57,123 nt of DNA from Eubacterium sp. ER2 (GTDB lineage Bacteria; Bacillota; Clostridia; Lachnospirales; Lachnospiraceae): positions 1-57,123 of the forward strand of contig NZ_JPJE01000041.1 in NCBI RefSeq assembly GCF_000765215.1, given 5' to 3'. A model generated the notes under the pieces. It saw nothing but the letters and a program-made list of their open reading frames with translations, had not been told where the DNA came from and ran no database searches. Made by a program: the position numbers and the translations under genes. Shown one piece after another: positions 1 through 57,123 of this stretch (position 1 is its first letter; each line of letters opens with the position of its first letter).

Positions 1-52
1 TTTTTCTTGATAAAAACCGGAAGGATCATTGAAATGTTGATAACTACAATAG

Positions 53-75
53 AAAAGCCCCGGGGTAAACCGGGG
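53..75 (-). terminator. Rho-independent terminator after clpC
   Basis: Read on the minus strand, a stem CCCCGG/CCGGGG with a short loop is followed by CTTTTC. It lies about 70 bases past the clpC stop codon and in the right orientation to end the UVR-clpC transcript. Confidence 0.6.
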
Positions 76-93
76 ACTTTGTCTACAGTCTGT

Positions 94-125
94 AAGGACA
101 GCCTGCCGGCTGTCCTTATTTTTTA
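94..125 (+). terminator. Rho-independent terminator for a convergent gene to the left
   Basis: A 9-bp perfect stem (AAGGACAGC/GCTGTCCTT) is followed on the plus strand by ATTTTTTAT. It suits a plus-strand gene ending just left of the window, so that clpC and that gene converge here. Confidence 0.6.
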
Positions 126-144
126 TGCTGTCTTTTACGACAGA

Positions 145-2625
145 TCACGCTAAATCCAGGGCCGTTTCCCTCTCCCGATCCGACTCCTTTCCGGAGACAG
201 TCAGGCGAAGGTCGTCTCCCTTGGCGTCCACAACAATGACCTCGTCTGTGTCAAAATCCTCCTCAAGCAGCTTATCTGCCACCTTGTTCTGAAGAGCGGA
301 CTGGATCGCCCGGCGCAGCGGTCTTGCCCCGTATACCGGGTCAAACCCCTCCTGAGCCAGAACGTCCACGGCCTGATCCGTGATCCTTAAGTGAACGCCC
401 TGCTCCTCCAGTCTCCTTGCGAACTGCTCTGTCATATGGCCGGCGATCTGGCGCACATCCTTCTCCTCCAACTGGTGGAACACGATGATCTCGTCCAGAC
501 GGTTCAGGAATTCGGGCTGGAAGGTGCGCTTTACCTCCTCCATGACACGGCTTCTGATGTTCTCATCCCGCTGGGATCTTTCATCCTTATCAGACTGCAC
601 AAAGCCAAGGGACTTCTTTCCGAGAATGTCCCTCGCACCTACATTGGAGGTGAGGACGATGATCGTATTTTTAAAGCTCACAGTCCTCCCCTTGGAGTCT
701 GTCAGACGCCCGTCGTCCAGGATCTGCAGCAGCGCGTTCCACACGTCCGGATGGGCTTTCTCGATCTCGTCGAAGAGCACGATACTGTAGGGATGTTTTC
801 TCACCTGCTCAGTCAGCTGCCCTTCCTCGTCGTGGCCCACATAGCCCGGCGGGGAACCGATCAGCTTGGAGACCGTGTAGGACTCCATGTACTCGGACAT
901 GTCCAGACGGATCATGGCGTTCTCGTCCTGGAACATAGCCTCCGCCAGCGCACGGCACAGCTCCGTCTTCCCCACGCCGGTGGGGCCCAGGAACAGGAAG
1001 GAGCCCATGGGTCTGCCGGGATCCGCCACCCCTGTGCGTCCCCGCCGGATGGCCTGGGCCACTGCCTTGACTGCCTCGTCCTGTCCCACCACCCTCTGAT
1101 GGAGGATGGTCTCCAGGGAGCGGAGCCGCTCCTTCTCATCCATGGTCAGCATGGTCACCGGTATGCCCGTCCAGGCGGAGACAACCGCCGCGATATCCTG
1201 GGCATCCACCGCCTTTTTCTGGGATTTCTGCCAGGCCTCCTGCCGTTCCTTCAGGGTTCGCTCCAGCTCATTTTGCCTGTCACGGAGCACCGCCGCCCGC
1301 TCGTAGGCCTGGGCCTGGGCCGCCGCCTTCTTCTCCTTCTGGGTAGCGGCGATCTGGTCGTCCAGCTCCTGGAGCTGCGGGGGCTCTGTCATGCCCCTGG
1401 TTCGGATACGGGAGGCCGCCTCGTCCAGCAGGTCAATGGCCTTGTCTGGGAGGAAGCGATCCTGGATGTACCTGGCGGAAAGCTGGGCCGCCGCCCGCAC
1501 CGCCTCGTCCGTGATGGTGAGACCGTGGAAGTCCTCGTACCGCTTCTTCAGCCCCTCCAGTATCTCCACCGTGTCCTCGATATCCGGCTCCTCCACAGAG
1601 ACAGGCTGGAACCGCCGCTCCAGGGCCGCGTCCTTCTCTATATGCTGCCTGTACTCATTTCCCGTGGTGGCGCCAATAATCTGCAGGTCGCCCCGGGCCA
1701 GGACAGGCTTTAAGATGTTGGCTGCGTCCATGGCCTCGCTGGTGCCTGCCCCGGCTCCCATGATGGTGTGAAGCTCGTCGATAAAGAGGATAATGTCCTC
1801 ATCCTCCTGGGCCTCCCCCAGGAAGGCCTTCATCCTCTCCTCAAAATCGCCCCGGAACCGGGTGCCGGATATCATCCCCACCAGGTCCACGGCAATAATT
1901 TTCTTGTGCTTCAGGTTGAGAGGGATACGCCCGCTGGCAATGCGCTGGGCAAGCCCCTCCACCACGGCGGTCTTCCCAACTCCCGGATCCCCGATGAGAA
2001 CCGGATTGTTCTTGGTTCTGCGGGAGAGCACCTGCACCAGGCGCTCCACCACATCGTCCCGGCCGATGACCGGGTCAAACTGTCCTTCTTCCGCTTTCCG
2101 GGTCATGTCCGAGCCGTACTTCTCCAGGTAGGACTCGCCCTCTTCTTCCTCCTCCTGGGTGTGGACCGTCTCCTCCTCGGCGGCGTACTCCTCTTCCCCA
2201 ACGGGGAGCTCCTTTTTCATCTCCTCCGTATTGACGCCCAGAGACCAGAGAAGCTGCACAGCCGCACACTCCCCTGTGGACAGGATGCCCGCCAGGATAT
2301 CCTCCGGCCCCGTCTTCTCGTGACCCCGGGCCTTTGCCGCGGTCTGGGCCTGGCCCAGGACCTCGTCCGCCTCGCCGGAGATCTGGATAGCCCGGGCCTT
2401 GATACCCGCGGCGCTCCCGTCATATCTTCGTATGTACTCCTCCACCAGCTTGTCATCCAGGCCGTACTGCTTCAGCAGGCGGGCAGATCTTCCTCCTTCT
2501 TTGGCGAGAGCCCAGAGAAGATGCTCACTGCCCAGGTAACCGTGCCCCATCCGGGCCGCGAATTTGAGCGCGTTCTGAAAAATCTGCAGTCCGCTCTGAC
2601 TGTACACCTCCAGATTAACCTTCAT
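145..2625 (-). CDS. clpC: ATP-dependent chaperone/protease ATPase ClpC
   Basis: HSP100 AAA+ unfoldase that feeds substrates to ClpP in the cytoplasm. The 826-residue product has an N-terminal Clp_N repeat domain, a first AAA+ domain with Walker [11 protein letters not shown], a central UVR/coiled-coil segment, a second AAA+ domain with Walker [11 protein letters not shown], and a C-terminal ClpB D2-small domain. Length and order match ClpC rather than ClpB, because the middle domain is short. The start is the ATG at 2625, preceded by a near-perfect AGGAGGTG; the open frame reaches 36 codons further upstream, but that part is Arg-rich out-of-frame sequence of the neighbouring gene. Its first codons overlap the end of the UVR-protein gene, so the two are translationally coupled. 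No mcsB arginine kinase or ctsR repressor gene is adjacent, unlike the classical Bacillus operon. Confidence 0.96.
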
Positions 2626-2983
2626 GAGAGCACACCTCCTTCTCCATGGTGGCAATGTCGTCCCGCAGGCGGGCGGCCTCCTCGTAGTTCTCCTTCTTCG
2701 CCGCCTCCTGGAGACGGACTTTAAGTACCGCAAGCTGCCGCTTACGCTTCAGATCCTCCTCCGCCTGATCCGGGAAAGCCCTCTCTCCCAGCCTTCTCGG
2801 CTCCGGCCTGCCGGGCCACCAGCCCGCGTAGTTGCGGAAGGCCTCCGCCTGTCCGGCGGCCACAGCCTGCTGCCACATCCTCTGCAGACAGCCCTCGCAC
2901 ACAGGGATCTGGTACAGAGCGCCCATATAGTTGGTATAAAAGATTTTATCCGCTTCATTTGTATTACAAAACTGACATTTCAT
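2615..2983 (-). CDS. McsA-like zinc-finger/UVR-motif protein
   Basis: Small 122-residue protein with an N-terminal zinc site (CxxC near residues 3-6 and a second CxxC around residues 29-32) and a C-terminal UVR motif (about residues 80-115, ending AARLRDDIATME). This resembles McsA, the adaptor/activator of the McsB-ClpC system, but it has only two CxxC pairs where Bacillus McsA has four. The start is the ATG at 2983, behind AGAGGTGA; the longer open frame starting at 3067 has no ribosome site. It is first in the operon and overlaps clpC by about 11 bases. Probable role: regulating or delivering substrates to ClpC. The family call is firm, the exact role is inferred. Confidence 0.85.
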   Translation of the reverse strand: MKCQFCNTNEADKIFYTNYMGALYQIPVCEGCLQRMWQQAVAAGQAEAFRNYAGWWPGRPEPRRLGERAFPDQAEEDLKRKRQLAVLKVRLQEAAKKENYEEAARLRDDIATMEKEVCSHEG

Positions 2984-3029
2984 ATCAAAGTTCACCTCTT
3001 TGTCTCTCTGTCTGAAATCTATATATTTA

Positions 3030-3084
3030 AAAAACTTAATAGTTAAGTTTTTAATAATATAATCCAAAACTATAAAAACGTCAA
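3030..3084 (-). promoter_or_regulatory. Strong sigma-A promoter with palindromic operator for the UVR-clpC operon
   Basis: On the minus strand TTGACG (3084-3079), a 17-base spacer and TATATT (3061-3056) form a near-consensus promoter. Immediately downstream, covering the expected start site, is a perfect palindrome with arms AAAAACTTAA and TTAAGTTTTT around TAG (3030-3052). It does not look like the CtsR heptad repeat (GGTCAAA). The position would let a dimeric repressor block transcription start. Confidence 0.8.
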
Positions 3085-3172
3085 TATTTTTGAGGTTTTT
3101 TATACTTTTTTAAGATTTATCGAAGGCCTCTTTTTTGCATATTATATAGAAGGGCCCCCGGCAAAGCCCTAT

Positions 3173-3201
3173 TGACAAATCCTTTCACAGGGGAGTAGTC
3201 T
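3173..3201 (+). promoter_or_regulatory. Candidate promoter of the MFS transporter gene
   Basis: TTGACA at 3173-3178 and TAGTCT at 3196-3201 are separated by 17 bases. The -10 element is weak. The ribosome site AGGAGG lies a few bases before the ATG at 3233. Confidence 0.45.
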
Positions 3202-3232
3202 TTTTATTGTCTGATACCAGGAGGAAAAAACC

Positions 3233-4417
3233 ATGAAACATTCTATACTGTCCAAAAACATTCTGCTCCTTTTAATATCCGGCTTTTTTTATTTCGCAAG
3301 CCCCATGCTGGTGACACCCCTCATCACCGGCTTCTCCGAAAGTCTGGGGGCCAGCGCGGCCTTTATGGGCATGGTGGGCGGCATGATGAACCTTTGCTCC
3401 CTGTTCTGCCGCCCCGCCGTGGGGAGCTTTATTGACAGGATCAGCAAGTACCGCCTGTCCATGGCAGGTCTCCTGCTCATGACCGCCGCCTCCGTGGGCT
3501 ACCTGCTCTCTGTCAGCCCCTTTATGGTCCTCTTTTTCCGAATTGTAAACGGCATCGGCTTTGCCCTCTGCTCCAGCTCTATGTCCACCTGGTTTTCCCT
3601 TCTCCTGCCCCCGGACAGGATCGGCTCCGGCATGGGCATCTACGGCATGATGAACGCCCTGGCTATGGCTGTGGCTCCCTCCATCGGCGTGGTCCTCTAC
3701 CAGACGGTTGGCTACCGCATCTCCTTTGTCATAGCCGCCATCTTCACCGGCCTCTCCCTCATCTTGATCCAGTTTGTGGCAGATAAAGGGGAGCCTATCC
3801 CCCGCCCCGCCTCCTCCAAAGCCGGAAAAAGCGGGAACAAAGAGACAGACTCCCGAAAAACGCCGCGGATCGTGGAGCCAAAGGTACTCCCCATCGCACT
3901 CATTATTATGCTGTTTGCCATCCCCTACTGCGCCACACAGTCCTTTATCGTGCGGTACACGGAGACCCGGAGCCTGGCTGTCACTGTCAGCCTGTTCTTC
4001 CCTATCTACGCGGCAGCCCTGCTGATCCTGCGGCTCACCATGCGGAACCTGTTTGACAGGCTGCGCTTTCCCGTCTTCTTTACCGGCAGCTCCATATGCG
4101 CCTTCCTGGCCATCCTCCTGCTGGCGCTGATGAGAAGCAATCTGCCCATGTGCGCCGCGGCCGTCCTGATGGCGGGAAGCTACGGCATCATGAGCTCCGT
4201 CTGCCAGTCCCGGGCCATCGTGATGGCGGGCCGGGAGCACGCCGGCCTTGGCAACAGCACCTACTATATCGGCCTGGACCTGGGCATGACCCTAGGCCCC
4301 ATGCTGGGCGGGATCCTCTACGGCAGCGTGGATGTGCGGCTCTTCTATCCGTTTCTTCTCCTCTGCGTTCCGGCGGCTGTCCTGGTCTTCCTCCTGAACC
4401 GGCGTACCCTGGCCTGA
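3233..4417 (+). CDS. Major facilitator superfamily transporter
   Basis: Hydrophobic 394-residue protein with about 12 predicted membrane helices and a central charged cytoplasmic loop (about residues 180-215, rich in Lys/Arg/Ser), the usual 6+6 MFS layout. The loop between helices 2 and 3 reads VGSFIDRISKYR, the MFS motif-A region. It is an efflux-type or DHA-like permease; the substrate cannot be read from sequence. It is monocistronic, divergent from the UVR-clpC operon, and ends 16 bases from the convergent CMD gene. Confidence 0.88.
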   Translation: MKHSILSKNILLLLISGFFYFASPMLVTPLITGFSESLGASAAFMGMVGGMMNLCSLFCRPAVGSFIDRISKYRLSMAGLLLMTAASVGYLLSVSPFMVLFFRIVNGIGFALCSSSMSTWFSLLLPPDRIGSGMGIYGMMNALAMAVAPSIGVVLYQTVGYRISFVIAAIFTGLSLILIQFVADKGEPIPRPASSKAGKSGNKETDSRKTPRIVEPKVLPIALIIMLFAIPYCATQSFIVRYTETRSLAVTVSLFFPIYAAALLILRLTMRNLFDRLRFPVFFTGSSICAFLAILLLALMRSNLPMCAAAVLMAGSYGIMSSVCQSRAIVMAGREHAGLGNSTYYIGLDLGMTLGPMLGGILYGSVDVRLFYPFLLLCVPAAVLVFLLNRRTLA

Positions 4418-4433
4418 GCGCTTTGCAGGCCGC

Positions 4434-5183
4434 TTACCGGGTCACTTCGTTGATGCAGGAAATGGCGTTCAGCGTGCGTGGAAAGCCGATAAAGGGCAGG
4501 CACTGGGTCACGGCATCAATGAGCATCTCCCGGGTGTTGCCCACGCTGATGTTGGCCCCTGCGTGGGATTTGGCCTGGGGCTCACAGCCGCCCAGGCAGC
4601 AGATGGCGCAGAAGGTGATAAGCTCCCGCATTTTCAGATCCAGGGTACCCCTTGTGTAGAAATCGCCAAAGCAGTAGGCGGAGAGATAGTCCTGGATATG
4701 CTTCAGCTCCTCCGGTGCGGCGTCGCGCATCTTGTTGATGTTGTCCGCGCCGAAGATTTCCTGCTGCACAGCCAGCCCTTTCTCAAAGCGGGTCTCCTCC
4801 GTCACCGTCCCCTGCTTCCTGCAGGGCTCTTTTATGCCCGCTGCCTGAAAGGCCTTGTTGACCTCTTTCAGGGCAGCCCACACCCGCTCCATGCCGATGT
4901 AGGGCGTGCACTGGTAGAGTGTCTCCTTGATCTCCTCCGGAGTGGCCCCGGCTCCCAGGGCAGCCTCCGTGTAGGCGGCCATATTGTCCAGCGTCTGGCA
5001 GGTGGTCAGGGCAGTCAGCGTGACAAGGGCCCTCTGCCTGTCTGTGAGGCATCCTCGGCTCAGTACATCCCCGCAGAGAAATCCTCTGGCGATGTCGGTA
5101 AATTCCGGATCCATAGCTCCCTCAAAGGCAGCTCCCTTAAACCATTTCTCATTGTTCTTTTCTGTTCTATCTGTGCGTTCCAT
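4434..5183 (-). CDS. Carboxymuconolactone decarboxylase (CMD/AhpD-like) family protein, duplicated domain
   Basis: The 249-residue protein carries two CMD-like helical domains in tandem. The first is around residues 25-110 (RQRALVTLTAL, then an IGMERV segment); the second is around residues 145-245 (MRELITFCAICCLGGCEPQ, then an IGFPRT segment). The second domain has closely spaced cysteines (CAICCLGGC) reminiscent of, but not identical to, the CxxC redox pair of AhpD. Members are often annotated as antioxidant or decarboxylase proteins; the true activity is unknown. The start at 5183 is supported by AAAGGAG about ten bases upstream. Confidence 0.85.
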   Translation of the reverse strand: MERTDRTEKNNEKWFKGAAFEGAMDPEFTDIARGFLCGDVLSRGCLTDRQRALVTLTALTTCQTLDNMAAYTEAALGAGATPEEIKETLYQCTPYIGMERVWAALKEVNKAFQAAGIKEPCRKQGTVTEETRFEKGLAVQQEIFGADNINKMRDAAPEELKHIQDYLSAYCFGDFYTRGTLDLKMRELITFCAICCLGGCEPQAKSHAGANISVGNTREMLIDAVTQCLPFIGFPRTLNAISCINEVTR

Positions 5184-5403
5184 CTTTGCAGGACTCCTTT
5201 CTTTTTCTCTCGATACCTATATTGTAAATCCGTCTCCTTGCCAGTGTCTAATACTTTTCCTGTATTCTTTTCTATGCCCGGGCGGCATTTCCCCGGGAGA
5301 AGCGGGCCTTGGCAGTTTGATAGCTTGCTTGTCATTGCAGGGAAAAGGAAATATCAGAAATATCAGATCACGGTGAGATAAAATTACTGCCGTACACAAA
5401 CAC

Positions 5404-5444
5404 GCGTGAATGTGTTACACTTTTATCTGTAAGAAAATTCACGC
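5404..5444 (+). promoter_or_regulatory. Inverted repeat ahead of the GNAT gene
   Basis: Perfect 7-base arms GCGTGAA (5404-5410) and TTCACGC (5438-5444) flank an AT-rich stretch, with the ribosome site (AAGGAGAG) directly after. It may be an operator or a leader hairpin. No convincing -35 box was found. Confidence 0.35.
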
Positions 5445-5461
5445 AAAAGGAGAGATGAACC

Positions 5462-5932
5462 ATGAGAGTACGTATGGCAGAAGAAAAAGACATAGAGAGG
5501 ATCCACAGCCTGCTGGCCCAGGTGGCTATGGTCCACCACAAGGGACGGCCGGACCTTTTTAAATACGGAAAAAGCAAGTACACGGATGAGGAGCTGAAGG
5601 AGATCTTAAAGGATGAAAACCGCCCCATACTGGCCGCCGTGGACGACAACGACTGTCTCCAGGGCTACGCCTTCTGCATTTTCCAGCAATACAAGGACAA
5701 CAATATCATGACCGATATCAAGACGCTCTACATTGACGACCTCTGCGTGGAGGAGACCCGGCGGGGAGAGCATATAGGAAAGACGCTCTACAATGCGGCC
5801 CTCGACTTTGCCAGGGAGCACGGCTGCTACAACGTGACCCTGAACGTCTGGAGCTGCAATGAGAGCGCCATGAAATTCTACCGTTCCTGCGGCCTGAAGG
5901 AGCAGAAGGTAGGAATGGAAGTCATCTTATAG
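5462..5932 (+). CDS. GNAT-family N-acetyltransferase
   Basis: 156-residue acetyl-CoA-dependent acetyltransferase of the GNAT fold. The N-terminal strand MRVRMAEEKDIERI, the central segment LYIDDLCVEETRRGEHIGKTLY (its R-x-x-G-x-G/A pyrophosphate loop appears as RGEHIG) and the C-terminal LNVWSCNESAMKFYRSCGL motif are all present and in order. The acceptor is unknown. The start at 5462 follows AAGGAGAG. The 3' end overlaps the convergent symporter gene by six bases. Confidence 0.88.
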   Translation: MRVRMAEEKDIERIHSLLAQVAMVHHKGRPDLFKYGKSKYTDEELKEILKDENRPILAAVDDNDCLQGYAFCIFQQYKDNNIMTDIKTLYIDDLCVEETRRGEHIGKTLYNAALDFAREHGCYNVTLNVWSCNESAMKFYRSCGLKEQKVGMEVIL

Positions 5933-7351
5933 GTTCTTTTTGCAGGACTCATAGTCCTTCAGTGACCGGACCGCCTCCCCTGCCATGGGGATGAGGGCGA
6001 TCATGTTGAAAATGGTCATCAGGCCCACTCCCACGTCCCCCATATCCCACACAAAGGTGTAGGCGGCCAGTCCTCCCACAAAGAGCATGACAAGGGCCAG
6101 GATCTTGTAGGCTGTCTGGGAGGTCCAGCTGTCCCCGAACAGATAGGCGATATTGGACCTGGCGTAGAAGAGGATGCCGATGAAGGTGGAGAAGCTGAAC
6201 AGCCACAGGATCAACGCCGTGAAGATCACGCCGAACTCGCCCAGGTGATAGCTCATAGCTGTCTGCAGAAGATCCATGCCCTCCAGCCCGGCGGTCATGG
6301 CCTCCGGCGTCAGGAGCATGATCATGGCCGTGCAGCTGCAGATCACCAGCGTGTCGATGAACACGCCCAGAGCCTGCAGAAGCCCCTCCTTGGCCGGATG
6401 GCTGATGTCAGCCGCTGCCGCCGCGCAGGGAGCGGAGCCGGAGCCCGCCTCATTGGAGAAAAGGCCTCGCTTCACGCCGTTCATGAGGACAGCTCCAAAG
6501 CCGCCCGCTGCCACCTGGCGAAAGCCGAAGGCCTCCGCGAAGATCCGCTGGAACACGCCCGGCAGAGCTCCCAGGTTGGTCAGTATGATGTAGACTGTGA
6601 TCACCAGGTACAGCCCTGCCATCACCGGCACCATGATGTCCAGCACCTTCACGGTGGCGTGCTTGCGCAGCACGATGACAGCCGCCAGGATAACAAGGAC
6701 AATGGTGGAGTAGAGGGGCGGAATGCCGAAGGCATTGTCAAAGGCGGAGGACACGGAGTTCCCGATCACCTGGCTGACGCCGCACCAGCACAGAAGTCCG
6801 GAGAGGGCAAAGAGTACCGCCACTACGGATTTCTTTCTCTTACTCCCCCTTCTCGTGATAAAAAAGCTGTGTATGTAGTAGGCCGGGCCTCCCCTGTATC
6901 CCCCGTAGAGGGGATCTTTTTCTTTGTAGAGCTGGGCCAGGGTTGCCTCCGCGAAGGCCGTGGAGGATCCCAGGAGCGCAATAGCCCACATCCAGAAGAC
7001 AGCACCCGCGCCTCCCGCGGAGATGGCCGCCACCACACCTACCAGGTTGCCCATGCCCACCCGGGTGGCCGTGGAGACGATGAGGGCCTGGACTCCCGAT
7101 ATAGCCTTCTCCTCAGAGACATTTCTCTTTTCCACTGTCACCCGGATCATCTCCGGGAACATGCGGAAAGGCATGAACCGCGTCCGAACGGTGAAATAAA
7201 TCCCCGCCGGCACAAGGATGAGGACCAGAATTGAAAGGCCCAGCGTGCCGCCCCCGGGAAGGGGAAGAGTGACGATGTCCCCCCACAGCAGACTGTATAC
7301 AGCCTCAATGAGATTTACCACCGCGCTGCCCGCTTTATGTAAAAATTCCAT
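5927..7351 (-). CDS. Alanine/glycine:cation symporter (AGCS) family protein
   Basis: Polytopic 474-residue permease importing Ala/Gly with Na+ or H+. Family hallmarks visible are the G-rich TRVGMGNLVGVVAAISAGG segment (about residues 85-105), the GPAYYI stretch, and the FSNEAGSGSAPCAAAAA motif (about residues 300-315). The start is the ATG at 7351, opening MEFLHKAGSAV, with AAAGGAAA upstream; the open frame extends 26 codons further but without a ribosome site. Single gene, tail-to-tail with the GNAT gene. Confidence 0.93.
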   Translation of the reverse strand: MEFLHKAGSAVVNLIEAVYSLLWGDIVTLPLPGGGTLGLSILVLILVPAGIYFTVRTRFMPFRMFPEMIRVTVEKRNVSEEKAISGVQALIVSTATRVGMGNLVGVVAAISAGGAGAVFWMWAIALLGSSTAFAEATLAQLYKEKDPLYGGYRGGPAYYIHSFFITRRGSKRKKSVVAVLFALSGLLCWCGVSQVIGNSVSSAFDNAFGIPPLYSTIVLVILAAVIVLRKHATVKVLDIMVPVMAGLYLVITVYIILTNLGALPGVFQRIFAEAFGFRQVAAGGFGAVLMNGVKRGLFSNEAGSGSAPCAAAAADISHPAKEGLLQALGVFIDTLVICSCTAMIMLLTPEAMTAGLEGMDLLQTAMSYHLGEFGVIFTALILWLFSFSTFIGILFYARSNIAYLFGDSWTSQTAYKILALVMLFVGGLAAYTFVWDMGDVGVGLMTIFNMIALIPMAGEAVRSLKDYESCKKNL

Positions 7352-7472
7352 GTTTCTGTTTCCTTTCTTCTTTTTTCCTGTCCCACCAGTATAAAGCGAA
7401 AGTTTGCCCCTGTAAAGTGAAAAAGTCAAATTAACGGATCAATTAGCCTGAAAACACGAAAGTACAGGCGAA

Positions 7473-7502
7473 GAGCCGGGGGCTTTCCGCGCTCCCCGGC
7501 TC
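7473..7502 (-). terminator. Hairpin downstream of the TelA gene
   Basis: Perfect 9-bp stem GAGCCGGGG/CCCCGGCTC. It sits 57 bases past the telA-like stop in the minus direction. The following sequence (TTCGCCTG) is only weakly T-rich, so termination strength is uncertain. Confidence 0.4.
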
Positions 7503-7558
7503 CTTCCGTCTCTGTATTCCTCTGTATTTCTCTGCGTTTACTTCAGCCCGGGTATTTC

Positions 7559-8638
7559 CTACTTCCGGATCTCCAGAAGCTTGGCCTTCAGGTCTCCCTC
7601 CAGTCGGCCAATCTCCTCCTCCGCGGCGCGCCGCTTCTCGCGGCCCTCCTGCTGGATCTTCATCACCTCGTCCAGGGTGGAGATGAGGGCCTCGTTGGTG
7701 GTCTTCAGCGTCTCCATATCCACAATGCCACGCTCCGACTCCCGGGCGGACTCTATGGTGGCCATCTTCAGCCGCTCCGCATTCTTCTTCAGCAGCTCGT
7801 TTGTCATGTCCGTCACTTCCCTCTGGGCCTGGGCCGCCTGGGCGGAATGCTCCACTCCCAGGGCCAGCACCATCTGACTCTTCCAGAGAGGTACGGTGTT
7901 GACAATGGTGGACTGGATCTTCTCCACCATCTGGGTGTCGTTGTTCTGCACAAGTCGGATCTGGGGCGCTGTCTGGATGGCGATCATCCTTGTCAGCTCC
8001 AGGTCATGTACCTTCTTCTCAAACCGTTCGCACATGGCCTCCAGATCCTTAGCCGCCTGGATGTCCTCCGGAAGTCCGGTGCTGTTTGCCTTCTGCACAA
8101 GATCCGGGAGCTGGACATTTCTGGTGTCCTCCAGCTTCTTCTTCCCCGCCGCAATATAGAGGGACAGCTCCTTGAAATACTCCAGGTTCTGGTCATACAT
8201 CTTGTCCAGTATGGCCGCGTCCTTCAAAAGCTGTCTCTGGTATCCCTCCAGTGTCTCGCATATCTTCGAAATATTGGCCTCCGCCTTCTCATACTTGGCT
8301 TTCAGCGCCGTCACCTTGTTGGCGCTCTTCTTGAAAAAGCCGAAGAAGCCCTTTGTCTCCTCCTCGTCAAAATCCCGCAGCTCTGTCACCACGCCGGACA
8401 GCAGATCCCCGATCTCTCCCAGATCCTTTGTGCGCACATTTTCCAGCGCCTTCTCGGAAAAATCCGCCATCTTCTTCTGCACCCCGGCTCCGTACTGGAG
8501 CACAGCCCCGGAGTCGTACAGATCGATCTGCCGGGCATACTCCGCCGCCATCTTTTTCTCCTCTTCCGTAAGAGCCGTATCCGGGGCGCTTCCCTGCATC
8601 TCTCCCTGTCCTGTGGTCATTGTAAATCCATCGCTCAT
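7559..8638 (-). CDS. TelA-family (toxic anion resistance) protein
   Basis: 359-residue, highly charged, mostly helical protein without membrane segments. It matches the TelA/KlaA family in length and in segments such as KGFFGFFKKSANKV, LEYFKELSLYIAAGKKKL and the C-terminal MATIESARESERG/TLDEVM region. Homologues were named for tellurite resistance, but the molecular role is unknown and several act in envelope stress. It follows the XpaC-like gene by three bases; this pairing is common in Firmicutes and suggests a joint function. The start at 8638 (MSDGFTMTTG) is preceded by AAAGGAATAG. Confidence 0.88.
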   Translation of the reverse strand: MSDGFTMTTGQGEMQGSAPDTALTEEEKKMAAEYARQIDLYDSGAVLQYGAGVQKKMADFSEKALENVRTKDLGEIGDLLSGVVTELRDFDEEETKGFFGFFKKSANKVTALKAKYEKAEANISKICETLEGYQRQLLKDAAILDKMYDQNLEYFKELSLYIAAGKKKLEDTRNVQLPDLVQKANSTGLPEDIQAAKDLEAMCERFEKKVHDLELTRMIAIQTAPQIRLVQNNDTQMVEKIQSTIVNTVPLWKSQMVLALGVEHSAQAAQAQREVTDMTNELLKKNAERLKMATIESARESERGIVDMETLKTTNEALISTLDEVMKIQQEGREKRRAAEEEIGRLEGDLKAKLLEIRK

Positions 8639-8641
8639 AGT

Positions 8642-9958
8642 CTATTCCTTTCTCTTCCATCCGTCTTCTGTCAGACCCTCCTGGGCCAGCATAGTCTCCA
8701 GCACGGAGATATCTGAGCTGATATCCCAGGCCACGTCCTCAAAGAGGCTGTCCAGAAGCTTTTCAAATGCTGTGTTCAACGTGTCCAGTGTCTTCTCGAT
8801 CTCTTCCTTTGCCTGGCGGATGTTCTCCCCCGCCTCAGGCTGGGCGTCCAGCTGCTCATAGGCCTCCAGCAGCTTGACTGTGGTGGGCAGATAGTACTCC
8901 ATCAGCTTTTTGATGTCGTCCACCGCGTCGGGATCCGCCTCCACCCGGTCGAAAATGCGCCGCACCAGAAGCTCGATACGGTCGATCTTTCGGGAAATCT
9001 CCACACCGGGGATGGCATCATTGCACTCTCGGATCTTATCCACATACCATCTTCCCTTTGCGAGAACCCGCTGTACCTCCGGCGAATACCCGGCGTTCTC
9101 ACCGCCCTGTCCGGACTGCTGCCCGGCCGGCTGCTCCGCCTCCGCCTGCTGCTGTTCCCGGCGCAGCTGCTGGATCCTTCTGTACTCCTCATAGGCCGCG
9201 TCCGTCACCATGAGGCAGGCTCCCTGCTCGTCCAGATGTCCCTGGAGGAACCAGCGGTCCGCTATCATCCGACGCAGATCCTTTACGATCCTTTTGGGCT
9301 TCTCGCCGGTCCGCTGGGCAATGTCAGATATATTGCAGTAGGCCCGGCCCTGCAGCGCCTCCACATATCTGCGGAACCGTTTTGCCCGGCCTCTCATGCC
9401 CCTTCCCTTGCAAAACATCCAGACACCGGCGGCGGTCAGGCAGGCCAGCACAAAGAAAGCCCCCGCCTCAGCCCCTCCAAAGCCGGTCACAAGGACGTCC
9501 GCCACGCCGGCGATGACTGTGCACACGCAGGCAAAGGTAAAGAGAAATCCCACCGTGAGCAGCGCCGTCCCCGCCAGGGAGATGCCGCCCTTCCTTGCAA
9601 ACAGAACCGGCGGCTTTGCCCGCCTTTGCCTCATCTGTCCCATGGATCCGCCTTCAAAGGCTCCGTTCCCCTGGCCAGTCTGATATTCCTGATATCCCCC
9701 ATATCCCTGACCTTCCCAGGAGCCCTGGGGGCCGCCAAAGCCGCCCGGATCTCCAAAGCTGCCGGGATCGCCGGGTCCCATTCCCGGGCCAGGGCCGGGG
9801 CCTCCCGGCCTGCGGCGGATATTTTCCCGCAGATTAAAAATAGCCTCGTTGACTGTATTTGAAATTGTTTCGTTCAGCTTCTGAAAGTCCTGGGAGTCCA
9901 CTGCATCCTGCACGATATCCCGGATGTCCCGGCCCCATCTTTCCCAATCCTGGTTCAC
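8642..9958 (-). CDS. XpaC-like 5-bromo-4-chloroindolyl phosphate hydrolysis family protein
   Basis: 438-residue protein with an N-terminal helical segment, a Gly/Pro-rich low-complexity stretch (about residues 50-110), two membrane helices (about residues 120-180), then a small helix-rich domain and a C-terminal XpaC-type coiled-coil region (VDKIRECNDAIPGVEISRKIDRIE onward in shorter pieces). The start is a GTG at 9958 placed six bases after AGGAGG; the upstream ATG of the same frame has no ribosome site. It is the first gene of a two-gene operon with the TelA-like gene and has its own consensus promoter. The biochemical function of the family is not established. Confidence 0.82.
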   Translation of the reverse strand: MNQDWERWGRDIRDIVQDAVDSQDFQKLNETISNTVNEAIFNLRENIRRRPGGPGPGPGMGPGDPGSFGDPGGFGGPQGSWEGQGYGGYQEYQTGQGNGAFEGGSMGQMRQRRAKPPVLFARKGGISLAGTALLTVGFLFTFACVCTVIAGVADVLVTGFGGAEAGAFFVLACLTAAGVWMFCKGRGMRGRAKRFRRYVEALQGRAYCNISDIAQRTGEKPKRIVKDLRRMIADRWFLQGHLDEQGACLMVTDAAYEEYRRIQQLRREQQQAEAEQPAGQQSGQGGENAGYSPEVQRVLAKGRWYVDKIRECNDAIPGVEISRKIDRIELLVRRIFDRVEADPDAVDDIKKLMEYYLPTTVKLLEAYEQLDAQPEAGENIRQAKEEIEKTLDTLNTAFEKLLDSLFEDVAWDISSDISVLETMLAQEGLTEDGWKRKE

Positions 9959-10046
9959 CTGTATCCTCCTGTTCTTCCCGCGCAGGAAAAGAGCCTCAGC
10001 AGCCTTTTCCGGGAAGATCATCCTCTTAATTTTACGCTATGTGAAA

Positions 10047-10075
10047 ATTATATAGCATACAGGCAAAAACTGCAA
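10047..10075 (-). promoter_or_regulatory. Sigma-A promoter of the xpaC-telA operon
   Basis: On the minus strand TTGCAG (10075-10070), a 17-base spacer and a perfect TATAAT (10052-10047). It lies about 90 bases upstream of the GTG start. Confidence 0.75.
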
Positions 10076-10105
10076 TCTCAACCTCTCCCGGATATGCTCC
10101 GGATG

Positions 10106-10114
10106 TGCTATACT
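10106..10114 (+). promoter_or_regulatory. Extended -10 promoter of the DUF1847/pentapeptide operon
   Basis: TG-C-TATACT forms an extended -10 element on the plus strand. No good -35 box is visible, which fits an extended -10 promoter. The start codon is about 90 bases downstream. Confidence 0.45.
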
Positions 10115-10205
10115 GTGATCATACAGACACAGAAGCATCCTGCATACAGAGACATGCAATGAAAAGCACCGCTCAAAGATGCAGAGCAAAAAGGAGTGAG
10201 CTACT

Positions 10206-10856
10206 ATGAAGAAAGAGTTGTCCTGCATTGACTGCGCAGTGAAGAACTGTCAGACAGGGGACAAAACATATCCTGATTTCTGCGTGACCACCCACATGAA
10301 CCCGGAGACACTCGGGGAGGCGCTGGACTGCTATGGCCAGGCAGAAAATCACAAAGTAACCCTGGCCTCCGCCAACGTGGAGTGTGAGCACTACTGCCAG
10401 TACACCCGGGTGGAGGAGATCATGGATTTTGCCCGGAAGATCGGAGCCAAAAAGCTGGGCATCGCCACCTGCGTGGGCCTTCTGTCCGAGAGCCGCACCC
10501 TGGCCGCCATTTTCCGAAAGCACGGCTTCCAGGTGTACGGCGTCTGCTGCAAGGTGGGCGCTGTGCCCAAGGTGGAGCTTGGCATTGACGAAAAGTGCAA
10601 CGCCGTGGGGAAGACCGCCTGCAATCCCATCCTCCAGGCAAAGCTTTTGAATGAGGCCGGGACAGACCTGAATGTGGTGGTAGGACTCTGCGTGGGCCAC
10701 GACAGCCTCTTCTACAAATATTCGGAAGCCCTGACCACCACAGCGGTGACAAAGGACCGGGTGCTGGGACACAACCCGGTGGCCGCTCTCTACACCGCAA
10801 AATCCTATTATTCCAGGCTTTTCCAGGAGGAAGAGAAGGAAGGTGAGAACGCATGA
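10206..10856 (+). CDS. DUF1847 cysteine-rich putative metal-binding protein
   Basis: 216 residues. The N-terminus carries a cysteine cluster (C7, C10, C15, then C26), and further cysteines follow in VECEHYC, ATCVG, VCCKVG and TACNP, the distribution typical of DUF1847 proteins, which are thought to bind metal. The segment GLCVGHDSLFYKYSEA is characteristic of the family. Function unknown. Good ribosome site (AAGGAG) before the ATG. Its TGA overlaps the ATG of the pentapeptide gene (ATGA), so the two are coupled. Confidence 0.85.
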   Translation: MKKELSCIDCAVKNCQTGDKTYPDFCVTTHMNPETLGEALDCYGQAENHKVTLASANVECEHYCQYTRVEEIMDFARKIGAKKLGIATCVGLLSESRTLAAIFRKHGFQVYGVCCKVGAVPKVELGIDEKCNAVGKTACNPILQAKLLNEAGTDLNVVVGLCVGHDSLFYKYSEALTTTAVTKDRVLGHNPVAALYTAKSYYSRLFQEEEKEGENA

Positions 10857-11554
10857 TCACACTGACAACAGAGACTCTGAGAGAAAAATTAAAAGAGCGA
10901 AAAGAGGGAGAGCTTTTGAACCTGCAGGACATGGAGCTGTCCGACGCGGATCTGTCGGGCTGGGATCTGTCCTGGGTGGACTTCTCCCTGACCAGCTTCC
11001 ACCACGTCTCCTTTGACCATGCGGACATGCACAGCTGCGCCGTGGAGAACGCCCTCTTTGACGACTGCAGCTTCCGGGGCACCAATTTCCGCCAGGCCAA
11101 TTTAAAGGGCGCCGCCATGCGGTACGACGACCTGTCCGGGGCAGACATCTCCGGAGCCAATCTGTTCAGCGCCGTGCTGGAGCACGCCAACCTGGACGGC
11201 ATCATCTCTGACGAGAACACAAAATTCTTCCGCCTCTACTGTCCGGAGAAGGGGGCCTTCCTTGGCTACAAGAAGTGCTTCAACAACCGACTCGTCCAGC
11301 TCCTCATCCCGGCTGACGCCAAGCGCACCTCCGCCACCATGAACTCCTGCCGGTGCAGCAAGGCAAAGGTGCTCTCCATCAAGAGCTTTGATTACAAGGA
11401 GGAGTACGACGAGGCCTGGTCCCTTGTGGATGAGAACTTTGTCTACCGGAAGGGTCAGTGGGTGGAGGTGCCGGACTTTAACGAGGACCGGTGGATGGAC
11501 TCCACCACAGGGATCCATTTCTGGATGACAAGAGAAGAAGCGAAGGCATACTGA
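10853..11554 (+). CDS. Pentapeptide-repeat protein with DUF5758-like C-terminus
   Basis: 233 residues. From about residue 25 to 125 the sequence follows the A(D/N)LxX five-residue period (for example LSDADLSGWDLSW, FRQANLKGAAM, ISGANLFSAV, LEHANLDG), predicting a right-handed quadrilateral beta-helix. The C-terminal 100 residues (LVQLLIPADAKRTSATMNSCRCSKAKVL in pieces) resemble the domain found after pentapeptide repeats in many Firmicute proteins. Function unknown; not obviously a gyrase-protection Qnr protein. Coupled to the DUF1847 gene. Confidence 0.88.
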   Translation: MITLTTETLREKLKERKEGELLNLQDMELSDADLSGWDLSWVDFSLTSFHHVSFDHADMHSCAVENALFDDCSFRGTNFRQANLKGAAMRYDDLSGADISGANLFSAVLEHANLDGIISDENTKFFRLYCPEKGAFLGYKKCFNNRLVQLLIPADAKRTSATMNSCRCSKAKVLSIKSFDYKEEYDEAWSLVDENFVYRKGQWVEVPDFNEDRWMDSTTGIHFWMTREEAKAY

Positions 11555-11575
11555 TGTGCCTTCGCTTCTTTCATA
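11537..11575 (+). terminator. Terminator overlapping the pentapeptide gene stop
   Basis: A perfect 12-bp stem GAAGCGAAGGCA/TGCCTTCGCTTC with an 8-base loop contains the stop codon in its loop and is followed by TTTCATATTT. It probably serves the plus-strand operon and may also stop minus-strand transcripts after the SGNH gene. Confidence 0.7.
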
Positions 11576-11583
11576 TTTGGTTC

Positions 11584-12228
11584 TCAACTAAAAATCCTTG
11601 CCCTGTCCACCTCTCTGATCCATGTCCGGGCAACCACCCCCGCTCCCTCCCAGGTCAGATGGATACCGTCCGGTGTGATCCCGTCATAGCCAGCCCTCTG
11701 TGCCTCCCGGTTCAGCAGGTCATGAAGAGGGAGGAAAAGGGCATGGCGCTCCCCTGCGATCCTTCGCTCCGTCTCCTCAATTTCCCGAATGATCGGTATC
11801 CATCTGCTGTACTCCAAAGGCTGTGGAAAGATAAAGGGGCCCATACAGACAAGACGGGCCTCTGTTTTCTCCTGTATCCGTCCCAGCAGGCACCGGTAAT
11901 TTTCCGCAAAGCCGGTCGCCTCCAGCGTTCTCCCTGTATTCATACACACGGCCGCGTCATTGCTCCCTATGAGAATGCTGACCACGTCCGGTTTGTAGCT
12001 CAGGCAGTCATAGTCCAGCATCCGCAGAAGCCCCTGCACGGTAAAGCCGTCATGTCCTCCATTGCGGATGTTTGTTTTCCCGGGCATCTTTGTCTCAAGG
12101 AGATCAGCAATCTGCCGGACATACCCGTTGCCCAGACTGGGCTCTCCCTCTCTTTTTGGAGAAAAATTGTGATCAGCGTCTGTGATGCTGTCGCCAAGAA
12201 AAATCATTGTTCTCTTACTGATATTCAT
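11584..12228 (-). CDS. SGNH/GDSL-family hydrolase
   Basis: 214-residue esterase/lipase-fold protein without signal peptide, so cytoplasmic. The four SGNH blocks are visible: GDSITDAD near residue 12 (catalytic Ser), NGGHDG near residue 56 (oxyanion Gly), GSND near residue 88 (Asn) and DGIHLT near residue 185 (Asp/His). Substrate unknown; relatives deacylate sugars or lipids. It is the last gene of a four-gene minus-strand operon, 12 bases after the upstream gene, with a weak AGAGAG ribosome site. A second, internally deleted paralogue lies at 37316-37762. Confidence 0.85.
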   Translation of the reverse strand: MNISKRTMIFLGDSITDADHNFSPKREGEPSLGNGYVRQIADLLETKMPGKTNIRNGGHDGFTVQGLLRMLDYDCLSYKPDVVSILIGSNDAAVCMNTGRTLEATGFAENYRCLLGRIQEKTEARLVCMGPFIFPQPLEYSRWIPIIREIEETERRIAGERHALFLPLHDLLNREAQRAGYDGITPDGIHLTWEGAGVVARTWIREVDRARIFS

Positions 12229-12240
12229 CTCTCTTATAAT

Positions 12241-12855
12241 CTAATTGTTCTCGGAAAGTCTTCGCAGTATCAGTCCGGCCCTAATCTGTTCAAAATTCCG
12301 GTCTGTTTTCTCGGCAATATAGCTGCTTAGTTTTCTGGTTATACGTATGTTCGTATAAACCGCTTCTTCTATAGCCTTTTTCTGAAGATTTCCCTCAACG
12401 GTAAACTCTGCAAGAGAAGCTACTACGTTGACAACACTGGCAAAAGTCTGCTCTGCGTCAAAGCCAAAATCTGCATATTTCTCATATATCGCCGGATTAA
12501 ACCGCACAATCTTCTCTTCAAAAATCAGATCCGCCAGCTTTTTCGCGCTGTCAAAATCTTTTACCTCCAGCGTTCTGAGCGGTTCGGCCGCATAGAACCC
12601 TGTCAGATATTGGTCGATATACTCCCTCAGCTCATCCGCAAGCAGATCATTGGCAATACGCTTTTTTACAGCTCCCAGCTCATCGCTTTTTCCCGCGATA
12701 ACCGCCTCTCTGTATGCCTCCACAAAATCCTGGAAGCATGCTCTTTCGTCAGGGGAAAGCTCCTCATCGCTTTTCATACATGTGGAAAGCCTTTTCTGCC
12801 ACTCTTCGCCATTTTTGTCAATAAACTCCTGCAGACATTCTAAACTGCTTCTCAT
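12241..12855 (-). CDS. Unknown helical protein, third gene of the nitrilase-like operon
   Basis: 204 residues, charged and predicted almost entirely alpha-helical, with no membrane segment and no motif I recognise. The ATG at 12855 follows GGAGAGG and overlaps the end of the winged-helix gene by about 38 bases, implying tight coupling. Like its two upstream partners it is more AT-rich than the neighbouring clpC and kinase genes, which suggests acquisition as a unit. It may be a partner subunit of the winged-helix protein. Confidence 0.7.
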   Translation of the reverse strand: MRSSLECLQEFIDKNGEEWQKRLSTCMKSDEELSPDERACFQDFVEAYREAVIAGKSDELGAVKKRIANDLLADELREYIDQYLTGFYAAEPLRTLEVKDFDSAKKLADLIFEEKIVRFNPAIYEKYADFGFDAEQTFASVVNVVASLAEFTVEGNLQKKAIEEAVYTNIRITRKLSSYIAEKTDRNFEQIRAGLILRRLSENN

Positions 12856-13699
12856 ACTTGTTCCTCTCCTTAATCCTGCTATTCCCTGGTTGTTTAAAAA
12901 CGACCAACTGACTCCAGACTCCTGCTGTCTGTTCCTTTCTTTCCGTAGTAATCTTCTCCTCTGTATTACGCGTCTTCCTGTACTCAGTCAAAAGGTTATG
13001 GTACATTGCACACCGCCTTTTCATCTGGAAAAACTGTTCCAGGGCGGATCCCATTTCAAACGTCGCGTCGCAGAACAGACTGCTCTGCTCTCTCTTTTTC
13101 TCGTCTTCAAACCTTTTCACGTATATAAGTGTATTAAAACGAGGCTCTCTTTCCTCTTCCTGTGTAAGTATGCCATGTTTGTACACGTATCGATAAGCCT
13201 GGGCCGTCAGGGAGTACAGCGTATATTTTCCTGCCTTTTCCACATTTACGGTCTTTACACCAGTCTCATTCATCCTCTTTATGACCGCATTGAGAGCGCT
13301 GTTGGATATCCCCAGATATATGGCAAGATCGCGGTGAAATACAGTCCCTCTTTCTCCCAGACATTTGAAAATTTTATTTTTATATTTTGTCTTTATACGT
13401 TCGATTTCTTTGTCTGTCGCAGCCTTTCCAGCGTATGACCGCATTGTTTCCAACAGTGCATATGTGTATCCTACATCAAAGCACTTCTCCTTTGCTCCAT
13501 CATAGTCAGGCAGCGTCTCCAGATAGCCCTGGCCGGAATATTTACTGCTTTTTACTTCCACATAAAGCTCTTCCAGCTTCTCTATATCCGCATCGACCAT
13601 CAGGTCAACCGCTTCCGTCAAAAGACTTTTCATTTTAACGTGGATATCGCTAGGGGCATCTACAAAAAAATTAATTCTCCGCTTTTCCTTTTCTTTCAT
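12818..13699 (-). CDS. Winged-helix-domain protein, likely regulator of its operon
   Basis: About 293 residues from the ATG at 13699, which has a strong GGGAGGTG site; an open extension of 22 codons is discarded. A MarR/GntR-like winged-helix segment is visible around residues 105-185 (VFHRDLAIYLGISNSALNAV, then RMNETGVKTVNVEKAGKYTLY). The N-terminal 100 residues are helical and the C-terminus is highly charged. Its start overlaps the stop of the nitrilase-like gene as ATGA. It could read DNA, for instance the inverted repeats at the operon promoter, but no ligand or target is known. Confidence 0.65.
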   Translation of the reverse strand: MKEKEKRRINFFVDAPSDIHVKMKSLLTEAVDLMVDADIEKLEELYVEVKSSKYSGQGYLETLPDYDGAKEKCFDVGYTYALLETMRSYAGKAATDKEIERIKTKYKNKIFKCLGERGTVFHRDLAIYLGISNSALNAVIKRMNETGVKTVNVEKAGKYTLYSLTAQAYRYVYKHGILTQEEEREPRFNTLIYVKRFEDEKKREQSSLFCDATFEMGSALEQFFQMKRRCAMYHNLLTEYRKTRNTEEKITTERKEQTAGVWSQLVVFKQPGNSRIKERNKYEKQFRMSAGVY

Positions 13700-15114
13700 G
13701 ATACACCTCCCATCCTGTACACATCGTACATTTTGCTCTGCACCCGGAAAGTCTTTTCCTCGCATGTAATGACAATTTCAAAAAAACACCCGCTCTCCCG
13801 GCACTTTCCGCTGCATTCCCGCCTGATCCTATGCAGCGTCTCGCCCTCCGGTCCTCCATCAGGGATCTGCACCATACCAACTACGTCCGAGACATTCCCG
13901 CTTCTGGATACATATCTGGCAGAACAGGTATTTACCCATACTCCCATCATCATAGCCGCAATCCCCTTCATGAGAGTCTTCTCAAACGCACCGATCCCCG
14001 GCGAATAGGAAGGGCATAAAATAGTATCTGCCCTGCCGACACGGCAGAGAACATCATAGCATGCAGGATCTACCAGTTCTGCGCAGACAGGGAAAGCCAC
14101 ATTTCCCAGCTCCCGCGTCACCAGGATGTTCAATACATTCGTATAGTTTAGCTTTTCTCTCTTTAATATACCAGTGTCTTCCTGCAGAATAAACGGGGTT
14201 CCCTTTTTTGTCCTGAGTACCTCCAGACCTCCCGGTCCCAGCACTGTCAGAATATTATCACCATTTTCGCAGTATGTGGGCAGAAGCACAAAAGTACAGT
14301 ATTCCGGATGGAAACGCATGGTCTCCTTTATTTTTTCCTCCACCTTTGCCGTCCCCACTGCCTCCGGGAAAATAATGATGCTGTATTCTCCTGTGAAAAG
14401 AGTGGCGAAAATGCGCTGAATCCGTTCCTCCACCTTTTCTTCATCCTCCACCCCTTCTACACAGAGCACTGTTCCCTCTTCCAGTTCTTCTTCCCTGGTT
14501 TTCAAAGTCAGGGAATCGTGTACAGGAGTAATGGCAATCTTCAAGGACCAGCCTTGTTCAGCTCTGCGCAGAAGTCCTGTATCATTCCAGTAATGCATGG
14601 CAATTTCAAAAGGAGATTCATCCTCCGCCCTTATCATAATATGATTGGCAAACTCCGTATTCAGAAGATATTCCCGATTTCTCTCAGACTTTCCAGTGTC
14701 CCATTCCGGTGCAAAATAGGGGTAAATACTGATCCCGGTCTCCCTGTAATTTCTGTTCAGCGGCTTCAGTCTGGTCACCATCCCCTCGCATATCAGCTCT
14801 GTACACGCCGAAAGCTGCTTCTCTATCCGGACTGCCAGCAGATAAATTTCATTCATCATCTGCTCATCCGGTTCCTCAGCCTGTTCTAAGAAATGGTTGA
14901 TCTGACAGACCGCCTGATCGTCTAATGCATATTGCTCAAGCGATGACTTTAGAATGATATCCACGTATTTTTGATATTCTTTTATCGCTTTTTCTACTTT
15001 ATTATAGCCTGCGGTTTTCCATTTTATAGCACACTTCCGCTCCTGTTCTTTGGGAAGCATGGAACACAATACAGCTAAAAAATCGTAAGCTGTGTCCCCC
15101 TGATTCAATTTCAA
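13696..15114 (-). CDS. Protein with C-terminal nitrilase-like (carbon-nitrogen hydrolase) domain
   Basis: About 472 residues. The N-terminal half (to about residue 200) is helical and unrecognised. The C-terminal half looks like a carbon-nitrogen hydrolase: Glu in IIIFPEAVG (about residue 259 counted from the TTG at 15138), a Lys in ILKREKL (about 326-329), and Cys in AFPVCAELVDP (about 352), the E-K-C order of that superfamily, followed by LCPSYSPGIGAFEK and a WVNTCSARY strand. The start is uncertain: the open frame begins at a TTG at 15138, upstream of the predicted transcription start. The TTG at 15114, eight bases after AAAGGGG, fits better; a GTG at 15120 is also possible. Nitrilase-like domains occur fused to some defence reverse transcriptases, but no reverse transcriptase is present. 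The domain call is by eye. Confidence 0.6.
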   Translation of the reverse strand: MKLNQGDTAYDFLAVLCSMLPKEQERKCAIKWKTAGYNKVEKAIKEYQKYVDIILKSSLEQYALDDQAVCQINHFLEQAEEPDEQMMNEIYLLAVRIEKQLSACTELICEGMVTRLKPLNRNYRETGISIYPYFAPEWDTGKSERNREYLLNTEFANHIMIRAEDESPFEIAMHYWNDTGLLRRAEQGWSLKIAITPVHDSLTLKTREEELEEGTVLCVEGVEDEEKVEERIQRIFATLFTGEYSIIIFPEAVGTAKVEEKIKETMRFHPEYCTFVLLPTYCENGDNILTVLGPGGLEVLRTKKGTPFILQEDTGILKREKLNYTNVLNILVTRELGNVAFPVCAELVDPACYDVLCRVGRADTILCPSYSPGIGAFEKTLMKGIAAMMMGVWVNTCSARYVSRSGNVSDVVGMVQIPDGGPEGETLHRIRRECSGKCRESGCFFEIVITCEEKTFRVQSKMYDVYRMGGVS

Positions 15115-15179
15115 AAACACCGCCCCTTTCTGGTACAAAAATTATACATCAAATCGGGCGGTGTTTCAACAATATTGTT
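15115..15179 (-). promoter_or_regulatory. Promoter with long inverted repeat controlling the nitrilase-like operon
   Basis: Minus-strand TTGAAA (15169-15164), 17 bases, TATAAT (15146-15141). Perfect 11-base arms AAACACCGCCC (15115-15125) and GGGCGGTGTTT (15156-15166) bracket the -10 box; one arm overlaps the -35 box and the other the ribosome site. The arm centres are 41 bases apart, close to four helical turns. A separate perfect palindrome AACAATATTGTT (15168-15179) lies just upstream. This looks like an autoregulated promoter. Confidence 0.7.
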
Positions 15180-15195
15180 CATTTATTGTTCACTT

Positions 15196-16428
15196 TTACT
15201 CTTCGATCTCCATCGGCTCTTCCCATATCACTTCCCGGTTCCGCACGATCCTCTCCGGGTTCTCATCCAAAAGCAGCCGGGGACAATAGGCGCCGTAGCG
15301 CTCTGCCAGCCGCTCCCGCAGCCAGGTCATGTCCGGGGTGCGCATCCCCGGTCTGTGGGCATCTGAGGCCACTGCAGCCGCCAGCCGGTGCCTCAGGAGA
15401 AGATCCGCCGTCCGCTGGATGGAACGCCCAAACCTGCCAAGGACGCTGCCCTTATTTACCTGGATCACCGCTCCCATGCGGTACCACTCGTAGACATGCT
15501 GAGGGTGCTGCACAACACATCTGTACCGCTCCGGATGGGCGATCACAGGCACAAACCCGTTCTCCCTTAAGTGCTCCACCGTCCGGTAGACAAGAGACGG
15601 AGAGCAGCGGAAGGGAAATTCCACCAGAGGATAGCGGGTTCCGTTCAGTGTCAGCAGGCTCTCCTCCCGGAGCGCTCCGGCCAGCTCCTCCACACGTGTC
15701 TCCTCCGCCATGATCTCCATGCCCGCAAGAAGCTGGAGGGAGATCCTGTCCTCCTCCAGCCTCTCATTGATCTCTTTTGTCATCTGCCGGATGCGCCGGG
15801 CAAGTCCGGGCTCCTCCCGCAGCCGGGACATGCTGCAGTGGGGCATGGCCACAGTCAGGTATTTCTTGACCTGCTCCATGCCGTCAGAGGAGGTCAGCGT
15901 ATAGGCCACCTGATAGGTGCCCGGCACCGAGGTATCCAGCACCGTTCCCACCTGCACATCGCCCTGCCGGTCCGTGCCGTCGCTGTCCCGGGCGGACAGG
16001 ATATAACTGTACGGGTCAAATGCCTCCCCCACAGGGATGGTCACAGAGATAGCCGACAGCTCCAGCTCCGGGTGCTCCACCTCGCCGGATATGACCGCGC
16101 TCACCATCGCCTCCGCCATGTCCCCGTACCCGTTGGATACTCTAAACAATATAGTATAATTTTCACCTGAAAGCCAGGTTCTTTTGCATGTGACATTTTC
16201 CGTAATGTCCAGGCCAAACCCGTCCCCTGCCCTCAGACGCCCGTCCTCCTGCAGGATACCGATCAGATCCGGCAGCTCCTCCGGCTCCAGCAGGATGGCC
16301 GCCTTGCCAAGGCTCTTTACCTCCGCCTTATCCTCGGGAACCCGCCCTCTGTAAAATGCCAGAAGGAACAGAGCCGCCAGCAGAGCCAGGGCCGCCAGAC
16401 CTACTATGTGCCGCGCATACCTTCTCAT
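15196..16428 (-). CDS. Chimeric protein: membrane-anchored Ig-like domain fused to a truncated CpsB-type PHP phosphatase
   Basis: 410 residues with a good AGGAGGTG site. Residues 1-193 resemble the Ig-like anchors of the modules: a signal-anchor helix (about 8-26) and two beta-rich domains, the last ending KKYLTV. From about residue 194 the sequence becomes the C-terminal two thirds of a CpsB/CapC phosphotyrosine phosphatase (AMPHCSM, then AGMEIMAEET, VIAHPERYR, QVNKGSVLGRFG, VASDAHRPG). The N-terminal part of the phosphatase, with the metal-binding HxH and DDG motifs seen in the paralogue at 37870-38601, is absent. Topology would also place the catalytic part outside the cell, whereas CpsB acts in the cytoplasm. 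It is therefore probably inactive as a phosphatase. It occupies the phosphatase position of module 1, four bases after the second kinase. Confidence 0.8.
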   Translation of the reverse strand: MRRYARHIVGLAALALLAALFLLAFYRGRVPEDKAEVKSLGKAAILLEPEELPDLIGILQEDGRLRAGDGFGLDITENVTCKRTWLSGENYTILFRVSNGYGDMAEAMVSAVISGEVEHPELELSAISVTIPVGEAFDPYSYILSARDSDGTDRQGDVQVGTVLDTSVPGTYQVAYTLTSSDGMEQVKKYLTVAMPHCSMSRLREEPGLARRIRQMTKEINERLEEDRISLQLLAGMEIMAEETRVEELAGALREESLLTLNGTRYPLVEFPFRCSPSLVYRTVEHLRENGFVPVIAHPERYRCVVQHPQHVYEWYRMGAVIQVNKGSVLGRFGRSIQRTADLLLRHRLAAAVASDAHRPGMRTPDMTWLRERLAERYGAYCPRLLLDENPERIVRNREVIWEEPMEIEE

Positions 16429-16431
16429 CTG

Positions 16432-17931
16432 CTACACCTCCTGGCCGATATTCCTGTCCCGCTTGCCTCTCCGGCCGCCTTTCTCCTCCCCATAGCCATA
16501 TCCGTATCTGCCATAGCGATGATAGCCGCCGTAATTTCCGTAGCCGTAGTACCCATAGTACCCGTATCCCGCCTCCCTGACAGGCACCCCGGAAAATACA
16601 TATCCAAGAAGGCTGCTGCCGCTCTCAGACAGAGAGGTGACGCACTCCAGCACCCGGTATCTCTGGACATAGTCATAGCGGACCACAAAGACAGCCGTAT
16701 CCGCGTACCGCTCCAGCACAAAGGCGTCCTCAAAGAGCTCGCAGGGCGGAGCGTCCACGATAATATAGTCCATGCACCCTCTCAGCTCCCGCATCAGCTT
16801 TTCCATCGTGTCGGAAGCCAGGAGAGAGCCCGGCCTTTTACGGCTCTCGCCTGCCGGCATGTGGTAAATGCCGCTCTCCTCCTCTTTTTTCAGAGCCTGC
16901 TTCGTACGGCACACCCCCTCCAGAACATGTCCCAGGCCATAGTCCTCCTGGCCGACAGCTTCCTTTCTGTCCTTTTTCTTTCTCAGATCCCCGTCCAGGA
17001 GAAGGACCCTCTGGCCCGTCTCAGCCATGGCATAGGCCAGATTTCTGGCCACAGTGGACTTCCCCTCCCCGGCTGTGGTGCTTGTGATGAGAAGAACCTT
17101 TGCCTCCTTCTTCTCCATCTCCCGCGCAATACGGATATAGAGGGAGCGGATCCCCTCCCGATATCCGGACATCCCCCTCTCGTCCAAAATGGAAATCTCC
17201 TTTTTCCCCCTTTGCCGGGCTCTCCGGCGCACCTCCGGGAGACTGGAGATGCACTTCAGGCTGGTCACCGCGTCCAGCTCCTCCGTCTTCCGCACAGTCC
17301 TCTTGAAAAAGGCGTAGAGCAGGATGAACAGGCAGCCCGCCGCCACCCCGGCCAAGGCCCCTTTCGCCGTCTGCCTCGTGTAGCTGGGGATGTTGTAAGG
17401 TTCCTTTGGCAGAGAAGGCGGATCAATAATGTTGAACTGGATATTTCCCAGCACAAATCTGGCCACATCCGGGTACACCTTCATAGCCGACTCCAGAACT
17501 GCCCTGGCGTCCTCCGGGCTGGCGCTCACCACCGCCATGGTCACCATGTTGGAATTCTGGATGACGTTGGCGGAAATGCTCCCGTTCACATACTCCGTCC
17601 CCATGTCCGCGCAGATGGCATCAGTCAGCAGCTCGCTGCCAAGAATATAGGGAAAGGTGGTGCCAAGCTGTCCCGCCGTAGTCGTGTCGTAGTAGAAATT
17701 GTACCCCGCACTCCCCTCCTGCCCGTCAGAGGTGCTTGTCATGACTGTGAAGGTAGCTTCCGACTGATATATAGGCACATAGCCCCGGGAGGAGCGCAGA
17801 TACATGAAGGCCGCCCCGGCCAGCGCCAGCAGCACAGCCAGGAACCAGAATTTCCTCACGCCCTTCCACACATCCTGCACCAGCATCAGGAGATCTATTT
17901 CCATCTCCTCTTCCTGTCTTTTATCTTCCAT
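16432..17931 (-). CDS. Wzz-fused bacterial tyrosine kinase, second kinase of module 1
   Basis: 499 residues. A Wzz/chain-length domain with membrane helices near residues 30-50 and 195-215 precedes a cytoplasmic BY-kinase domain: Walker A STTAGEGKST, Walker A' VLLLDGDLRKK, Walker B YIIVDAPPCE. The C-terminus is a tyrosine cluster (many YGYYGY repeats), the usual autophosphorylation tail. Such proteins control polymer length and export in capsule or exopolysaccharide systems. Wzz and kinase are in one chain, as in proteobacteria, rather than split as in the CapA/CapB pair at 23584-28226. The start at 17931 has AGGAGGTG and overlaps the upstream kinase gene. Closest relative in the window: 38598-40076. 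Confidence 0.9.
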   Translation of the reverse strand: MEDKRQEEEMEIDLLMLVQDVWKGVRKFWFLAVLLALAGAAFMYLRSSRGYVPIYQSEATFTVMTSTSDGQEGSAGYNFYYDTTTAGQLGTTFPYILGSELLTDAICADMGTEYVNGSISANVIQNSNMVTMAVVSASPEDARAVLESAMKVYPDVARFVLGNIQFNIIDPPSLPKEPYNIPSYTRQTAKGALAGVAAGCLFILLYAFFKRTVRKTEELDAVTSLKCISSLPEVRRRARQRGKKEISILDERGMSGYREGIRSLYIRIAREMEKKEAKVLLITSTTAGEGKSTVARNLAYAMAETGQRVLLLDGDLRKKKDRKEAVGQEDYGLGHVLEGVCRTKQALKKEEESGIYHMPAGESRKRPGSLLASDTMEKLMRELRGCMDYIIVDAPPCELFEDAFVLERYADTAVFVVRYDYVQRYRVLECVTSLSESGSSLLGYVFSGVPVREAGYGYYGYYGYGNYGGYHRYGRYGYGYGEEKGGRRGKRDRNIGQEV

Positions 17932-19338
17932 CCGGCACCTCCTGCGATCCTCTGTAATGTCTGTAGTTACCGTATCTCGACAAAGCGGACAGCCTGTCCC
18001 TGTGAAATGCGTTCAGCAGGAAGCCGAGAAATTCGGACTGAATCTGGCGCACTGTGTCGGCCGTGTCGTTCAGGATCCTCACGTCCACCCAGTCCTGTCT
18101 GGTCACCACAAGGGCACAGTCTCCGTAGGCCAGGAGAAGCTCCCCGTCGCTGACCTCCGCCAGGGGAGGCGTGTCTATCACGATAAAATCCACCTGCTCC
18201 CTGCAGGCCTCCATGAGGCTCTTCATCTTGTCCGACTTCAGGAGTCTGCCCGAGGCGCGCACGGAGGTCTTCTGGAAAATGCAGAAGATCCCGGACTTCT
18301 TCTCAAAATTCAAAAGCCCCTTAAAGGTCTTCCCACTCTCCAGCCACTCAGAGAGCTGGATCAATTTTGCGTCCTGCTGGTCAAATACCCGGTACTGGGC
18401 CGGCTTTTTCAGATCCCCGTCCACCAGCAGCACCCGCCGCCCCTTTTCCGCAAGGGCAATGGCAAGGTTGGCCGCCACAGAGGATTTCCCTTCATTTTCC
18501 CCGATGCTGGTGACGATCAGCACCTTCTGCCCTCTTCGGCGCATGTGCTGCTCGATCCTGGCCGAGGCACGCCTCAGCGCCTCCGCGAACTGCATGCTGA
18601 CAGCAGGCGACTGAATGAGAAGTGCCTGCTTGCTCCTGTGCAGAGCCTCCTTCCAGGAGTGATACTTCTGCTCAAAGGGGATTTCTCCCAGGATGCGGCC
18701 GTCCAGATTTCTCTCCGCGCTCTTTCTCGTCTTCACTGTAAAGCGCATGATGTTAAAAAGGGCAATACACGCCACCACCAGGGCTCCGCCCCCAGCATGC
18801 CCAGCCGCTGATAGCGCCGGATATTCTGCACATTGGAGGGGCCGTAGGGGATCTGGGGGCTCTGCACAATCTGCAGGCGGGCATTGGAAAAAAGGTAGTC
18901 GGACACGCCCTCATAGTTCCGCAAAGCGGACTGGATCATCTCATAGGCGTCCTGGGGCGTCACGGAGGTCACCTGCAGAGTCACCAGGTTCGTCTCCGAG
19001 ATCACACTGGCCGTGATCTCTCCTGACACGCTGTCCCGTCCCATGTCCAGGGCGATCTGCTCCCGCAGTACATCGCTCTGGAACACTTCGGTAAACACAT
19101 CCGCCATCTGGGTGGTGATATTCAGCGAGGAGTAGGCTCCGCCGCTGTTGCCCCGGGCTGTGACGGCAAGGGTGGCGCTGGACGTGTACACTGGCTCGTA
19201 CAGAAGGCCCAGGACTCCCGCGATGCCAAGATAGGCCGCCACCACGGCCAGGACTACGACCCAGGCATTTCTCACCACATCCCACAGGATACACCAGATG
19301 CTGATCTCGTCCAGGCGTATTTCTTTTGTCTCTTCCAT
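17921..19338 (-). pseudogene. Wzz-fused BY-kinase, first kinase of module 1, frameshifted
   Basis: Homologous end to end with the intact 471-residue kinase at 40094-41509 but broken by a -1 shift at a run of five C (18789-18793). Upstream of it the frame encodes the Wzz domain (start ATG 19338 behind AGGAGG; MEETKEIRLDEIS) to LGMLGA and then runs to a stop at 18733. The other frame continues GALVVACIALFNIMRF into the kinase domain with TSIGENEGKSS, VLLVDGDLKKP, FIVIDTPPLAE and a short Tyr tail. The break lies in the second membrane helix. One extra base restores a protein of about 472 residues. Alternatives are a sequencing error, or reinitiation at a GTG near 18778 (GGAG five bases before), which would split it into a Wzz-like and a kinase protein as in CapA/CapB. 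Confidence 0.8.
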
Positions 19339-19349
19339 CCTGCTTCCTC

Positions 19350-20171
19350 CTATTCTTCCACGATCACGGTCAGCCACGTATTGCCCTGCCGTCCCTGACT
19401 GTCTGCCGCTATGTACTGCACCTCATAGATTCCCGGAGTGGACGCATCCACTGCCGGCTGGGCCTGCACAAGCCCCGGATCCAGGGCATTGCCTTCCCCG
19501 TCAGTTAGTCCCGCCACGTAGGAGCCTGCGTCCAGTCCCTCTCCTGTCTTCAGGTACACGATCCCTGCTGTAAGCTGGATATCCAGCTCATTCTGCCAGG
19601 ACTCCAGCACATGCACAGGGAGAACCGCTGACGACACATCCCCGTAGCTGTTGGACACCTCCACAGTCACTGTGTAGGCTCCCGGCGTCTGGTAGTTGAC
19701 CGTGCTGTCCGTGATCTTTACATCATTGCTCAGATCCCCGTCCAGCATGTCCGAGGCCCCCACGTGTATGCCTGTGCTGTCCCCGCTCTCCGCTGTAAAT
19801 ACGAGAGGCTCGCTTAAAGAAAACTGTGGCGGCCGGTAGTCTGTAAAATGAGTCTCCCGCTCAAAGGTGGCGGACTGGCTGGCAGAGTCGAACACCACGT
19901 AGGTTATGGTACAGACGCCGGGCTCTGTAAAATGGGATCTGCTGCCAATCATGATGCCGCTGGTCAGATCCCCGTCCTCCTCGTCCTGAGCCGTCAGCCC
20001 TTCCATCAGCTCCTCCTCCGTAGCGGAGCAGGACACATCCAGCACATTCCTGTCGCTGGAGATGGTTGGGACATGGGGATCCCGCTCCCGCCACTCCTTT
20101 ACCCGGGACGCACCGTACACGCCCAGGGCGCCTATGAAAATGATGATCACTGCCAGTCTGAGATATCTCAT
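19350..20171 (-). CDS. Membrane-anchored multidomain Ig-like (DUF5011-type) protein of module 1
   Basis: 273 residues from the ATG at 20171 (AGGAGAG upstream). An N-terminal signal-anchor helix (about residues 5-22) is followed by three beta-sandwich repeats with the DUF5011/bacterial Ig signatures: EEDGDLTSG plus YVVFDSASQSA, then DGDLSNDVKI plus YTVTVEVSNSYGD, then YVAGLTDGEGNALD plus YEVQYIAADSQG. It should be extracytoplasmic. It lies between the exporter and the first kinase in both modules, so it may act as an outer sensor, scaffold or polymer-binding partner. No enzymatic motif seen. Paralogue: 41511-42344. Confidence 0.85.
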   Translation of the reverse strand: MRYLRLAVIIIFIGALGVYGASRVKEWRERDPHVPTISSDRNVLDVSCSATEEELMEGLTAQDEEDGDLTSGIMIGSRSHFTEPGVCTITYVVFDSASQSATFERETHFTDYRPPQFSLSEPLVFTAESGDSTGIHVGASDMLDGDLSNDVKITDSTVNYQTPGAYTVTVEVSNSYGDVSSAVLPVHVLESWQNELDIQLTAGIVYLKTGEGLDAGSYVAGLTDGEGNALDPGLVQAQPAVDASTPGIYEVQYIAADSQGRQGNTWLTVIVEE

Positions 20172-20236
20172 TTGCCACTCTCCTATATCATCTGTCTGCA
20201 ATTACGTACCAGTATGTACCCTATTTCCTGTATCCA

Positions 20237-21999
20237 TCAGAAGGCCTGGAGAAATTCCTCCACTTCCTCCTCTGTCACCTCTGCCATATGTCCCTCCTGC
20301 ACCTTGTAGATTCGGCTGCACATGGAAAACACGCTGGGCCGGTGGGCCGCCACGATGACAGTCCTGTGGGGCTCTCTGCGGATGATCCTGCGCAGTACCC
20401 GCCGCTCTGTGGCCACGTCCAGGGCGCTGGTCGCCTCGTCCAGGATCATCACCGGCGCGTCGGCCAGCAGTGCCCTGGCAATGGAGAGCCTCTGCTTCTG
20501 TCCCTCCGAGAACCGGTTTCCCCTCTCTCTCACCTCTGTGTCCATGCCCTTCTCCAGCCTTTCCACAAACTCCCAGGCACAGGCCGCCTCCAGGGCAGAC
20601 CGGATCTCCTCGTCCGTGGCCTCCGGCTTCACCATCCGCATGTTGTCCGCAATGGTGCCGGTAAACAGGGTATTCCCCTGAGGAATGTAACTGAACAGGC
20701 ACCGGGTGGAGGAGGACGCCCGCAGCATCCGGCCCCCCGGATTGCCCACACGCACCTGACCCCTCTGAGGGTGATAAAGTCCCAGAAGCAGGTTCAGGGT
20801 AGTCGTCTTTCCCTGGCCGGAGGGGCCGATGAGAGCCACGATCTCTCCCGGGCGAGCCTGGAAACGGGCGTCCCGGTAAACCCATTTCTCCTCCTCATAG
20901 GCAAAATCCACGTCCTCCATCTCCACAAAGACGCCCTTCCGGCGGCTCTCCCGCCGGATCTCCTCCGCCTCCTCTTTATCCTCCATGGAGTCTCTGGGAA
21001 GGCTGGTGATCTCCATGATCCGCTCCGCGCTGATGCCGGAGCGGATGACCATGGGGAGCAGTCCCAGGATACCGCTGAAAGATCCTCGCAGCGAGCCTGC
21101 CATGGACACGAACATGGTCATGGTACCGTAGCTGATCTGCCTCTGCCAGAGCCGGAAGGCGGCAAACCCGTAGCAGGCGTACCCCACTGCCTGTCCCACA
21201 AGGGAAGTGGCAATGGTCATAGTCTGCTGAAACTTATTCTGATCCAGGGCGATCCTGACAGACTCATCCTGTATTTTGTGAAATTTCTCCGTCACCCGCT
21301 CCACCATGCCGAAGGCCTTGATGAACTGCATGTTCTGGAAGGTCTCCTGGTCAAAGACCGTCCGGTCGCTGGCCACATTCTGGTTCTCCCGCTGAAAATC
21401 CCGCATCTTCCTCGCCGAATACCTGGAGGTGAGGAAAGAAATGGGCGCTCCCATGAGGGCAATGAGAGCCATCCATGGATCGTTCTGCACGACAATGATG
21501 AAGGCTCCTCCAAAGCTGATAACCGTTGTCACCACATTGGGCAGGAAGGTGAGGATGGTGTTGGCTACCATGCCCGCGTCCCCGTTGACCCGGTACAGTA
21601 GGTCGCCGGACCGGTACCTTGTGCCAGGGACTCCCAGTTGGTCTGGAGCACCTGCTCATAGATATCCGCCCGGATCTCGTTCGTCACCTTCAGCCGCACC
21701 TTCAGGGACAGCCTGGACTTCACCGCATTGATGAAGATCTGCCCCACGCCCACACCCACGTAGGTGCAGGCCACCCGAATAATCTCCATGGAGTTCACCC
21801 CTGTAATAGCATCCACCAGATCCTTGCTGACCACGGAAGTCCCAAGGCTCAGCACCGACCCTGAGGCCCCCAGCAGGATATAGATCCCGATCATGAGCCA
21901 GTAGCGGCGCACATAGACATACATCCAGAGGATCTCCCCCATAAGCTGCTGCAGCCTTCCCTCTTTAATTCTCTGAATGATATGCTTTATACCACCCAC
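20237..21999 (-). pseudogene. ABC exporter (fused permease-ATPase) of module 1, frameshifted
   Basis: Strongly similar throughout to the intact exporter at 42367-44127. The frame starts at a GTG (21999; GGAGAGTACTT before it), runs through the first membrane helices to TNWESLAQ, then shifts because of two extra bases near 21616-21622. Six membrane helices and a complete ATPase domain (Walker A GPSGQGKTTT, signature FSEGQKQRLSIARAL, Walker B MILDEATSALD, H-loop AAHRPS) continue in the other frame. No product would be made without frameshifting. Either genuine decay or a sequencing error; the coding constraint on both sides of the break looks fresh. Confidence 0.82.
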
Positions 22000-22244
22000 A
22001 AGTACTCTCCATCCTCTCCATATGGAAAAATCCCGATCCTATATTCTGCATCTTCGTTGAACACAGGAACGAGATTATATGATGCCAGGGGCAAAATATC
22101 CGAGCCCACATGAGCTTGCTCATAGTGGGTGAATGATCTTGGGCCCCGCCCCGATATGAGCATAAAAGTGGGATGTATATCCCGCGATATGCGAATATTG
22201 GGTAGGATTGCGAAAGTGCGCAGCACAGAACAATCCACAGGCAT
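21987..22244 (-). CDS. Possible small ORF or gene remnant between kinase and exporter
   Basis: An 85-residue frame (MPVDCSVLRTF..., ending EDGEYLWVV) fills the unusually long gap between the HprK-like gene and the exporter. Its composition reads like protein (SYNLVPVFNEDAEYRIGIFP) and its stop overlaps the exporter start. There is no clear ribosome site and no recognised family. Module 2 has no counterpart in this position, only a stem-loop. It may be a remnant of an inserted gene. Confidence 0.35.
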   Translation of the reverse strand: MPVDCSVLRTFAILPNIRISRDIHPTFMLISGRGPRSFTHYEQAHVGSDILPLASYNLVPVFNEDAEYRIGIFPYGEDGEYLWVV

Positions 22245-22297
22245 CGTATTTGGGATCCCAACACCATTTTATTTTTCCGAAAAATTATAACCCAGGC

Positions 22298-23083
22298 TCA
22301 AAGCGCCCTGCCAAACACCGTCCTCTCCACCAGCTCCACGGCCCCCTCATCCGGCCGGCAGGAGAGTTCGTAGACGGGCAGTGCTGACAAAAGATGATCC
22401 AGCGTCTCCAGGCACAGCTCCATGCCACCCTCCAGCCAGCGCGGGTAAAAGACGCTCTCAGAGACCGCAGTTACCTTCTCAAACCCGGTCAGCTCCCGGA
22501 TGGAATTCTCCGGAGCCTGCTTTAGGACGATCAACGCCTCTACCGGAACATTGGTGTTCTCACAGTAGGGAGAAGAGCCGTGCCAGGGCGTGCCCCAGCC
22601 GAGGAATGTCTCCTCGGTCTCCTGAACAAAGACCACGTCTCCATTGATGATCAGCGCATCCCGGTATCTGTTCCACAGCTCCGCCTGGGTGGTCTTGCCG
22701 ATGCCAGAGGGGCCAAGAAACATGAGACCTCTCCCCTGGTGATCGATAAGTGAACTGTGGAGGTAGATGATATGTCGCTGGACAGCGTGAGTGTAGAAAA
22801 ACTGACAAAGAAAGCTATTCAAATTATCTTGATGCTCTAAAGGCAATATCGCCGCTGTTTTCCATATTTTATCAATAACCATGACATCATTATTCTTACG
22901 GATAATCTGTCCTAAATCCATCTTTATTTCATATGCTTCAAGACCATGAAACACTATCTCTTTTGAAAGTAAATATATTCTAAACTCACTTTCTTTTCTA
23001 CTTTCTTTAAACTTGTCCCATTGACTGCCTCTCTGTTTTCCTTGTATTTGCAATAGAATATTAATTATAGAGAATACATCCAA
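22298..23083 (-). CDS. HprK-like serine kinase of module 1
   Basis: 261 residues. The C-terminal half carries a P-loop GPSGIGKTT (residues 124-132), NGDVVFV and PWHGSSPY, the fold of HPr kinase/phosphorylase. It lacks HPr kinase's N-terminal domain sequence. Relatives (PadeK-type) phosphorylate the C-terminus of RiPP precursor peptides, and HprK-related kinases accompany PqqD-like proteins and nucleotidyltransferases near polysaccharide loci. The gene starts six bases after the small peptide gene, whose last codons (ATAGGAGGATAG) supply the ribosome site. The 5' half of the gene is clearly more AT-rich than the 3' half, and residues 1-108 do not align with the module 2 paralogue although the rest is mostly identical. 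Confidence 0.8.
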   Translation of the reverse strand: MDVFSIINILLQIQGKQRGSQWDKFKESRKESEFRIYLLSKEIVFHGLEAYEIKMDLGQIIRKNNDVMVIDKIWKTAAILPLEHQDNLNSFLCQFFYTHAVQRHIIYLHSSLIDHQGRGLMFLGPSGIGKTTQAELWNRYRDALIINGDVVFVQETEETFLGWGTPWHGSSPYCENTNVPVEALIVLKQAPENSIRELTGFEKVTAVSESVFYPRWLEGGMELCLETLDHLLSALPVYELSCRPDEGAVELVERTVFGRAL

Positions 23084-23089
23084 ACAATA

Positions 23090-23332
23090 CTATCCTCCTA
23101 TGATTGTCGCACATCCCAACTGTGCTGCCGTTAGGGCAAACGTTGCTCTTTTTACTTGCCCAGCTTGACTTTGATCTGCATTCCACGAATTAAAATAATA
23201 ATTCAAATGTCCATCCGAAAAGGCCCTTCGTGCTATGTCTTCATCGTCCTCTACTCCATAAAATGGGGAGTTAGGATCATCGGTATACCAACCATTGTTC
23301 CCTGTTATTCCCCCAGTATAACTATATTGCAA
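23090..23332 (-). CDS. Candidate modified-peptide precursor of module 1 (possibly 5'-truncated)
   Basis: 80-residue frame beginning at a TTG (23332), rich in Asn, Asp and Tyr, ending QLGCATIIGG. It shares a TGGIT motif and a GC-x-T-x-G type C-terminus with the 113-residue protein in the same place in module 2, but lacks about 40 N-terminal residues. The start is doubtful: the AGGAGAGG site lies 16 bases before this TTG and is properly spaced only for another TTG whose frame stops after five codons. The true start may therefore be damaged. The position directly before the HprK-like kinase suggests it is the kinase substrate. No known precursor family recognised. Confidence 0.5.
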   Translation of the reverse strand: MQYSYTGGITGNNGWYTDDPNSPFYGVEDDEDIARRAFSDGHLNYYFNSWNADQSQAGQVKRATFALTAAQLGCATIIGG

Positions 23333-23493
23333 TATTCAAGTTGCTCTACCTCTCCTAAATATTATACACTCGCAAAATTTCCTCTTCTATTACCAATTAT
23401 CCCATATTTTGGCCGTTTGTCCCAATTTTTTCAATATTTATGTTTTATTTTTATGGTGACCTAATCTCTATATAAATATAGATTTTCAGGCAA

Positions 23494-23531
23494 CAAAAAA
23501 AGGAAAGCAGTACACGCAGCTGCTTTCCTTT
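23494..23531 (-). terminator. Rho-independent terminator after the Wzz/sortase/kinase operon
   Basis: Perfect 12-bp stem AAAGGAAAGCAG/CTGCTTTCCTTT with a 9-base loop, followed on the minus strand by a T tract and G. It separates the operon ending at 23584 from module 1. Confidence 0.85.
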
Positions 23532-23583
23532 ATCTATCTAATATCTATCTAATCTACATATTTTTTACACTCCCCTTGCGGGA

Positions 23584-24291
23584 TCACTCTGCCGAATAGT
23601 ACTCTCCGTATCCTTTTTTGCCGTAGTTTTTCCCATAGTATTTCGTATAATATCCTCTCTGCTTTTTGCGATCCACCTTTGTCAAAACCACTCCCAGAAT
23701 GGAACAGCCTGTCGCTTCCAGCTTGGTCTTGACCTCCTGAGCCATACGGTATTTTGTCTTTGCGGACTCCACTATAAGAATCGCTCCGTCGCTCTGTCTG
23801 GCCACAATGGCCGCGTCAATCACCAGTCCAAGAGGCGGTGTATCTATGATAATATAGTCGTAAATCTTTCTAAAGCTTTCCAGCATCCCGGAAAATCTGG
23901 AGCTTGAAAGAAGCTCTGTGGGATTCGGCACAAGGGGACCCGCCAGGAGCAGATGGAGCTTCGGAACATTGGTGGCCACCACCGCGTCAGCTATATTACA
24001 CTGACCTGACAGGAAATGGGAAAGCCCCTTATCCGCACCGCTGACCTGCAGTCTGGATACCATCACAGATTTCCTCATGTCCGCGTCAATGAGGAGCACG
24101 TTCTTGTTCAGCTCCGCGAAGGAGGCCGCAAGGGCGATAGCGTTCCTGGTCTTTCCCTCACCGGGAAGACCACTTGTAAACAGAATGACCTGCTTGTCAT
24201 CCCCGCAAAACTGTACATTAGTGCGCAGCGTCTTTATCTCTTCCCGTGTAGCGTATGTAAATTCTGGTAATTCAATGGTTATTCTTCTCAT
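23584..24291 (-). CDS. Stand-alone BY-kinase (CapB/CpsD-type)
   Basis: 235-residue cytoplasmic tyrosine kinase: Walker A TSGLPGEGKTRN, Walker A' NVLLIDADMRKS, Walker B YIIIDTPPLG and a C-terminal Tyr cluster (GYYTKYYGKNYGKKGYGEYY). It lacks membrane helices, so it must be activated by a separate membrane partner, here the Wzz-like protein at 27519-28226. Its start overlaps the phosphatase gene by four bases, the standard kinase/phosphatase pairing. This is the Firmicute-style split arrangement, in contrast to the fused kinases of the two modules. Confidence 0.92.
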   Translation of the reverse strand: MRRITIELPEFTYATREEIKTLRTNVQFCGDDKQVILFTSGLPGEGKTRNAIALAASFAELNKNVLLIDADMRKSVMVSRLQVSGADKGLSHFLSGQCNIADAVVATNVPKLHLLLAGPLVPNPTELLSSSRFSGMLESFRKIYDYIIIDTPPLGLVIDAAIVARQSDGAILIVESAKTKYRMAQEVKTKLEATGCSILGVVLTKVDRKKQRGYYTKYYGKNYGKKGYGEYYSAE

Positions 24292-25007
24292 TTTCTTCTC
24301 CTGTCACGCAAAATTTTCTCCGGATTTTCTTCAAAAATCTTCCGGGCATAATCCTGTCCGCACTTTTTGGCCACATACCTGGCACATTTTCCCAGATTTG
24401 GCCTTCGCCCTCTCTCGTCATGGGCATCAGAAGCTATAAAGCTGACCAGATCCGCTTCTATGAGATTTTTACAGAAGCTCTTCGTACGAACTCCCCTCTT
24501 GCCCAAGACCGCAGACGCGTTTACCTGAATAGAGGCTCCCAGCTCAGCCAGCTCTCTGACTCTCCGGCTGTCCCTGTAGCAGCACTCATATCGCTCCACA
24601 TGAGCAATGATCGGCTTCCATCCCTGGGAGCGCAGCTCATATATATAATTCCTGACAGTCTGATACACATCATCCGGCGCAAACTCCACAAGTACATAGG
24701 ATGACTCTGCCATGGACGGCCTTCCCCCCTCAGCGAGAAGATGAATCATCTCCGGACATCTGTAGAACTCACAACCGAGATACAGTCTGATTCTTCTCCT
24801 ACGGGCCATCTCCCGGAGTCCTCCATGAAACCGCTGTATACGCTCCATAGATGTCTCGAAGATCTCCGGATGAAAATGGGGAGTCACTATGATCCTCTCC
24901 ACTCCCTCCTCCTTCATCAGATCCAGAAGCCTGCCTGCACCTTTTATCGTGTCAGGTCCATCATCCACGCCCGGCAGAAGATGGCAGTGTATATCTGTCA
25001 GATGCAT
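24288..25007 (-). CDS. CpsB/CapC-type PHP-domain phosphotyrosine phosphatase
   Basis: 239 residues with the full set of metal-binding motifs: DIHCHLLPGVDDG at the N-terminus, TPHFHP, GCEFYRCPE, IIAHVERYECC and ASDAHDERGRR. It dephosphorylates the neighbouring BY-kinase in the cytoplasm. The ATG at 25007 is preceded by AAAGGA; the longer frame from 25064 lacks a site. It is the intact reference against which the chimera at 15196-16428 can be read. Confidence 0.92.
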   Translation of the reverse strand: MHLTDIHCHLLPGVDDGPDTIKGAGRLLDLMKEEGVERIIVTPHFHPEIFETSMERIQRFHGGLREMARRRRIRLYLGCEFYRCPEMIHLLAEGGRPSMAESSYVLVEFAPDDVYQTVRNYIYELRSQGWKPIIAHVERYECCYRDSRRVRELAELGASIQVNASAVLGKRGVRTKSFCKNLIEADLVSFIASDAHDERGRRPNLGKCARYVAKKCGQDYARKIFEENPEKILRDRRRK

Positions 25008-25113
25008 GTTTCCAGTCCTTTCCGTCGTTGTATGGAAAACCCAAAGTGCCCTCTTACAGAACAAAAACTCTCCCAGGAGCCTTACTCCATGGAAGAGTTT
25101 TTATCTTTCCGTT

Positions 25114-25725
25114 CTATCGTTCCATAGATCTCTTCTTCATTCCACAGGCCGCTGTCACCGCAAGAAGTCCCAGAAGAGCAACAGCTGCCGCTGACTGTGC
25201 ACTTGTCTTTGGAGAAGCAGTTCCTCCTGTCACGGTAGTCTTGTCTACCACAAAAGCTACCGGAGAAAGGGAGGAAAATGTGCCCGTCATTGTACCCTCG
25301 CCCATTGTAGTAGGAATCTTCTCCCACTCGCTTCCTGTGTAGTGAAGAATCATTCCTTTCGTGCTGACTGTAACGCCGTTCACCTGAAATGTGATGGTGA
25401 CAGGGAACTTCACCTGAGACGCATCACCCACTATTTTCACATCCACAATGTCCACAACCATCATGTTCTCATTATAATCCGATCCCATAGCTGCCCGGAG
25501 TCCCTCCGCTGTGCGGAGCTGCGCTGCAACATCCGCATACTCATTAGGAAGCTCTGTCACTTCGAGCATACCACTGATGTCATTTCCATCCGCATCCACA
25601 GCCCTTGAGATACCGCCGACTACAAAGTCCGAACCTGACGGGCTCGGCGCGGCAAACGCTGTCATGCCAAGACACATTACCATTGCCATCACGGCTGCTG
25701 CTGTTTTTAAGAATTTTGTTTTCAT
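25114..25725 (-). CDS. Secreted surface protein with SPKTS-type sorting signal (probable sortase B substrate)
   Basis: 203 residues from the ATG at 25725 (AGGAGGG upstream). A signal peptide (MKTKFLKTAAAV..., cleavage after AFA) is followed by a compact beta-rich region of about 140 residues. The C-terminus has SPKTS, a hydrophobic helix and the basic tail KKRSMER, a cell-wall sorting signal. Clostridial class B sortases recognise (S/N/P)PxT(G/N)-like motifs, so the sortase two genes upstream is the obvious enzyme. Function of the mature domain unknown; it could be a wall-bound adaptor for the polymer. Confidence 0.8.
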   Translation of the reverse strand: MKTKFLKTAAAVMAMVMCLGMTAFAAPSPSGSDFVVGGISRAVDADGNDISGMLEVTELPNEYADVAAQLRTAEGLRAAMGSDYNENMMVVDIVDVKIVGDASQVKFPVTITFQVNGVTVSTKGMILHYTGSEWEKIPTTMGEGTMTGTFSSLSPVAFVVDKTTVTGGTASPKTSAQSAAAVALLGLLAVTAACGMKKRSMER

Positions 25726-25799
25726 TTTATTCCCTCCTATATTTTTAGCCTTATAATACGTACATTTCCATTTCCTACTACGTTCAAAATTATACCACA

Positions 25800-26768
25800 T
25801 TATTTTTCAATAAAAAACTCTTTTATGATCAAATCCTGAATTTTTTCTGCATCTGTGATATAAAGAGCCCGGCCATCCTGCTCTGTCACCTCTCCGGGAA
25901 CCGTCTGCGTCTCCTCCTGGAAGGTATATCCCGCGATCTGGGTGAGCTCGTCTGCGGTGAGATTGGTAGTCATGTAGGGCTCCAACTGCTGATAGAGGTC
26001 TGTCAGCTCCTGTGTACTGAAGCCGCCTCCCGCCAGCATGGACAGAAGCGCCCGCATAAACTGAGACTGCCTCTCCATCCTCTGCTGGTTACTGTCCAGC
26101 GTCTCCGTATCCCGGCTCCTCACATATTGTTCCGCTTGCTCTCCATTAAGGACAAGGGAAGCCCCCTTCTGGAAAGCCGGATCAATCCATGTATAGTCCT
26201 CCGGCACGGTGATGGGAATCCCTCCCGCCGCATCCACAGCGACTTTGATGCCATCCAGCGTCAAGGCGAGATAGCTGTCAATGTCAATGCCTCCCAGCAG
26301 CTCTTCTGTCTTCTCCACAGTCAGGCGGCAGCTCCTCCCTCCGCCATCCCCGAAGGCATACTGCAGGCAGAGCTGGCCCTCTGCAGTCATTACCTTGCTT
26401 CCATTCTCGTCATAGACATCGATGTCCACCGCTGAATCCCTGGATATCTGCAGGATCTTCGCAGTCTGCTCTTTCTTATTTAAAATAAGCAGATTCAGGC
26501 TGTCCGCCTGTCCCGCATCTCCTGTCTGCTCCCCCACCTGGGCTGTGGACTCCCTGTCCACTCCCATCAGAAGCAGGGCCTGTACGTTCTGGTCTCTCCT
26601 GTACTCTTTCCCCTTGTAGGTGATATACCGCCCTCCCGATCCTTCGGAGGCCTCGCTGTCCGTCTCCACCGCATCAGGTTGGCGTATGAACGCCGTGTAC
26701 ACCACAGCTCCCACCAGGATCAGGCACAGAACTCCCAGAAGTACCAGTATACTATTTTTATGTTTCAT
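25800..26768 (-). CDS. LytR-CpsA-Psr (LCP) family protein
   Basis: 322 residues with an N-terminal membrane helix (about 7-25) and an extracellular LCP domain: LLMGVDRE, GQADSLNLLILN, ILQISRDSAVDI and the C-terminal YVRSRDTETLDSNQQRMER stretch containing the conserved Arg residues. LCP enzymes attach lipid-linked polymers to peptidoglycan. It overlaps the sortase gene by 11 bases, so polymer attachment and protein sorting are co-expressed with the kinase cassette. An internal LCP-domain segment (about residues 90-170) is shorter than usual. Confidence 0.88.
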   Translation of the reverse strand: MKHKNSILVLLGVLCLILVGAVVYTAFIRQPDAVETDSEASEGSGGRYITYKGKEYRRDQNVQALLLMGVDRESTAQVGEQTGDAGQADSLNLLILNKKEQTAKILQISRDSAVDIDVYDENGSKVMTAEGQLCLQYAFGDGGGRSCRLTVEKTEELLGGIDIDSYLALTLDGIKVAVDAAGGIPITVPEDYTWIDPAFQKGASLVLNGEQAEQYVRSRDTETLDSNQQRMERQSQFMRALLSMLAGGGFSTQELTDLYQQLEPYMTTNLTADELTQIAGYTFQEETQTVPGEVTEQDGRALYITDAEKIQDLIIKEFFIEK

Positions 26769-27522
26769 CTGTCAGCACCGCCTCCACAAGAAATCTGTGA
26801 TGATCCTCTCCGGCTATACATGTGCTAAGCGTCAGGAGCTTGTCCTGAGCCGTCACCTCCACATTTTCTGCGAACTGGCTCCGCAGATCAGAAGACGCGA
26901 ACACAGAGTCCAGAAATTCCTGTCTCTGGCCCTCTTCTGTAAAGTTATAGGACAGGGGAATCAGCCTGTCATCGTAGACCACTGCCGCGAAGATTCGATA
27001 GGTAAATATATGCTCCTCCGTATATACTGTAACATTCTGATGGGAATAGAGATACTCCTCGTCCATATAGTTCAGCAGATCGTGGAACATGACCGGATTC
27101 GAATCACTCATCCGGTGTCCGTAGACAACTGTATTGTAGTCCTCAAAATTCTTCTGGTTGTAGGTCTGGGTAAAGATCGCCCCCTGAGCCGCCTCTGTCC
27201 CCTCCCACGTATGGTCAAGGTAATAGGTATTGTCCTGTCTGTTCTGCACAATAGGGTAATCTATATTCGTCCCATCTATGCGGATCCAGGCGTACACATC
27301 CGGATTCGTCGCCTGGAGAGAGGCAAAATCTACAGGGATCTCCACCTCATCTGTATCTGACGACTCTTCCGGGAGTTTCTCTGTCTGCGCCTGCTGCTGT
27401 GCCTTTTCATTAGCCTGTCTGCCCTTGGCCTCGTCCATATAAAACCGTACAAGCCAGGCAGCGCACCCGACAGCGACAAGAATAAACACAACGGCCAGGA
27501 TGGTCCTTACGTGTTTTTTCAT
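26758..27522 (-). CDS. srtB: Class B sortase
   Basis: 254 residues: an N-terminal signal-anchor helix, a short linker, then a sortase domain with FASLQATNPDVYAWIRIDGTNIDYP (class B style), catalytic His in VVYGHRM, Cys in LTLSTC and Arg in HHRFLVEA. It anchors proteins to the wall. The start overlaps the Wzz gene stop as ATGA. Likely substrate: the SPKTS protein at 25114-25725. Confidence 0.93.
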   Translation of the reverse strand: MKKHVRTILAVVFILVAVGCAAWLVRFYMDEAKGRQANEKAQQQAQTEKLPEESSDTDEVEIPVDFASLQATNPDVYAWIRIDGTNIDYPIVQNRQDNTYYLDHTWEGTEAAQGAIFTQTYNQKNFEDYNTVVYGHRMSDSNPVMFHDLLNYMDEEYLYSHQNVTVYTEEHIFTYRIFAAVVYDDRLIPLSYNFTEEGQRQEFLDSVFASSDLRSQFAENVEVTAQDKLLTLSTCIAGEDHHRFLVEAVLTDET

Positions 27523-28226
27523 GACGCCTTGCGCCTCTTCTCAACAGGCATGACTGCCAGCGTATTGATATTCAGATACTTACGCACATCCTCCTCTGTC
27601 TGGATCGTATCGTTCATCATAAACTGTACAAAGATCACAAGGCAGGTGAGAAATGCGCCAGCCACGCCGCCAAGCAGCGTATTTTTCATCAGATTAGGGC
27701 TGGACGGAGCCGAGGGAGCTACCGCCTGCTCCGCAACATTCGGTTCATCTGTATTCATAATATCCGCGATCTGACTGGCCATGATATCCGCATAGGCATT
27801 GGCTATGTCTGCAGCCCGCTGGGGATCAGGATCTGTAGCCGTCATCTTCAGAAGATGGGTCTCTGAGGGATTGGAAGTGGAAAGTCTGGCCGCAAGGCTC
27901 TCATAGGACTCATCCAGTCCCACCTCATCGATCACCGCCTCTACCACCGGACGGGTTTTTGCAATCTCTGCGAAGTCGCTGGTCAGCTCTGTGCCGATCT
28001 GCAGATCTGTCACCGATGTAATGCTGGTTGTATTCGAAAGTATATAAATGGTTGCGCTGGCGGAATACTGAGGCGTAATGAAAAGCTTCGTATACCCGCC
28101 CACAAGGGCTGCCCCTGCCACCAGGCAGATGAGGATCAACCAGATCTTTCTCAGCAGTACGTGAAAAAGCTCGAGCAGATCGATCTCCATCTCCTCCTGT
28201 TTAGTACTCTGTGTTAATTCATCCAT
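27519..28226 (-). CDS. Wzz/CapA-like chain-length regulator and kinase modulator
   Basis: 235 residues from the ATG at 28226 (AAGGA site). Two membrane helices (about 23-43 and 175-195) flank an extracellular Wzz domain (YSASATIYILSN, LLKMTATDPDPQRAADIANAYA). The C-terminal cytoplasmic tail (KYLNINTLAVMPVEKRRK) is the part that activates a CapB-type kinase. First gene of the six-gene operon with sortase, LCP, surface protein, phosphatase and kinase. Confidence 0.9.
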   Translation of the reverse strand: MDELTQSTKQEEMEIDLLELFHVLLRKIWLILICLVAGAALVGGYTKLFITPQYSASATIYILSNTTSITSVTDLQIGTELTSDFAEIAKTRPVVEAVIDEVGLDESYESLAARLSTSNPSETHLLKMTATDPDPQRAADIANAYADIMASQIADIMNTDEPNVAEQAVAPSAPSSPNLMKNTLLGGVAGAFLTCLVIFVQFMMNDTIQTEEDVRKYLNINTLAVMPVEKRRKAS

Positions 28227-28267
28227 ATTTTCCCATCCTTGTTCAGTCTGTATCACTTCTTATTGTT

Positions 28268-28342
28268 CTCCACATTCTGCACTTTATCCGTATGTGGAGA
28301 CTGTTTCCTATTCATAATACATCCACGCTCGTTTATTGTCAA
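28268..28342 (-). promoter_or_regulatory. Promoter and leader inverted repeat of the Wzz/sortase/kinase operon
   Basis: Minus-strand TTGACA (28342-28337), 17-base spacer, TATTAT (28319-28314). The leader contains perfect 8-base arms CTCCACAT (28268-28275) and ATGTGGAG (28292-28299), which could be an operator or a hairpin. Confidence 0.8.
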
Positions 28343-28410
28343 TTGTTAACCGGCAGAACTTCCCTCTTCTTCCCCAGTCCCGCTTCTGGCCACGTGATTA
28401 AATGCCATGC

Positions 28411-28441
28411 AAAAAACCGCAGTCCCCTTGGGGGACTGCGG
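28411..28441 (-). terminator. Terminator of the str operon after tuf
   Basis: Perfect stem CCGCAGTCCCC/GGGGACTGCGG with a minimal loop, followed on the minus strand by TTTTTTG, about 30 bases past the tuf stop. Confidence 0.92.
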
Positions 28442-28472
28442 CTGAATTCACATGATCAATACAAATCAAAGA

Positions 28473-29666
28473 TTACTCGATGATTGTAGCAACACGGCCT
28501 GATCCTACTGTACGTCCGCCTTCACGGATAGCGAAACGAAGACCCTGCTCCATAGCTACCGGGTGGATCAGCTCGATTGTCATCTCTACGTTGTCACCAG
28601 GCATGCACATCTCTGTTCCCTCAGGAAGCTCGCAAACACCTGTAACGTCTGTTGTTCTGAAGTAGAACTGAGGACGATAGTTGTTGAAGAACGGAGTATG
28701 ACGTCCACCCTCGTCCTTTGTCAGAACGTAAACCTGAGCTGTAAATTTGTGGTGGCATGTAACTGAACCGGGTTTGCAAAGAACCTGACCTCTCTCGATC
28801 TCTGTTCTCTGGATACCACGGAGAAGTGCACCAATGTTGTCACCAGCCTGAGCCTCGTCAAGCAGCTTACGGAACATCTCAACACCTGTTACAACAGTCT
28901 TCTTTGTCTCCTCATGGATACCAACGATCTCGACCTCGTCAGATACATGAAGTGTACCACGCTCTACTCTACCAGTAGCAACTGTTCCACGACCTGTGAT
29001 AGAGAATACGTCCTCTACAGGCATAAGGAACGGCTTGTCTGTGTCACGCTGCGGATCCGGAATATAGGAATCTACTGCATCCATCAGCTCCATGATCTTG
29101 TCTCCCCACTCTCCGTCCGGATCTTCCAGAGCCTTCAGAGCGGAACCCTGGATGATCGGTGTGTCATCTCCCGGGAACTCATACTCGTCAAGCAGCTCAC
29201 GGATCTCCATCTCAACCAGCTCAAGGAGCTCCTCATCGTCAACCATGTCACACTTGTTCATGAATACAACGATGTAGGGAACGCCTACCTGACGGGACAG
29301 AAGGATGTGCTCTCTTGTCTGAGCCATAACACCATCTGTAGCAGCAACTACAAGGATAGCGCCGTCCATCTGAGCTGCACCAGTGATCATGTTCTTAACG
29401 TAGTCAGCATGTCCCGGGCAGTCAACGTGTGCATAGTGACGCTTATCTGTCTCGTACTCAACGTGAGCTGTAGAAATTGTGATTCCACGCTCTCTCTCTT
29501 CGGGTGCCTTGTCGATGTTGTCGAAAGCAACCTCTGCGTTACCAGCTACTCTGTGGGCAAGAACCTTTGTGATAGCTGCTGTAAGAGTGGTTTTACCATG
29601 GTCAACGTGGCCGATGGTACCAATATTACAATGCGGTTTTGTTCTTTCAAATTTAGCTTTTGCCAT
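28473..29666 (-). CDS. tuf: Translation elongation factor EF-Tu
   Basis: 397-residue GTPase delivering aminoacyl-tRNA to the ribosome. It opens [20 protein letters not shown]; the G motifs [13 protein letters not shown] and NKCDMVDD are intact, and the protein ends with a domain 3 of usual length. It is the last gene of the str operon, 140 bases after fusA, with AGGAGG before the ATG. Codon use is strongly biased, as expected of a highly expressed gene. Confidence 0.99.
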
Positions 29667-29806
29667 TTTGAATATCCTCCTTATTCAAGCGCCCTTTGGG
29701 CATTTTTCATGATTTTATCAGTTTACTCGGCTATTTCTGATTATATTTCATATCCCCTTGTTTTTCAAGCCTTTTTCATACTTTTTTGGCTGAAAACCGG
29801 CGAAAA

Positions 29807-31924
29807 TTAATCATTCTTTCCGGATAACACTTTTTCCTGTACTGATTTCGGAACAGGTTTGTAGCTGTCGAAGAACATGGAGTAGTTTCCACGGCCCTGT
29901 GTTCTGGAACGCAGGTCTGTAGAGTATCCGAACATCTCAGAAAGCGGCACGTGTGCGCGCACGATCTTTCCTCCGCCCAGATCATCCATACCCTCGATCT
30001 GACCACGACGGGAGTTCAGGTCACCGATGATATCTCCCATATACTCCTCCGGCATGGTTACTTCCACCTTCATGATAGGCTCAAGAAGCACCGGAGCAGC
30101 CTTCTTCATAGCATCCTTGAATGCAAGTGAGCCTGCGATGTGGAATGCCATCTCACTGGAGTCTACCTCATGGTAGGATCCGTCGTATACAGTAGCGTGG
30201 ATGCCTACTACCGGGAATCCGCCAAGGATACCGGACTTCATGGCCTCCTCGATACCTTCGCCTACAGCCGGGATGTATTCCTTCGGAATCGCTCCTCCGA
30301 CTACAGTGGACTCGAACTTGTATGTCTCCTCACCGTTGACATCCATGGGCTCGAATTTCACTTTACAGTGTCCGTACTGTCCACGTCCACCGGACTGCTT
30401 TGCGTACTTGCTGTCCACGTCAACAGCCTTTGTAAACGCCTCCTTGTAGGCAACCTGAGGTGCACCTACGTTGGCCTCTACCTTGAACTCACGGAGCAGA
30501 CGGTCTACGATGATCTCCAGGTGGAGCTCACCCATACCAGCGATGATTGTCTGGCCTGTCTCGGAATCTGTATGAGCACGGAATGTAGGATCCTCCTCTG
30601 CCAGCTTCGCGAGAGACTCTCCAAGCTTGCCCTGGGATGCCTTTGTCTTGGGCTCAATAGCCAGCTCGATAACCGGCTCCGGGAACTCCATGGACTCAAG
30701 GATAACCGGGTGCTGCTCGTCACAGATCGTGTCTCCTGTTGTGGAGAACTTGAATCCGATAGCGGCCGCGATATCTCCGGAATACACCTTATCCAGCTCA
30801 TGTCTCTTGTTGGCGTGCATCTGCAGGATACGTCCCACACGCTCTTTCTTGTCCTTTGTCGCGTTCAGTACATAGGAACCGGAGTTTACAGTTCCTGAGT
30901 ATACTCTGAAGTAAGCGAGCTTACCTACGAACGGGTCTGTCATGATCTTGAATACGAGAGCAGAGAAGGGCTCCTCGTCGGAAGCATGTCTCTCCACTTC
31001 ATTTCCATCCTCGTCCACACCCTTGATAGCCGGGATGTCTGTGGGCGCCGGCATGTACTCAATGATCGCGTCCAGAAGCTTCTGAACACCTTTGTTTCTG
31101 TAAGCAGATCCGCAGCATACGGGAACTGCTGTACACTCACATGTCGCCTTACGAAGAACAGCCTTCAGGGACTCAACGGACGGCTCGTCGCCCTCCAGAT
31201 ACTCCATCATCAGGTCGTCGTCCAGCTCGCAGATCTTCTCAACCAACTCTGTGTGGTAGAGCTCTGCATCGTCCTTCATATCGTCCGGGATATCGGTAAC
31301 GGAAATGTCATCGCCCTTCTCATCGTTGTAGATGTAGGCCTTCATTTCCATCAGGTCGATGATTCCCTTGAACTCGTCTTCCTTGCCGATAGGCAGCTGC
31401 AGACAGATGGCGTTCTTGCCAAGTCTTGTCTTGATCTGCTCTACAGCGTTGTAGAAGTCAGCACCTAAAATGTCCATCTTGTTGATGAAAGCCATACGAG
31501 GTACGTTGTATGTGTCGGCCTGACGCCATACGTTCTCTGACTGAGGCTCTACACCACCTTTGGCACAGAACACACCTACTGCACCGTCAAGTACACGAAG
31601 TGAACGCTCAACCTCTACCGTGAAGTCAACGTGACCCGGAGTATCGATGATGTTGATACGGTGTTCCAAAGCGCCCTTTTTCGGCTTTGTGAACTCTTCC
31701 AGAGTCCAGTGGCATGTGGTAGCGGCTGAAGTGATCGTGATACCTCTCTCCTGCTCCTGCTCCATCCAGTCCATGGTCGCAGTACCTTCGTGAGTATCAC
31801 CAATTTTGTAGTTAACACCAGTGTAATACAGGATACGCTCTGTCAGTGTCGTCTTACCGGCATCGATATGAGCCATAATACCAATATTTCTGGTTCTCTC
31901 CAATGGATATTCTCTTCCAGCCAA
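29807..31924 (-). CDS. fusA: Translation elongation factor EF-G
   Basis: 705-residue translocation GTPase. It opens [20 protein letters not shown] with G motifs [17 protein letters not shown] and NKMDI, followed by domains II-V ([17 protein letters not shown], then [11 protein letters not shown] and LGGFPVVGI) ending [11 protein letters not shown]. Length and order are standard. It follows rpsG by 15 bases. Confidence 0.99.
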
Positions 31925-31939
31925 GGTTTTTTCCTCCTA

Positions 31940-32410
31940 TTAGAATCGATAGTGAGCAAACGCTTTGTTTGCCTCTGCCATCTTGTGCATGTCTTCTTTT
32001 CTCTTCACTGCTGCGCCTGTGTTGTTTGCAGCATCCATGATCTCGTTCGCCAGTCTCTCCTCCATTGTCTTCTCGCCTCTTGCGCGGGAGAAGTTGGTCA
32101 GCCAGCGAAGCGCCAGAGTCTGTCTTCTGTCAGCTCTTACCTCGATCGGCACCTGGTAGTTGGCTCCACCGATACGTCTTGCCTTTACCTCAAGTACGGG
32201 CATGATGTTGTTCATAGCCTCTTCAAATACCTCGATAGCCGGTCTGTCAGTCTTTGCTGCGACTCTGTCAAATGCTCCGTATACAATCTTCTGCGCGATA
32301 CCCTTCTTACCGTCTAACATAATGTTATTGATAAGCTTTGTAACCACTTTGCTGTTGTATAACGGATCCGCTAATACGTCTCTTTTCTGCGTATGTCCTT
32401 TACGTGGCAC
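31940..32410 (-). CDS. rpsG: 30S ribosomal protein S7
   Basis: 156 residues, primary binder of the 16S rRNA 3' major domain. The start is a GTG at 32410 ([12 protein letters not shown]) preceded by GGAGGG; an upstream ATG seven codons earlier in the same frame does not fit the family N-terminus. Conserved [17 protein letters not shown] and [12 protein letters not shown]-like segments are present. Confidence 0.97.
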
Positions 32411-32615
32411 GGTTCTTCCCTCCTTAAACATTGTTTTCTATCAAGAACAGCCGGGCCGCTCCCGATACTTTGATTAATTCACAGGTACTCACATGTGTCT
32501 TTCTAATGATACAGTGTAGTGCACAGGCCATACAGGGAAGAAAAGAGTCTCTTCTATCTGTAAACACCTGTAACTTACTTCATCATAGTTCTGTTTGTGA
32601 CTACAAATTCAGATC

Positions 32616-33038
32616 TTATTTTTTAGCGTCTTTCGGTCTCTTGGCACCGTACTTGGAACGAGCCTGTCTTCTCTTGGCAACGCCTGCTGTATCCAGTGTT
32701 CCTCTTACGATGTGATACCTTGTACCAGGAAGGTCCTTAACACGGCCTCCACGGATCAGGACAACGCTGTGCTCCTGCAGGTTGTGTCCCTCGCCCGGAA
32801 TATAGCTTGTTACCTCGATTCCGTTGGAAAGACGAACTCTGGCGATCTTACGAAGAGCTGAGTTAGGCTTCTTCGGAGTAGCTGTCTTAACAGCTGTGCA
32901 GACACCTCTCTTCTGCGGCGCAGATGTGTCTGTTGCTCTCTTTCTAAGGGAGTTGTACCCTTTCTGAAGTGCCGGAGCTGTAGATTTCTTTACAGAAGTC
33001 TGACGTCCCTTTCTTACTAACTGGTTAAATGTTGGCAT
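32616..33038 (-). CDS. rpsL: 30S ribosomal protein S12
   Basis: 140 residues, decoding-centre protein. It has [13 protein letters not shown], the [15 protein letters not shown] loop with the Lys linked to streptomycin response, and the C-terminal [12 protein letters not shown] tail. AGGAGGTG precedes the ATG. First gene of the str operon here; rpoBC, often just upstream in Firmicutes, is not adjacent. The 205-base gap to rpsG holds no gene I can support. Confidence 0.98.
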
Positions 33039-33135
33039 TTCTTTTCACCTCCTACGATTAAAAATAAGTTACGGGTTTAAACTCTTGCAAGTTTAAGGCG
33101 TGCGAAATACTGCGTATCCCTATGCACGCCAGACT

Positions 33136-33164
33136 ATTTTATTATGGATGTGCCCAAAAGTCAA
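33136..33164 (-). promoter_or_regulatory. str operon promoter
   Basis: Minus-strand TTGACT (33164-33159), a 17-base spacer and TAAAAT (33141-33136), about 100 bases before rpsL. The -35 box directly abuts the hairpin that ends the upstream transcript. Confidence 0.75.
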
Positions 33165-33196
33165 GGGCCTGCGGGATTTTTTTCTCCCGCAGGCCC
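33165..33196 (-). terminator. Hairpin ending the C-type lectin operon
   Basis: Perfect 12-bp stem GGGCCTGCGGGA/TCCCGCAGGCCC. In the minus direction it follows the lectin-like gene and is succeeded by TTGACTTTTG, which is at the same time the -35 region of the str promoter. Confidence 0.7.
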
Positions 33197-33224
33197 CTGT
33201 TTTCCGCCTGTTTTTACATATTTT

Positions 33225-33887
33225 TTACGAATCCCACTCACATACGAAGCCGACCGTGCTCTCCCCGTAGTAGGAGCTCAGGTCATCCGGAACGTCCGAC
33301 CATACCCACTGGCCGTCCACCAGGAACATGACCAGACAGTTCTCATTCCCCCCGTCGTTGTTGGGCTCTCCCGACATCCACGCCGTGTAGGAGAAATCCT
33401 CCCCGTTGGTCCACTGGAAATTGCCGTCCGATCCGCGCTGTCCCCCCAGGAAGAGGACCTTCCTCCCGGACTGGTCTGCCAGCTGCACGATCTTGTCGTA
33501 CTCTGCCTGACTTCCCACAGTGGCAAGATATCCGCCCTGGGCCTTGCAGTAGGCGTCCGCCTGAGCCCAGGTCATCCGCTGGGCGACCACCTCATAGCGG
33601 TGCTCCCCGGAAGCGCTCTCGTCCCCCGCCCCCGCCGCGTCACCGGCATCCTCGGAGGTGCTTCCGTCCGCTGTCACCAGAATCGTACTCTTCACGTCTA
33701 TCTCATCGCCTGAGGGCTGCACCTGCTCCAGCTTGGCTTCCTTGCCACCACTCTTGCCGCCCCCTGCGCCGCCGCTGGCTGAGGAGGTGATGAACACGCC
33801 CACGACCGCCGCGATGGCTGCCACGATCAGTACCGCAAGCACGATAGCCGCAATCTTCCATCCGCTCTTTGTCTGCTTTTCTTCCAT
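33225..33887 (-). CDS. Membrane-anchored C-type lectin-like domain protein
   Basis: 220 residues from the ATG at 33887 (GGAGGCG site). One membrane helix (about residues 12-34), a Gly/Ser/Asp-rich linker, then a C-type lectin fold from about residue 100: YEVVAQRMTWAQADAYCKAQGGYLATV, LGGQRG, WTNGEDFSYTAW, EPNNDGGNENCLVM and FVCEWDS. The EPN motif and WSD-like segment suggest a Ca2+-type sugar site, but bacterial members often bind proteins. It sits 17 bases behind the zinc-ribbon membrane protein gene. Confidence 0.85.
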   Translation of the reverse strand: MEEKQTKSGWKIAAIVLAVLIVAAIAAVVGVFITSSASGGAGGGKSGGKEAKLEQVQPSGDEIDVKSTILVTADGSTSEDAGDAAGAGDESASGEHRYEVVAQRMTWAQADAYCKAQGGYLATVGSQAEYDKIVQLADQSGRKVLFLGGQRGSDGNFQWTNGEDFSYTAWMSGEPNNDGGNENCLVMFLVDGQWVWSDVPDDLSSYYGESTVGFVCEWDS

Positions 33888-33904
33888 ATTATAATCTCGC
33901 CTCC

Positions 33905-35410
33905 TTAATACCAGATGCTGCCGGGAGTAAATGACCACAGCTTATATGTATCCCCGTCATAGACAAACTGCGCACTTGCGTAGGAGGAGCCGTCCTTTGT
34001 CCGGCTCTCCGGCGCGTCATCAAACAGTCCCTGATAGGTATAGATGACGTCATAGTCATAGCTCAGTTCAGCCTGAAGGCTTCCATTATAAGTTCCCACT
34101 TCAGACACATCGCACTCAAAGCCGCTCAGCTGCAGCTGCTGAGCCGAAGAGTACTTATCGGCCTCCAGACTGTTCCTCAGATTCTCGTAATAATCCTCAT
34201 TGCTGTCAGGAGCCCCCTCCGCGAACAGATCCTTCACCTCATCAAAGGAGCTGCCGGCCAGAGCAACCTGGCAGTAGGCCTCCATAGCCTCCTGCAGCTT
34301 TGTCTCCACAGCCTGCGTTCCCTCTTCCGAGAGCGTCAGGCCGGATACTGTGCACTCAGACTGAGCCGCCGTGTCAAACTGGGCCTCATACGTCTCACAC
34401 CAGGGTATCTCCGCCTGTATACTGTGGACTCCGTTGAAAATGGAGATCTGATAGCAATCCTGGCCCTCCTCCTCTGAGACCAGATAGTCCTCTGTCAGCT
34501 GGACGCCGTCCACCGCTGTCTGCGCCCCCTTCGGCACATAGATATTGTAATTCTGGGCGATCAGCCCGTCAGCCGAGACTTTCCATGTATCGAAAAACAG
34601 CATGGACTTTCTGCTCTGTTTGACCACCGTGACCGTGGTGCTGGACTGCCCCTGCCCGTTTATAGTATAGTTCACCTCAAAGGTCTGGGTAATCCCGTCC
34701 CCCATATTGCCGGCCGGCTTCTGCACCTGGAAATTGGTGATCTCCGGCAGGGAGCTGGCGTCCATGATCTTCTCGTACTGATCCTCCTGGATGAATTCTC
34801 CATCCGGGATCTCCAGCATGCCATAGACCTCCTCCCAGTCCTGATCCGCATAGGCCTTAAAGTATTTCTCTGCCACAGAGATAGCGCTGCTGCGGCTGTT
34901 CCCGATGGCGAAGAAGGCCACGACCAGCAGCACAAGGCACACCGCCTCCAGGATGACTGCGATCTGCAGCCTGGACATTTTCTTTCGGGGCGCCCCTCCG
35001 GCAGCCATGTTCTGGGTAAAATCCTGGTCAAATCCCTGGTTCATGTTCGGATCATAATTCTGGTCCATACCCGGATCGAAGCCCTGGTCCGAGGAGCCCT
35101 GCTGCCATTGCTCTGGCTCCGGCTGTGCCTCCGGCTCTACCGGCTGGTCAAAGGCTGACACCTGTTCTTCCGGCCGCTCTGCGCTTTCCGCCTGTTCTTC
35201 TTCCGGTCCCGTTGCCTGCTCCGGCCCGGCAGTCGGTTCTTCATCACTCTCCATATTTGGCGCGTTTTCCGGCTCAGCCGCAGGCTCCACTTTTGTCTCT
35301 CCGGTTTCCTCCGGCACGTACTGTGCCTCACCCTCCAGCTTTGTCCCGCAGTTCTCGCAGAATTTTGAGTCGTCTGTGTTGGCAGTTCCGCAATTTGGAC
35401 AAATCAGCAT
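33905..35410 (-). CDS. Zinc-ribbon membrane protein with extracellular domain
   Basis: 501 residues from the ATG at 35410 (AGGAGGAG site). N-terminal zinc ribbon MLICPNCGTANTDDSKFCENCG, then about 130 residues of acidic Pro/Glu/Gln-rich low complexity with NMNQGFDQD-like repeats, a membrane helix (about 170-190), and a long extracytoplasmic region with an NTF2/DUF4878-like start (AISVAEKYFKAYADQDWEEVYGML). Function unknown. Such zinc-ribbon-TM proteins are common in Clostridia and are suspected envelope-stress sensors. Operon partner of the lectin-like gene. Confidence 0.75.
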   Translation of the reverse strand: MLICPNCGTANTDDSKFCENCGTKLEGEAQYVPEETGETKVEPAAEPENAPNMESDEEPTAGPEQATGPEEEQAESAERPEEQVSAFDQPVEPEAQPEPEQWQQGSSDQGFDPGMDQNYDPNMNQGFDQDFTQNMAAGGAPRKKMSRLQIAVILEAVCLVLLVVAFFAIGNSRSSAISVAEKYFKAYADQDWEEVYGMLEIPDGEFIQEDQYEKIMDASSLPEITNFQVQKPAGNMGDGITQTFEVNYTINGQGQSSTTVTVVKQSRKSMLFFDTWKVSADGLIAQNYNIYVPKGAQTAVDGVQLTEDYLVSEEEGQDCYQISIFNGVHSIQAEIPWCETYEAQFDTAAQSECTVSGLTLSEEGTQAVETKLQEAMEAYCQVALAGSSFDEVKDLFAEGAPDSNEDYYENLRNSLEADKYSSAQQLQLSGFECDVSEVGTYNGSLQAELSYDYDVIYTYQGLFDDAPESRTKDGSSYASAQFVYDGDTYKLWSFTPGSIWY

Positions 35411-35607
35411 TTCTCTCTCCTCCTTTTCCGGCATTTCAGTCAGAAAATGACTGTTTCTGTCTAACTTAGATTTTAATCTCTCAGGACAGACATGGCAATA
35501 GTCAATTTGGGAAAATGCCAACAATAAACACCAGCGAGTAACTGGTGTAGAAGACTTGTTCATATACAATTTAGCTATATAATAAATCTGCAATTCTCTC
35601 GGAGGTC

Positions 35608-35656
35608 AAAAACCGCGGGACAGAGTCCTAAATCACGAACTCTGTCCCACGGTTTT
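35608..35656 (-). terminator. Terminator downstream of the decayed Rpn gene
   Basis: Arms AAAACCG-GGGACAGAGT and ACTCTGTCCC-CGGTTTT with one internal mismatch; on the minus strand followed by TTTTTG. A long, near-perfect stem that could also mark an element boundary. Confidence 0.65.
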
Positions 35657-35683
35657 CACGTTTCATTCTCCATCTCTTTTCAT

Positions 35684-36414
35684 TCATCTGTCAGTATCAG
35701 CCAGCCACTTCTCCACCACAGCAACCTTCTCTTCCACTGCCTTAGCAATCTGCTCCACTGTCATGCCCATTTCCGCCAGATTGAAAGCTATACTCTGCTT
35801 TTCTTCCTGTCTTCCCTCTTCCCAGGCCTCTTCCCGCTCCTGTCTTATATGCCTCGCCTAATCATACTCATATATGCTCATCCTCTTTGCCTCCGCTTGA
35901 TATTTCCTTAGAAACTCTTCAAGGATCCCCTCCCGGATACATTCTGTGATGGTGCACTCCACCGCCTCTTCTATGGGCATCTCCGCGGCATATCTTCTTA
36001 GGCGGGCTGTTTCTCTTCCCCGTTGTAGAAGATGATAAACCGGGGCGGCGGAAGCATTACCTTTTTCCTCCCGTACAGGTTTTCATTTTTCGTCAGATCC
36101 GCGTACAGATCTGCCAGATACAAAAGCATCCGCAGCGGAAGATAGGGGCTGTAGGTAGACTGATGCTCATACAGGGAGAGCCGGGAGTCGATCACAAAGG
36201 ACAGATCGTTCTTTATGGCCATGTAGATGGCATTCTCCAGCGTGTTGACGCTCAGCGCCCCGGGATCCTTATACTGTTTTCCACTTATTGCATTATAGAG
36301 TCCCAGCAGCTCCTTCTTGTCGCTGAACAGCATGGTAAACAGAGAGGATTTATAGTTCCGGTTGGGAACAGGGTATGCCTTCTTCCGATTCTGCTTCTTT
36401 TGTTTTCTGCTCAT
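35684..36414 (-). pseudogene. Decayed Rpn-family recombination-promoting nuclease
   Basis: Degenerate copy of the intact gene at 55807-56748. It starts normally (ATG 36414 behind AGGAGG; MSRKQKKQNRKK) and keeps DSRLSLYEHQSTYSPYLPLRMLLYLADLYADL, here quoted only as the nuclease D...EHQS region, then loses about 50 codons after YNGEE (around 36000) with a frame change. Further on, the codon for Gln in YEYDQARH is a stop (near 35860), and the Thr/Gly/Lys-rich linker is shortened. At least three lesions, so certainly not functional. Confidence 0.85.
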
Positions 36415-36520
36415 AGGTACCTCCTTTTTCAAAAATCGCAGGAGGCAGCCTGTAAAGATGAAAACACAAGCTTCCGAACATAGTTTTCAAAAAGCCTCTC
36501 TGCTTTGTCGATGGGAATAA

Positions 36521-36612
36521 AAAGCATTGAGATTTCTTTTAGCTCTTCTTATCAGACTTGCAGACACGGCAGACGCCGCAAAAGAAAAAAACTGCCAGAA
36601 ATATAATGCTTT
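36521..36612. repeat. Conserved inverted-repeat leader of an Rpn locus, copy A
   Basis: Arms AAAGCATT (36521-36528) and AATGCTTT (36605-36612) about 76 bases apart, within a stretch closely similar to one upstream of the intact Rpn gene and more loosely to one upstream of the other Rpn-type gene. The surrounding 36415-36839 interval has no gene I can support. Confidence 0.6.
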
Positions 36613-36839
36613 GTAACTATAGTAGCACATATTTCCAGCAGTTTCCATAATTTTTTTTAATATCGTTCCTTTTAAAGCCCCAGATCCTTCAGCATCTGGT
36701 ACCCAGAGTCCCATGACCCCCACCGTAGTCCCGAAGCATTGAAGAACATTTTATATAGAAAATTAGGGAAAAGAACCAAAAATGAAATCGAAGTATACAG
36801 CCACTATGCATGTTTTTAGGATACCTCCTTTTTACACTT

Positions 36840-37313
36840 TCACAGGAGTTTCTCCCCCCTCCTCCCCACGACCCGCCAGAGCAGGAACACCACCGCCGCG
36901 CCCGCTATCACGCCGCAGGTATCAATGCCCCAGTCCGTGAGCTGACAGCTCCGCCCCTCCACAAAGAGCTGATGGAACTCATCCGTGGCGGCGTACAGGG
37001 AGCCGGTCCCGGCAGAGAGGAGGAAGAGACGTTTTCCCTTATGTCCGTAGGCCCGGTACATGAGGGCCAGGAGCACGCCCAGGACGGCGTACTCTGTAAA
37101 ATGCGCCGCCTTCCGGACGACGTGGTCGATCCTTTCCGCGAAGGCGTCCTGCCTCTCCTGCGGCCAGTCCTCGTAGCCATCTGCAAAGAGCAGACCCGCC
37201 ACATGTCCCACGGAAAGGCTCATCTGCTCCGACTCATCCGCCGGCTGGGCGGAAAACGAGAAGATGATCGCCATCCACAATATCACCATCAGTGTAAAGA
37301 TATTTTTCTTCAT
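36840..37313 (-). CDS. VanZ-like family membrane protein
   Basis: 157 residues with four predicted membrane helices and VanZ signatures: FSFSAQPADESEQMS after the first helix, KAAHFTEYAVLGVLL in the middle and DEFHQLFVEGRSCQLTDWGIDTCG near the C-terminus. VanZ proteins give low-level teicoplanin resistance in one case; most are uncharacterised envelope proteins. It follows the truncated SGNH gene by two bases and likely shares its transcript. Confidence 0.88.
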   Translation of the reverse strand: MKKNIFTLMVILWMAIIFSFSAQPADESEQMSLSVGHVAGLLFADGYEDWPQERQDAFAERIDHVVRKAAHFTEYAVLGVLLALMYRAYGHKGKRLFLLSAGTGSLYAATDEFHQLFVEGRSCQLTDWGIDTCGVIAGAAVVFLLWRVVGRRGEKLL

Positions 37314-37315
37314 TA

Positions 37316-37762
37316 CTATTGTTCCTTTTTCCTAAACTCTGTCCTTCGGAGCCACTCGCGGGCGATGAGTTCCGCTCCCCTGCCTGTCAGGTGGATGCCG
37401 TCCACCGTGATCCGATCGTATCCCGCGATCCCGGCCTCCCGGGACAGCAGATCGTGGAGCGGGATAAAAAGGGCTCCCGCTTCGGTGGCAGCTGCCCGTT
37501 CCACCTCTTCTATCTCCCTGACCAGCGGGATCCAGTTCCTGTACTCCAGCGGCCATGGGAAAATAAACGGCCCCATGCAGACGATCCGGGCCCGCGTCCC
37601 CTCCCTGTCCGCCGTGTCCACTTCGTCCACTCCCAGCATAGCGGCGATCCGGCTCACATAGCCGTCTCCGAGCCTGCTCTGCCCTTCCGGCGCCATCTGG
37701 AGATCATGCCCCGCGTCTGTGATACTGTCCCCCAGAAAAATGATCTTTTTCCTGCTCTCCAT
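37316..37762 (-). pseudogene. Internally deleted SGNH/GDSL hydrolase
   Basis: 148 residues closely matching the hydrolase at 11584-12228 at both ends (IFLGDSITDAGHD; ARIVCMGPFIFPWPLEYRNW; DGIHLTGRGAE) but missing about 65 central residues between the RIAAML and REGTRARIV segments. The lost part holds the oxyanion Gly and the GSND Asn, so catalysis should be gone although the frame is open and the ribosome site (AGAGGAGA) is good. It could still encode a stable remnant. Confidence 0.75.
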
Positions 37763-37779
37763 CCACTTTCTCCTCTTTC

Positions 37780-37835
37780 AAAAAAACTGCCAGGGATACT
37801 GTGTCTGCTGTTATAGTAACACATCTCCCTGACAG
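37780..37835 (-). terminator. Terminator of module 2
   Basis: In the minus direction CTGTCAGGGA and TCCCTGGCAG form a 10-bp stem around a 29-base loop that can itself pair (GTGT/ACAC), followed by TTTTTTTG. It lies 35 bases after the phosphatase stop. Confidence 0.7.
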
Positions 37836-37869
37836 TCTCTATAGGAATTTTATATCATCTCAGTTCCGG

Positions 37870-38601
37870 TCATCTCTGTTCAGAGCCCCGGTCTTTCAAT
37901 ATCCTCGCAGGCGTCCTCCACAGAAGATCCAGGGCGGCCTCCCGCCCGTACTTCAGCTCTACCAGCTCCCTGACCTCCCTCAGGTCCGGCGTGCGGAGCA
38001 CCGGGTCGTGGGCGTCCGAAGCGACGAGCCCCGCCAGCCCCCGGCTGAGTATCCAGTCCGCGGTCCGGCCGGCCCGGCCTCCAAAGTCCCCCAGCAGGCT
38101 CCCCTTGTTGACCTGCAAGAGCAGCCTCTCTCCGGCGATCTCCCGGAGGCATCCCGGATCTCGCTGGACAAAATCATATCTCTCCGGGTGGGCTAAGATC
38201 ACCTGATACCCCTGACGATCCAAAAACTCCAGCCGCTTCCTGGCCCGAGCCTGCGGGATGTCAAAGACAAACTCCGCAAGGATCCAGTTCCCGCCGCGCA
38301 GCCCGGGCAGGCGGTGCCTTTCCGCGTAACGGAGGGTCTCCCCGGTCAGGAGGATCTCCATCCCGCCGGCCAGCTTCAACCGGATCCCGGCCAGGCGGAC
38401 CTCCCGGCGCAGCATGGCCAGCCTCTTTCGGTAGTCCCGCAGGCAAGCCCCTGGATCCCCCTGCGCAAGATTGCCGTGGGACGTAGCCGCAAGGATAGTC
38501 ACACCGCTGTCCGCAGCCATCCTCGCCATCTCCAGAGCGTCCTCCATGCTGCGGGCCCCGTCGTCAAATCCCGGCACGATATGAGAGTGCAGGTCTATCA
38601 T
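37870..38601 (-). CDS. CpsB-type PHP phosphotyrosine phosphatase of module 2
   Basis: 243 residues with the N-terminal metal motifs MIDLHSHIVPGFDDGAR, then ATSHGN (Ser in place of the usual Pro), GGMEILLTGE, VILAHPERYD, QVNKGSLLGDFG and VASDAHDPV. It should reverse autophosphorylation of the two preceding kinases. The ATG overlaps the kinase stop as ATGA. Last gene of module 2. Confidence 0.9.
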   Translation of the reverse strand: MIDLHSHIVPGFDDGARSMEDALEMARMAADSGVTILAATSHGNLAQGDPGACLRDYRKRLAMLRREVRLAGIRLKLAGGMEILLTGETLRYAERHRLPGLRGGNWILAEFVFDIPQARARKRLEFLDRQGYQVILAHPERYDFVQRDPGCLREIAGERLLLQVNKGSLLGDFGGRAGRTADWILSRGLAGLVASDAHDPVLRTPDLREVRELVELKYGREAALDLLWRTPARILKDRGSEQR

Positions 38602-40076
38602 ATAGCTTCTCCCTCTTCCTGTTTCTGCTGATATTTTCCATAGCCGTATTTTCCGTAGCCATACTTTCCATACCCGTAGCCGTATCTGCCGTAGCCGTAG
38701 ACTCCCCCTGTCTCCGGGCAGTTATTGAACACATAGCCGGCAAAGGAGGCCCGGCGGCCGCTCAGAGACGACAGTCCTTCCCGTATCCGGTTCTGAGGGA
38801 CCGTATCATATCTTATCACATAGAGGATCAGGTCCGCGAACTCCGCCAAAAGGCCTGCATCCTGGAACATCTCGCAGGGCGGGCTGTCTAAGATCACATA
38901 GCTGAACCGCTGCCGCACCTCCTCAAAAAACACACGCAGCCCCTCATCCGTCAGGATAGCTGCCGGCTTTTCATATTTCCGCGTACTTCCCAGGAAATGG
39001 AGCCCGCTGTCTTTGATCCGCCTGATCACCGCCCTGGTCTCCTTCCCCTTCTCCGCCGCATCCTTCAGGTCGTACTTTCCCCTGATCCCGAGCAGGTCCG
39101 CATCTGACGGTTTCCTGAGATCCCCGTCTGCCAGCAGGACCTTCTTCCCGTCCGCTGCCAGCATCCGGGCCAGGTTCACCGCGACCGTAGACTTGCCCTC
39201 TCCCGCGGCCGTGCTGGTGACAAGGATCACCTTACAGCCCTCCCTGCCCGCCAGCCTTCCTATCCGCAGGCGGAGGGAGCGCATGCTCTCCCTGTAACCG
39301 TGAGGGGTCCTCTCATCCAGGACGGAGATACGCTGCTGTCCCTGATTCTTTCTGGCTTTTACCTGGAGATGCGGGAGCATGGCCAGGCATTTCAGGCTGG
39401 TCACTTTCTTCATCTCCTCCGGATCTCTTGCCGTCCTCCGGAACAGAGCCATCACTCCCAGGATACAGAGCGCCGCGAACGCACCGCCCGCTCCTCCAAA
39501 GGCCAGGCTCCTCTTCACGCTCATCTGGTTAAACGGGGCCGTCGGCACTTCCATCTCATCCAGCATATTGAACTGGATCTCCCCCAGCACAGACCGGGCC
39601 GTCTCCGGGTAGATCTCCAGCGCCGCCGACAGGATATCCGCCGCGTCCTGCGGATCCGGGCTCTCCGCCCGCATGGTGACCACATTGGAATCTGTGATCG
39701 TCTCCGCCGATATCGTCCCGTTCAGCTCATCCGTCCCCAGCTGATCCAGGAGCATGCTGCGGAAGTAGCTGCTCTCCAACACATAGGGGAACGTCTTTGA
39801 GAGCTGGTCGGCCGTCGTCTGGTCATAATAGAAGCTATAGCTTCCGCTGTCCTCATCTCCGGTAGCCACCGTGAACGTGGCGCTGCTCTGGTACAGGGGG
39901 GTCTTTCCCAGCCTCTGGTACAGCGTGAACCCGGCCGCCCCGATGGCCGCCAGGAGGACGACCGCCCACCAGAACCTCAGCAGGAGCTTCCACATCCCCC
40001 AGATCAGCCGCCCCAGGTCGATCTCTATCTCATCTTCTGTTTTTTCTATCCTGATATCCTGTCTCTGGTCTGCCAT
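38598..40076 (-). CDS. Wzz-fused BY-kinase, second kinase of module 2
   Basis: 492 residues from the ATG at 40076 (AGAGGTAG site). Wzz domain with helices near residues 35-55 and 205-225, then kinase domain: Walker A STAAGEGKST, Walker A' KVLLADGDLRKP, Walker B YVILDSPPCE, and a C-terminal Tyr/Gly tail (YGYGRYGYGYGKYGYG). Same architecture and order as 16432-17931. Predicted to autophosphorylate and to control polymer length or export of the peptide-linked system. Confidence 0.9.
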   Translation of the reverse strand: MADQRQDIRIEKTEDEIEIDLGRLIWGMWKLLLRFWWAVVLLAAIGAAGFTLYQRLGKTPLYQSSATFTVATGDEDSGSYSFYYDQTTADQLSKTFPYVLESSYFRSMLLDQLGTDELNGTISAETITDSNVVTMRAESPDPQDAADILSAALEIYPETARSVLGEIQFNMLDEMEVPTAPFNQMSVKRSLAFGGAGGAFAALCILGVMALFRRTARDPEEMKKVTSLKCLAMLPHLQVKARKNQGQQRISVLDERTPHGYRESMRSLRLRIGRLAGREGCKVILVTSTAAGEGKSTVAVNLARMLAADGKKVLLADGDLRKPSDADLLGIRGKYDLKDAAEKGKETRAVIRRIKDSGLHFLGSTRKYEKPAAILTDEGLRVFFEEVRQRFSYVILDSPPCEMFQDAGLLAEFADLILYVIRYDTVPQNRIREGLSSLSGRRASFAGYVFNNCPETGGVYGYGRYGYGYGKYGYGKYGYGKYQQKQEEGEAI

Positions 40077-40093
40077 ATCACTACCTCTTTCGC

Positions 40094-41509
40094 CTAGCCG
40101 TTTTTCTCCAAAGTCCTCTCCCGGTCCGCCTGGTACCCGCCATAGCCATAGCCGCCGTAACCTCCCTCGTCTGCTGTCCGCAGCCACTCCCTGTGGAAGG
40201 CATTTAAGATAAATCCGGCGAAATCTTTCCCGCTCTGCCATATCATGTCAACCGTGTCGTTGATCGTCCTGACGTCCGCGCCGTCCTCCCTCACCACAAG
40301 GAGCACGGAATCCACCACATTGATCCAGACTTCCGCGTCCGAGGACACGGCCATGGGAGAACAGTCCACGATCACATAGTCCATCCGGCTCTTCCAGCTC
40401 TCCAGCAGCGCCGGGAGCCTGCCGACGTCCAGGAGCTTCGTCGTATCCTTTACGCTCTTAAACTGGAACAGTTCAAAGATCCGGTACTTCCCGCTGTACC
40501 AGAGCGCGTCTGACGGCTCCGCCTTCCCCGCCAGCACGTCCGACAGCGCCGCCCGGTCCCCCTTCCTCTCCTCAAAGATCTTGTGCATGGCAGGCTTCAG
40601 CAGGTCCCCGTCGACCAGGAGCACTTTCCGGTGCTTCTCCGCCATGGCCAGGGCCAGATTGGCCGCCACTGTTGATTTGCCCTCATTTTCCATCACGCTG
40701 GTGACCAGGAGGACCTTCGCCGCTTTTTTTCGCAGGTGGTACTCCACCCGGGCCTCAGCCCGCCTGGAACTCTCCGCGAATCCCATGGTCACCAGAGGGG
40801 ACTCCAGAAGGATGGACTGCTTATCCTCTGCTCTCCTGCCTCTCTTTCTCTCAAAGGGGATGATACCCCGCACCTTCCCGTCCAGCTGCCTCTCTCCTCC
40901 CGCCGGCGTCTTCACCGTAAACCGCAGGAGATAGAACAGGACCACGATCCCCGCCATGGCCGCCATCGCCAGCAGCACGAGGATCGCCCGCCAGGACATG
41001 ACCCACGAGGTGTTGGACGGTTCCGTGGGCACCTGGGGCTCCTGCACGATCTGCAGGGATGAGTTGGCAAATACGTCCCCGGCCACATCCTCGTAATTGC
41101 GCAGCGCGGAGATCAGATACAGGTACGCCTCCCTCGGGCTTTCGCTGGTCGCCGATAATGTCATCAGGTTCGTCTCTGTGACAGGCGAGCAGGCGATCTG
41201 GCCGGAAATATCCTCCCCGGTATCCTCTCCGATCCGCGCCCGCAGGGCGTCGCTTGCGAACACCTGGCTGAAGACGTCCGCCATATCCGAGGCCAGTGAC
41301 AGGGACGAATACGTATTTTCCTCTCCCTTCAGGCTCACCACCAGGGTAGAGGAAGACGTGTATTCCGGCTGATAGGTCAGGTTATGCCAGCCGGTGGCGA
41401 GAAAGAACATGGAAACCCCTGCCATCAGGATCATCCAGAGCTTTCCCAGGAGCTCCATGCAGAGCCCGCGCACGCTGATCTCATCCAGTCTGAACAACTC
41501 CCGTCCCAT
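40094..41509 (-). CDS. Wzz-fused BY-kinase-like protein, first kinase of module 2
   Basis: 471 residues starting MGRELFRLDEISVRG behind AAGGAGG. Wzz region with helices near 20-40 and 170-195, then an ATPase domain with an altered P-loop: SVMENEGKST, where the usual first Gly of GEGKS is Asn. Walker A' is VLLVDGDLLKP and Walker B VIVDCSPMAV, where DTPP is usual. A Tyr cluster (YGGYGYGGY) is present near the end. The atypical motifs, shared in part by the module 1 copy (GENEGKSS), suggest a regulatory or weakly active partner of the second kinase. Confidence 0.87.
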   Translation of the reverse strand: MGRELFRLDEISVRGLCMELLGKLWMILMAGVSMFFLATGWHNLTYQPEYTSSSTLVVSLKGEENTYSSLSLASDMADVFSQVFASDALRARIGEDTGEDISGQIACSPVTETNLMTLSATSESPREAYLYLISALRNYEDVAGDVFANSSLQIVQEPQVPTEPSNTSWVMSWRAILVLLAMAAMAGIVVLFYLLRFTVKTPAGGERQLDGKVRGIIPFERKRGRRAEDKQSILLESPLVTMGFAESSRRAEARVEYHLRKKAAKVLLVTSVMENEGKSTVAANLALAMAEKHRKVLLVDGDLLKPAMHKIFEERKGDRAALSDVLAGKAEPSDALWYSGKYRIFELFQFKSVKDTTKLLDVGRLPALLESWKSRMDYVIVDCSPMAVSSDAEVWINVVDSVLLVVREDGADVRTINDTVDMIWQSGKDFAGFILNAFHREWLRTADEGGYGGYGYGGYQADRERTLEKNG

Positions 41510-41510
41510 C

Positions 41511-42344
41511 CTACTCGCCTCCTTCCACGATCACGGTCAGCCAGGTCTCCCCCGTATTTCCGGCGGCGTCAGCGGCCTGGTAATGGATCTCGTAACACCC
41601 CGGCGTGTTCACGTCCACGCCCGACTCGATGGAAACAGTCCCCGGATCCAGCGCGTTACCCGCCGAGTCCGTCACACCCGCCACGTAGGAGGCCGGGTCG
41701 ATGGACTCCCCTGCGGTCAGATACACGATCCCGCCCGTCAGCGCAATCCGCACATTCCTGTTCTGGGCATTCACCACATGGACCGGCAGGGCCGCCGAGG
41801 CGGTGTCGCCGAAACTGTTGGTGACCTCCACAGATACGGTGTAATTTCCCACTGAAGAATAGTTTACATCCGTATCCGTCTGGACGATCCACTCCGTCCT
41901 GCTGCCGTCCAGCTGGTCCTCCGCGCCCAGCCGCGCCATGGTCTCCGTATAGGACCCTTCTCCCTCCGCAAATACCAGAGGTTCTGTCAGGGTAAACCTG
42001 GGGCCGTGATAATCGGTAAAACGGACCTCCCTGGTAAGGGAGGCGCTCTGCCCCGCGGAGTCGAAGACCACATAGGTCAGGTCGGCGACGCCTGCCTCCG
42101 TAAAACGGGAGAAAGCTCCCGCCACGATCTGGTCCGTCAGGTCCCCGTCCTGCTCATCGGAGGCGCTCACGCCCTCCATCAGCTGTTCCATGGTATATGC
42201 ACAGGGGATCTCCAGCACATCCCGGTCGCTGACGATCTCGGGCGCGTCCGGGTCCCTGCCCTTAAGCTCCAGTATCTCCGATACGCCGAACAGAGCGGCG
42301 GACAATATAAACACGACCATCAGTCCTATCTTTACCAGTCTCAT
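41511..42344 (-). CDS. Membrane-anchored Ig-like (DUF5011-type) protein of module 2
   Basis: 277 residues with an N-terminal signal-anchor helix (about 5-24) and three beta-sandwich repeats marked by DEQDGDLTDQ, YVVFDSAGQSAS, YTVSVEVTNSFGD and YVAGVTDSAGNALD, ending TWLTVIVEGGE. Extracytoplasmic. It starts 22 bases after the exporter stop (GGAGGG site) and ends one base from the kinase start, a position conserved with module 1. Probably senses or scaffolds at the cell surface. Confidence 0.85.
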   Translation of the reverse strand: MRLVKIGLMVVFILSAALFGVSEILELKGRDPDAPEIVSDRDVLEIPCAYTMEQLMEGVSASDEQDGDLTDQIVAGAFSRFTEAGVADLTYVVFDSAGQSASLTREVRFTDYHGPRFTLTEPLVFAEGEGSYTETMARLGAEDQLDGSRTEWIVQTDTDVNYSSVGNYTVSVEVTNSFGDTASAALPVHVVNAQNRNVRIALTGGIVYLTAGESIDPASYVAGVTDSAGNALDPGTVSIESGVDVNTPGCYEIHYQAADAAGNTGETWLTVIVEGGE

Positions 42345-42366
42345 CTATACCCTCCAAAACATGAAA

Positions 42367-44127
42367 TCAAAATTCTTCCAGGAACCTGCGGATGCCCTCT
42401 TCATCCACTTCTTCCAGCCTCTGTCCGCCCACCTTGTACACCCGGCTGCACATGGAAAAGACGCTGGGCCGGTGGGCCGCCACGATGACCGTGCGGTTGG
42501 GTTCTTTCTTAATGATCTGCCGCAGCACCCGCCGCTCCGTCGCCACATCCAGGGCGCTGGTGGCCTCGTCGAGGATCATCACCGGCGCGTCCGCAAGGAG
42601 GGCTCTCGCAATGGACAGCCGCTGCTTCTGCCCCTCGGAAAACCGGGTGCCCCGCTCCCTCACTTCCGTGTCCATGCCCTGGTCCAGCTTCTCCACAAAC
42701 TCCCAGGCGCAGGCCGCCTCCAGGGCCTCCCGGATCTCCTCATCCGTGGCCTCCGGCTTCACCATCCGCATGTTATCCGCAATGGTGCCGGAAAACATGG
42801 TATTTCCCTGGGGGATGTAGCTGAACATGCACCGGGTGGAAGAGGAAGCCCGCAGCTCCTTTCCGCCCGGATTGCCCACCCGGACGCACCCCTTCCGGGG
42901 ATGGTAGAGCCCCAGCACCAGGTTCAGGGTCGTGGTCTTGCCCTGGCCGGAAGGCCCGATGAGGGCCACGATCTCCCCCGGCTCCGCCCGGAAGGAGGCG
43001 TCCTGGTAGATCCAGTCCTCCTCCTCATACGCGAAGCTCACATCCTCCATATGGACATACACGCCGCTCTCCTGTCCTTTCCGTCGGATCTCATCCGCCT
43101 CCTCCTTATCCTCCATGGAATCTCTGGGAAGGCTGGTGATCTCCATGATCCGCTCCGCGCTGATGCCGGAGCGGATCACCATGGGCAGCAAACCCAGTAT
43201 GCCGCTGAAAGACCCCCGCAGGGAACCAGCCATGGACACGAACATGGTCATGGTGCCGTAGCTGATCTCCCCCTGCCACAGGCGGAAGGCGGCGAAGCCA
43301 TAGCAGGCGTATCCCACTGCCTGCCCCACCAGGGAGGTGGCGATGGTCATGGACTGCTGGAACCGGTTCTGCTCCAGCGCCAGATCCACCGACTCCCTCT
43401 GGATCTTGTGGAACTTCTCCGTCACCCGGTCGATCATGCCAAAGGCCTTGATAAACTGCAGGTTCTGGAAAGTCTCCTGGTCGAACACGGTGCGGTCGCT
43501 GGCCACATTCTGGTTGTCCCGCTGGAACTGTCGCATCTTCCTGGCCGAATACCGGGAGGTGAGGAAAGAGACGGGCGCTCCCATGAGGGCGATCAGCGCC
43601 ATCCAGGGGTCATGCTGCACTACGATGATGAAGGCTCCCCCGAAACTGATGACCGTTGTCACCACATTGGGGAGAAACGTCAGGATGGTGTTGGCCACCA
43701 TGCCCGCGTCCCCGTTGACCCGGTAGAGAAGATCGCCGGAGCGGTACTTGGCCAGAGACTCCCAGTTGGTCCGAAGCACCTGCTCATAGATGTCCCCCCG
43801 GATCTCATTGGTGACTTTCAGCCGCACCTTCAGGGACAGCCGGGACTTCACCGCATTGATGAAGATCTGGGACACGCCCACGCCCACATAAGTACCCGCC
43901 ACCCGGACGATCTCCATGGAGTTCACCCCGGTGATGGCGTCCACCAGGTCCTTGCTGACCACCGAGGTCCCAAGCCCCAGCACGGAACCGGAGGCCCCCA
44001 GCAGGATGTAGACGCCGATGAGCAGCCAGTAGCGGCGCACATAGGCGTACATCCACAGCACTTCGCCCATGATCTGCTTCAGCCGTCCCTCTTTAATTCT
44101 CTGTATGTAATGCCTCACAGAAGCCAT
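42367..44127 (-). CDS. ABC exporter (fused permease-ATPase) of module 2
   Basis: 586 residues: a short N-terminal cytoplasmic helix, six membrane helices (to about residue 310) and an ATPase domain with Walker A GPSGQGKTTT, signature FSEGQKQRLSIARAL, Walker B MILDEATSALD and H-loop AAHRPS. It is a homodimer-type exporter without a C39 peptidase domain, so it would not itself cleave a leader. Position after the peptide and HprK-like genes makes a modified peptide the likely cargo; lipid or oligosaccharide export is the alternative. A stem-loop precedes it in the gap 44150-44205. Confidence 0.9.
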   Translation of the reverse strand: MASVRHYIQRIKEGRLKQIMGEVLWMYAYVRRYWLLIGVYILLGASGSVLGLGTSVVSKDLVDAITGVNSMEIVRVAGTYVGVGVSQIFINAVKSRLSLKVRLKVTNEIRGDIYEQVLRTNWESLAKYRSGDLLYRVNGDAGMVANTILTFLPNVVTTVISFGGAFIIVVQHDPWMALIALMGAPVSFLTSRYSARKMRQFQRDNQNVASDRTVFDQETFQNLQFIKAFGMIDRVTEKFHKIQRESVDLALEQNRFQQSMTIATSLVGQAVGYACYGFAAFRLWQGEISYGTMTMFVSMAGSLRGSFSGILGLLPMVIRSGISAERIMEITSLPRDSMEDKEEADEIRRKGQESGVYVHMEDVSFAYEEEDWIYQDASFRAEPGEIVALIGPSGQGKTTTLNLVLGLYHPRKGCVRVGNPGGKELRASSSTRCMFSYIPQGNTMFSGTIADNMRMVKPEATDEEIREALEAACAWEFVEKLDQGMDTEVRERGTRFSEGQKQRLSIARALLADAPVMILDEATSALDVATERRVLRQIIKKEPNRTVIVAAHRPSVFSMCSRVYKVGGQRLEEVDEEGIRRFLEEF

Positions 44128-44241
44128 ATCCTATGTAACTCCCCTTAAAATGCAAAACCTCACTCCCATATCCCTCCGCCAAACGCGGGAATACGGGAAT
44201 GAGATTCCCCCTCTTGCTTCTCTTTTCACTTGTATCTGTAT

Positions 44242-45027
44242 CTACACGCTGCCGCCGAACACCGCTTCCTCTGTCAGCCGGACAGCCTCCTCGTCCGGAC
44301 GGCAGGAAAGTTCGTAGACAGGCACAGTCCACAGTAAGGCGTCCAGTGTCTTACAGGCAGCCTCATGTCCCTCCTTGTACCAGGTAGGGAAAAATACACT
44401 GTTCATTACCTCAGAAACCATCTCAAAGCCTGTCAGTCTGCGAATCGAATTTTCAGGACTTTGCTTCAGGATCACCAGCGCCGCCAGTGGTACCTGCCTG
44501 TTCAGACAATAGGGTGAAGATCCGTGCCACGGAGATCCGCAGCCAAGAAAACCATCCTCTTCCTGTTTGACAAACACCATATCCCCATTAATGATCTCGG
44601 CATTTCGGTATTTCATCCACAGTTCAGCCTGCGTTGTTTTCCCAATGCCGGAAGGACCAAGAAACATCATGCCTCTTCCAGATATATCAATCAGGGAGGC
44701 ATGCATTTCTATAGCATGTCGAGTAGATAAATGGGTAAGTATCAATACATTAAGAATCTTATAAACATCAAACTTATTTCCATCAAAAGATGTCACCTTG
44801 GCTCTCGTCCAATCATCATCAACGCCAAGTATACATTCGTTTAATCTCAATATGTTTTTTCCCGGTTGCTCGTCTAAAACTGCAATCCCGTTCTGATAAT
44901 TTTTACACGAAACAATATGTATTTCCAGATCAGATTTACCCTTAGCATTCTGACAAAAAGAAGCCCATTCAGACCATAATTGGTATTCGGACTTTATGGT
45001 TATACTACTTAGGAATTTGTATTCCAT
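44242..45027 (-). CDS. HprK-like serine kinase of module 2
   Basis: 261 residues, the same length as the module 1 copy. Catalytic half: MFLGPSGIGKTTQAELW (P-loop residues 124-132), IINGDMVFV, GSPWHGSSPY, and a shared PVYELSCRPDE near the end. Residues 1-108 are AT-rich in codons and do not align with the paralogue. It starts one base after the peptide gene stop. By analogy with PadeK-type kinases it may phosphorylate Ser/Thr of that peptide, possibly the Thr near its C-terminus. Confidence 0.82.
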   Translation of the reverse strand: MEYKFLSSITIKSEYQLWSEWASFCQNAKGKSDLEIHIVSCKNYQNGIAVLDEQPGKNILRLNECILGVDDDWTRAKVTSFDGNKFDVYKILNVLILTHLSTRHAIEMHASLIDISGRGMMFLGPSGIGKTTQAELWMKYRNAEIINGDMVFVKQEEDGFLGCGSPWHGSSPYCLNRQVPLAALVILKQSPENSIRRLTGFEMVSEVMNSVFFPTWYKEGHEAACKTLDALLWTVPVYELSCRPDEEAVRLTEEAVFGGSV

Positions 45028-45028
45028 C

Positions 45029-45370
45029 TTAACCCACAGTTACGCATCCGTAATAATGGTTGCGAAACGATCCCCAAGCGTCTTTATCTATACTATTCAA
45101 TAATGCTGTAACTTGGTGATATATTATCTCATTAATCTGGGTTTTCTTATCTTCATCAGATAAAGATGAATTTCCTAAAATAGTAGTTATTTTTTCATCA
45201 TTATTAAACTCGGCCCAATCCCCCATTCGTGTTATGCCACCTGTACTATTCCAATATACCTTTATATATGTTTGATGTTCACCTGGAAAATCCGTCGATT
45301 CTCCTGAAAACCCTATATCATCATTAAGTGCCATTGTTACAACTTCACCATTAATTTCTTCGTAAGGCAT
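45029..45370 (-). CDS. Candidate precursor/substrate peptide of module 2
   Basis: 113 residues with an excellent AAGGAGG site (MPYEEINGEVVTM). Acidic, Asn/Thr-rich, with WNSTGGITRMGDW in the middle and a short Cys-containing C-terminus YYGCVTVG. It has only one Cys, so it is not a ranthipeptide-like Cys-rich precursor. It lies between the radical SAM gene and the HprK-like gene, the classic location of a RiPP precursor, and shares TGGIT and the GC-x-T-x-G ending with the module 1 peptide. Not a family I recognise; it might instead be a small chaperone or carrier protein. Confidence 0.6.
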   Translation of the reverse strand: MPYEEINGEVVTMALNDDIGFSGESTDFPGEHQTYIKVYWNSTGGITRMGDWAEFNNDEKITTILGNSSLSDEDKKTQINEIIYHQVTALLNSIDKDAWGSFRNHYYGCVTVG

Positions 45371-45396
45371 TTTAATCCTCCTTTATCACAATCAGT

Positions 45397-46431
45397 CTAT
45401 TTTAATAACTGAAATATCTTTTTACAATAAACATCTTTCACTTTACCAATTCCACCATTATTGCAGGCCAAAGTTGCTATACATCTTCTACATTTATCTT
45501 TTATTTCACATGTATAACATTTTTCCGGCCACCGGATACTTTCACTATACTCCTGCAAAGTTTTCCAGTTTTCTTCAAAACTTTCTTCCAGTGCATCAAT
45601 TTCGGGTCTATTCAAGAATAAGCAGAACCTCATATATCCATCCCATGTAATAACATAGCCAGTTCGGTAAAGATCACAGTATTCACATGGCTTTTTCTCT
45701 GCCTTAAAAACTGGATTCTCATTCCATTCTTTTGATACTTCCCGAGAGCACCCAAGATCGTATGCACTCAAAGCACATTCCCTCACATCTGTATCAGCAC
45801 CTCGCAATGAAGGATAACAGCATGTACTGTAATACCATGCATAATGATGTTGCAAAGCATATCTAAATATATGATCCTTGTCCTCAACATTCTGCTTCAC
45901 AAAGGTTGTCACCAGCTGAATGGGTATCTTTAACTCTCGCAGTTTCCGAATCCCCTCATCTACCCTTGTGAATCCCTGCTCAACCTGGCAGACTTCCCGA
46001 TATACCTCATCATTGGAGCCATAAAGGGTAATCTTTGCTTCATGGGGCGGATACTCATAAAAAAGCTCTTCTACTTTCTCCGTTATGGAATAAGCATTTG
46101 TCTGCAGAGTAATCCGGAATCCCATTTGGGCTAATGCTCTCCAGATAGTTTCAAATTCCGGATGCAGCAGCGGATCTCCGCCAGTGATACATAAGGAAAA
46201 TACTCCTGCTTTCTGCGCCTGTTCTCCCATTCGGACCCACTCTTTGGCGGTCAGTTCTCTTCCTCTACCAACCTTTGGAATTTCATCCGGCTGAAGATGT
46301 ACATAGCACATACGGCAATTCATTCCGCATCTCGGAGTCAGTTCAAAGGTCGCCTGGATCGGACGACACTCCTCAAACGCCTTTTCCTTTATCTGTTGAA
46401 ACAGGCCCTTTCTTTTCCCCGGCTCAGTCAT
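45397..46431 (-). CDS. Radical SAM/SPASM peptide-modifying enzyme
   Basis: 344 residues. The radical SAM cluster motif is C35-G-M-N-C39-R-M-C42 (LTPRCGMNCRMCY), followed by ITGGDPLLHPEF. The C-terminal SPASM domain shows the cysteine series CEYC, WDGYMRFC, CYTC, CRRC, LAC and VYC, ligands for auxiliary Fe-S clusters. SPASM enzymes of this size (PqqE, AlbA, and others) modify ribosomal peptides and usually need a PqqD-like chaperone, here encoded directly upstream with an 8-base overlap. Predicted substrate: the adjacent 113-residue protein. Chemistry unknown. Codon use is more AT-rich than the kinase genes downstream. Confidence 0.9.
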   Translation of the reverse strand: MTEPGKRKGLFQQIKEKAFEECRPIQATFELTPRCGMNCRMCYVHLQPDEIPKVGRGRELTAKEWVRMGEQAQKAGVFSLCITGGDPLLHPEFETIWRALAQMGFRITLQTNAYSITEKVEELFYEYPPHEAKITLYGSNDEVYREVCQVEQGFTRVDEGIRKLRELKIPIQLVTTFVKQNVEDKDHIFRYALQHHYAWYYSTCCYPSLRGADTDVRECALSAYDLGCSREVSKEWNENPVFKAEKKPCEYCDLYRTGYVITWDGYMRFCLFLNRPEIDALEESFEENWKTLQEYSESIRWPEKCYTCEIKDKCRRCIATLACNNGGIGKVKDVYCKKIFQLLK

Positions 46432-46780
46432 GATGCTTCTGCTCCTGCAGTTTCTTTTTCTCCCGTTCTGTCAGCTGAAGCTTGACTGTTCCCAGAATTG
46501 GTTCCGGTTTTCCGGACTCTAACATGAAATTGTTGTCCAGAAGTTCAATAAACTTATGTATATCGTTCCGAAGCCGTTTTTCTGTCACATCTGTATACTC
46601 CTGCAATGCCCTGGCTACAAGAGAATCTTCTGTAAACTCCCCTTCTTCCATCACTTTCCAGATGAATGAGGCCGTGGAACTGATATGCATTGGCTGACAG
46701 ATCTGTGAAAGCCTGCCGACAGGCATAACCAGATATTGTCCGGCTATCTCCCGCAGGATCAGTCCGTCTTTTAGCTTCAC
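46424..46780 (-). CDS. PqqD-like peptide chaperone
   Basis: About 118 residues. The fold marks of PqqD are present: GLILREIAGQYLVMPVG, SSTASFIWKVMEEGEF, and a helical ALQEYTDVTEKRLRNDIHKFIELL. PqqD proteins bind leader peptides and present them to a radical SAM enzyme. A basic 30-residue C-terminal extension (LTEREKKKLQEQKHH) follows. I place the start at the GTG at 46780, ten bases after AAGGGGAG; the open frame runs to a GTG at 46825 without a ribosome site. First gene of module 2. The 220 bases upstream carry only short hairpins. Confidence 0.82.
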   Translation of the reverse strand: MKLKDGLILREIAGQYLVMPVGRLSQICQPMHISSTASFIWKVMEEGEFTEDSLVARALQEYTDVTEKRLRNDIHKFIELLDNNFMLESGKPEPILGTVKLQLTEREKKKLQEQKHHD

Positions 46781-47041
46781 CCTTATCACGCTCCCCTTAT
46801 CTTGTGCACATCCAGCAATTTTCACACTATATTATGTACCTTGGAAATGCCGCGCCTGCAAGGGCTGCCGCAAAAGAGCATAGTGTCCTCCAGGTTCATA
46901 ATGCATATAGTATATATGTCCCTATGTTACCGAACCGTTACCGGCACCACAAATCACTGGAAGTGCCAAAAGGCACATTCCGGGATTGTAAGCGGTCGCC
47001 AGGGGCTCGGACAAGCCCGGACTTTGGCTCGTCGCCAATAC

Positions 47042-47090
47042 AAAAAAACAGGCCCGCCCGGGATCCTTTCCGATCCCCGGGAGAGCCTGT
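47042..47090 (-). terminator. Terminator between the decayed surface protein gene and module 2
   Basis: Arms ACAGGC...CCGGGATC and GATCCCCGGG...GCCTGT form a long, slightly imperfect stem, followed on the minus strand by TTTTTTTG. It insulates module 2 from the genes upstream. Confidence 0.85.
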
Positions 47091-47125
47091 CTCTTAGTCT
47101 GAAATCCTGATGATTTTCTTTTGGT

Positions 47126-47626
47126 TTACCGTTTCAGCCGTCTGCGGAGCAGCAGGGCAAATGCCGCCAGCAAGAGGGCCAGAAGCGCCGAAGCAAGGTA
47201 CAGCATCACAGGGCTGTCATCCCCGGTTCTTGCGCTATCCCCGGCCGCAGAGACCGGTGCGTCCTTGTGGTTCTCAAAGCGGACTTCGCTGATCTCGCCC
47301 GGCAGGATCTCGCCGGCAGCGCAAGGGTGAGGGTGAGCGTCTGCTCCTTTGCAGGCAGACGGTTCTCTGCTTCCTCCTGCGCGGCGCTGATGCGCGCGGT
47401 GTAGTCCGTGAGGGCGTCCGCCTGCCAGGTCCACGCCCCGCCCTCCGGGAGGGAGGTGAGGGTCAGATCCCAGCCAAACGAAGCCTCTTTTCCCTCTGTT
47501 GGCTCCTCATTTTGCGTGCTGATGGCCGGCTGCTCCCCTGCCGGCTCCGCGGCCTGCAGATTTTGCGCTGGCCATGGTCAGGATCATGGCCAGAGCCAGC
47601 AGAAAACTGACCGCACGGGTTTTCAT
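47126..47626 (-). pseudogene. Decayed small wall-anchored surface protein
   Basis: A good ribosome site (GAGAGGAA) and ATG at 47626 begin a clear signal peptide (MKTRAVSFLLALAMILTMAS). A +1 shift then hides the continuation AQNLQAAEPAGEQPAIST, ending in a domain with FGWDLTLTSLPEGGAWTW. A second shift near 47310-47330 leads to AAGEILPGEISEVRF and the C-terminal sorting-type end ARTGDDSPVMLYLASALL plus basic tail RRRLKR. Joined, it would be about 166 residues. No intact frame covers more than 102 codons. It sits 126 bases after the response regulator gene and could have been its co-transcribed target. Confidence 0.75.
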
Positions 47627-47752
47627 ACGATTTCCTCTCAATCTTACCACTCCTTATATGTTCCTCATCATTTTTATGGTTTTTACAATATTTTATGTAT
47701 ATCCATAAAATATTACTGTAAAAACTTTAAAACGTCAACCGTTTCACGCCCG

Positions 47753-48562
47753 CTATCCCTGCATTTCTTCCGCAAAATTCTCCAGTCTCGCGCCGGTCTC
47801 CTCCGCCCAGGAGTACTCCTCCAGGTAGCTGCCGCTGATCTGCCAGGCGCGCAGCGCGTCCCGGTTTCCCTGCAGAAATTCATAATAGTCGCAGTCCATC
47901 TGCCGCACATCGATCTGGCAGGCTCCCCGGCTGCCGGAAAAAAGCGCCTCCGCGCCGTGCTCCGCCAGCACCTGCCGGATCTGCATGACCGCCTTGCGGT
48001 ACAGGTTTTTGACCCGGTCGTCGTAGGCCCGGTTCTCCCACAGCTTGTCCACCGCCTCCTCAATGGTGACGGCGCCGCCCCGGTGATCCACGCACAGAGC
48101 CAGCAGCTCCTTGGCCTTGGCGTTGGGGAAATACACCGCCTCCCCGTCGATAAACACATCAAACCGGCCGAAGGTGCGCGCGTAGACCCGCTTTTTCTGC
48201 CGCGCGGCAAGAAGCCTCGCCCGCTCCAGGGCCTCTGTGATGTCCTGCTTATTGTAGGGCTTGGTCAGGTAGTAGTCCGCCTTCACCTTCAGGGCGTCCA
48301 GGGTGTACTGCTCGTAGCCCGTCAGGAAGATCACCACCAGGTCCGGCCGGATCTCCCGCAGCTTCTCCGCCAGGGCAAGGCCGTTCATCCCCGGCATGGC
48401 AATATCCAGGAAGGCCGCCTCCACCGGGTGCTCCTGCACGTACGCCAGGGCATCCACAGGATTGGTAAATGCCCCCGCCACCTCGACGCCCGGCATGTCT
48501 TCTGTCTCCATCTCAAACTGGCGCAGGGCCAGCCTCTCATCATCCACGATTATGACTCGCAT
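47753..48562 (-). CDS. Response regulator with SARP-like winged-helix output domain
   Basis: 269 residues. The receiver domain (MRVIIVDDERLALRQ, phosphoacceptor Asp in AAFLDIAMPGMNG, Lys in YYLTKPYNK) is followed by a winged-helix output domain from about residue 130: YARTFGRFDVFIDGEAVYFPN, AKAKELLALCVDHRGGAV, TIEEAVDKLWEN, the layout of SARP/OmpR-like regulators. The gene overlaps the histidine kinase gene by 13 bases and has AAAGGAAG before the ATG. Likely controls nearby envelope genes; targets unknown. Confidence 0.9.
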   Translation of the reverse strand: MRVIIVDDERLALRQFEMETEDMPGVEVAGAFTNPVDALAYVQEHPVEAAFLDIAMPGMNGLALAEKLREIRPDLVVIFLTGYEQYTLDALKVKADYYLTKPYNKQDITEALERARLLAARQKKRVYARTFGRFDVFIDGEAVYFPNAKAKELLALCVDHRGGAVTIEEAVDKLWENRAYDDRVKNLYRKAVMQIRQVLAEHGAEALFSGSRGACQIDVRQMDCDYYEFLQGNRDALRAWQISGSYLEEYSWAEETGARLENFAEEMQG

Positions 48563-50361
48563 GTATCTTCGCTTCCTTTCTCTGCCGTGCCTTCTGTCTT
48601 CGGAAATCTGACTGTCACCAGGGTCCCCTTCCCCGGCCGGCTTGCAACCGCAAGGGAACCGCCGGCCAGCTCCTCCACCCGGAACCGGATGTTGGCAAGG
48701 CCGATGTGGGTGTATTTATGTTCCGCCCCGCCCCAGGCCTGCCTCTGCTCCAGCTCTTCCGGGTCAAAGCCCACGCCGTCGTCCTCTACTTCCACCACGT
48801 AGGCATCCGCCTCCTCCCGGCTGCGGATCGTCACCGTGCCGCCCTCCACCCGGGTGCAGATGCCGTGCTTCACTGCATTTTCCACCAGGGGCTGCACCGA
48901 CAGGGGCGGCACCAGGAAGCTCTTCGCCCGGATATCCGTCGCCACCTGCAGCCGCTCCTCAAACCGGATCTTCTCGATGTTGAGATAGGCCTCGATGTGG
49001 CGCAGTTCCCGGGAAAAGGGGATCTGGGCCTCTGCGCCCATGTTATCCAGATTGGATCTTAAATAGGTGGAAAAATCATACACCGTCTGCTGCGCTTTGT
49101 CCGGGTCCACCTTGATCAGCGTCCGGATCGAGTTCAGCGCATTGTAGATAAAATGGGGTTTGATCTGGCTGGCCATCAGCTCCGCCCGGCTCATCTTAAG
49201 CAGGCGGGTCAGCTCCTTGTTATCCCGCACTTTCTGCATAAATGTGGTGAGGATGATCCGCAGCTGGTTCAGGGCGTACAGAAGGATTGCCAGGCGGCCG
49301 GCAAACCCGATCCGCTCCGCGCTTCCGTAGGTCCCCGCCGCGTCCGCCACCGTCACAGCCACCGCGATCACAAGGCATGCCAGCTCGGACCGGATATGGT
49401 CGCCTTCCTTCCGCCTCACCGCCGCAATGTGGACCGCCAGAGCGTACAGAAGAGACGCGCCCGCTGCCACCGCCGTCACCGGCCCCAGGGTCACAAGGTC
49501 CGGGCCGCCGGCCAGACTGGACAGAAGGGCCGCCGCCGCGTACGCGAGAGTCAGGTAAAAGAGCCCCTTCGTCCCTTTTCCCCAGATCCCCGGCCATCTC
49601 TCATAGAGGTAGGCCGCAAGAAACGCCGGAAAGGCAAGGGCCGACAGAGCCGAGAAATAATACCAGGCCTCCAGCCCCACCATGCCGGACGGAAGCCCCG
49701 CTCCCCCGGCCAGCCAGAAGGCCAGGCACAAAAGCATGATCCCCAGGTTCTTGTGCCAGCTGTACAGCCGGTACCGCCTGCCAAGGAGCGAGATCAGAAG
49801 GATCACGACGCCGGACAGGCCGATCAGGGAGCTGGCTCTGGAGAGCTTCGTCTGTTTGGAAATGATGGTTGTCACCATGTCGTCAAAGTCGCCGTAAAAG
49901 ACCTGGCCGATGGCACCGCCGCAGAAGCGGTACGGCGAACGGATCACAATCCGGATCTCTTTCCCTGCGTCCTCAGGGCCAAGCCGCACAAAATTCCAGG
50001 CGTTGGTGATCTTCACGCCTATGAGTTTCTCCTCCGGGAACTCATAGGCCAGCCGGTCCCCCACATACACCCGGACGTACTGCATCCGCGTGCGGAACAC
50101 GACCGCAGAATCTTCGTCCGCATCCGCCGGGATCTTTTTCGTGTATTCTACTTCCGCGCCCCGGGGCACATCCAGCTTCGCCGGCAGCGGGCCCGCGCCT
50201 TCCATCTGTCCGCACCGGTAGGTCCAGTCCCCGCCGAACACTTCCATCTGCCTGCTGCTGAAGAGGTCCTGCCGGGTGGCAAAGAGAAGGAGCAGCAGGA
50301 ATGCGGCCAGCAAAAGCGCCGCCACGCCCCCGGATATCCATTGTATTTTTCTGTCTTTCAT
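48550..50361 (-). CDS. LytS-like sensor histidine kinase with 7-TM sensory module
   Basis: 603 residues from the ATG at 50361 (CAGGAGAA site); 51 further open codons upstream are rejected. One N-terminal helix, an extracellular beta-rich domain of about 150 residues (FGGDWTYRCG, VYVGDRLAYEF; 7TMR-DISM-like), then seven membrane helices. The cytoplasmic part is a His_kinase (PF06580-type) domain with the phosphoacceptor His in QIKPHFIYNALN and a HATPase domain with VENAVKHGIC, VEDDGVGFD and HIGLANIRFR. Signal unknown; carbohydrate-like ligands are common for this sensor type. Confidence 0.92.
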   Translation of the reverse strand: MKDRKIQWISGGVAALLLAAFLLLLLFATRQDLFSSRQMEVFGGDWTYRCGQMEGAGPLPAKLDVPRGAEVEYTKKIPADADEDSAVVFRTRMQYVRVYVGDRLAYEFPEEKLIGVKITNAWNFVRLGPEDAGKEIRIVIRSPYRFCGGAIGQVFYGDFDDMVTTIISKQTKLSRASSLIGLSGVVILLISLLGRRYRLYSWHKNLGIMLLCLAFWLAGGAGLPSGMVGLEAWYYFSALSALAFPAFLAAYLYERWPGIWGKGTKGLFYLTLAYAAAALLSSLAGGPDLVTLGPVTAVAAGASLLYALAVHIAAVRRKEGDHIRSELACLVIAVAVTVADAAGTYGSAERIGFAGRLAILLYALNQLRIILTTFMQKVRDNKELTRLLKMSRAELMASQIKPHFIYNALNSIRTLIKVDPDKAQQTVYDFSTYLRSNLDNMGAEAQIPFSRELRHIEAYLNIEKIRFEERLQVATDIRAKSFLVPPLSVQPLVENAVKHGICTRVEGGTVTIRSREEADAYVVEVEDDGVGFDPEELEQRQAWGGAEHKYTHIGLANIRFRVEELAGGSLAVASRPGKGTLVTVRFPKTEGTAEKGSEDTCES

Positions 50362-50417
50362 GCTGTGTTCTCCTGTGTATCTGAATGAATAGGAAATGCT
50401 GCTTTTACAGGCCTCTT

Positions 50418-51623
50418 TTACAGGCCAATCTTTTTCAGCAGACGGTACTGCATCTTCGCCTCTTCCAGGCTCCCACTCCGGTCGATCCCCCGGAATGCCG
50501 CCCGGATCTTCCACCGGTTCGCAAGGCCGATCCGCCAGCGCTTCACCCAGGCGAGCGGCAGCAGCGCCGGATGCCGCTCCAGCGCGGGAAGGAAGTAGAT
50601 CATGTGCTTCTTCTTCGGGAAGGCGATCCGCCAGAGGGCTTTCGCCCGGATCAGGAACGACGCCTTTTCCGTCCGGCCGCTGATCCCGCTTCGCAGCCTG
50701 CGGATGCTTTCATCCCGCTCAAACCCGAAGATCCCACCCGTCATGATATAGTATTTCAGCTCTTCCAGCGTCCCCGGATCCACCTGTGAAACCGCCGGAT
50801 CTATCTGTTCCGGGATCCCGAACCACGCCCCGGAAGCCTGCAGGACGGTTGCTGCGAACCGGTCCATCCGAAGCTTCGCCAGCTGCTCCCGGATATAGCC
50901 CCAGTCCATCTGCTCCCGGTACGCTTTCAGGAAGAGCGCCAGATCCATCACCATCCGGATCCCTGCGCCGCTGCTGTTCAGATGCTTGGCCAGGTGAAAG
51001 CACAGGAAGACAAAATGATCCTCCGGCGAAAAGAAGCGTCTGCTCCCCTCCCCCGGGACCAGCCGGGAGAAGGCCCCCGCAAAATATCCCTCATAATCCA
51101 CCTTGTTCCAGTACGTGCCAAAGGCAAGCCTCCGGTGGACTTCATAGGAAAAGCGGTCCTTCTTCAACACCCACACAGCGCTTCCGCCCTCCTCTTTCCG
51201 GTAGCCCAGCTCCCGCAGGACCGCCGCCGTCCGCGCCATATCCTCATCTCTTACCAGCACGTCCACGTCCCCCATGGTGCGCAGTTCCGGCGTCGGATAG
51301 AGGTCCCGCAGCTCGCAGCCCTTGAAAAAGGCATAGGGCACCTGTGCCTCCTCCATCCGGGCGGCAAACGCCTTCACCTCTTCCTCCAGCAGCACAGAGC
51401 GGTACACGGTGGCCATGTAGACCTCCTGGAATGTCCGGTATACGTCCTCTTTTTTCTGCTCCTTCAAAACCGGCAGCAGCATCGCAGCCGCGATGCCGGC
51501 CACGTTGTGCTTCTGCGCCGTCTCGTACAGCGCCTCCAGGGAGACGTCCGGGAGGCAGCGCACGCTCCTTCCGTTCACGAAATCCGCCAGGATCTCCACT
51601 AATATCTGATCTTCTCGTCTCAT
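50418..51623 (-). CDS. Nucleotidyltransferase-family protein (NTP_transf_5-like)
   Basis: 401 residues. The core shows YAFFKGCELRDLYPTPELRTMGDVDVLV, here the KG...R.MGDxDxLV signature of this family, and later YEVHRRLAFG, FSPEDHFVFLCFHLAKH and GAGIRMVMDLALFL. Proteins of this type occur beside HprK-related kinases and PqqD-like proteins in polysaccharide loci and in some lasso-peptide loci, so it may be part of the module 2 pathway although the two-component genes separate them. Nucleotide and acceptor unknown. Start ATG 51623 with AAGAGTGG upstream. Confidence 0.82.
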   Translation of the reverse strand: MRREDQILVEILADFVNGRSVRCLPDVSLEALYETAQKHNVAGIAAAMLLPVLKEQKKEDVYRTFQEVYMATVYRSVLLEEEVKAFAARMEEAQVPYAFFKGCELRDLYPTPELRTMGDVDVLVRDEDMARTAAVLRELGYRKEEGGSAVWVLKKDRFSYEVHRRLAFGTYWNKVDYEGYFAGAFSRLVPGEGSRRFFSPEDHFVFLCFHLAKHLNSSGAGIRMVMDLALFLKAYREQMDWGYIREQLAKLRMDRFAATVLQASGAWFGIPEQIDPAVSQVDPGTLEELKYYIMTGGIFGFERDESIRRLRSGISGRTEKASFLIRAKALWRIAFPKKKHMIYFLPALERHPALLPLAWVKRWRIGLANRWKIRAAFRGIDRSGSLEEAKMQYRLLKKIGL

Positions 51624-51788
51624 ACTTCCACTCTTTTATCTTGAATCGTTCTCATTTCTTCTTACAGGACATAACTTCCTGTTTATTATGATACCCCAAA
51701 TCCGCCCCTGTAGCAATGGCCCGCCAGGACAAAAAAATGCATGTCTGCCGCGACATGCACTTTTAGATGATCTAAGATTCTTCTTTCG

Positions 51789-52625
51789 TCAGTTCGCCGG
51801 CTTCGCTCCCGCCAGCCAGCTCTTCACCTGTTCCAGGCTCTCGCCCACTGCGCCGGCGATCTTCCTGCCCTGCTCTTCGCCAATCTTCCGGCCATATTCT
51901 TCGCCGATCTTCCGACCTTGCTCTTCGCCGATCTTCCGGCCACGTTCCATGATCCTCTCTGATACTTCACACATGATATCCACGCCTCCTTCTTCCCGTT
52001 TCAGATAGCGCACCCGCTTCGATAATTCTCCCTCACTGTCGTCATCCGGATCCGCCGTCTTAAAATATTTCATCAGCTTGGCAACCCGGGATCCGTCGTC
52101 TGCCGCTGCATTCACAAAAAAGATATGGACTCCGTCGTCGTACGGAAGCCCTGTGCCGCCAAGTTCCTTCTCTATCGGGTAGATCGCCTTTCCGCAGTGA
52201 TATATGTCTCTTTCGCTGATGTAAAAGTGGATCCTGTCCGGCAGGGACTCATACTTCATCCCTTTTGCCAGGAACTCTGCATCTATCAGCGATCCGTTGT
52301 ACCGGATCCTTTTCGGCGGATCGATCTCGTCTTTCCGCTGGATCTCGATGTGGTACAACTTCCCTCTCCCTGTCTCCGCCAGCACATCAAGCCGCACGGA
52401 GTGGGTCTTGATCCGGGAGATGGTATACTGCGTCCGCACCTCCTTTACCTTCAGGTCGTCGATGCCTGTCAGGATCCGGAGTATATGCTGGCACGCCGGA
52501 ACGTCTTTCAGCGCCACGGACATGAACACATCACTCAGGAGATTGAACGACTGGATCTCCCGGATCCGCTCCTCCCTGGAAAGGATGTGCTCCCTTTCCG
52601 GTCCCGTCCTGTCTGCATTTACCAT
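51789..52625 (-). CDS. PD-(D/E)XK nuclease-family transposase (Rpn-type)
   Basis: 278 residues from the ATG at 52625 (AGGAGG eight bases before). N-terminal FNLLSDVFMSVALKDVPACQHILRIL, then the nuclease core with Asp in RLDVLAETGRGKLYHIEIQ and Glu/Gln in the same stretch, RIRYNGSLIDAEFL and ISERDIY. The C-terminus has tandem octapeptides GRKIGEEQ and ends LEQVKSWLAGAKPAN. Members promote recombination or are putative transposases. Compared with the fragment at 55060-55386 it lacks the linker with LTPEQ, probably by slippage in the repeats. Confidence 0.85.
   Translation of the reverse strand: MVNADRTGPEREHILSREERIREIQSFNLLSDVFMSVALKDVPACQHILRILTGIDDLKVKEVRTQYTISRIKTHSVRLDVLAETGRGKLYHIEIQRKDEIDPPKRIRYNGSLIDAEFLAKGMKYESLPDRIHFYISERDIYHCGKAIYPIEKELGGTGLPYDDGVHIFFVNAAADDGSRVAKLMKYFKTADPDDDSEGELSKRVRYLKREEGGVDIMCEVSERIMERGRKIGEEQGRKIGEEYGRKIGEEQGRKIAGAVGESLEQVKSWLAGAKPAN
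51858..51948. repeat. 24-bp tandem repeat inside the Rpn-type gene
   Basis: Three full 24-base units (51858-51881, 51882-51905, 51906-51929) and a partial fourth, each encoding GRKIGEEQ or a variant. The in-frame length means copy number can change without breaking the gene. Confidence 0.85.
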
Positions 52626-52725
52626 ACGCACAGCCTCCTTTTCAAAATAGAGTGCAAAGAGACTGCACTGTCCGCCTTCCTGCTAAAGCCGCATCCGCCA
52701 ATCTCTCTGCTGATAATAGGGAATT

Positions 52726-52815
52726 AAAAGCATTGAGATTTTCCTGAATGTAATAGAAAAACAGATGCAGCTAATGCTGCGTTAGAATCAGACATGCCGG
52801 AAACATAATGCTTTT
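52726..52815. repeat. Conserved inverted-repeat leader of an Rpn locus, copy C
   Basis: Arms AAAAGCATT (52726-52734) and AATGCTTTT (52807-52815), with GAGATTT next to the left arm and CCGGAAACAT next to the right arm, matching copies A and B. It lies in the 300-base gap between the Rpn-type gene and the divergent TIR gene, which holds no gene I can support. Confidence 0.6.
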
Positions 52816-52936
52816 ACATATGATAACACAGGAGGGAAAAGATTACCAGACTATTTTCGCTGATATTGCTATTATTGCACCTGCTTCCGGCTCATGATAA
52901 AATACTAATATATATCCGCAGAAAGTGGTGATTCCA

Positions 52937-54154
52937 ATGAATGAAGATATGGAATTTATAAACTTTGCCGAGAATTTTTTCGGACAGCTGCCGTCAGAAA
53001 AAAACCGGGAATATGAAAAGCAACTGACCAAATTTACGGAGCAGTACAGTAGCCAAAAGCATTTAGGAGCTTATAACAGGATGATCGAGGAGGATCATCC
53101 CAATGCCTATGAAGCGTTCTTTTGTTTATGTACCGTTTATCGTCACAACAGGGATTATGCAAAACTCCATGCTTTGCTTCAGTCCTGCAATAGGTTTAAA
53201 AAGCATCTTTCTTACAATCATATATTAGCCATGTACCAGGTACATAGCGAATCTTTTTATGATTATGATGAACTGCTGGCAATGACATGCCGGGATGCCG
53301 AAATGATGGAAAATAATTCCGGATATCTACATACATTTGCGAATGCTTTTGCTACGATCTGCGAAAAATGCGGAGAAAACAACTGCGATACTATCATAGG
53401 CGAATGGTATGAACCGGCACTTAAAGCAGCAAACAAGGCAATTGAACTTGAACCACAGTATGCTAAGTATTACAGCACGAAAGCCAGGATCATAAATTTA
53501 AAAGGCCACTATGATGAAGCGATACAGCTGGTTATGTATGCTATCAGTCTTGAAAAATCAGAACGGCCGGACTATGCGCTGACAATTTCAAATTATCAGT
53601 ATTATCGGTTATATATTTCCATGTGCCAGCAGCGTTCCCTGTTTGAAAACAAAATCCGGCTGCTGGAGCGCAAACTGGACAGACTATCTTTGGGAGAGAC
53701 AGCAAACGAGGCAGCGTGTACAAAGCAATCGGACGTTTTCCCACGGGCTTATCGCGGGCCGGAACCATTTCACTTCGTAAGCTATGCCCATCTGGATAAG
53801 AAGACTGTATATCCACTGATCAATCGCCTGCAGGAGCGCGGACTTCATATCTGGTTCGATGAAGGGATCGAGCCAGGGAAAGAGTGGCCGGAGGAAATCG
53901 CACTTCATATTATGCAGAGCCGGAGTGTCCTGGTCATGCTCAGCGGTCAGTCGATCCACTCACCGAATGTACGCCGTGAACTGAGTCTTGCCTTGTCAGA
54001 AAATAAGAAAATAATTGCCGTGTTGCTGGAAGAAGTTGTATTAACAGCCGGGATGCGGCTGCAATTGGAGCTGCAGCAGATGGTCATGAAATATCAGTAT
54101 TCAAATGAAAATTTTCTTGAGAAATTATACACCTGCATTAATGAGGAGTTGTAA
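52937..54154 (+). CDS. TPR-TIR domain protein
   Basis: About 405 residues. The N-terminal 250 residues are helical with TPR character (AANKAIELEPQYAKYYSTKARI, then YDEAIQLVMYAISLEKS in register). A C-terminal TIR domain starts at about residue 275: FHFVSYAHLDKK, GLHIWFDEGIEPGKEW, SRSVLVMLSGQSI, SPNVRRELSLAL; the Glu in RREL is in the place of the TIR NADase catalytic Glu. The ATG at 52937 follows AAAGTGGTG; an in-frame GTG at 52925 is an alternative. AT-rich and on the opposite strand from most of the window. It is followed two bases later by a PP2C phosphatase gene. Probable immune or signalling effector. Confidence 0.85.
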   Translation: MNEDMEFINFAENFFGQLPSEKNREYEKQLTKFTEQYSSQKHLGAYNRMIEEDHPNAYEAFFCLCTVYRHNRDYAKLHALLQSCNRFKKHLSYNHILAMYQVHSESFYDYDELLAMTCRDAEMMENNSGYLHTFANAFATICEKCGENNCDTIIGEWYEPALKAANKAIELEPQYAKYYSTKARIINLKGHYDEAIQLVMYAISLEKSERPDYALTISNYQYYRLYISMCQQRSLFENKIRLLERKLDRLSLGETANEAACTKQSDVFPRAYRGPEPFHFVSYAHLDKKTVYPLINRLQERGLHIWFDEGIEPGKEWPEEIALHIMQSRSVLVMLSGQSIHSPNVRRELSLALSENKKIIAVLLEEVVLTAGMRLQLELQQMVMKYQYSNENFLEKLYTCINEEL

Positions 54155-54156
54155 CA

Positions 54157-54987
54157 ATGGATTGGAACCGAAAATCGCCCTTAATTGAAGAAATATATAC
54201 AGAGTCTAAGACCGGCAGACAGGAAAATAATGAAGACGCAATATATCAAGGCACTCATTTTGTCGCTGTAATAGATGGGGCTACCAGCAAAACAAAGGCT
54301 GTTTTAGACGGGAAAACAGGCGGTCAGTTATGTGCGCAGCAGATTATGGATACCATACATGATCTGGACGAAAATATAACAGGTGAAGCAGCGGTATCTC
54401 AGATATATATGGATCTGAAAGAAATGGCGAAGCTCCGCGGTCTTGAACAGAAAGGTATTCATTGTTGTGCTTCTGCAGTCATCTTCAGTTGTGCCCGCAG
54501 GGAAATCTGGGCTATAGGAGACTGTCAGTATATGATAGACGGACAACATTATACCAACAGTAAATCTATTGACAGAATTATGAGCGAAGCACGTGTTGCA
54601 GCCATTTATATGCTGCTTCAAAAAGGCATCACAGAAGAACAGCTTTTGCAGCATGATCACAGTCGCGAGATAATCTTCCCTCTGCTTCAGGAGCAGAAAT
54701 ACCTTGAAAATTCCAAGGCGCCGTATGGCTACCCGGTTTTTAATTGCCATACGCAGCCTGACTTTATCATTCAGAAAGTGCCGGACAGATGCAGGATCGT
54801 GCTGGCCTCTGACGGATACCCGTTTCTTAGAGAGTCACTGGCAGAAAGTGAGCGGGAACTTTCTGAACTTTTAAAGGAAGATCCTCTATGCTATAAAAAA
54901 TACTGCTCTACAAAGGGGCTGCAGGCAGGCAACATAAGCTTTGACGACAGAAGCTATATTCGATTTTCACTGGGTGAATTCAAGTAA
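54157..54987 (+). CDS. PP2C-like (PPM) serine/threonine phosphatase
   Basis: 276 residues with PPM motifs: QENNEDAIY, FVAVIDGATSK, CCASAVIFSCARREIWAIGDCQYMI in two pieces, IVLASDGYPFL and the C-terminal FDDRSYIRF metal site. The D residues that bind Mn2+ are preserved. The start follows AGGAGTTG and is two bases after the TIR gene stop, so the two form an operon. A phosphatase next to a TIR effector suggests control by dephosphorylation, although no partner kinase gene is adjacent. Cytoplasmic, no membrane helix. Confidence 0.85.
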   Translation: MDWNRKSPLIEEIYTESKTGRQENNEDAIYQGTHFVAVIDGATSKTKAVLDGKTGGQLCAQQIMDTIHDLDENITGEAAVSQIYMDLKEMAKLRGLEQKGIHCCASAVIFSCARREIWAIGDCQYMIDGQHYTNSKSIDRIMSEARVAAIYMLLQKGITEEQLLQHDHSREIIFPLLQEQKYLENSKAPYGYPVFNCHTQPDFIIQKVPDRCRIVLASDGYPFLRESLAESERELSELLKEDPLCYKKYCSTKGLQAGNISFDDRSYIRFSLGEFK

Positions 54988-55000
54988 CTGGCATTCTTAT

Positions 55001-55052
55001 ATTAGCGTCGGGCGATCTTCCCCCTGGAGAGTTGTTTTAACCCGACGCTAAT
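55001..55052. terminator. Long inverted repeat after the TIR/PP2C operon
   Basis: Perfect 12-base arms ATTAGCGTCGGG and CCCGACGCTAAT separated by 28 bases, ending seven bases before the Rpn fragment. The right arm is not followed by a T tract, so this may be a weak bidirectional terminator or the scar/boundary of an inserted segment. Confidence 0.45.
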
Positions 55053-55059
55053 ACCCCTG

Positions 55060-55386
55060 TCAGTTCGCCGGCTTCGCACCCGCCAGCCAGCTCTTTACCT
55101 GTTCCAGGCTCTCGCCCACCGCGCCGGCGATCTGCTCCGGCGTCAGTCCCATCTGTGAGAGATTCAGGGTGATGGAGTGGGCTCTCTTCTTTCCTCCCTG
55201 CGCCTCACCGATCTTCCGGCCCTGCGCCTCACCAATCTTCCTGCCACGTTCCATGATTCTTTCTGATACTTCACACATGATATCCACGCCTCCCTCTTCC
55301 CGCTTCAGATAGCGCACCCGCTTCGATAATTCCCCCTCGCTGTCATCGTCCGGATCCGCGTAATGAATAAAATCTGCGATACTCAT
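55060..55386 (-). pseudogene. C-terminal fragment of a PD-(D/E)XK (Rpn-type) transposase
   Basis: 108 codons that match the last third of the gene at 51789-52625 almost exactly (ADPDDDSEGELSKRVRYL, GVDIMCEVSERIMERGRK, LEQVKSWLAGAKPAN). The nuclease core is gone; the frame opens with an unrelated MSIADFIHY. It keeps the linker SITLNLSQMGLTPEQIAGAV that the larger copy has lost, so each copy records a state missing from the other. Confidence 0.85.
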
Positions 55387-55588
55387 GTTCTATAAAGTAT
55401 GGAAATATTTTTCACGGAAAGCCTGTTCGAGTCTGTCGTTTCTTTTTTCAATCAGGGCTGTTCAACATTCTTTTTCTCAGCCTGGTGATCCATCCAAACA
55501 GCCAATCTCCCCTTCCGTTTTCAGCCTGGGTTCAATGAATAGTGCTTTAGACAATATGTCCCTTAAAGCAGGTCAAGAATAAAAACTT

Positions 55589-55634
55589 ATGCCTTGTAAT
55601 ACAAATCAGAAGATGAGTTCATATTACAAGGCAT
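55589..55634. terminator. Inverted repeat with T-rich flank
   Basis: Perfect 13-base arms ATGCCTTGTAATA and TATTACAAGGCAT, 20 bases apart, followed by TTTCTATTATG on the plus strand. The right arm holds the stop codon of the coding remnant next to it. Confidence 0.5.
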
Positions 55635-55743
55635 TTTCTATTATGTTCTCAACCGGCGTGATACAGCGGAGACCTAGCTGGAAGGCGGCTGCTGCAGCTT
55701 TACCAATAATCTTCGCAAGAATGCGAGCCGCCGTATCATATTC
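55624..55743 (-). pseudogene. Short coding remnant of unknown origin
   Basis: A 39-codon frame without start (EYDTAARILAKIIGK ... CITPVENIIENAL) bounded upstream by a stop. It reads like the C-terminus of a real protein but is not recognised. The rest of 55387-55806 has no gene I can support. Confidence 0.3.
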
Positions 55744-55806
55744 TCAATAGCTCTGGCTTCTTAATACTGCTTTCCAGTAAATTTTTTTATCTCCATCTCT
55801 TTTCAT

Positions 55807-56748
55807 TCATCTGTCAGTATCAGCCAGCCACTTCTCCACCACAGCAGCCTTCTCTTCCACTGCCTTAGCGATCTGCTCCGCTGTCATGTCCATTTTTGCC
55901 AGATTGAGAGCTATACTCTGCTTTTCTTCCTGTCTTCCCTTCCGTATTCCTTCCTGTTTGCCTGTCTGTCTTCCCTCTTCCCAGGCCTCTTCCCGTTCCT
56001 GTCTTATATGCCTCGCCTGATCATACTCGTATATACTCATCCTCTTTGCCTCCGCTCGATATTTCCTCAAAAACTCTTCAAGAATCCCCTCCCGGATACA
56101 TTCCGTGATCGTGCGCTCCACCGCTTCTTCTATGGGCATCTTTGCGGCATACCTTCTTATGCGGGCCGTGTACTCGGCATAGTCCGCCAGAGTCTTGCAG
56201 GCCCTCATAAGCTCCGGATTGTGGCCTGCGTTGATATTCAGCATCACTGCCTCCAGCTCCAGCTTATGCTCTTCTTCCTCCACCTCGTACAGGTCCGACA
56301 GCCGCAGCATCCGCCTGTCAGGCTGCACCTCCTCCCCGTTGTAGAAGATAATAAACTGGGGCGGCGGAAGCTTCACCTTTTTCCTTCCGTACAGGTTTTC
56401 GTTTTTCGTCAGGTCTGCGTAAAGGTCTGCCAGATACAGGAGCATCCGCAGCGGAAGGTTGGGGCTGTAGGTGGACTGGTGCTCATACAGGGAGGGCCGG
56501 GAGTCGATCACAAAGGACAGGTCATTTTTGATGGCCATGTAGATGGCGTTCTCCAGCGTGTTGACGCTCAGCGCCCCGGGATCCTTATACTGTTTTCCGC
56601 TTACCGCATTATAGAGTCCCAGCAGCTCTTTCCTGTCGCTGAACACCATGGTAAAAAGCGAAGATTTGTAGTTCCGGTCAGGAACGGGATACACCTTCTT
56701 TTCTCCGTCTTGCTTCTTCCGGTTCTGTTTCTTCTGTTTTCTGCTCAT
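55807..56748 (-). CDS. Rpn-family recombination-promoting nuclease/putative transposase
   Basis: About 313 residues from the ATG at 56748 (AAGGAGG site; MSRKQKKQNRKKQDGEKK). Core: SLFTMVFSDRKELLGLYNAV, NDLSFVIDSRPSLYEHQS (Asp and Glu of the PD-(D/E)XK site), LPLRMLLYLADLY, LPPPQFIIFYNGEE; then a helical region and a charged tail with GRQTGKQEGIRKGRQEEK repeats. Intact relative of the pseudogene at 35684-36414, which shares its upstream leader. Members promote RecA-independent recombination. Confidence 0.87.
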   Translation of the reverse strand: MSRKQKKQNRKKQDGEKKVYPVPDRNYKSSLFTMVFSDRKELLGLYNAVSGKQYKDPGALSVNTLENAIYMAIKNDLSFVIDSRPSLYEHQSTYSPNLPLRMLLYLADLYADLTKNENLYGRKKVKLPPPQFIIFYNGEEVQPDRRMLRLSDLYEVEEEEHKLELEAVMLNINAGHNPELMRACKTLADYAEYTARIRRYAAKMPIEEAVERTITECIREGILEEFLRKYRAEAKRMSIYEYDQARHIRQEREEAWEEGRQTGKQEGIRKGRQEEKQSIALNLAKMDMTAEQIAKAVEEKAAVVEKWLADTDR

Positions 56749-56839
56749 AGGTACCTCCTTTTTCAAGAATCGCAGGAGGCAGCCTGTCAAAACAAAACTT
56801 GATCTTCAGGAAACCTCTCTGCTTTGTCGATGGGAATAA

Positions 56840-56930
56840 AAAGCATCGAGATTTCTTTTAGATCTTCTTATCAGACTTGCAGACACGGCATACGCCGCAA
56901 ATGAAAAAACTGCCAGAAATATAATGCTTT
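56840..56930. repeat. Conserved inverted-repeat leader of an Rpn locus, copy B
   Basis: Arms AAAGCATC (56840-56847, one mismatch) and AATGCTTT (56923-56930), in a stretch nearly identical to copy A over about 150 bases, including the ATCAGACTTGCAGACACGGC segment. Confidence 0.6.
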
Positions 56931-57019
56931 GAGTATATAATAGCACATATTTCAAAAAGTTTCCATAAGTATTCCAATTAAAGCCAATCAATAGGCAGAC
57001 ATATATTCCTTTAGACAGA

Positions 57020-57123
57020 TTACCATTTCCGCCACACCATCTTATCCACCACACCGGTGTAGCTCTGGATGATCTTCACCACCTTGGTGCTCACGTTCTC
57101 CTCCACATAGTCCGGCACCGGGA
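57020..57123 (-). CDS. Unidentified gene, C-terminal end only (cut by window edge)
   Basis: The last 34 codons of a minus-strand gene, ending KIIQSYTGVVDKMVWRKW and a TAA at 57020-57022. Coding looks real (regular codon use, clean stop). The fragment is too short to name a family. Confidence 0.55.
   Translation of the reverse strand, partial: PVPDYVEENVSTKVVKIIQSYTGVVDKMVWRKW

Follow-up and report, generated by a model that had tools for sequence, protein, structure and literature searches.

Organisation of the locus

The window, i.e. the whole stretch of 57,123 nt analysed here (contig NZ_JPJE01000041.1, assembly GCF_000765215.1, Eubacterium sp. ER2), harbours nine neighbouring minus-strand genes coding for proteins that range from a PqqD-like element to a CpsB-type phosphatase (Table 1). 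As proposed in the initial annotation, all nine are intact and open at the positions listed, and Pfam and NCBIfam matches bear out the identities given there to the PqqD, radical SAM, HprK-like, ABC, Ig, BY-kinase and CpsB proteins. The hairpin regarded as the closing terminator folds well. The genes had also been described as overlapping or separated by short gaps; their placement stands, except that 114 nt and a strong hairpin separate the HprK-like kinase and ABC genes. The two-component genes, the NTP_transf_5 gene and the decayed second copy of much of the locus were absent from that annotation.

Table 1. Genes and other features of the window discussed in the text
Feature	Positions	Strand	Evidence
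NTP_transf_5 nucleotidyltransferase, overlapping the histidine kinase gene	50418..51623	-	Pfam PF14907, E 2e-46
Sensor histidine kinase (His_kinase, HATPase_c)	48550..50514	-	Pfam
Response regulator	47753..48562	-	Pfam Response_reg, E 4.5e-23
Terminator-like hairpin upstream of the cassette	~47040..47090	-	Fold z -5.2
PqqD-like RiPP recognition element, start GTG 46780	46424..46780	-	Pfam PqqD, E 2.5e-10
Radical SAM enzyme, putative C-terminal SPASM-type Cys cluster	45397..46431	-	Radical_SAM, E 6.3e-24
113-aa peptide	45029..45370	-	Homologue alignment, n=55
HprK-like kinase	44242..45027	-	Hpr_kinase_C, alignments
Conserved 19-bp hairpin with U-rich tail, HprK-ABC gap	44147..44211	-	Fold z -6.2; model match 66.8 bits
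MsbA-like ABC exporter	42367..44127	-	ABC_membrane and ABC_tran
Ig-like protein, hydrophobic N-terminus	41511..42344	-	Bact_surface_Ig-like, E 9.4e-22, 3 stretches
Wzz-BY-kinase 1, Tyr/Gly-rich C-terminus	40094..41509	-	Wzz and tyrosine-autokinase matches
Wzz-BY-kinase 2, Tyr/Gly-rich C-terminus, start ATG 40076	38598..40076	-	Wzz and tyrosine-autokinase matches
CpsB/CapC-type tyrosine phosphatase	37870..38601	-	PF19567, E 8.8e-46
Terminator hairpin, end of locus	37781..37840	-	Fold z -5.7, T-run
Decayed second HprK-ABC-Ig-kinase-kinase-CpsB copy	11584..23340	-	Sequence comparison

Across the PqqD, radical SAM and peptide genes and into the initial part of HprK, the GC content is 33-47%; starting with ABC, it is about 60%. 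The locus is made of two evolutionary parts, namely, a cassette (PqqD, radical SAM, peptide) and a chassis (ABC, Ig, two Wzz-BY-kinases, CpsB), with HprK at the hinge.

The radical SAM enzyme carries a CxxxCxxC motif and a C-terminal Cys cluster, both kept in the 14 rows of the alignment, where Cys 35, 39, 42, 148, 252, 270, 305, 308, 314 and 317 are invariant; we read the C-terminal cluster as being of the SPASM type. Its best relative of solved structure is SkfB, a distant one (E 1.6e-22). The HprK-like kinase matches Hpr_kinase_C with 28.6 bits (E 1.2e-6), below the Pfam cut-off of 33.3, and its AlphaFold2 model (pLDDT 94.9) retrieves PEPCK and HPrK/P in Foldseek with E-values of 1e-6 to 1e-5 and TM-scores of 0.2-0.5. 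Its N-part (residues 1-100, approximately 44728-45027) is hypervariable and its C-part conserved (segment identity 0.20 versus 0.67).

With regard to the chassis, the ABC exporter is devoid of a peptidase domain, and its NCBIfam matches, MsbA_rel (273.7 bits) and MsbA_lipidA (251.1 bits), lie under the curated cut-offs. It is not the most conserved part of the locus, its median identity being 0.61 versus 0.66 for PqqD. The hydrophobic N-terminus of the Ig-like protein is read as a putative anchor. The Wzz matches of the two BY-kinases (21.7 and 23.7 bits) fall just below the Pfam cut-off of 25.5, and their tyrosine-autokinase eps_fam matches reach 117 and 94.6 bits (cut-off 108).

A variable peptide family with an invariant cysteine

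The peptide alignment comprises 55 sequences, i.e. the window peptide and those of 53 out of 77 related loci, L094 supplying two. Among the 24 loci left out, seven are truncated at the peptide (L072, L082, L086, L091, L106, L117, L119), one has an ORF that begins with unrelated sequence (L084), six have a short ORF of a different kind (L100, L108, L113, L116, L124, L128), and no peptide was recognised in the other ten (L096, L109-L111, L114, L120, L122, L126, L127, L129). Despite high sequence variability, all 55 peptides keep a Cys near the C-terminus: G45 and C109 (window peptide numbering) are invariant, and 44 peptides possess exactly one Cys. The window peptide carries the sequence MPYEEINGEVV, and a Yxx motif followed by V, I or A, never by P, is present in 42 of the 55.

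The window peptide has no Pfam match, and its sole NCBIfam match, TreR, is at chance level (E 0.033). Searching all 55 against both collections yielded nothing convincing, the matches being weak (one in Pfam and three in NCBIfam, E 0.003-0.01) and confined to one member apiece, and a PDB fold search with the window peptide model gave no match at E 0.001 or better. A known peptide family was therefore rejected as its identity. In the AlphaFold2 model, built from a shallow alignment, most of the peptide is predicted to be folded (pLDDT 77), and the peptide would thus differ from a plain leader-core RiPP, which weighs against the reading that we favour below.

Conservation and co-occurrence

The search that gave the 77 related loci relied on a kinase alignment consisting mostly of cassette members, and counts among these loci carry this selection bias. 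The order HprK, ABC, Ig, Wzz-BY-kinase of the window recurs in 49 of them, hereafter called canonical, and 11 others are cut by contig ends. Gene order is strict in 49/49 canonical loci; the radical SAM gene lies upstream in 41, the remaining eight being cut within 0.9 kb. An Ig or BY-kinase gene is located within 9.5 kb of HprK in 55 of the 66 loci without a contig cut (55/77 of all loci). CpsB is found in 37 of the 49 canonical loci. Of the remaining 12, 7 stop at most 150 bases after the last kinase; the other 5 extend further, and they count against the favoured reading.

At the level of whole genomes, 46 of 397 Lachnospiraceae have the radical SAM enzyme, 45 the Ig-like protein and 38 both, versus 5.2 expected (Fisher 6e-38), which argues for one system and against a chance neighbourhood. 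In the closest clade, Ig is present in 14 of 15 radical SAM genomes, and radical SAM in all 14 Ig genomes. Outside Lachnospiraceae (356 genomes), the respective counts are 12, 5 and 3 (p 3e-4), and the nine radical SAM genomes without Ig speak against the favoured reading. The distribution is patchy. The initial annotation had proposed a single system, and had named as evidence against it homologous loci in which the peptide, HprK and radical SAM genes are regularly apart from the kinase genes. Given the 55 joined loci out of 66 and the genomic co-occurrence, such separation is not the rule, and the proposal of a single system is supported.

The same annotation had considered the genes as one apparent operon. 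A single system is in agreement with gene order and co-occurrence; the locus is not one evolutionary block, and its uniform transcription is doubtful because a conserved hairpin lies between cassette and chassis in the window and in 23 of the 49 canonical loci. Over 20 sequences, 11 of the 19 pairs of this hairpin have changed on both sides. With up to three mismatches allowed, the 5' arm of the window hairpin is matched once in its own genome.

Exchange between cassette and chassis

Cassette and chassis reassort, and operons that resemble each other elsewhere have had the peptide part exchanged. Five chassis-type pairs whose exporters are alike (at least 88% identity in ABC DNA) could be compared, and in all five the peptide region is unlike; three of the seven chassis-type pairs have members in common (L054, L069, L072). 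A sixth comparable pair, L110/L111, without Ig and of the S26 type, has similar upstream regions (0.94) and stands outside this count. L053 resembles the window in its radical SAM (95%) and HprK (97%) genes, and instead resembles L077 from ABC to CpsB (94-97%). Compared in 100-bp bins, L061 and L062 share 86-100% identity in PqqD and radical SAM and mostly 81-100% from about HprK residue 100 through ABC, versus 23-57% in the peptide and HprK N-part. L061 and L062 are an example of the natural experiments that these loci provide, with operons whose greatest differences lie in the peptide and in the N-part of the kinase. Switching of both together in every pair is ruled out by L058/L059, where the peptide differs and the HprK N-part does not (0.93), a case that counts against the favoured reading.

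Divergence was compared among 27 loci, counting the window, in which six genes are intact; proteins interrupted by internal stops were left out. It is correlated within the parts (PqqD-radical SAM 0.88, Ig-BY-kinase 1 0.79) and not between them (radical SAM-Ig -0.05). Other results fit the favoured reading less well: the HprK C-part follows both sides (radical SAM 0.71, ABC 0.55), the N-part follows the peptide weakly (0.38), and the PqqD tree conflicts with every other tree, including that of radical SAM (15/21 supported splits).

Relationship to known systems

Among described systems, the closest are the linear polyphosphorylated peptides (LPPs) known from Bacilli. According to Popov et al. 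2026 (PMC13381572), LPP clusters combine an RRE, an HprK-like kinase paired with an NTP transferase, and an MsbA-like exporter, have variable precursors and a patchy spread, and often lie beside capsule loci; in their Discussion, these authors call it unknown what capsule-associated, HprK-phosphorylated peptides do. The window shares with them a discrete PqqD-like RRE, an HprK-like kinase (with its Pfam score below threshold), an NTP transferase (PF14907) and an MsbA-like exporter. The initial annotation knew of no described system with the full set: this part of the set is thus known, whereas a radical SAM enzyme is not named in the text of that paper, from which the words 'radical SAM' and 'PqqD' are absent. 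The LPP core, as described there, further includes a signal-peptidase-I-like leader peptidase; none was found in the six frames of the window or in the 49 canonical loci when two queries of the S26 type were searched at E-values up to 1e-4. The precursor motif YxxPxVLxHQxIxFETxxS given for LPPs is not matched by the window peptide, nor does P follow Yxx in any of the 42 peptides with the shorter motif. The present loci also stand apart by their radical SAM enzyme, their acidic peptide, usually with a single Cys, and the Ig/BY-kinase/CpsB chassis. By gene content, the locus reads as an LPP-like variant with a radical SAM enzyme and without the signal-peptidase-like enzyme.

HprK-like kinases are also described, in PMC9266682, as phosphorylating lasso-type peptides such as paeninodin and pseudomycoidin (PadeK, PsmK), with the partner nucleotidyltransferase PsmN adding a hexose. 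The likeness lies in this enzyme pair acting on a ribosomal peptide, whereas the macrolactam cyclase and B2 protease have no match among the nine cassette and chassis proteins. With sactipeptides (SkfB), the locus shares a radical SAM/SPASM-type enzyme and a conserved Cys in the putative substrate; SkfB is distant, however, most peptides here are single-Cys, and the cross-link is a prediction. With CpsBCD/Wzc capsule systems, it shares the Wzz domain, a BY-kinase with a Tyr-rich tail and the CpsB phosphatase, but here two fused Wzz-kinases and an Ig protein are coupled to a peptide cassette, with no sugar-building gene among the nine. Neither the sugar transferase PF02397 nor the flippase PF01943 was found on the window contig, both being found on other contigs of the genome, and a typical capsule locus was for this reason set aside.

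Proposed function and alternatives

The reading that we favour, with a probability of about one half, is a coupled two-part system, in which a polymorphic modified peptide made by the cassette is exported and placed on the surface by the chassis, the identity of the peptide being the type. PqqD would present the peptide, the radical SAM/SPASM enzyme would modify it, most likely by a cross-link at the invariant Cys, and the HprK-like kinase, with its N-part as putative peptide-recognition part, would phosphorylate it. In loci with NTP_transf_5, including the window, a sugar or nucleotide would probably be added to the peptide phosphate. The MsbA-like exporter may carry the product out, and a dedicated Ig/Wzz-BY-kinase/CpsB machine may mount it on the cell exterior alongside a surface polysaccharide, the sugar genes for which would lie mostly elsewhere. 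Recombination would substitute one peptide type for another in loci that are alike in other respects, often along with the kinase N-part. A phosphotyrosine switch under which the modified peptide is exported, or on which it acts, as put forward in the initial annotation, would be a hypothetical element of such a system. The conserved gut-bacterial operon behaves as if the peptide set the cell-surface type.

Against this reading count the fact that no conserved phospho-acceptor was identified in the peptides, and the scarcity of NTP_transf_5, found in 9 of the 23 canonical loci whose flanks are long (26/77 loci overall); in the window, the two-component genes and a terminator-like hairpin stand between this gene and the cassette. 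The canonical flanks are also poor in sugar genes, with at least four sugar-transferase and at least three glycosyltransferase matches among 70 downstream ORFs (70 of 91 scanned; best 25 of 66 families). Sugar transferases and flippases are present in all 15 clade genomes, mostly on other contigs. In favour of the reading, some genomes have sugar or flippase genes inside or next to the locus (L171, L169; G067, G350, G035).

A more specific form of the favoured reading is put forward tentatively: a cross-linked, phosphorylated and possibly glycosylated peptide, mounted by the BY-kinase machine, would confer a surface type switched by the swap of a short segment. This segment might conceivably comprise the peptide gene and usually the kinase recognition part. 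Capsule type changes by the swapping of sugar genes, to which such a switch may be likened.

It is rather unlikely that the peptide is instead a type-specific exported signal, sensed by the adjoining histidine kinase/response regulator and switching the expression of a tyrosine-kinase-controlled surface polymer. Consistent with it are the response regulators, which 20 of 30 canonical loci have no more than 3 kb upstream (0/23 downstream), the occurrence of LytTR and GHKL types, and a strong peptide polymorphism that would suit specificity groups; nevertheless, the sensors vary by locus, with at least eight His_kinase and at least eight GHKL types among 74 upstream ORFs (74 of 94 scanned; best 25 of 50 families), and the peptides are 96-151 aa long, that of the window being predicted as largely folded.

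A bacteriocin-like weapon of polymorphic killing specificity, with the kinase part as a neighbour helping export or self-protection, is improbable. Its fast evolution in one pair (dN 0.080, dS 0.084 versus 0.015/0.086 for HprK), the patchy distribution and the relationship to SkfB would suit such a peptide, but all 55 peptides are acidic (net charge negative), Pfam and NCBIfam revealed no immunity gene among the cassette genes, and the tie to the Ig and BY-kinase genes would be left unexplained. This tie could point to an intracellular peptide directly regulating the BY-kinases or the phosphatase as a modified inhibitor or substrate; we regard this as quite improbable, the divergence of peptide and chassis being uncorrelated (peptide-Ig -0.04, peptide-BY-kinase 1 0.01), unlike that of an interacting pair, and an exporter gene lying between the peptide and kinase genes. 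Two unrelated clusters joined by chance or at an insertion hot spot would account for the independent divergence of the parts, the hairpin at their junction and the 11/77 loci without Ig/BY-kinase nearby despite room, but this is scarcely credible, as the co-occurrence given above holds with the parts on different contigs (G105, G141), and permuted orders still keep them adjacent (L100, L108, L113, L116, L128).

In gut bacteria, among them several named strains, a peptide of the putatively HprK-phosphorylated type is here tied to a defined kinase/phosphatase chassis. If the coupled system is as we favour, BY-kinase machines deal not only with sugars but also with ribosomal peptides, and the gut Bacillota possess a polymorphic peptide surface trait, of which no description was found among the literature matches listed.

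A decayed second copy

The decayed copy in the window comprises SGNH, a CpsB without N-terminus fused to an Ig part, BY-kinase 2, a frameshifted BY-kinase 1, Ig, a frameshifted ABC, the hairpin (22020-22081), HprK and a peptide remnant, and lacks PqqD and radical SAM. A Clostridiales-1 RNA is also present there, in opposite orientation. In the HprK-ABC gap, this RNA was found only in L062 among seven loci searched, picked mostly for long gaps; it was hence rejected as part of the gap and taken as an insertion.

Gene content and order

The nine genes that the initial annotation had named were confirmed with their domains, and all are intact. The window is one entire contig out of a 3.27-Mb genome, and further genes upstream widen the locus (Table). 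A second copy of part of the locus retains its gene order unchanged, with frameshifts in ABC and the first kinase and a CpsB gene without its start, while PqqD and the radical SAM gene are absent from it. No sugar genes were recognised in a third locus of the window with a BY-kinase.

Table. Positions of the features, in the window unless another locus is named.
Feature	Position	Description
Nine-gene locus, PqqD to CpsB	46780-37870	Minus strand
Histidine kinase and response regulator	47753-50514	Upstream of the nine genes
NTP_transf_5 nucleotidyltransferase	50418-51623	Upstream
Broken surface-protein-like gene	47126-47660	Between response regulator and PqqD; start signal-peptide-like, C-terminal tail hydrophobic
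Gap hairpin	44147-44211	Between HprK and ABC
Second, decayed copy	11.6-23.3 kb	HprK, ABC, Ig, two kinases, CpsB, SGNH hydrolase
Third BY-kinase locus	23584-28256	CpsD-like kinase, CpsB, secreted-looking protein, LCP, sortase, Wzz
TPR/TIR-domain protein and PP2C-like phosphatase	52925-54987	Phosphatase immediately after the first gene
Clostridiales-1 RNA (RF01699), decayed copy	22080-22246	HprK-ABC gap
Clostridiales-1 RNA (RF01699), L062	10748-10960	HprK-ABC gap
Peptide ORF, L084	326-832	N-terminal half is unrelated sequence

With an alignment of HprK-like kinases (A3), 77 loci were collected from genome contigs. Going by the record titles, most belong to genera of Lachnospiraceae type, with Thomasclavelia, Faecalicoccus, Pseudoflavonifractor, Gemmiger and Olsenella represented as well. 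In 49 of the 77 loci, hereafter canonical, ABC, Ig and Wzz-BY-kinase genes come after the kinase, always strictly in this order. A second kinase is present in 42 of them and CpsB in 37, and seven of the 12 lacking CpsB stop at most 150 bases from the last kinase. The radical SAM gene lies upstream in 41 canonical loci, the remaining eight being cut off within 0.9 kb. Overall, 55 of the 77 loci have an Ig or BY-kinase gene within 9.5 kb; among the other 22, 11 end at a contig edge and 11 have room for these genes yet lack them. Of the 55, the six outside the canonical set (L100, L108, L113, L116, L120 and L128) are arranged differently.

As most of the sequences behind this kinase query came from loci of this kind, co-occurrence was tested independently in whole genomes. 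Among 397 Lachnospiraceae genomes from 334 genera, 46 contain a radical SAM homologue (E up to 1e-40), 45 an Ig homologue (E up to 1e-25) and 38 both, where 5.2 would be expected (Fisher p 6e-38). Within the closest clade, Ig is present in 14 of the 15 genomes with the radical SAM gene, and all 14 with Ig have the radical SAM gene. A set of 371 Clostridia genomes contained radical SAM homologues in 14 and Ig homologues in seven; after removal of 15 same-family genomes, the 356 left had the former in 12, the latter in five and both in three (p 3e-4), so that most radical SAM homologues outside the family (9/12) are without Ig. With the order seen in 49 of 77 loci and the whole-genome co-occurrence, the earlier proposal of one integrated locus, from peptide modification to tyrosine kinases, holds in outline, with the phosphotyrosine switch as its hypothetical part.

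Exchange of the peptide cassette

What is mainly new is that the peptide cassette (PqqD, radical SAM and peptide) is exchanged as a module relative to the chassis (ABC, Ig, the two Wzz-BY-kinases BYK1 and BYK2, and CpsB). Pairwise divergence among the 27 loci with six intact genes, window included, is correlated on the cassette side (PqqD-radical SAM 0.88, radical SAM-peptide 0.49, radical SAM-HprK C-part 0.71) and on the chassis side (ABC-Ig 0.67, Ig-BYK1 0.79), and uncorrelated across the two parts (radical SAM-Ig -0.05, p 0.62; radical SAM-ABC 0.15, p 0.12; peptide-ABC 0.05, p 0.33). The divergence of the HprK C-part also follows that of ABC (0.55); HprK, whose C-part tracks both radical SAM and ABC, is the hinge of the two parts. 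The best tree agreement on the cassette side was between radical SAM and HprK, with 6 of 17 supported radical SAM splits contradicted; conflict reached 14/17 splits for radical SAM-ABC and 15/17 for HprK-ABC. The PqqD tree conflicts with all others, including that of radical SAM (15/21).

Pairs of loci display the exchange at the DNA level. L053 shares 95% identity with the window in radical SAM and 97% in HprK, whereas its ABC, Ig, both kinases and CpsB are 94-97% identical to those of L077, with which it shares just 55-60% in radical SAM and HprK. In 100-bp bins, identity between L061 and L062 is 86-100% over PqqD and radical SAM and drops to 23-57% across the peptide and residues 1-100 of HprK; it recovers to 81-100% in the HprK C-part and ABC bins, the exceptions past the HprK N-part being the final, truncated bin and an insertion in the gap (27%). 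Eight locus pairs share at least 88% identity in ABC, and seven are of this chassis type. The peptide region just upstream of HprK is unlike in all five comparable chassis-type pairs (0.49-0.56), one of which, L060/window, differs in Ig too (0.69). In six of the seven, the HprK N-parts are unlike (0.49-0.66), with L058/L059 as the exception (0.93). The eighth pair, L110/L111, is without Ig and alike throughout. Further, in 27/27 loci the peptide region together with the HprK N-part has a lower mean GC content than the chassis (median difference 0.16).

The HprK-ABC gap harbours a 19-bp hairpin that is conserved in sequence and bears a U-rich tail; among 20 aligned sequences, both-side changes preserve pairing at 11 of its 19 pairs. 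A covariance model matched the window, the decayed copy and 24 of the 77 loci (18 from the model's own alignment and six outside), 23 of them canonical; its other matches were to the reverse strand of these sites, plus a weak one in L057 (27.9 bits). The hairpin is absent where HprK and ABC nearly touch, as in L058, L068 and L089. We infer that it acts as an attenuator separating cassette from chassis expression. Both the decayed copy and L062 contain Clostridiales-1 RNA in this gap; its orientation with respect to the genes is opposite in the two, and it may be a mobile RNA element.

The peptide and its predicted modification

The peptide set comprises 55 sequences of 96-151 aa from the window and 53 loci. 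All 55 carry G45 and C109 (window numbering), a negative net charge (median -11) and a last Cys 2-10 residues before the C-terminal end; 44 have exactly one Cys, and one Tyr and two Trp are kept in at least 90%. The N-terminal motif Yxx[V/I/A]x[A/V/G/I/M], present in 42, resembles the RRE motif [Y/W]xxP described for leaders of lasso peptides and of LPP, the linear polyphosphorylated peptides of Bacilli (PMC13381572), but is devoid of the Pro. The AF2 model of the window peptide has an alpha/beta fold (pLDDT 77, pTM 0.67), for which a search against the PDB returned no match at E 0.001. Median pairwise identity in the 27 loci is 0.23 for the peptide versus 0.57 for radical SAM, and the single pair window/L053 gave dN 0.080 and dS 0.084 (NG86). 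In L084, the unrelated N-terminal half of the peptide ORF reflects either recombination or an assembly artefact.

The radical SAM protein possesses a CxxxCxxC site as well as a set of conserved cysteines at the C-terminus. Among its relatives with solved structures, SkfB is nearest and PqqE comes next. Since the substrate has one invariant Cys, our best guess is that the enzyme would form a thioether at this residue. Peptides of the lasso and LPP types are phosphorylated by HprK-like kinases, and a hexose on the phosphorylated residue requires PsmN, a protein with a nucleotidyltransferase annotation (PMC9266682, PMC13381572). NTP_transf_5 was found in 26 of the 77 loci; among the 23 canonical loci whose flanks are long, nine have it. 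On the upstream side, 20/30 canonical loci have a response regulator, on the downstream side 0/23.

With regard to function, sugar genes are rare among the matches listed for canonical flanks. A sugar transferase adjoins the Ig/BYK unit in L171, and another lies near it in L169, with no RiPP genes in the DNA examined there. All 15 clade genomes encode sugar transferases and flippases, which in the window's genome sit on other contigs; within about 10 kb of cassette genes on the same contig, a sugar transferase was found in two genomes (G067 and G350) and a flippase in a third (G035). On these grounds, we favour a peptide that reaches the surface together with polysaccharide, and rank a role as signal second to such surface delivery.

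Related types of loci

In the open-access literature, searched by abstract openings, we found no description of radical SAM, HprK and Ig/BYK as one system; the nearest described is LPP (PMC13381572). In other Lachnospiraceae, four stretches of 18-20 kb (L160-L163) encode an S26-like protein, radical SAM, HprK, ABC, CpsB, Ig and two BY-kinases, with radical SAM/HprK in more than one copy in some. These likely represent a second type of system, which, by combining S26-like protein and radical SAM with Ig/BYK/CpsB, may link the LPP kind and the present one. S26-type HprK/ABC loci also occur near glycosyltransferase genes (L109, L110, L111 and L114), which look Pel-like (PelF/PelG).
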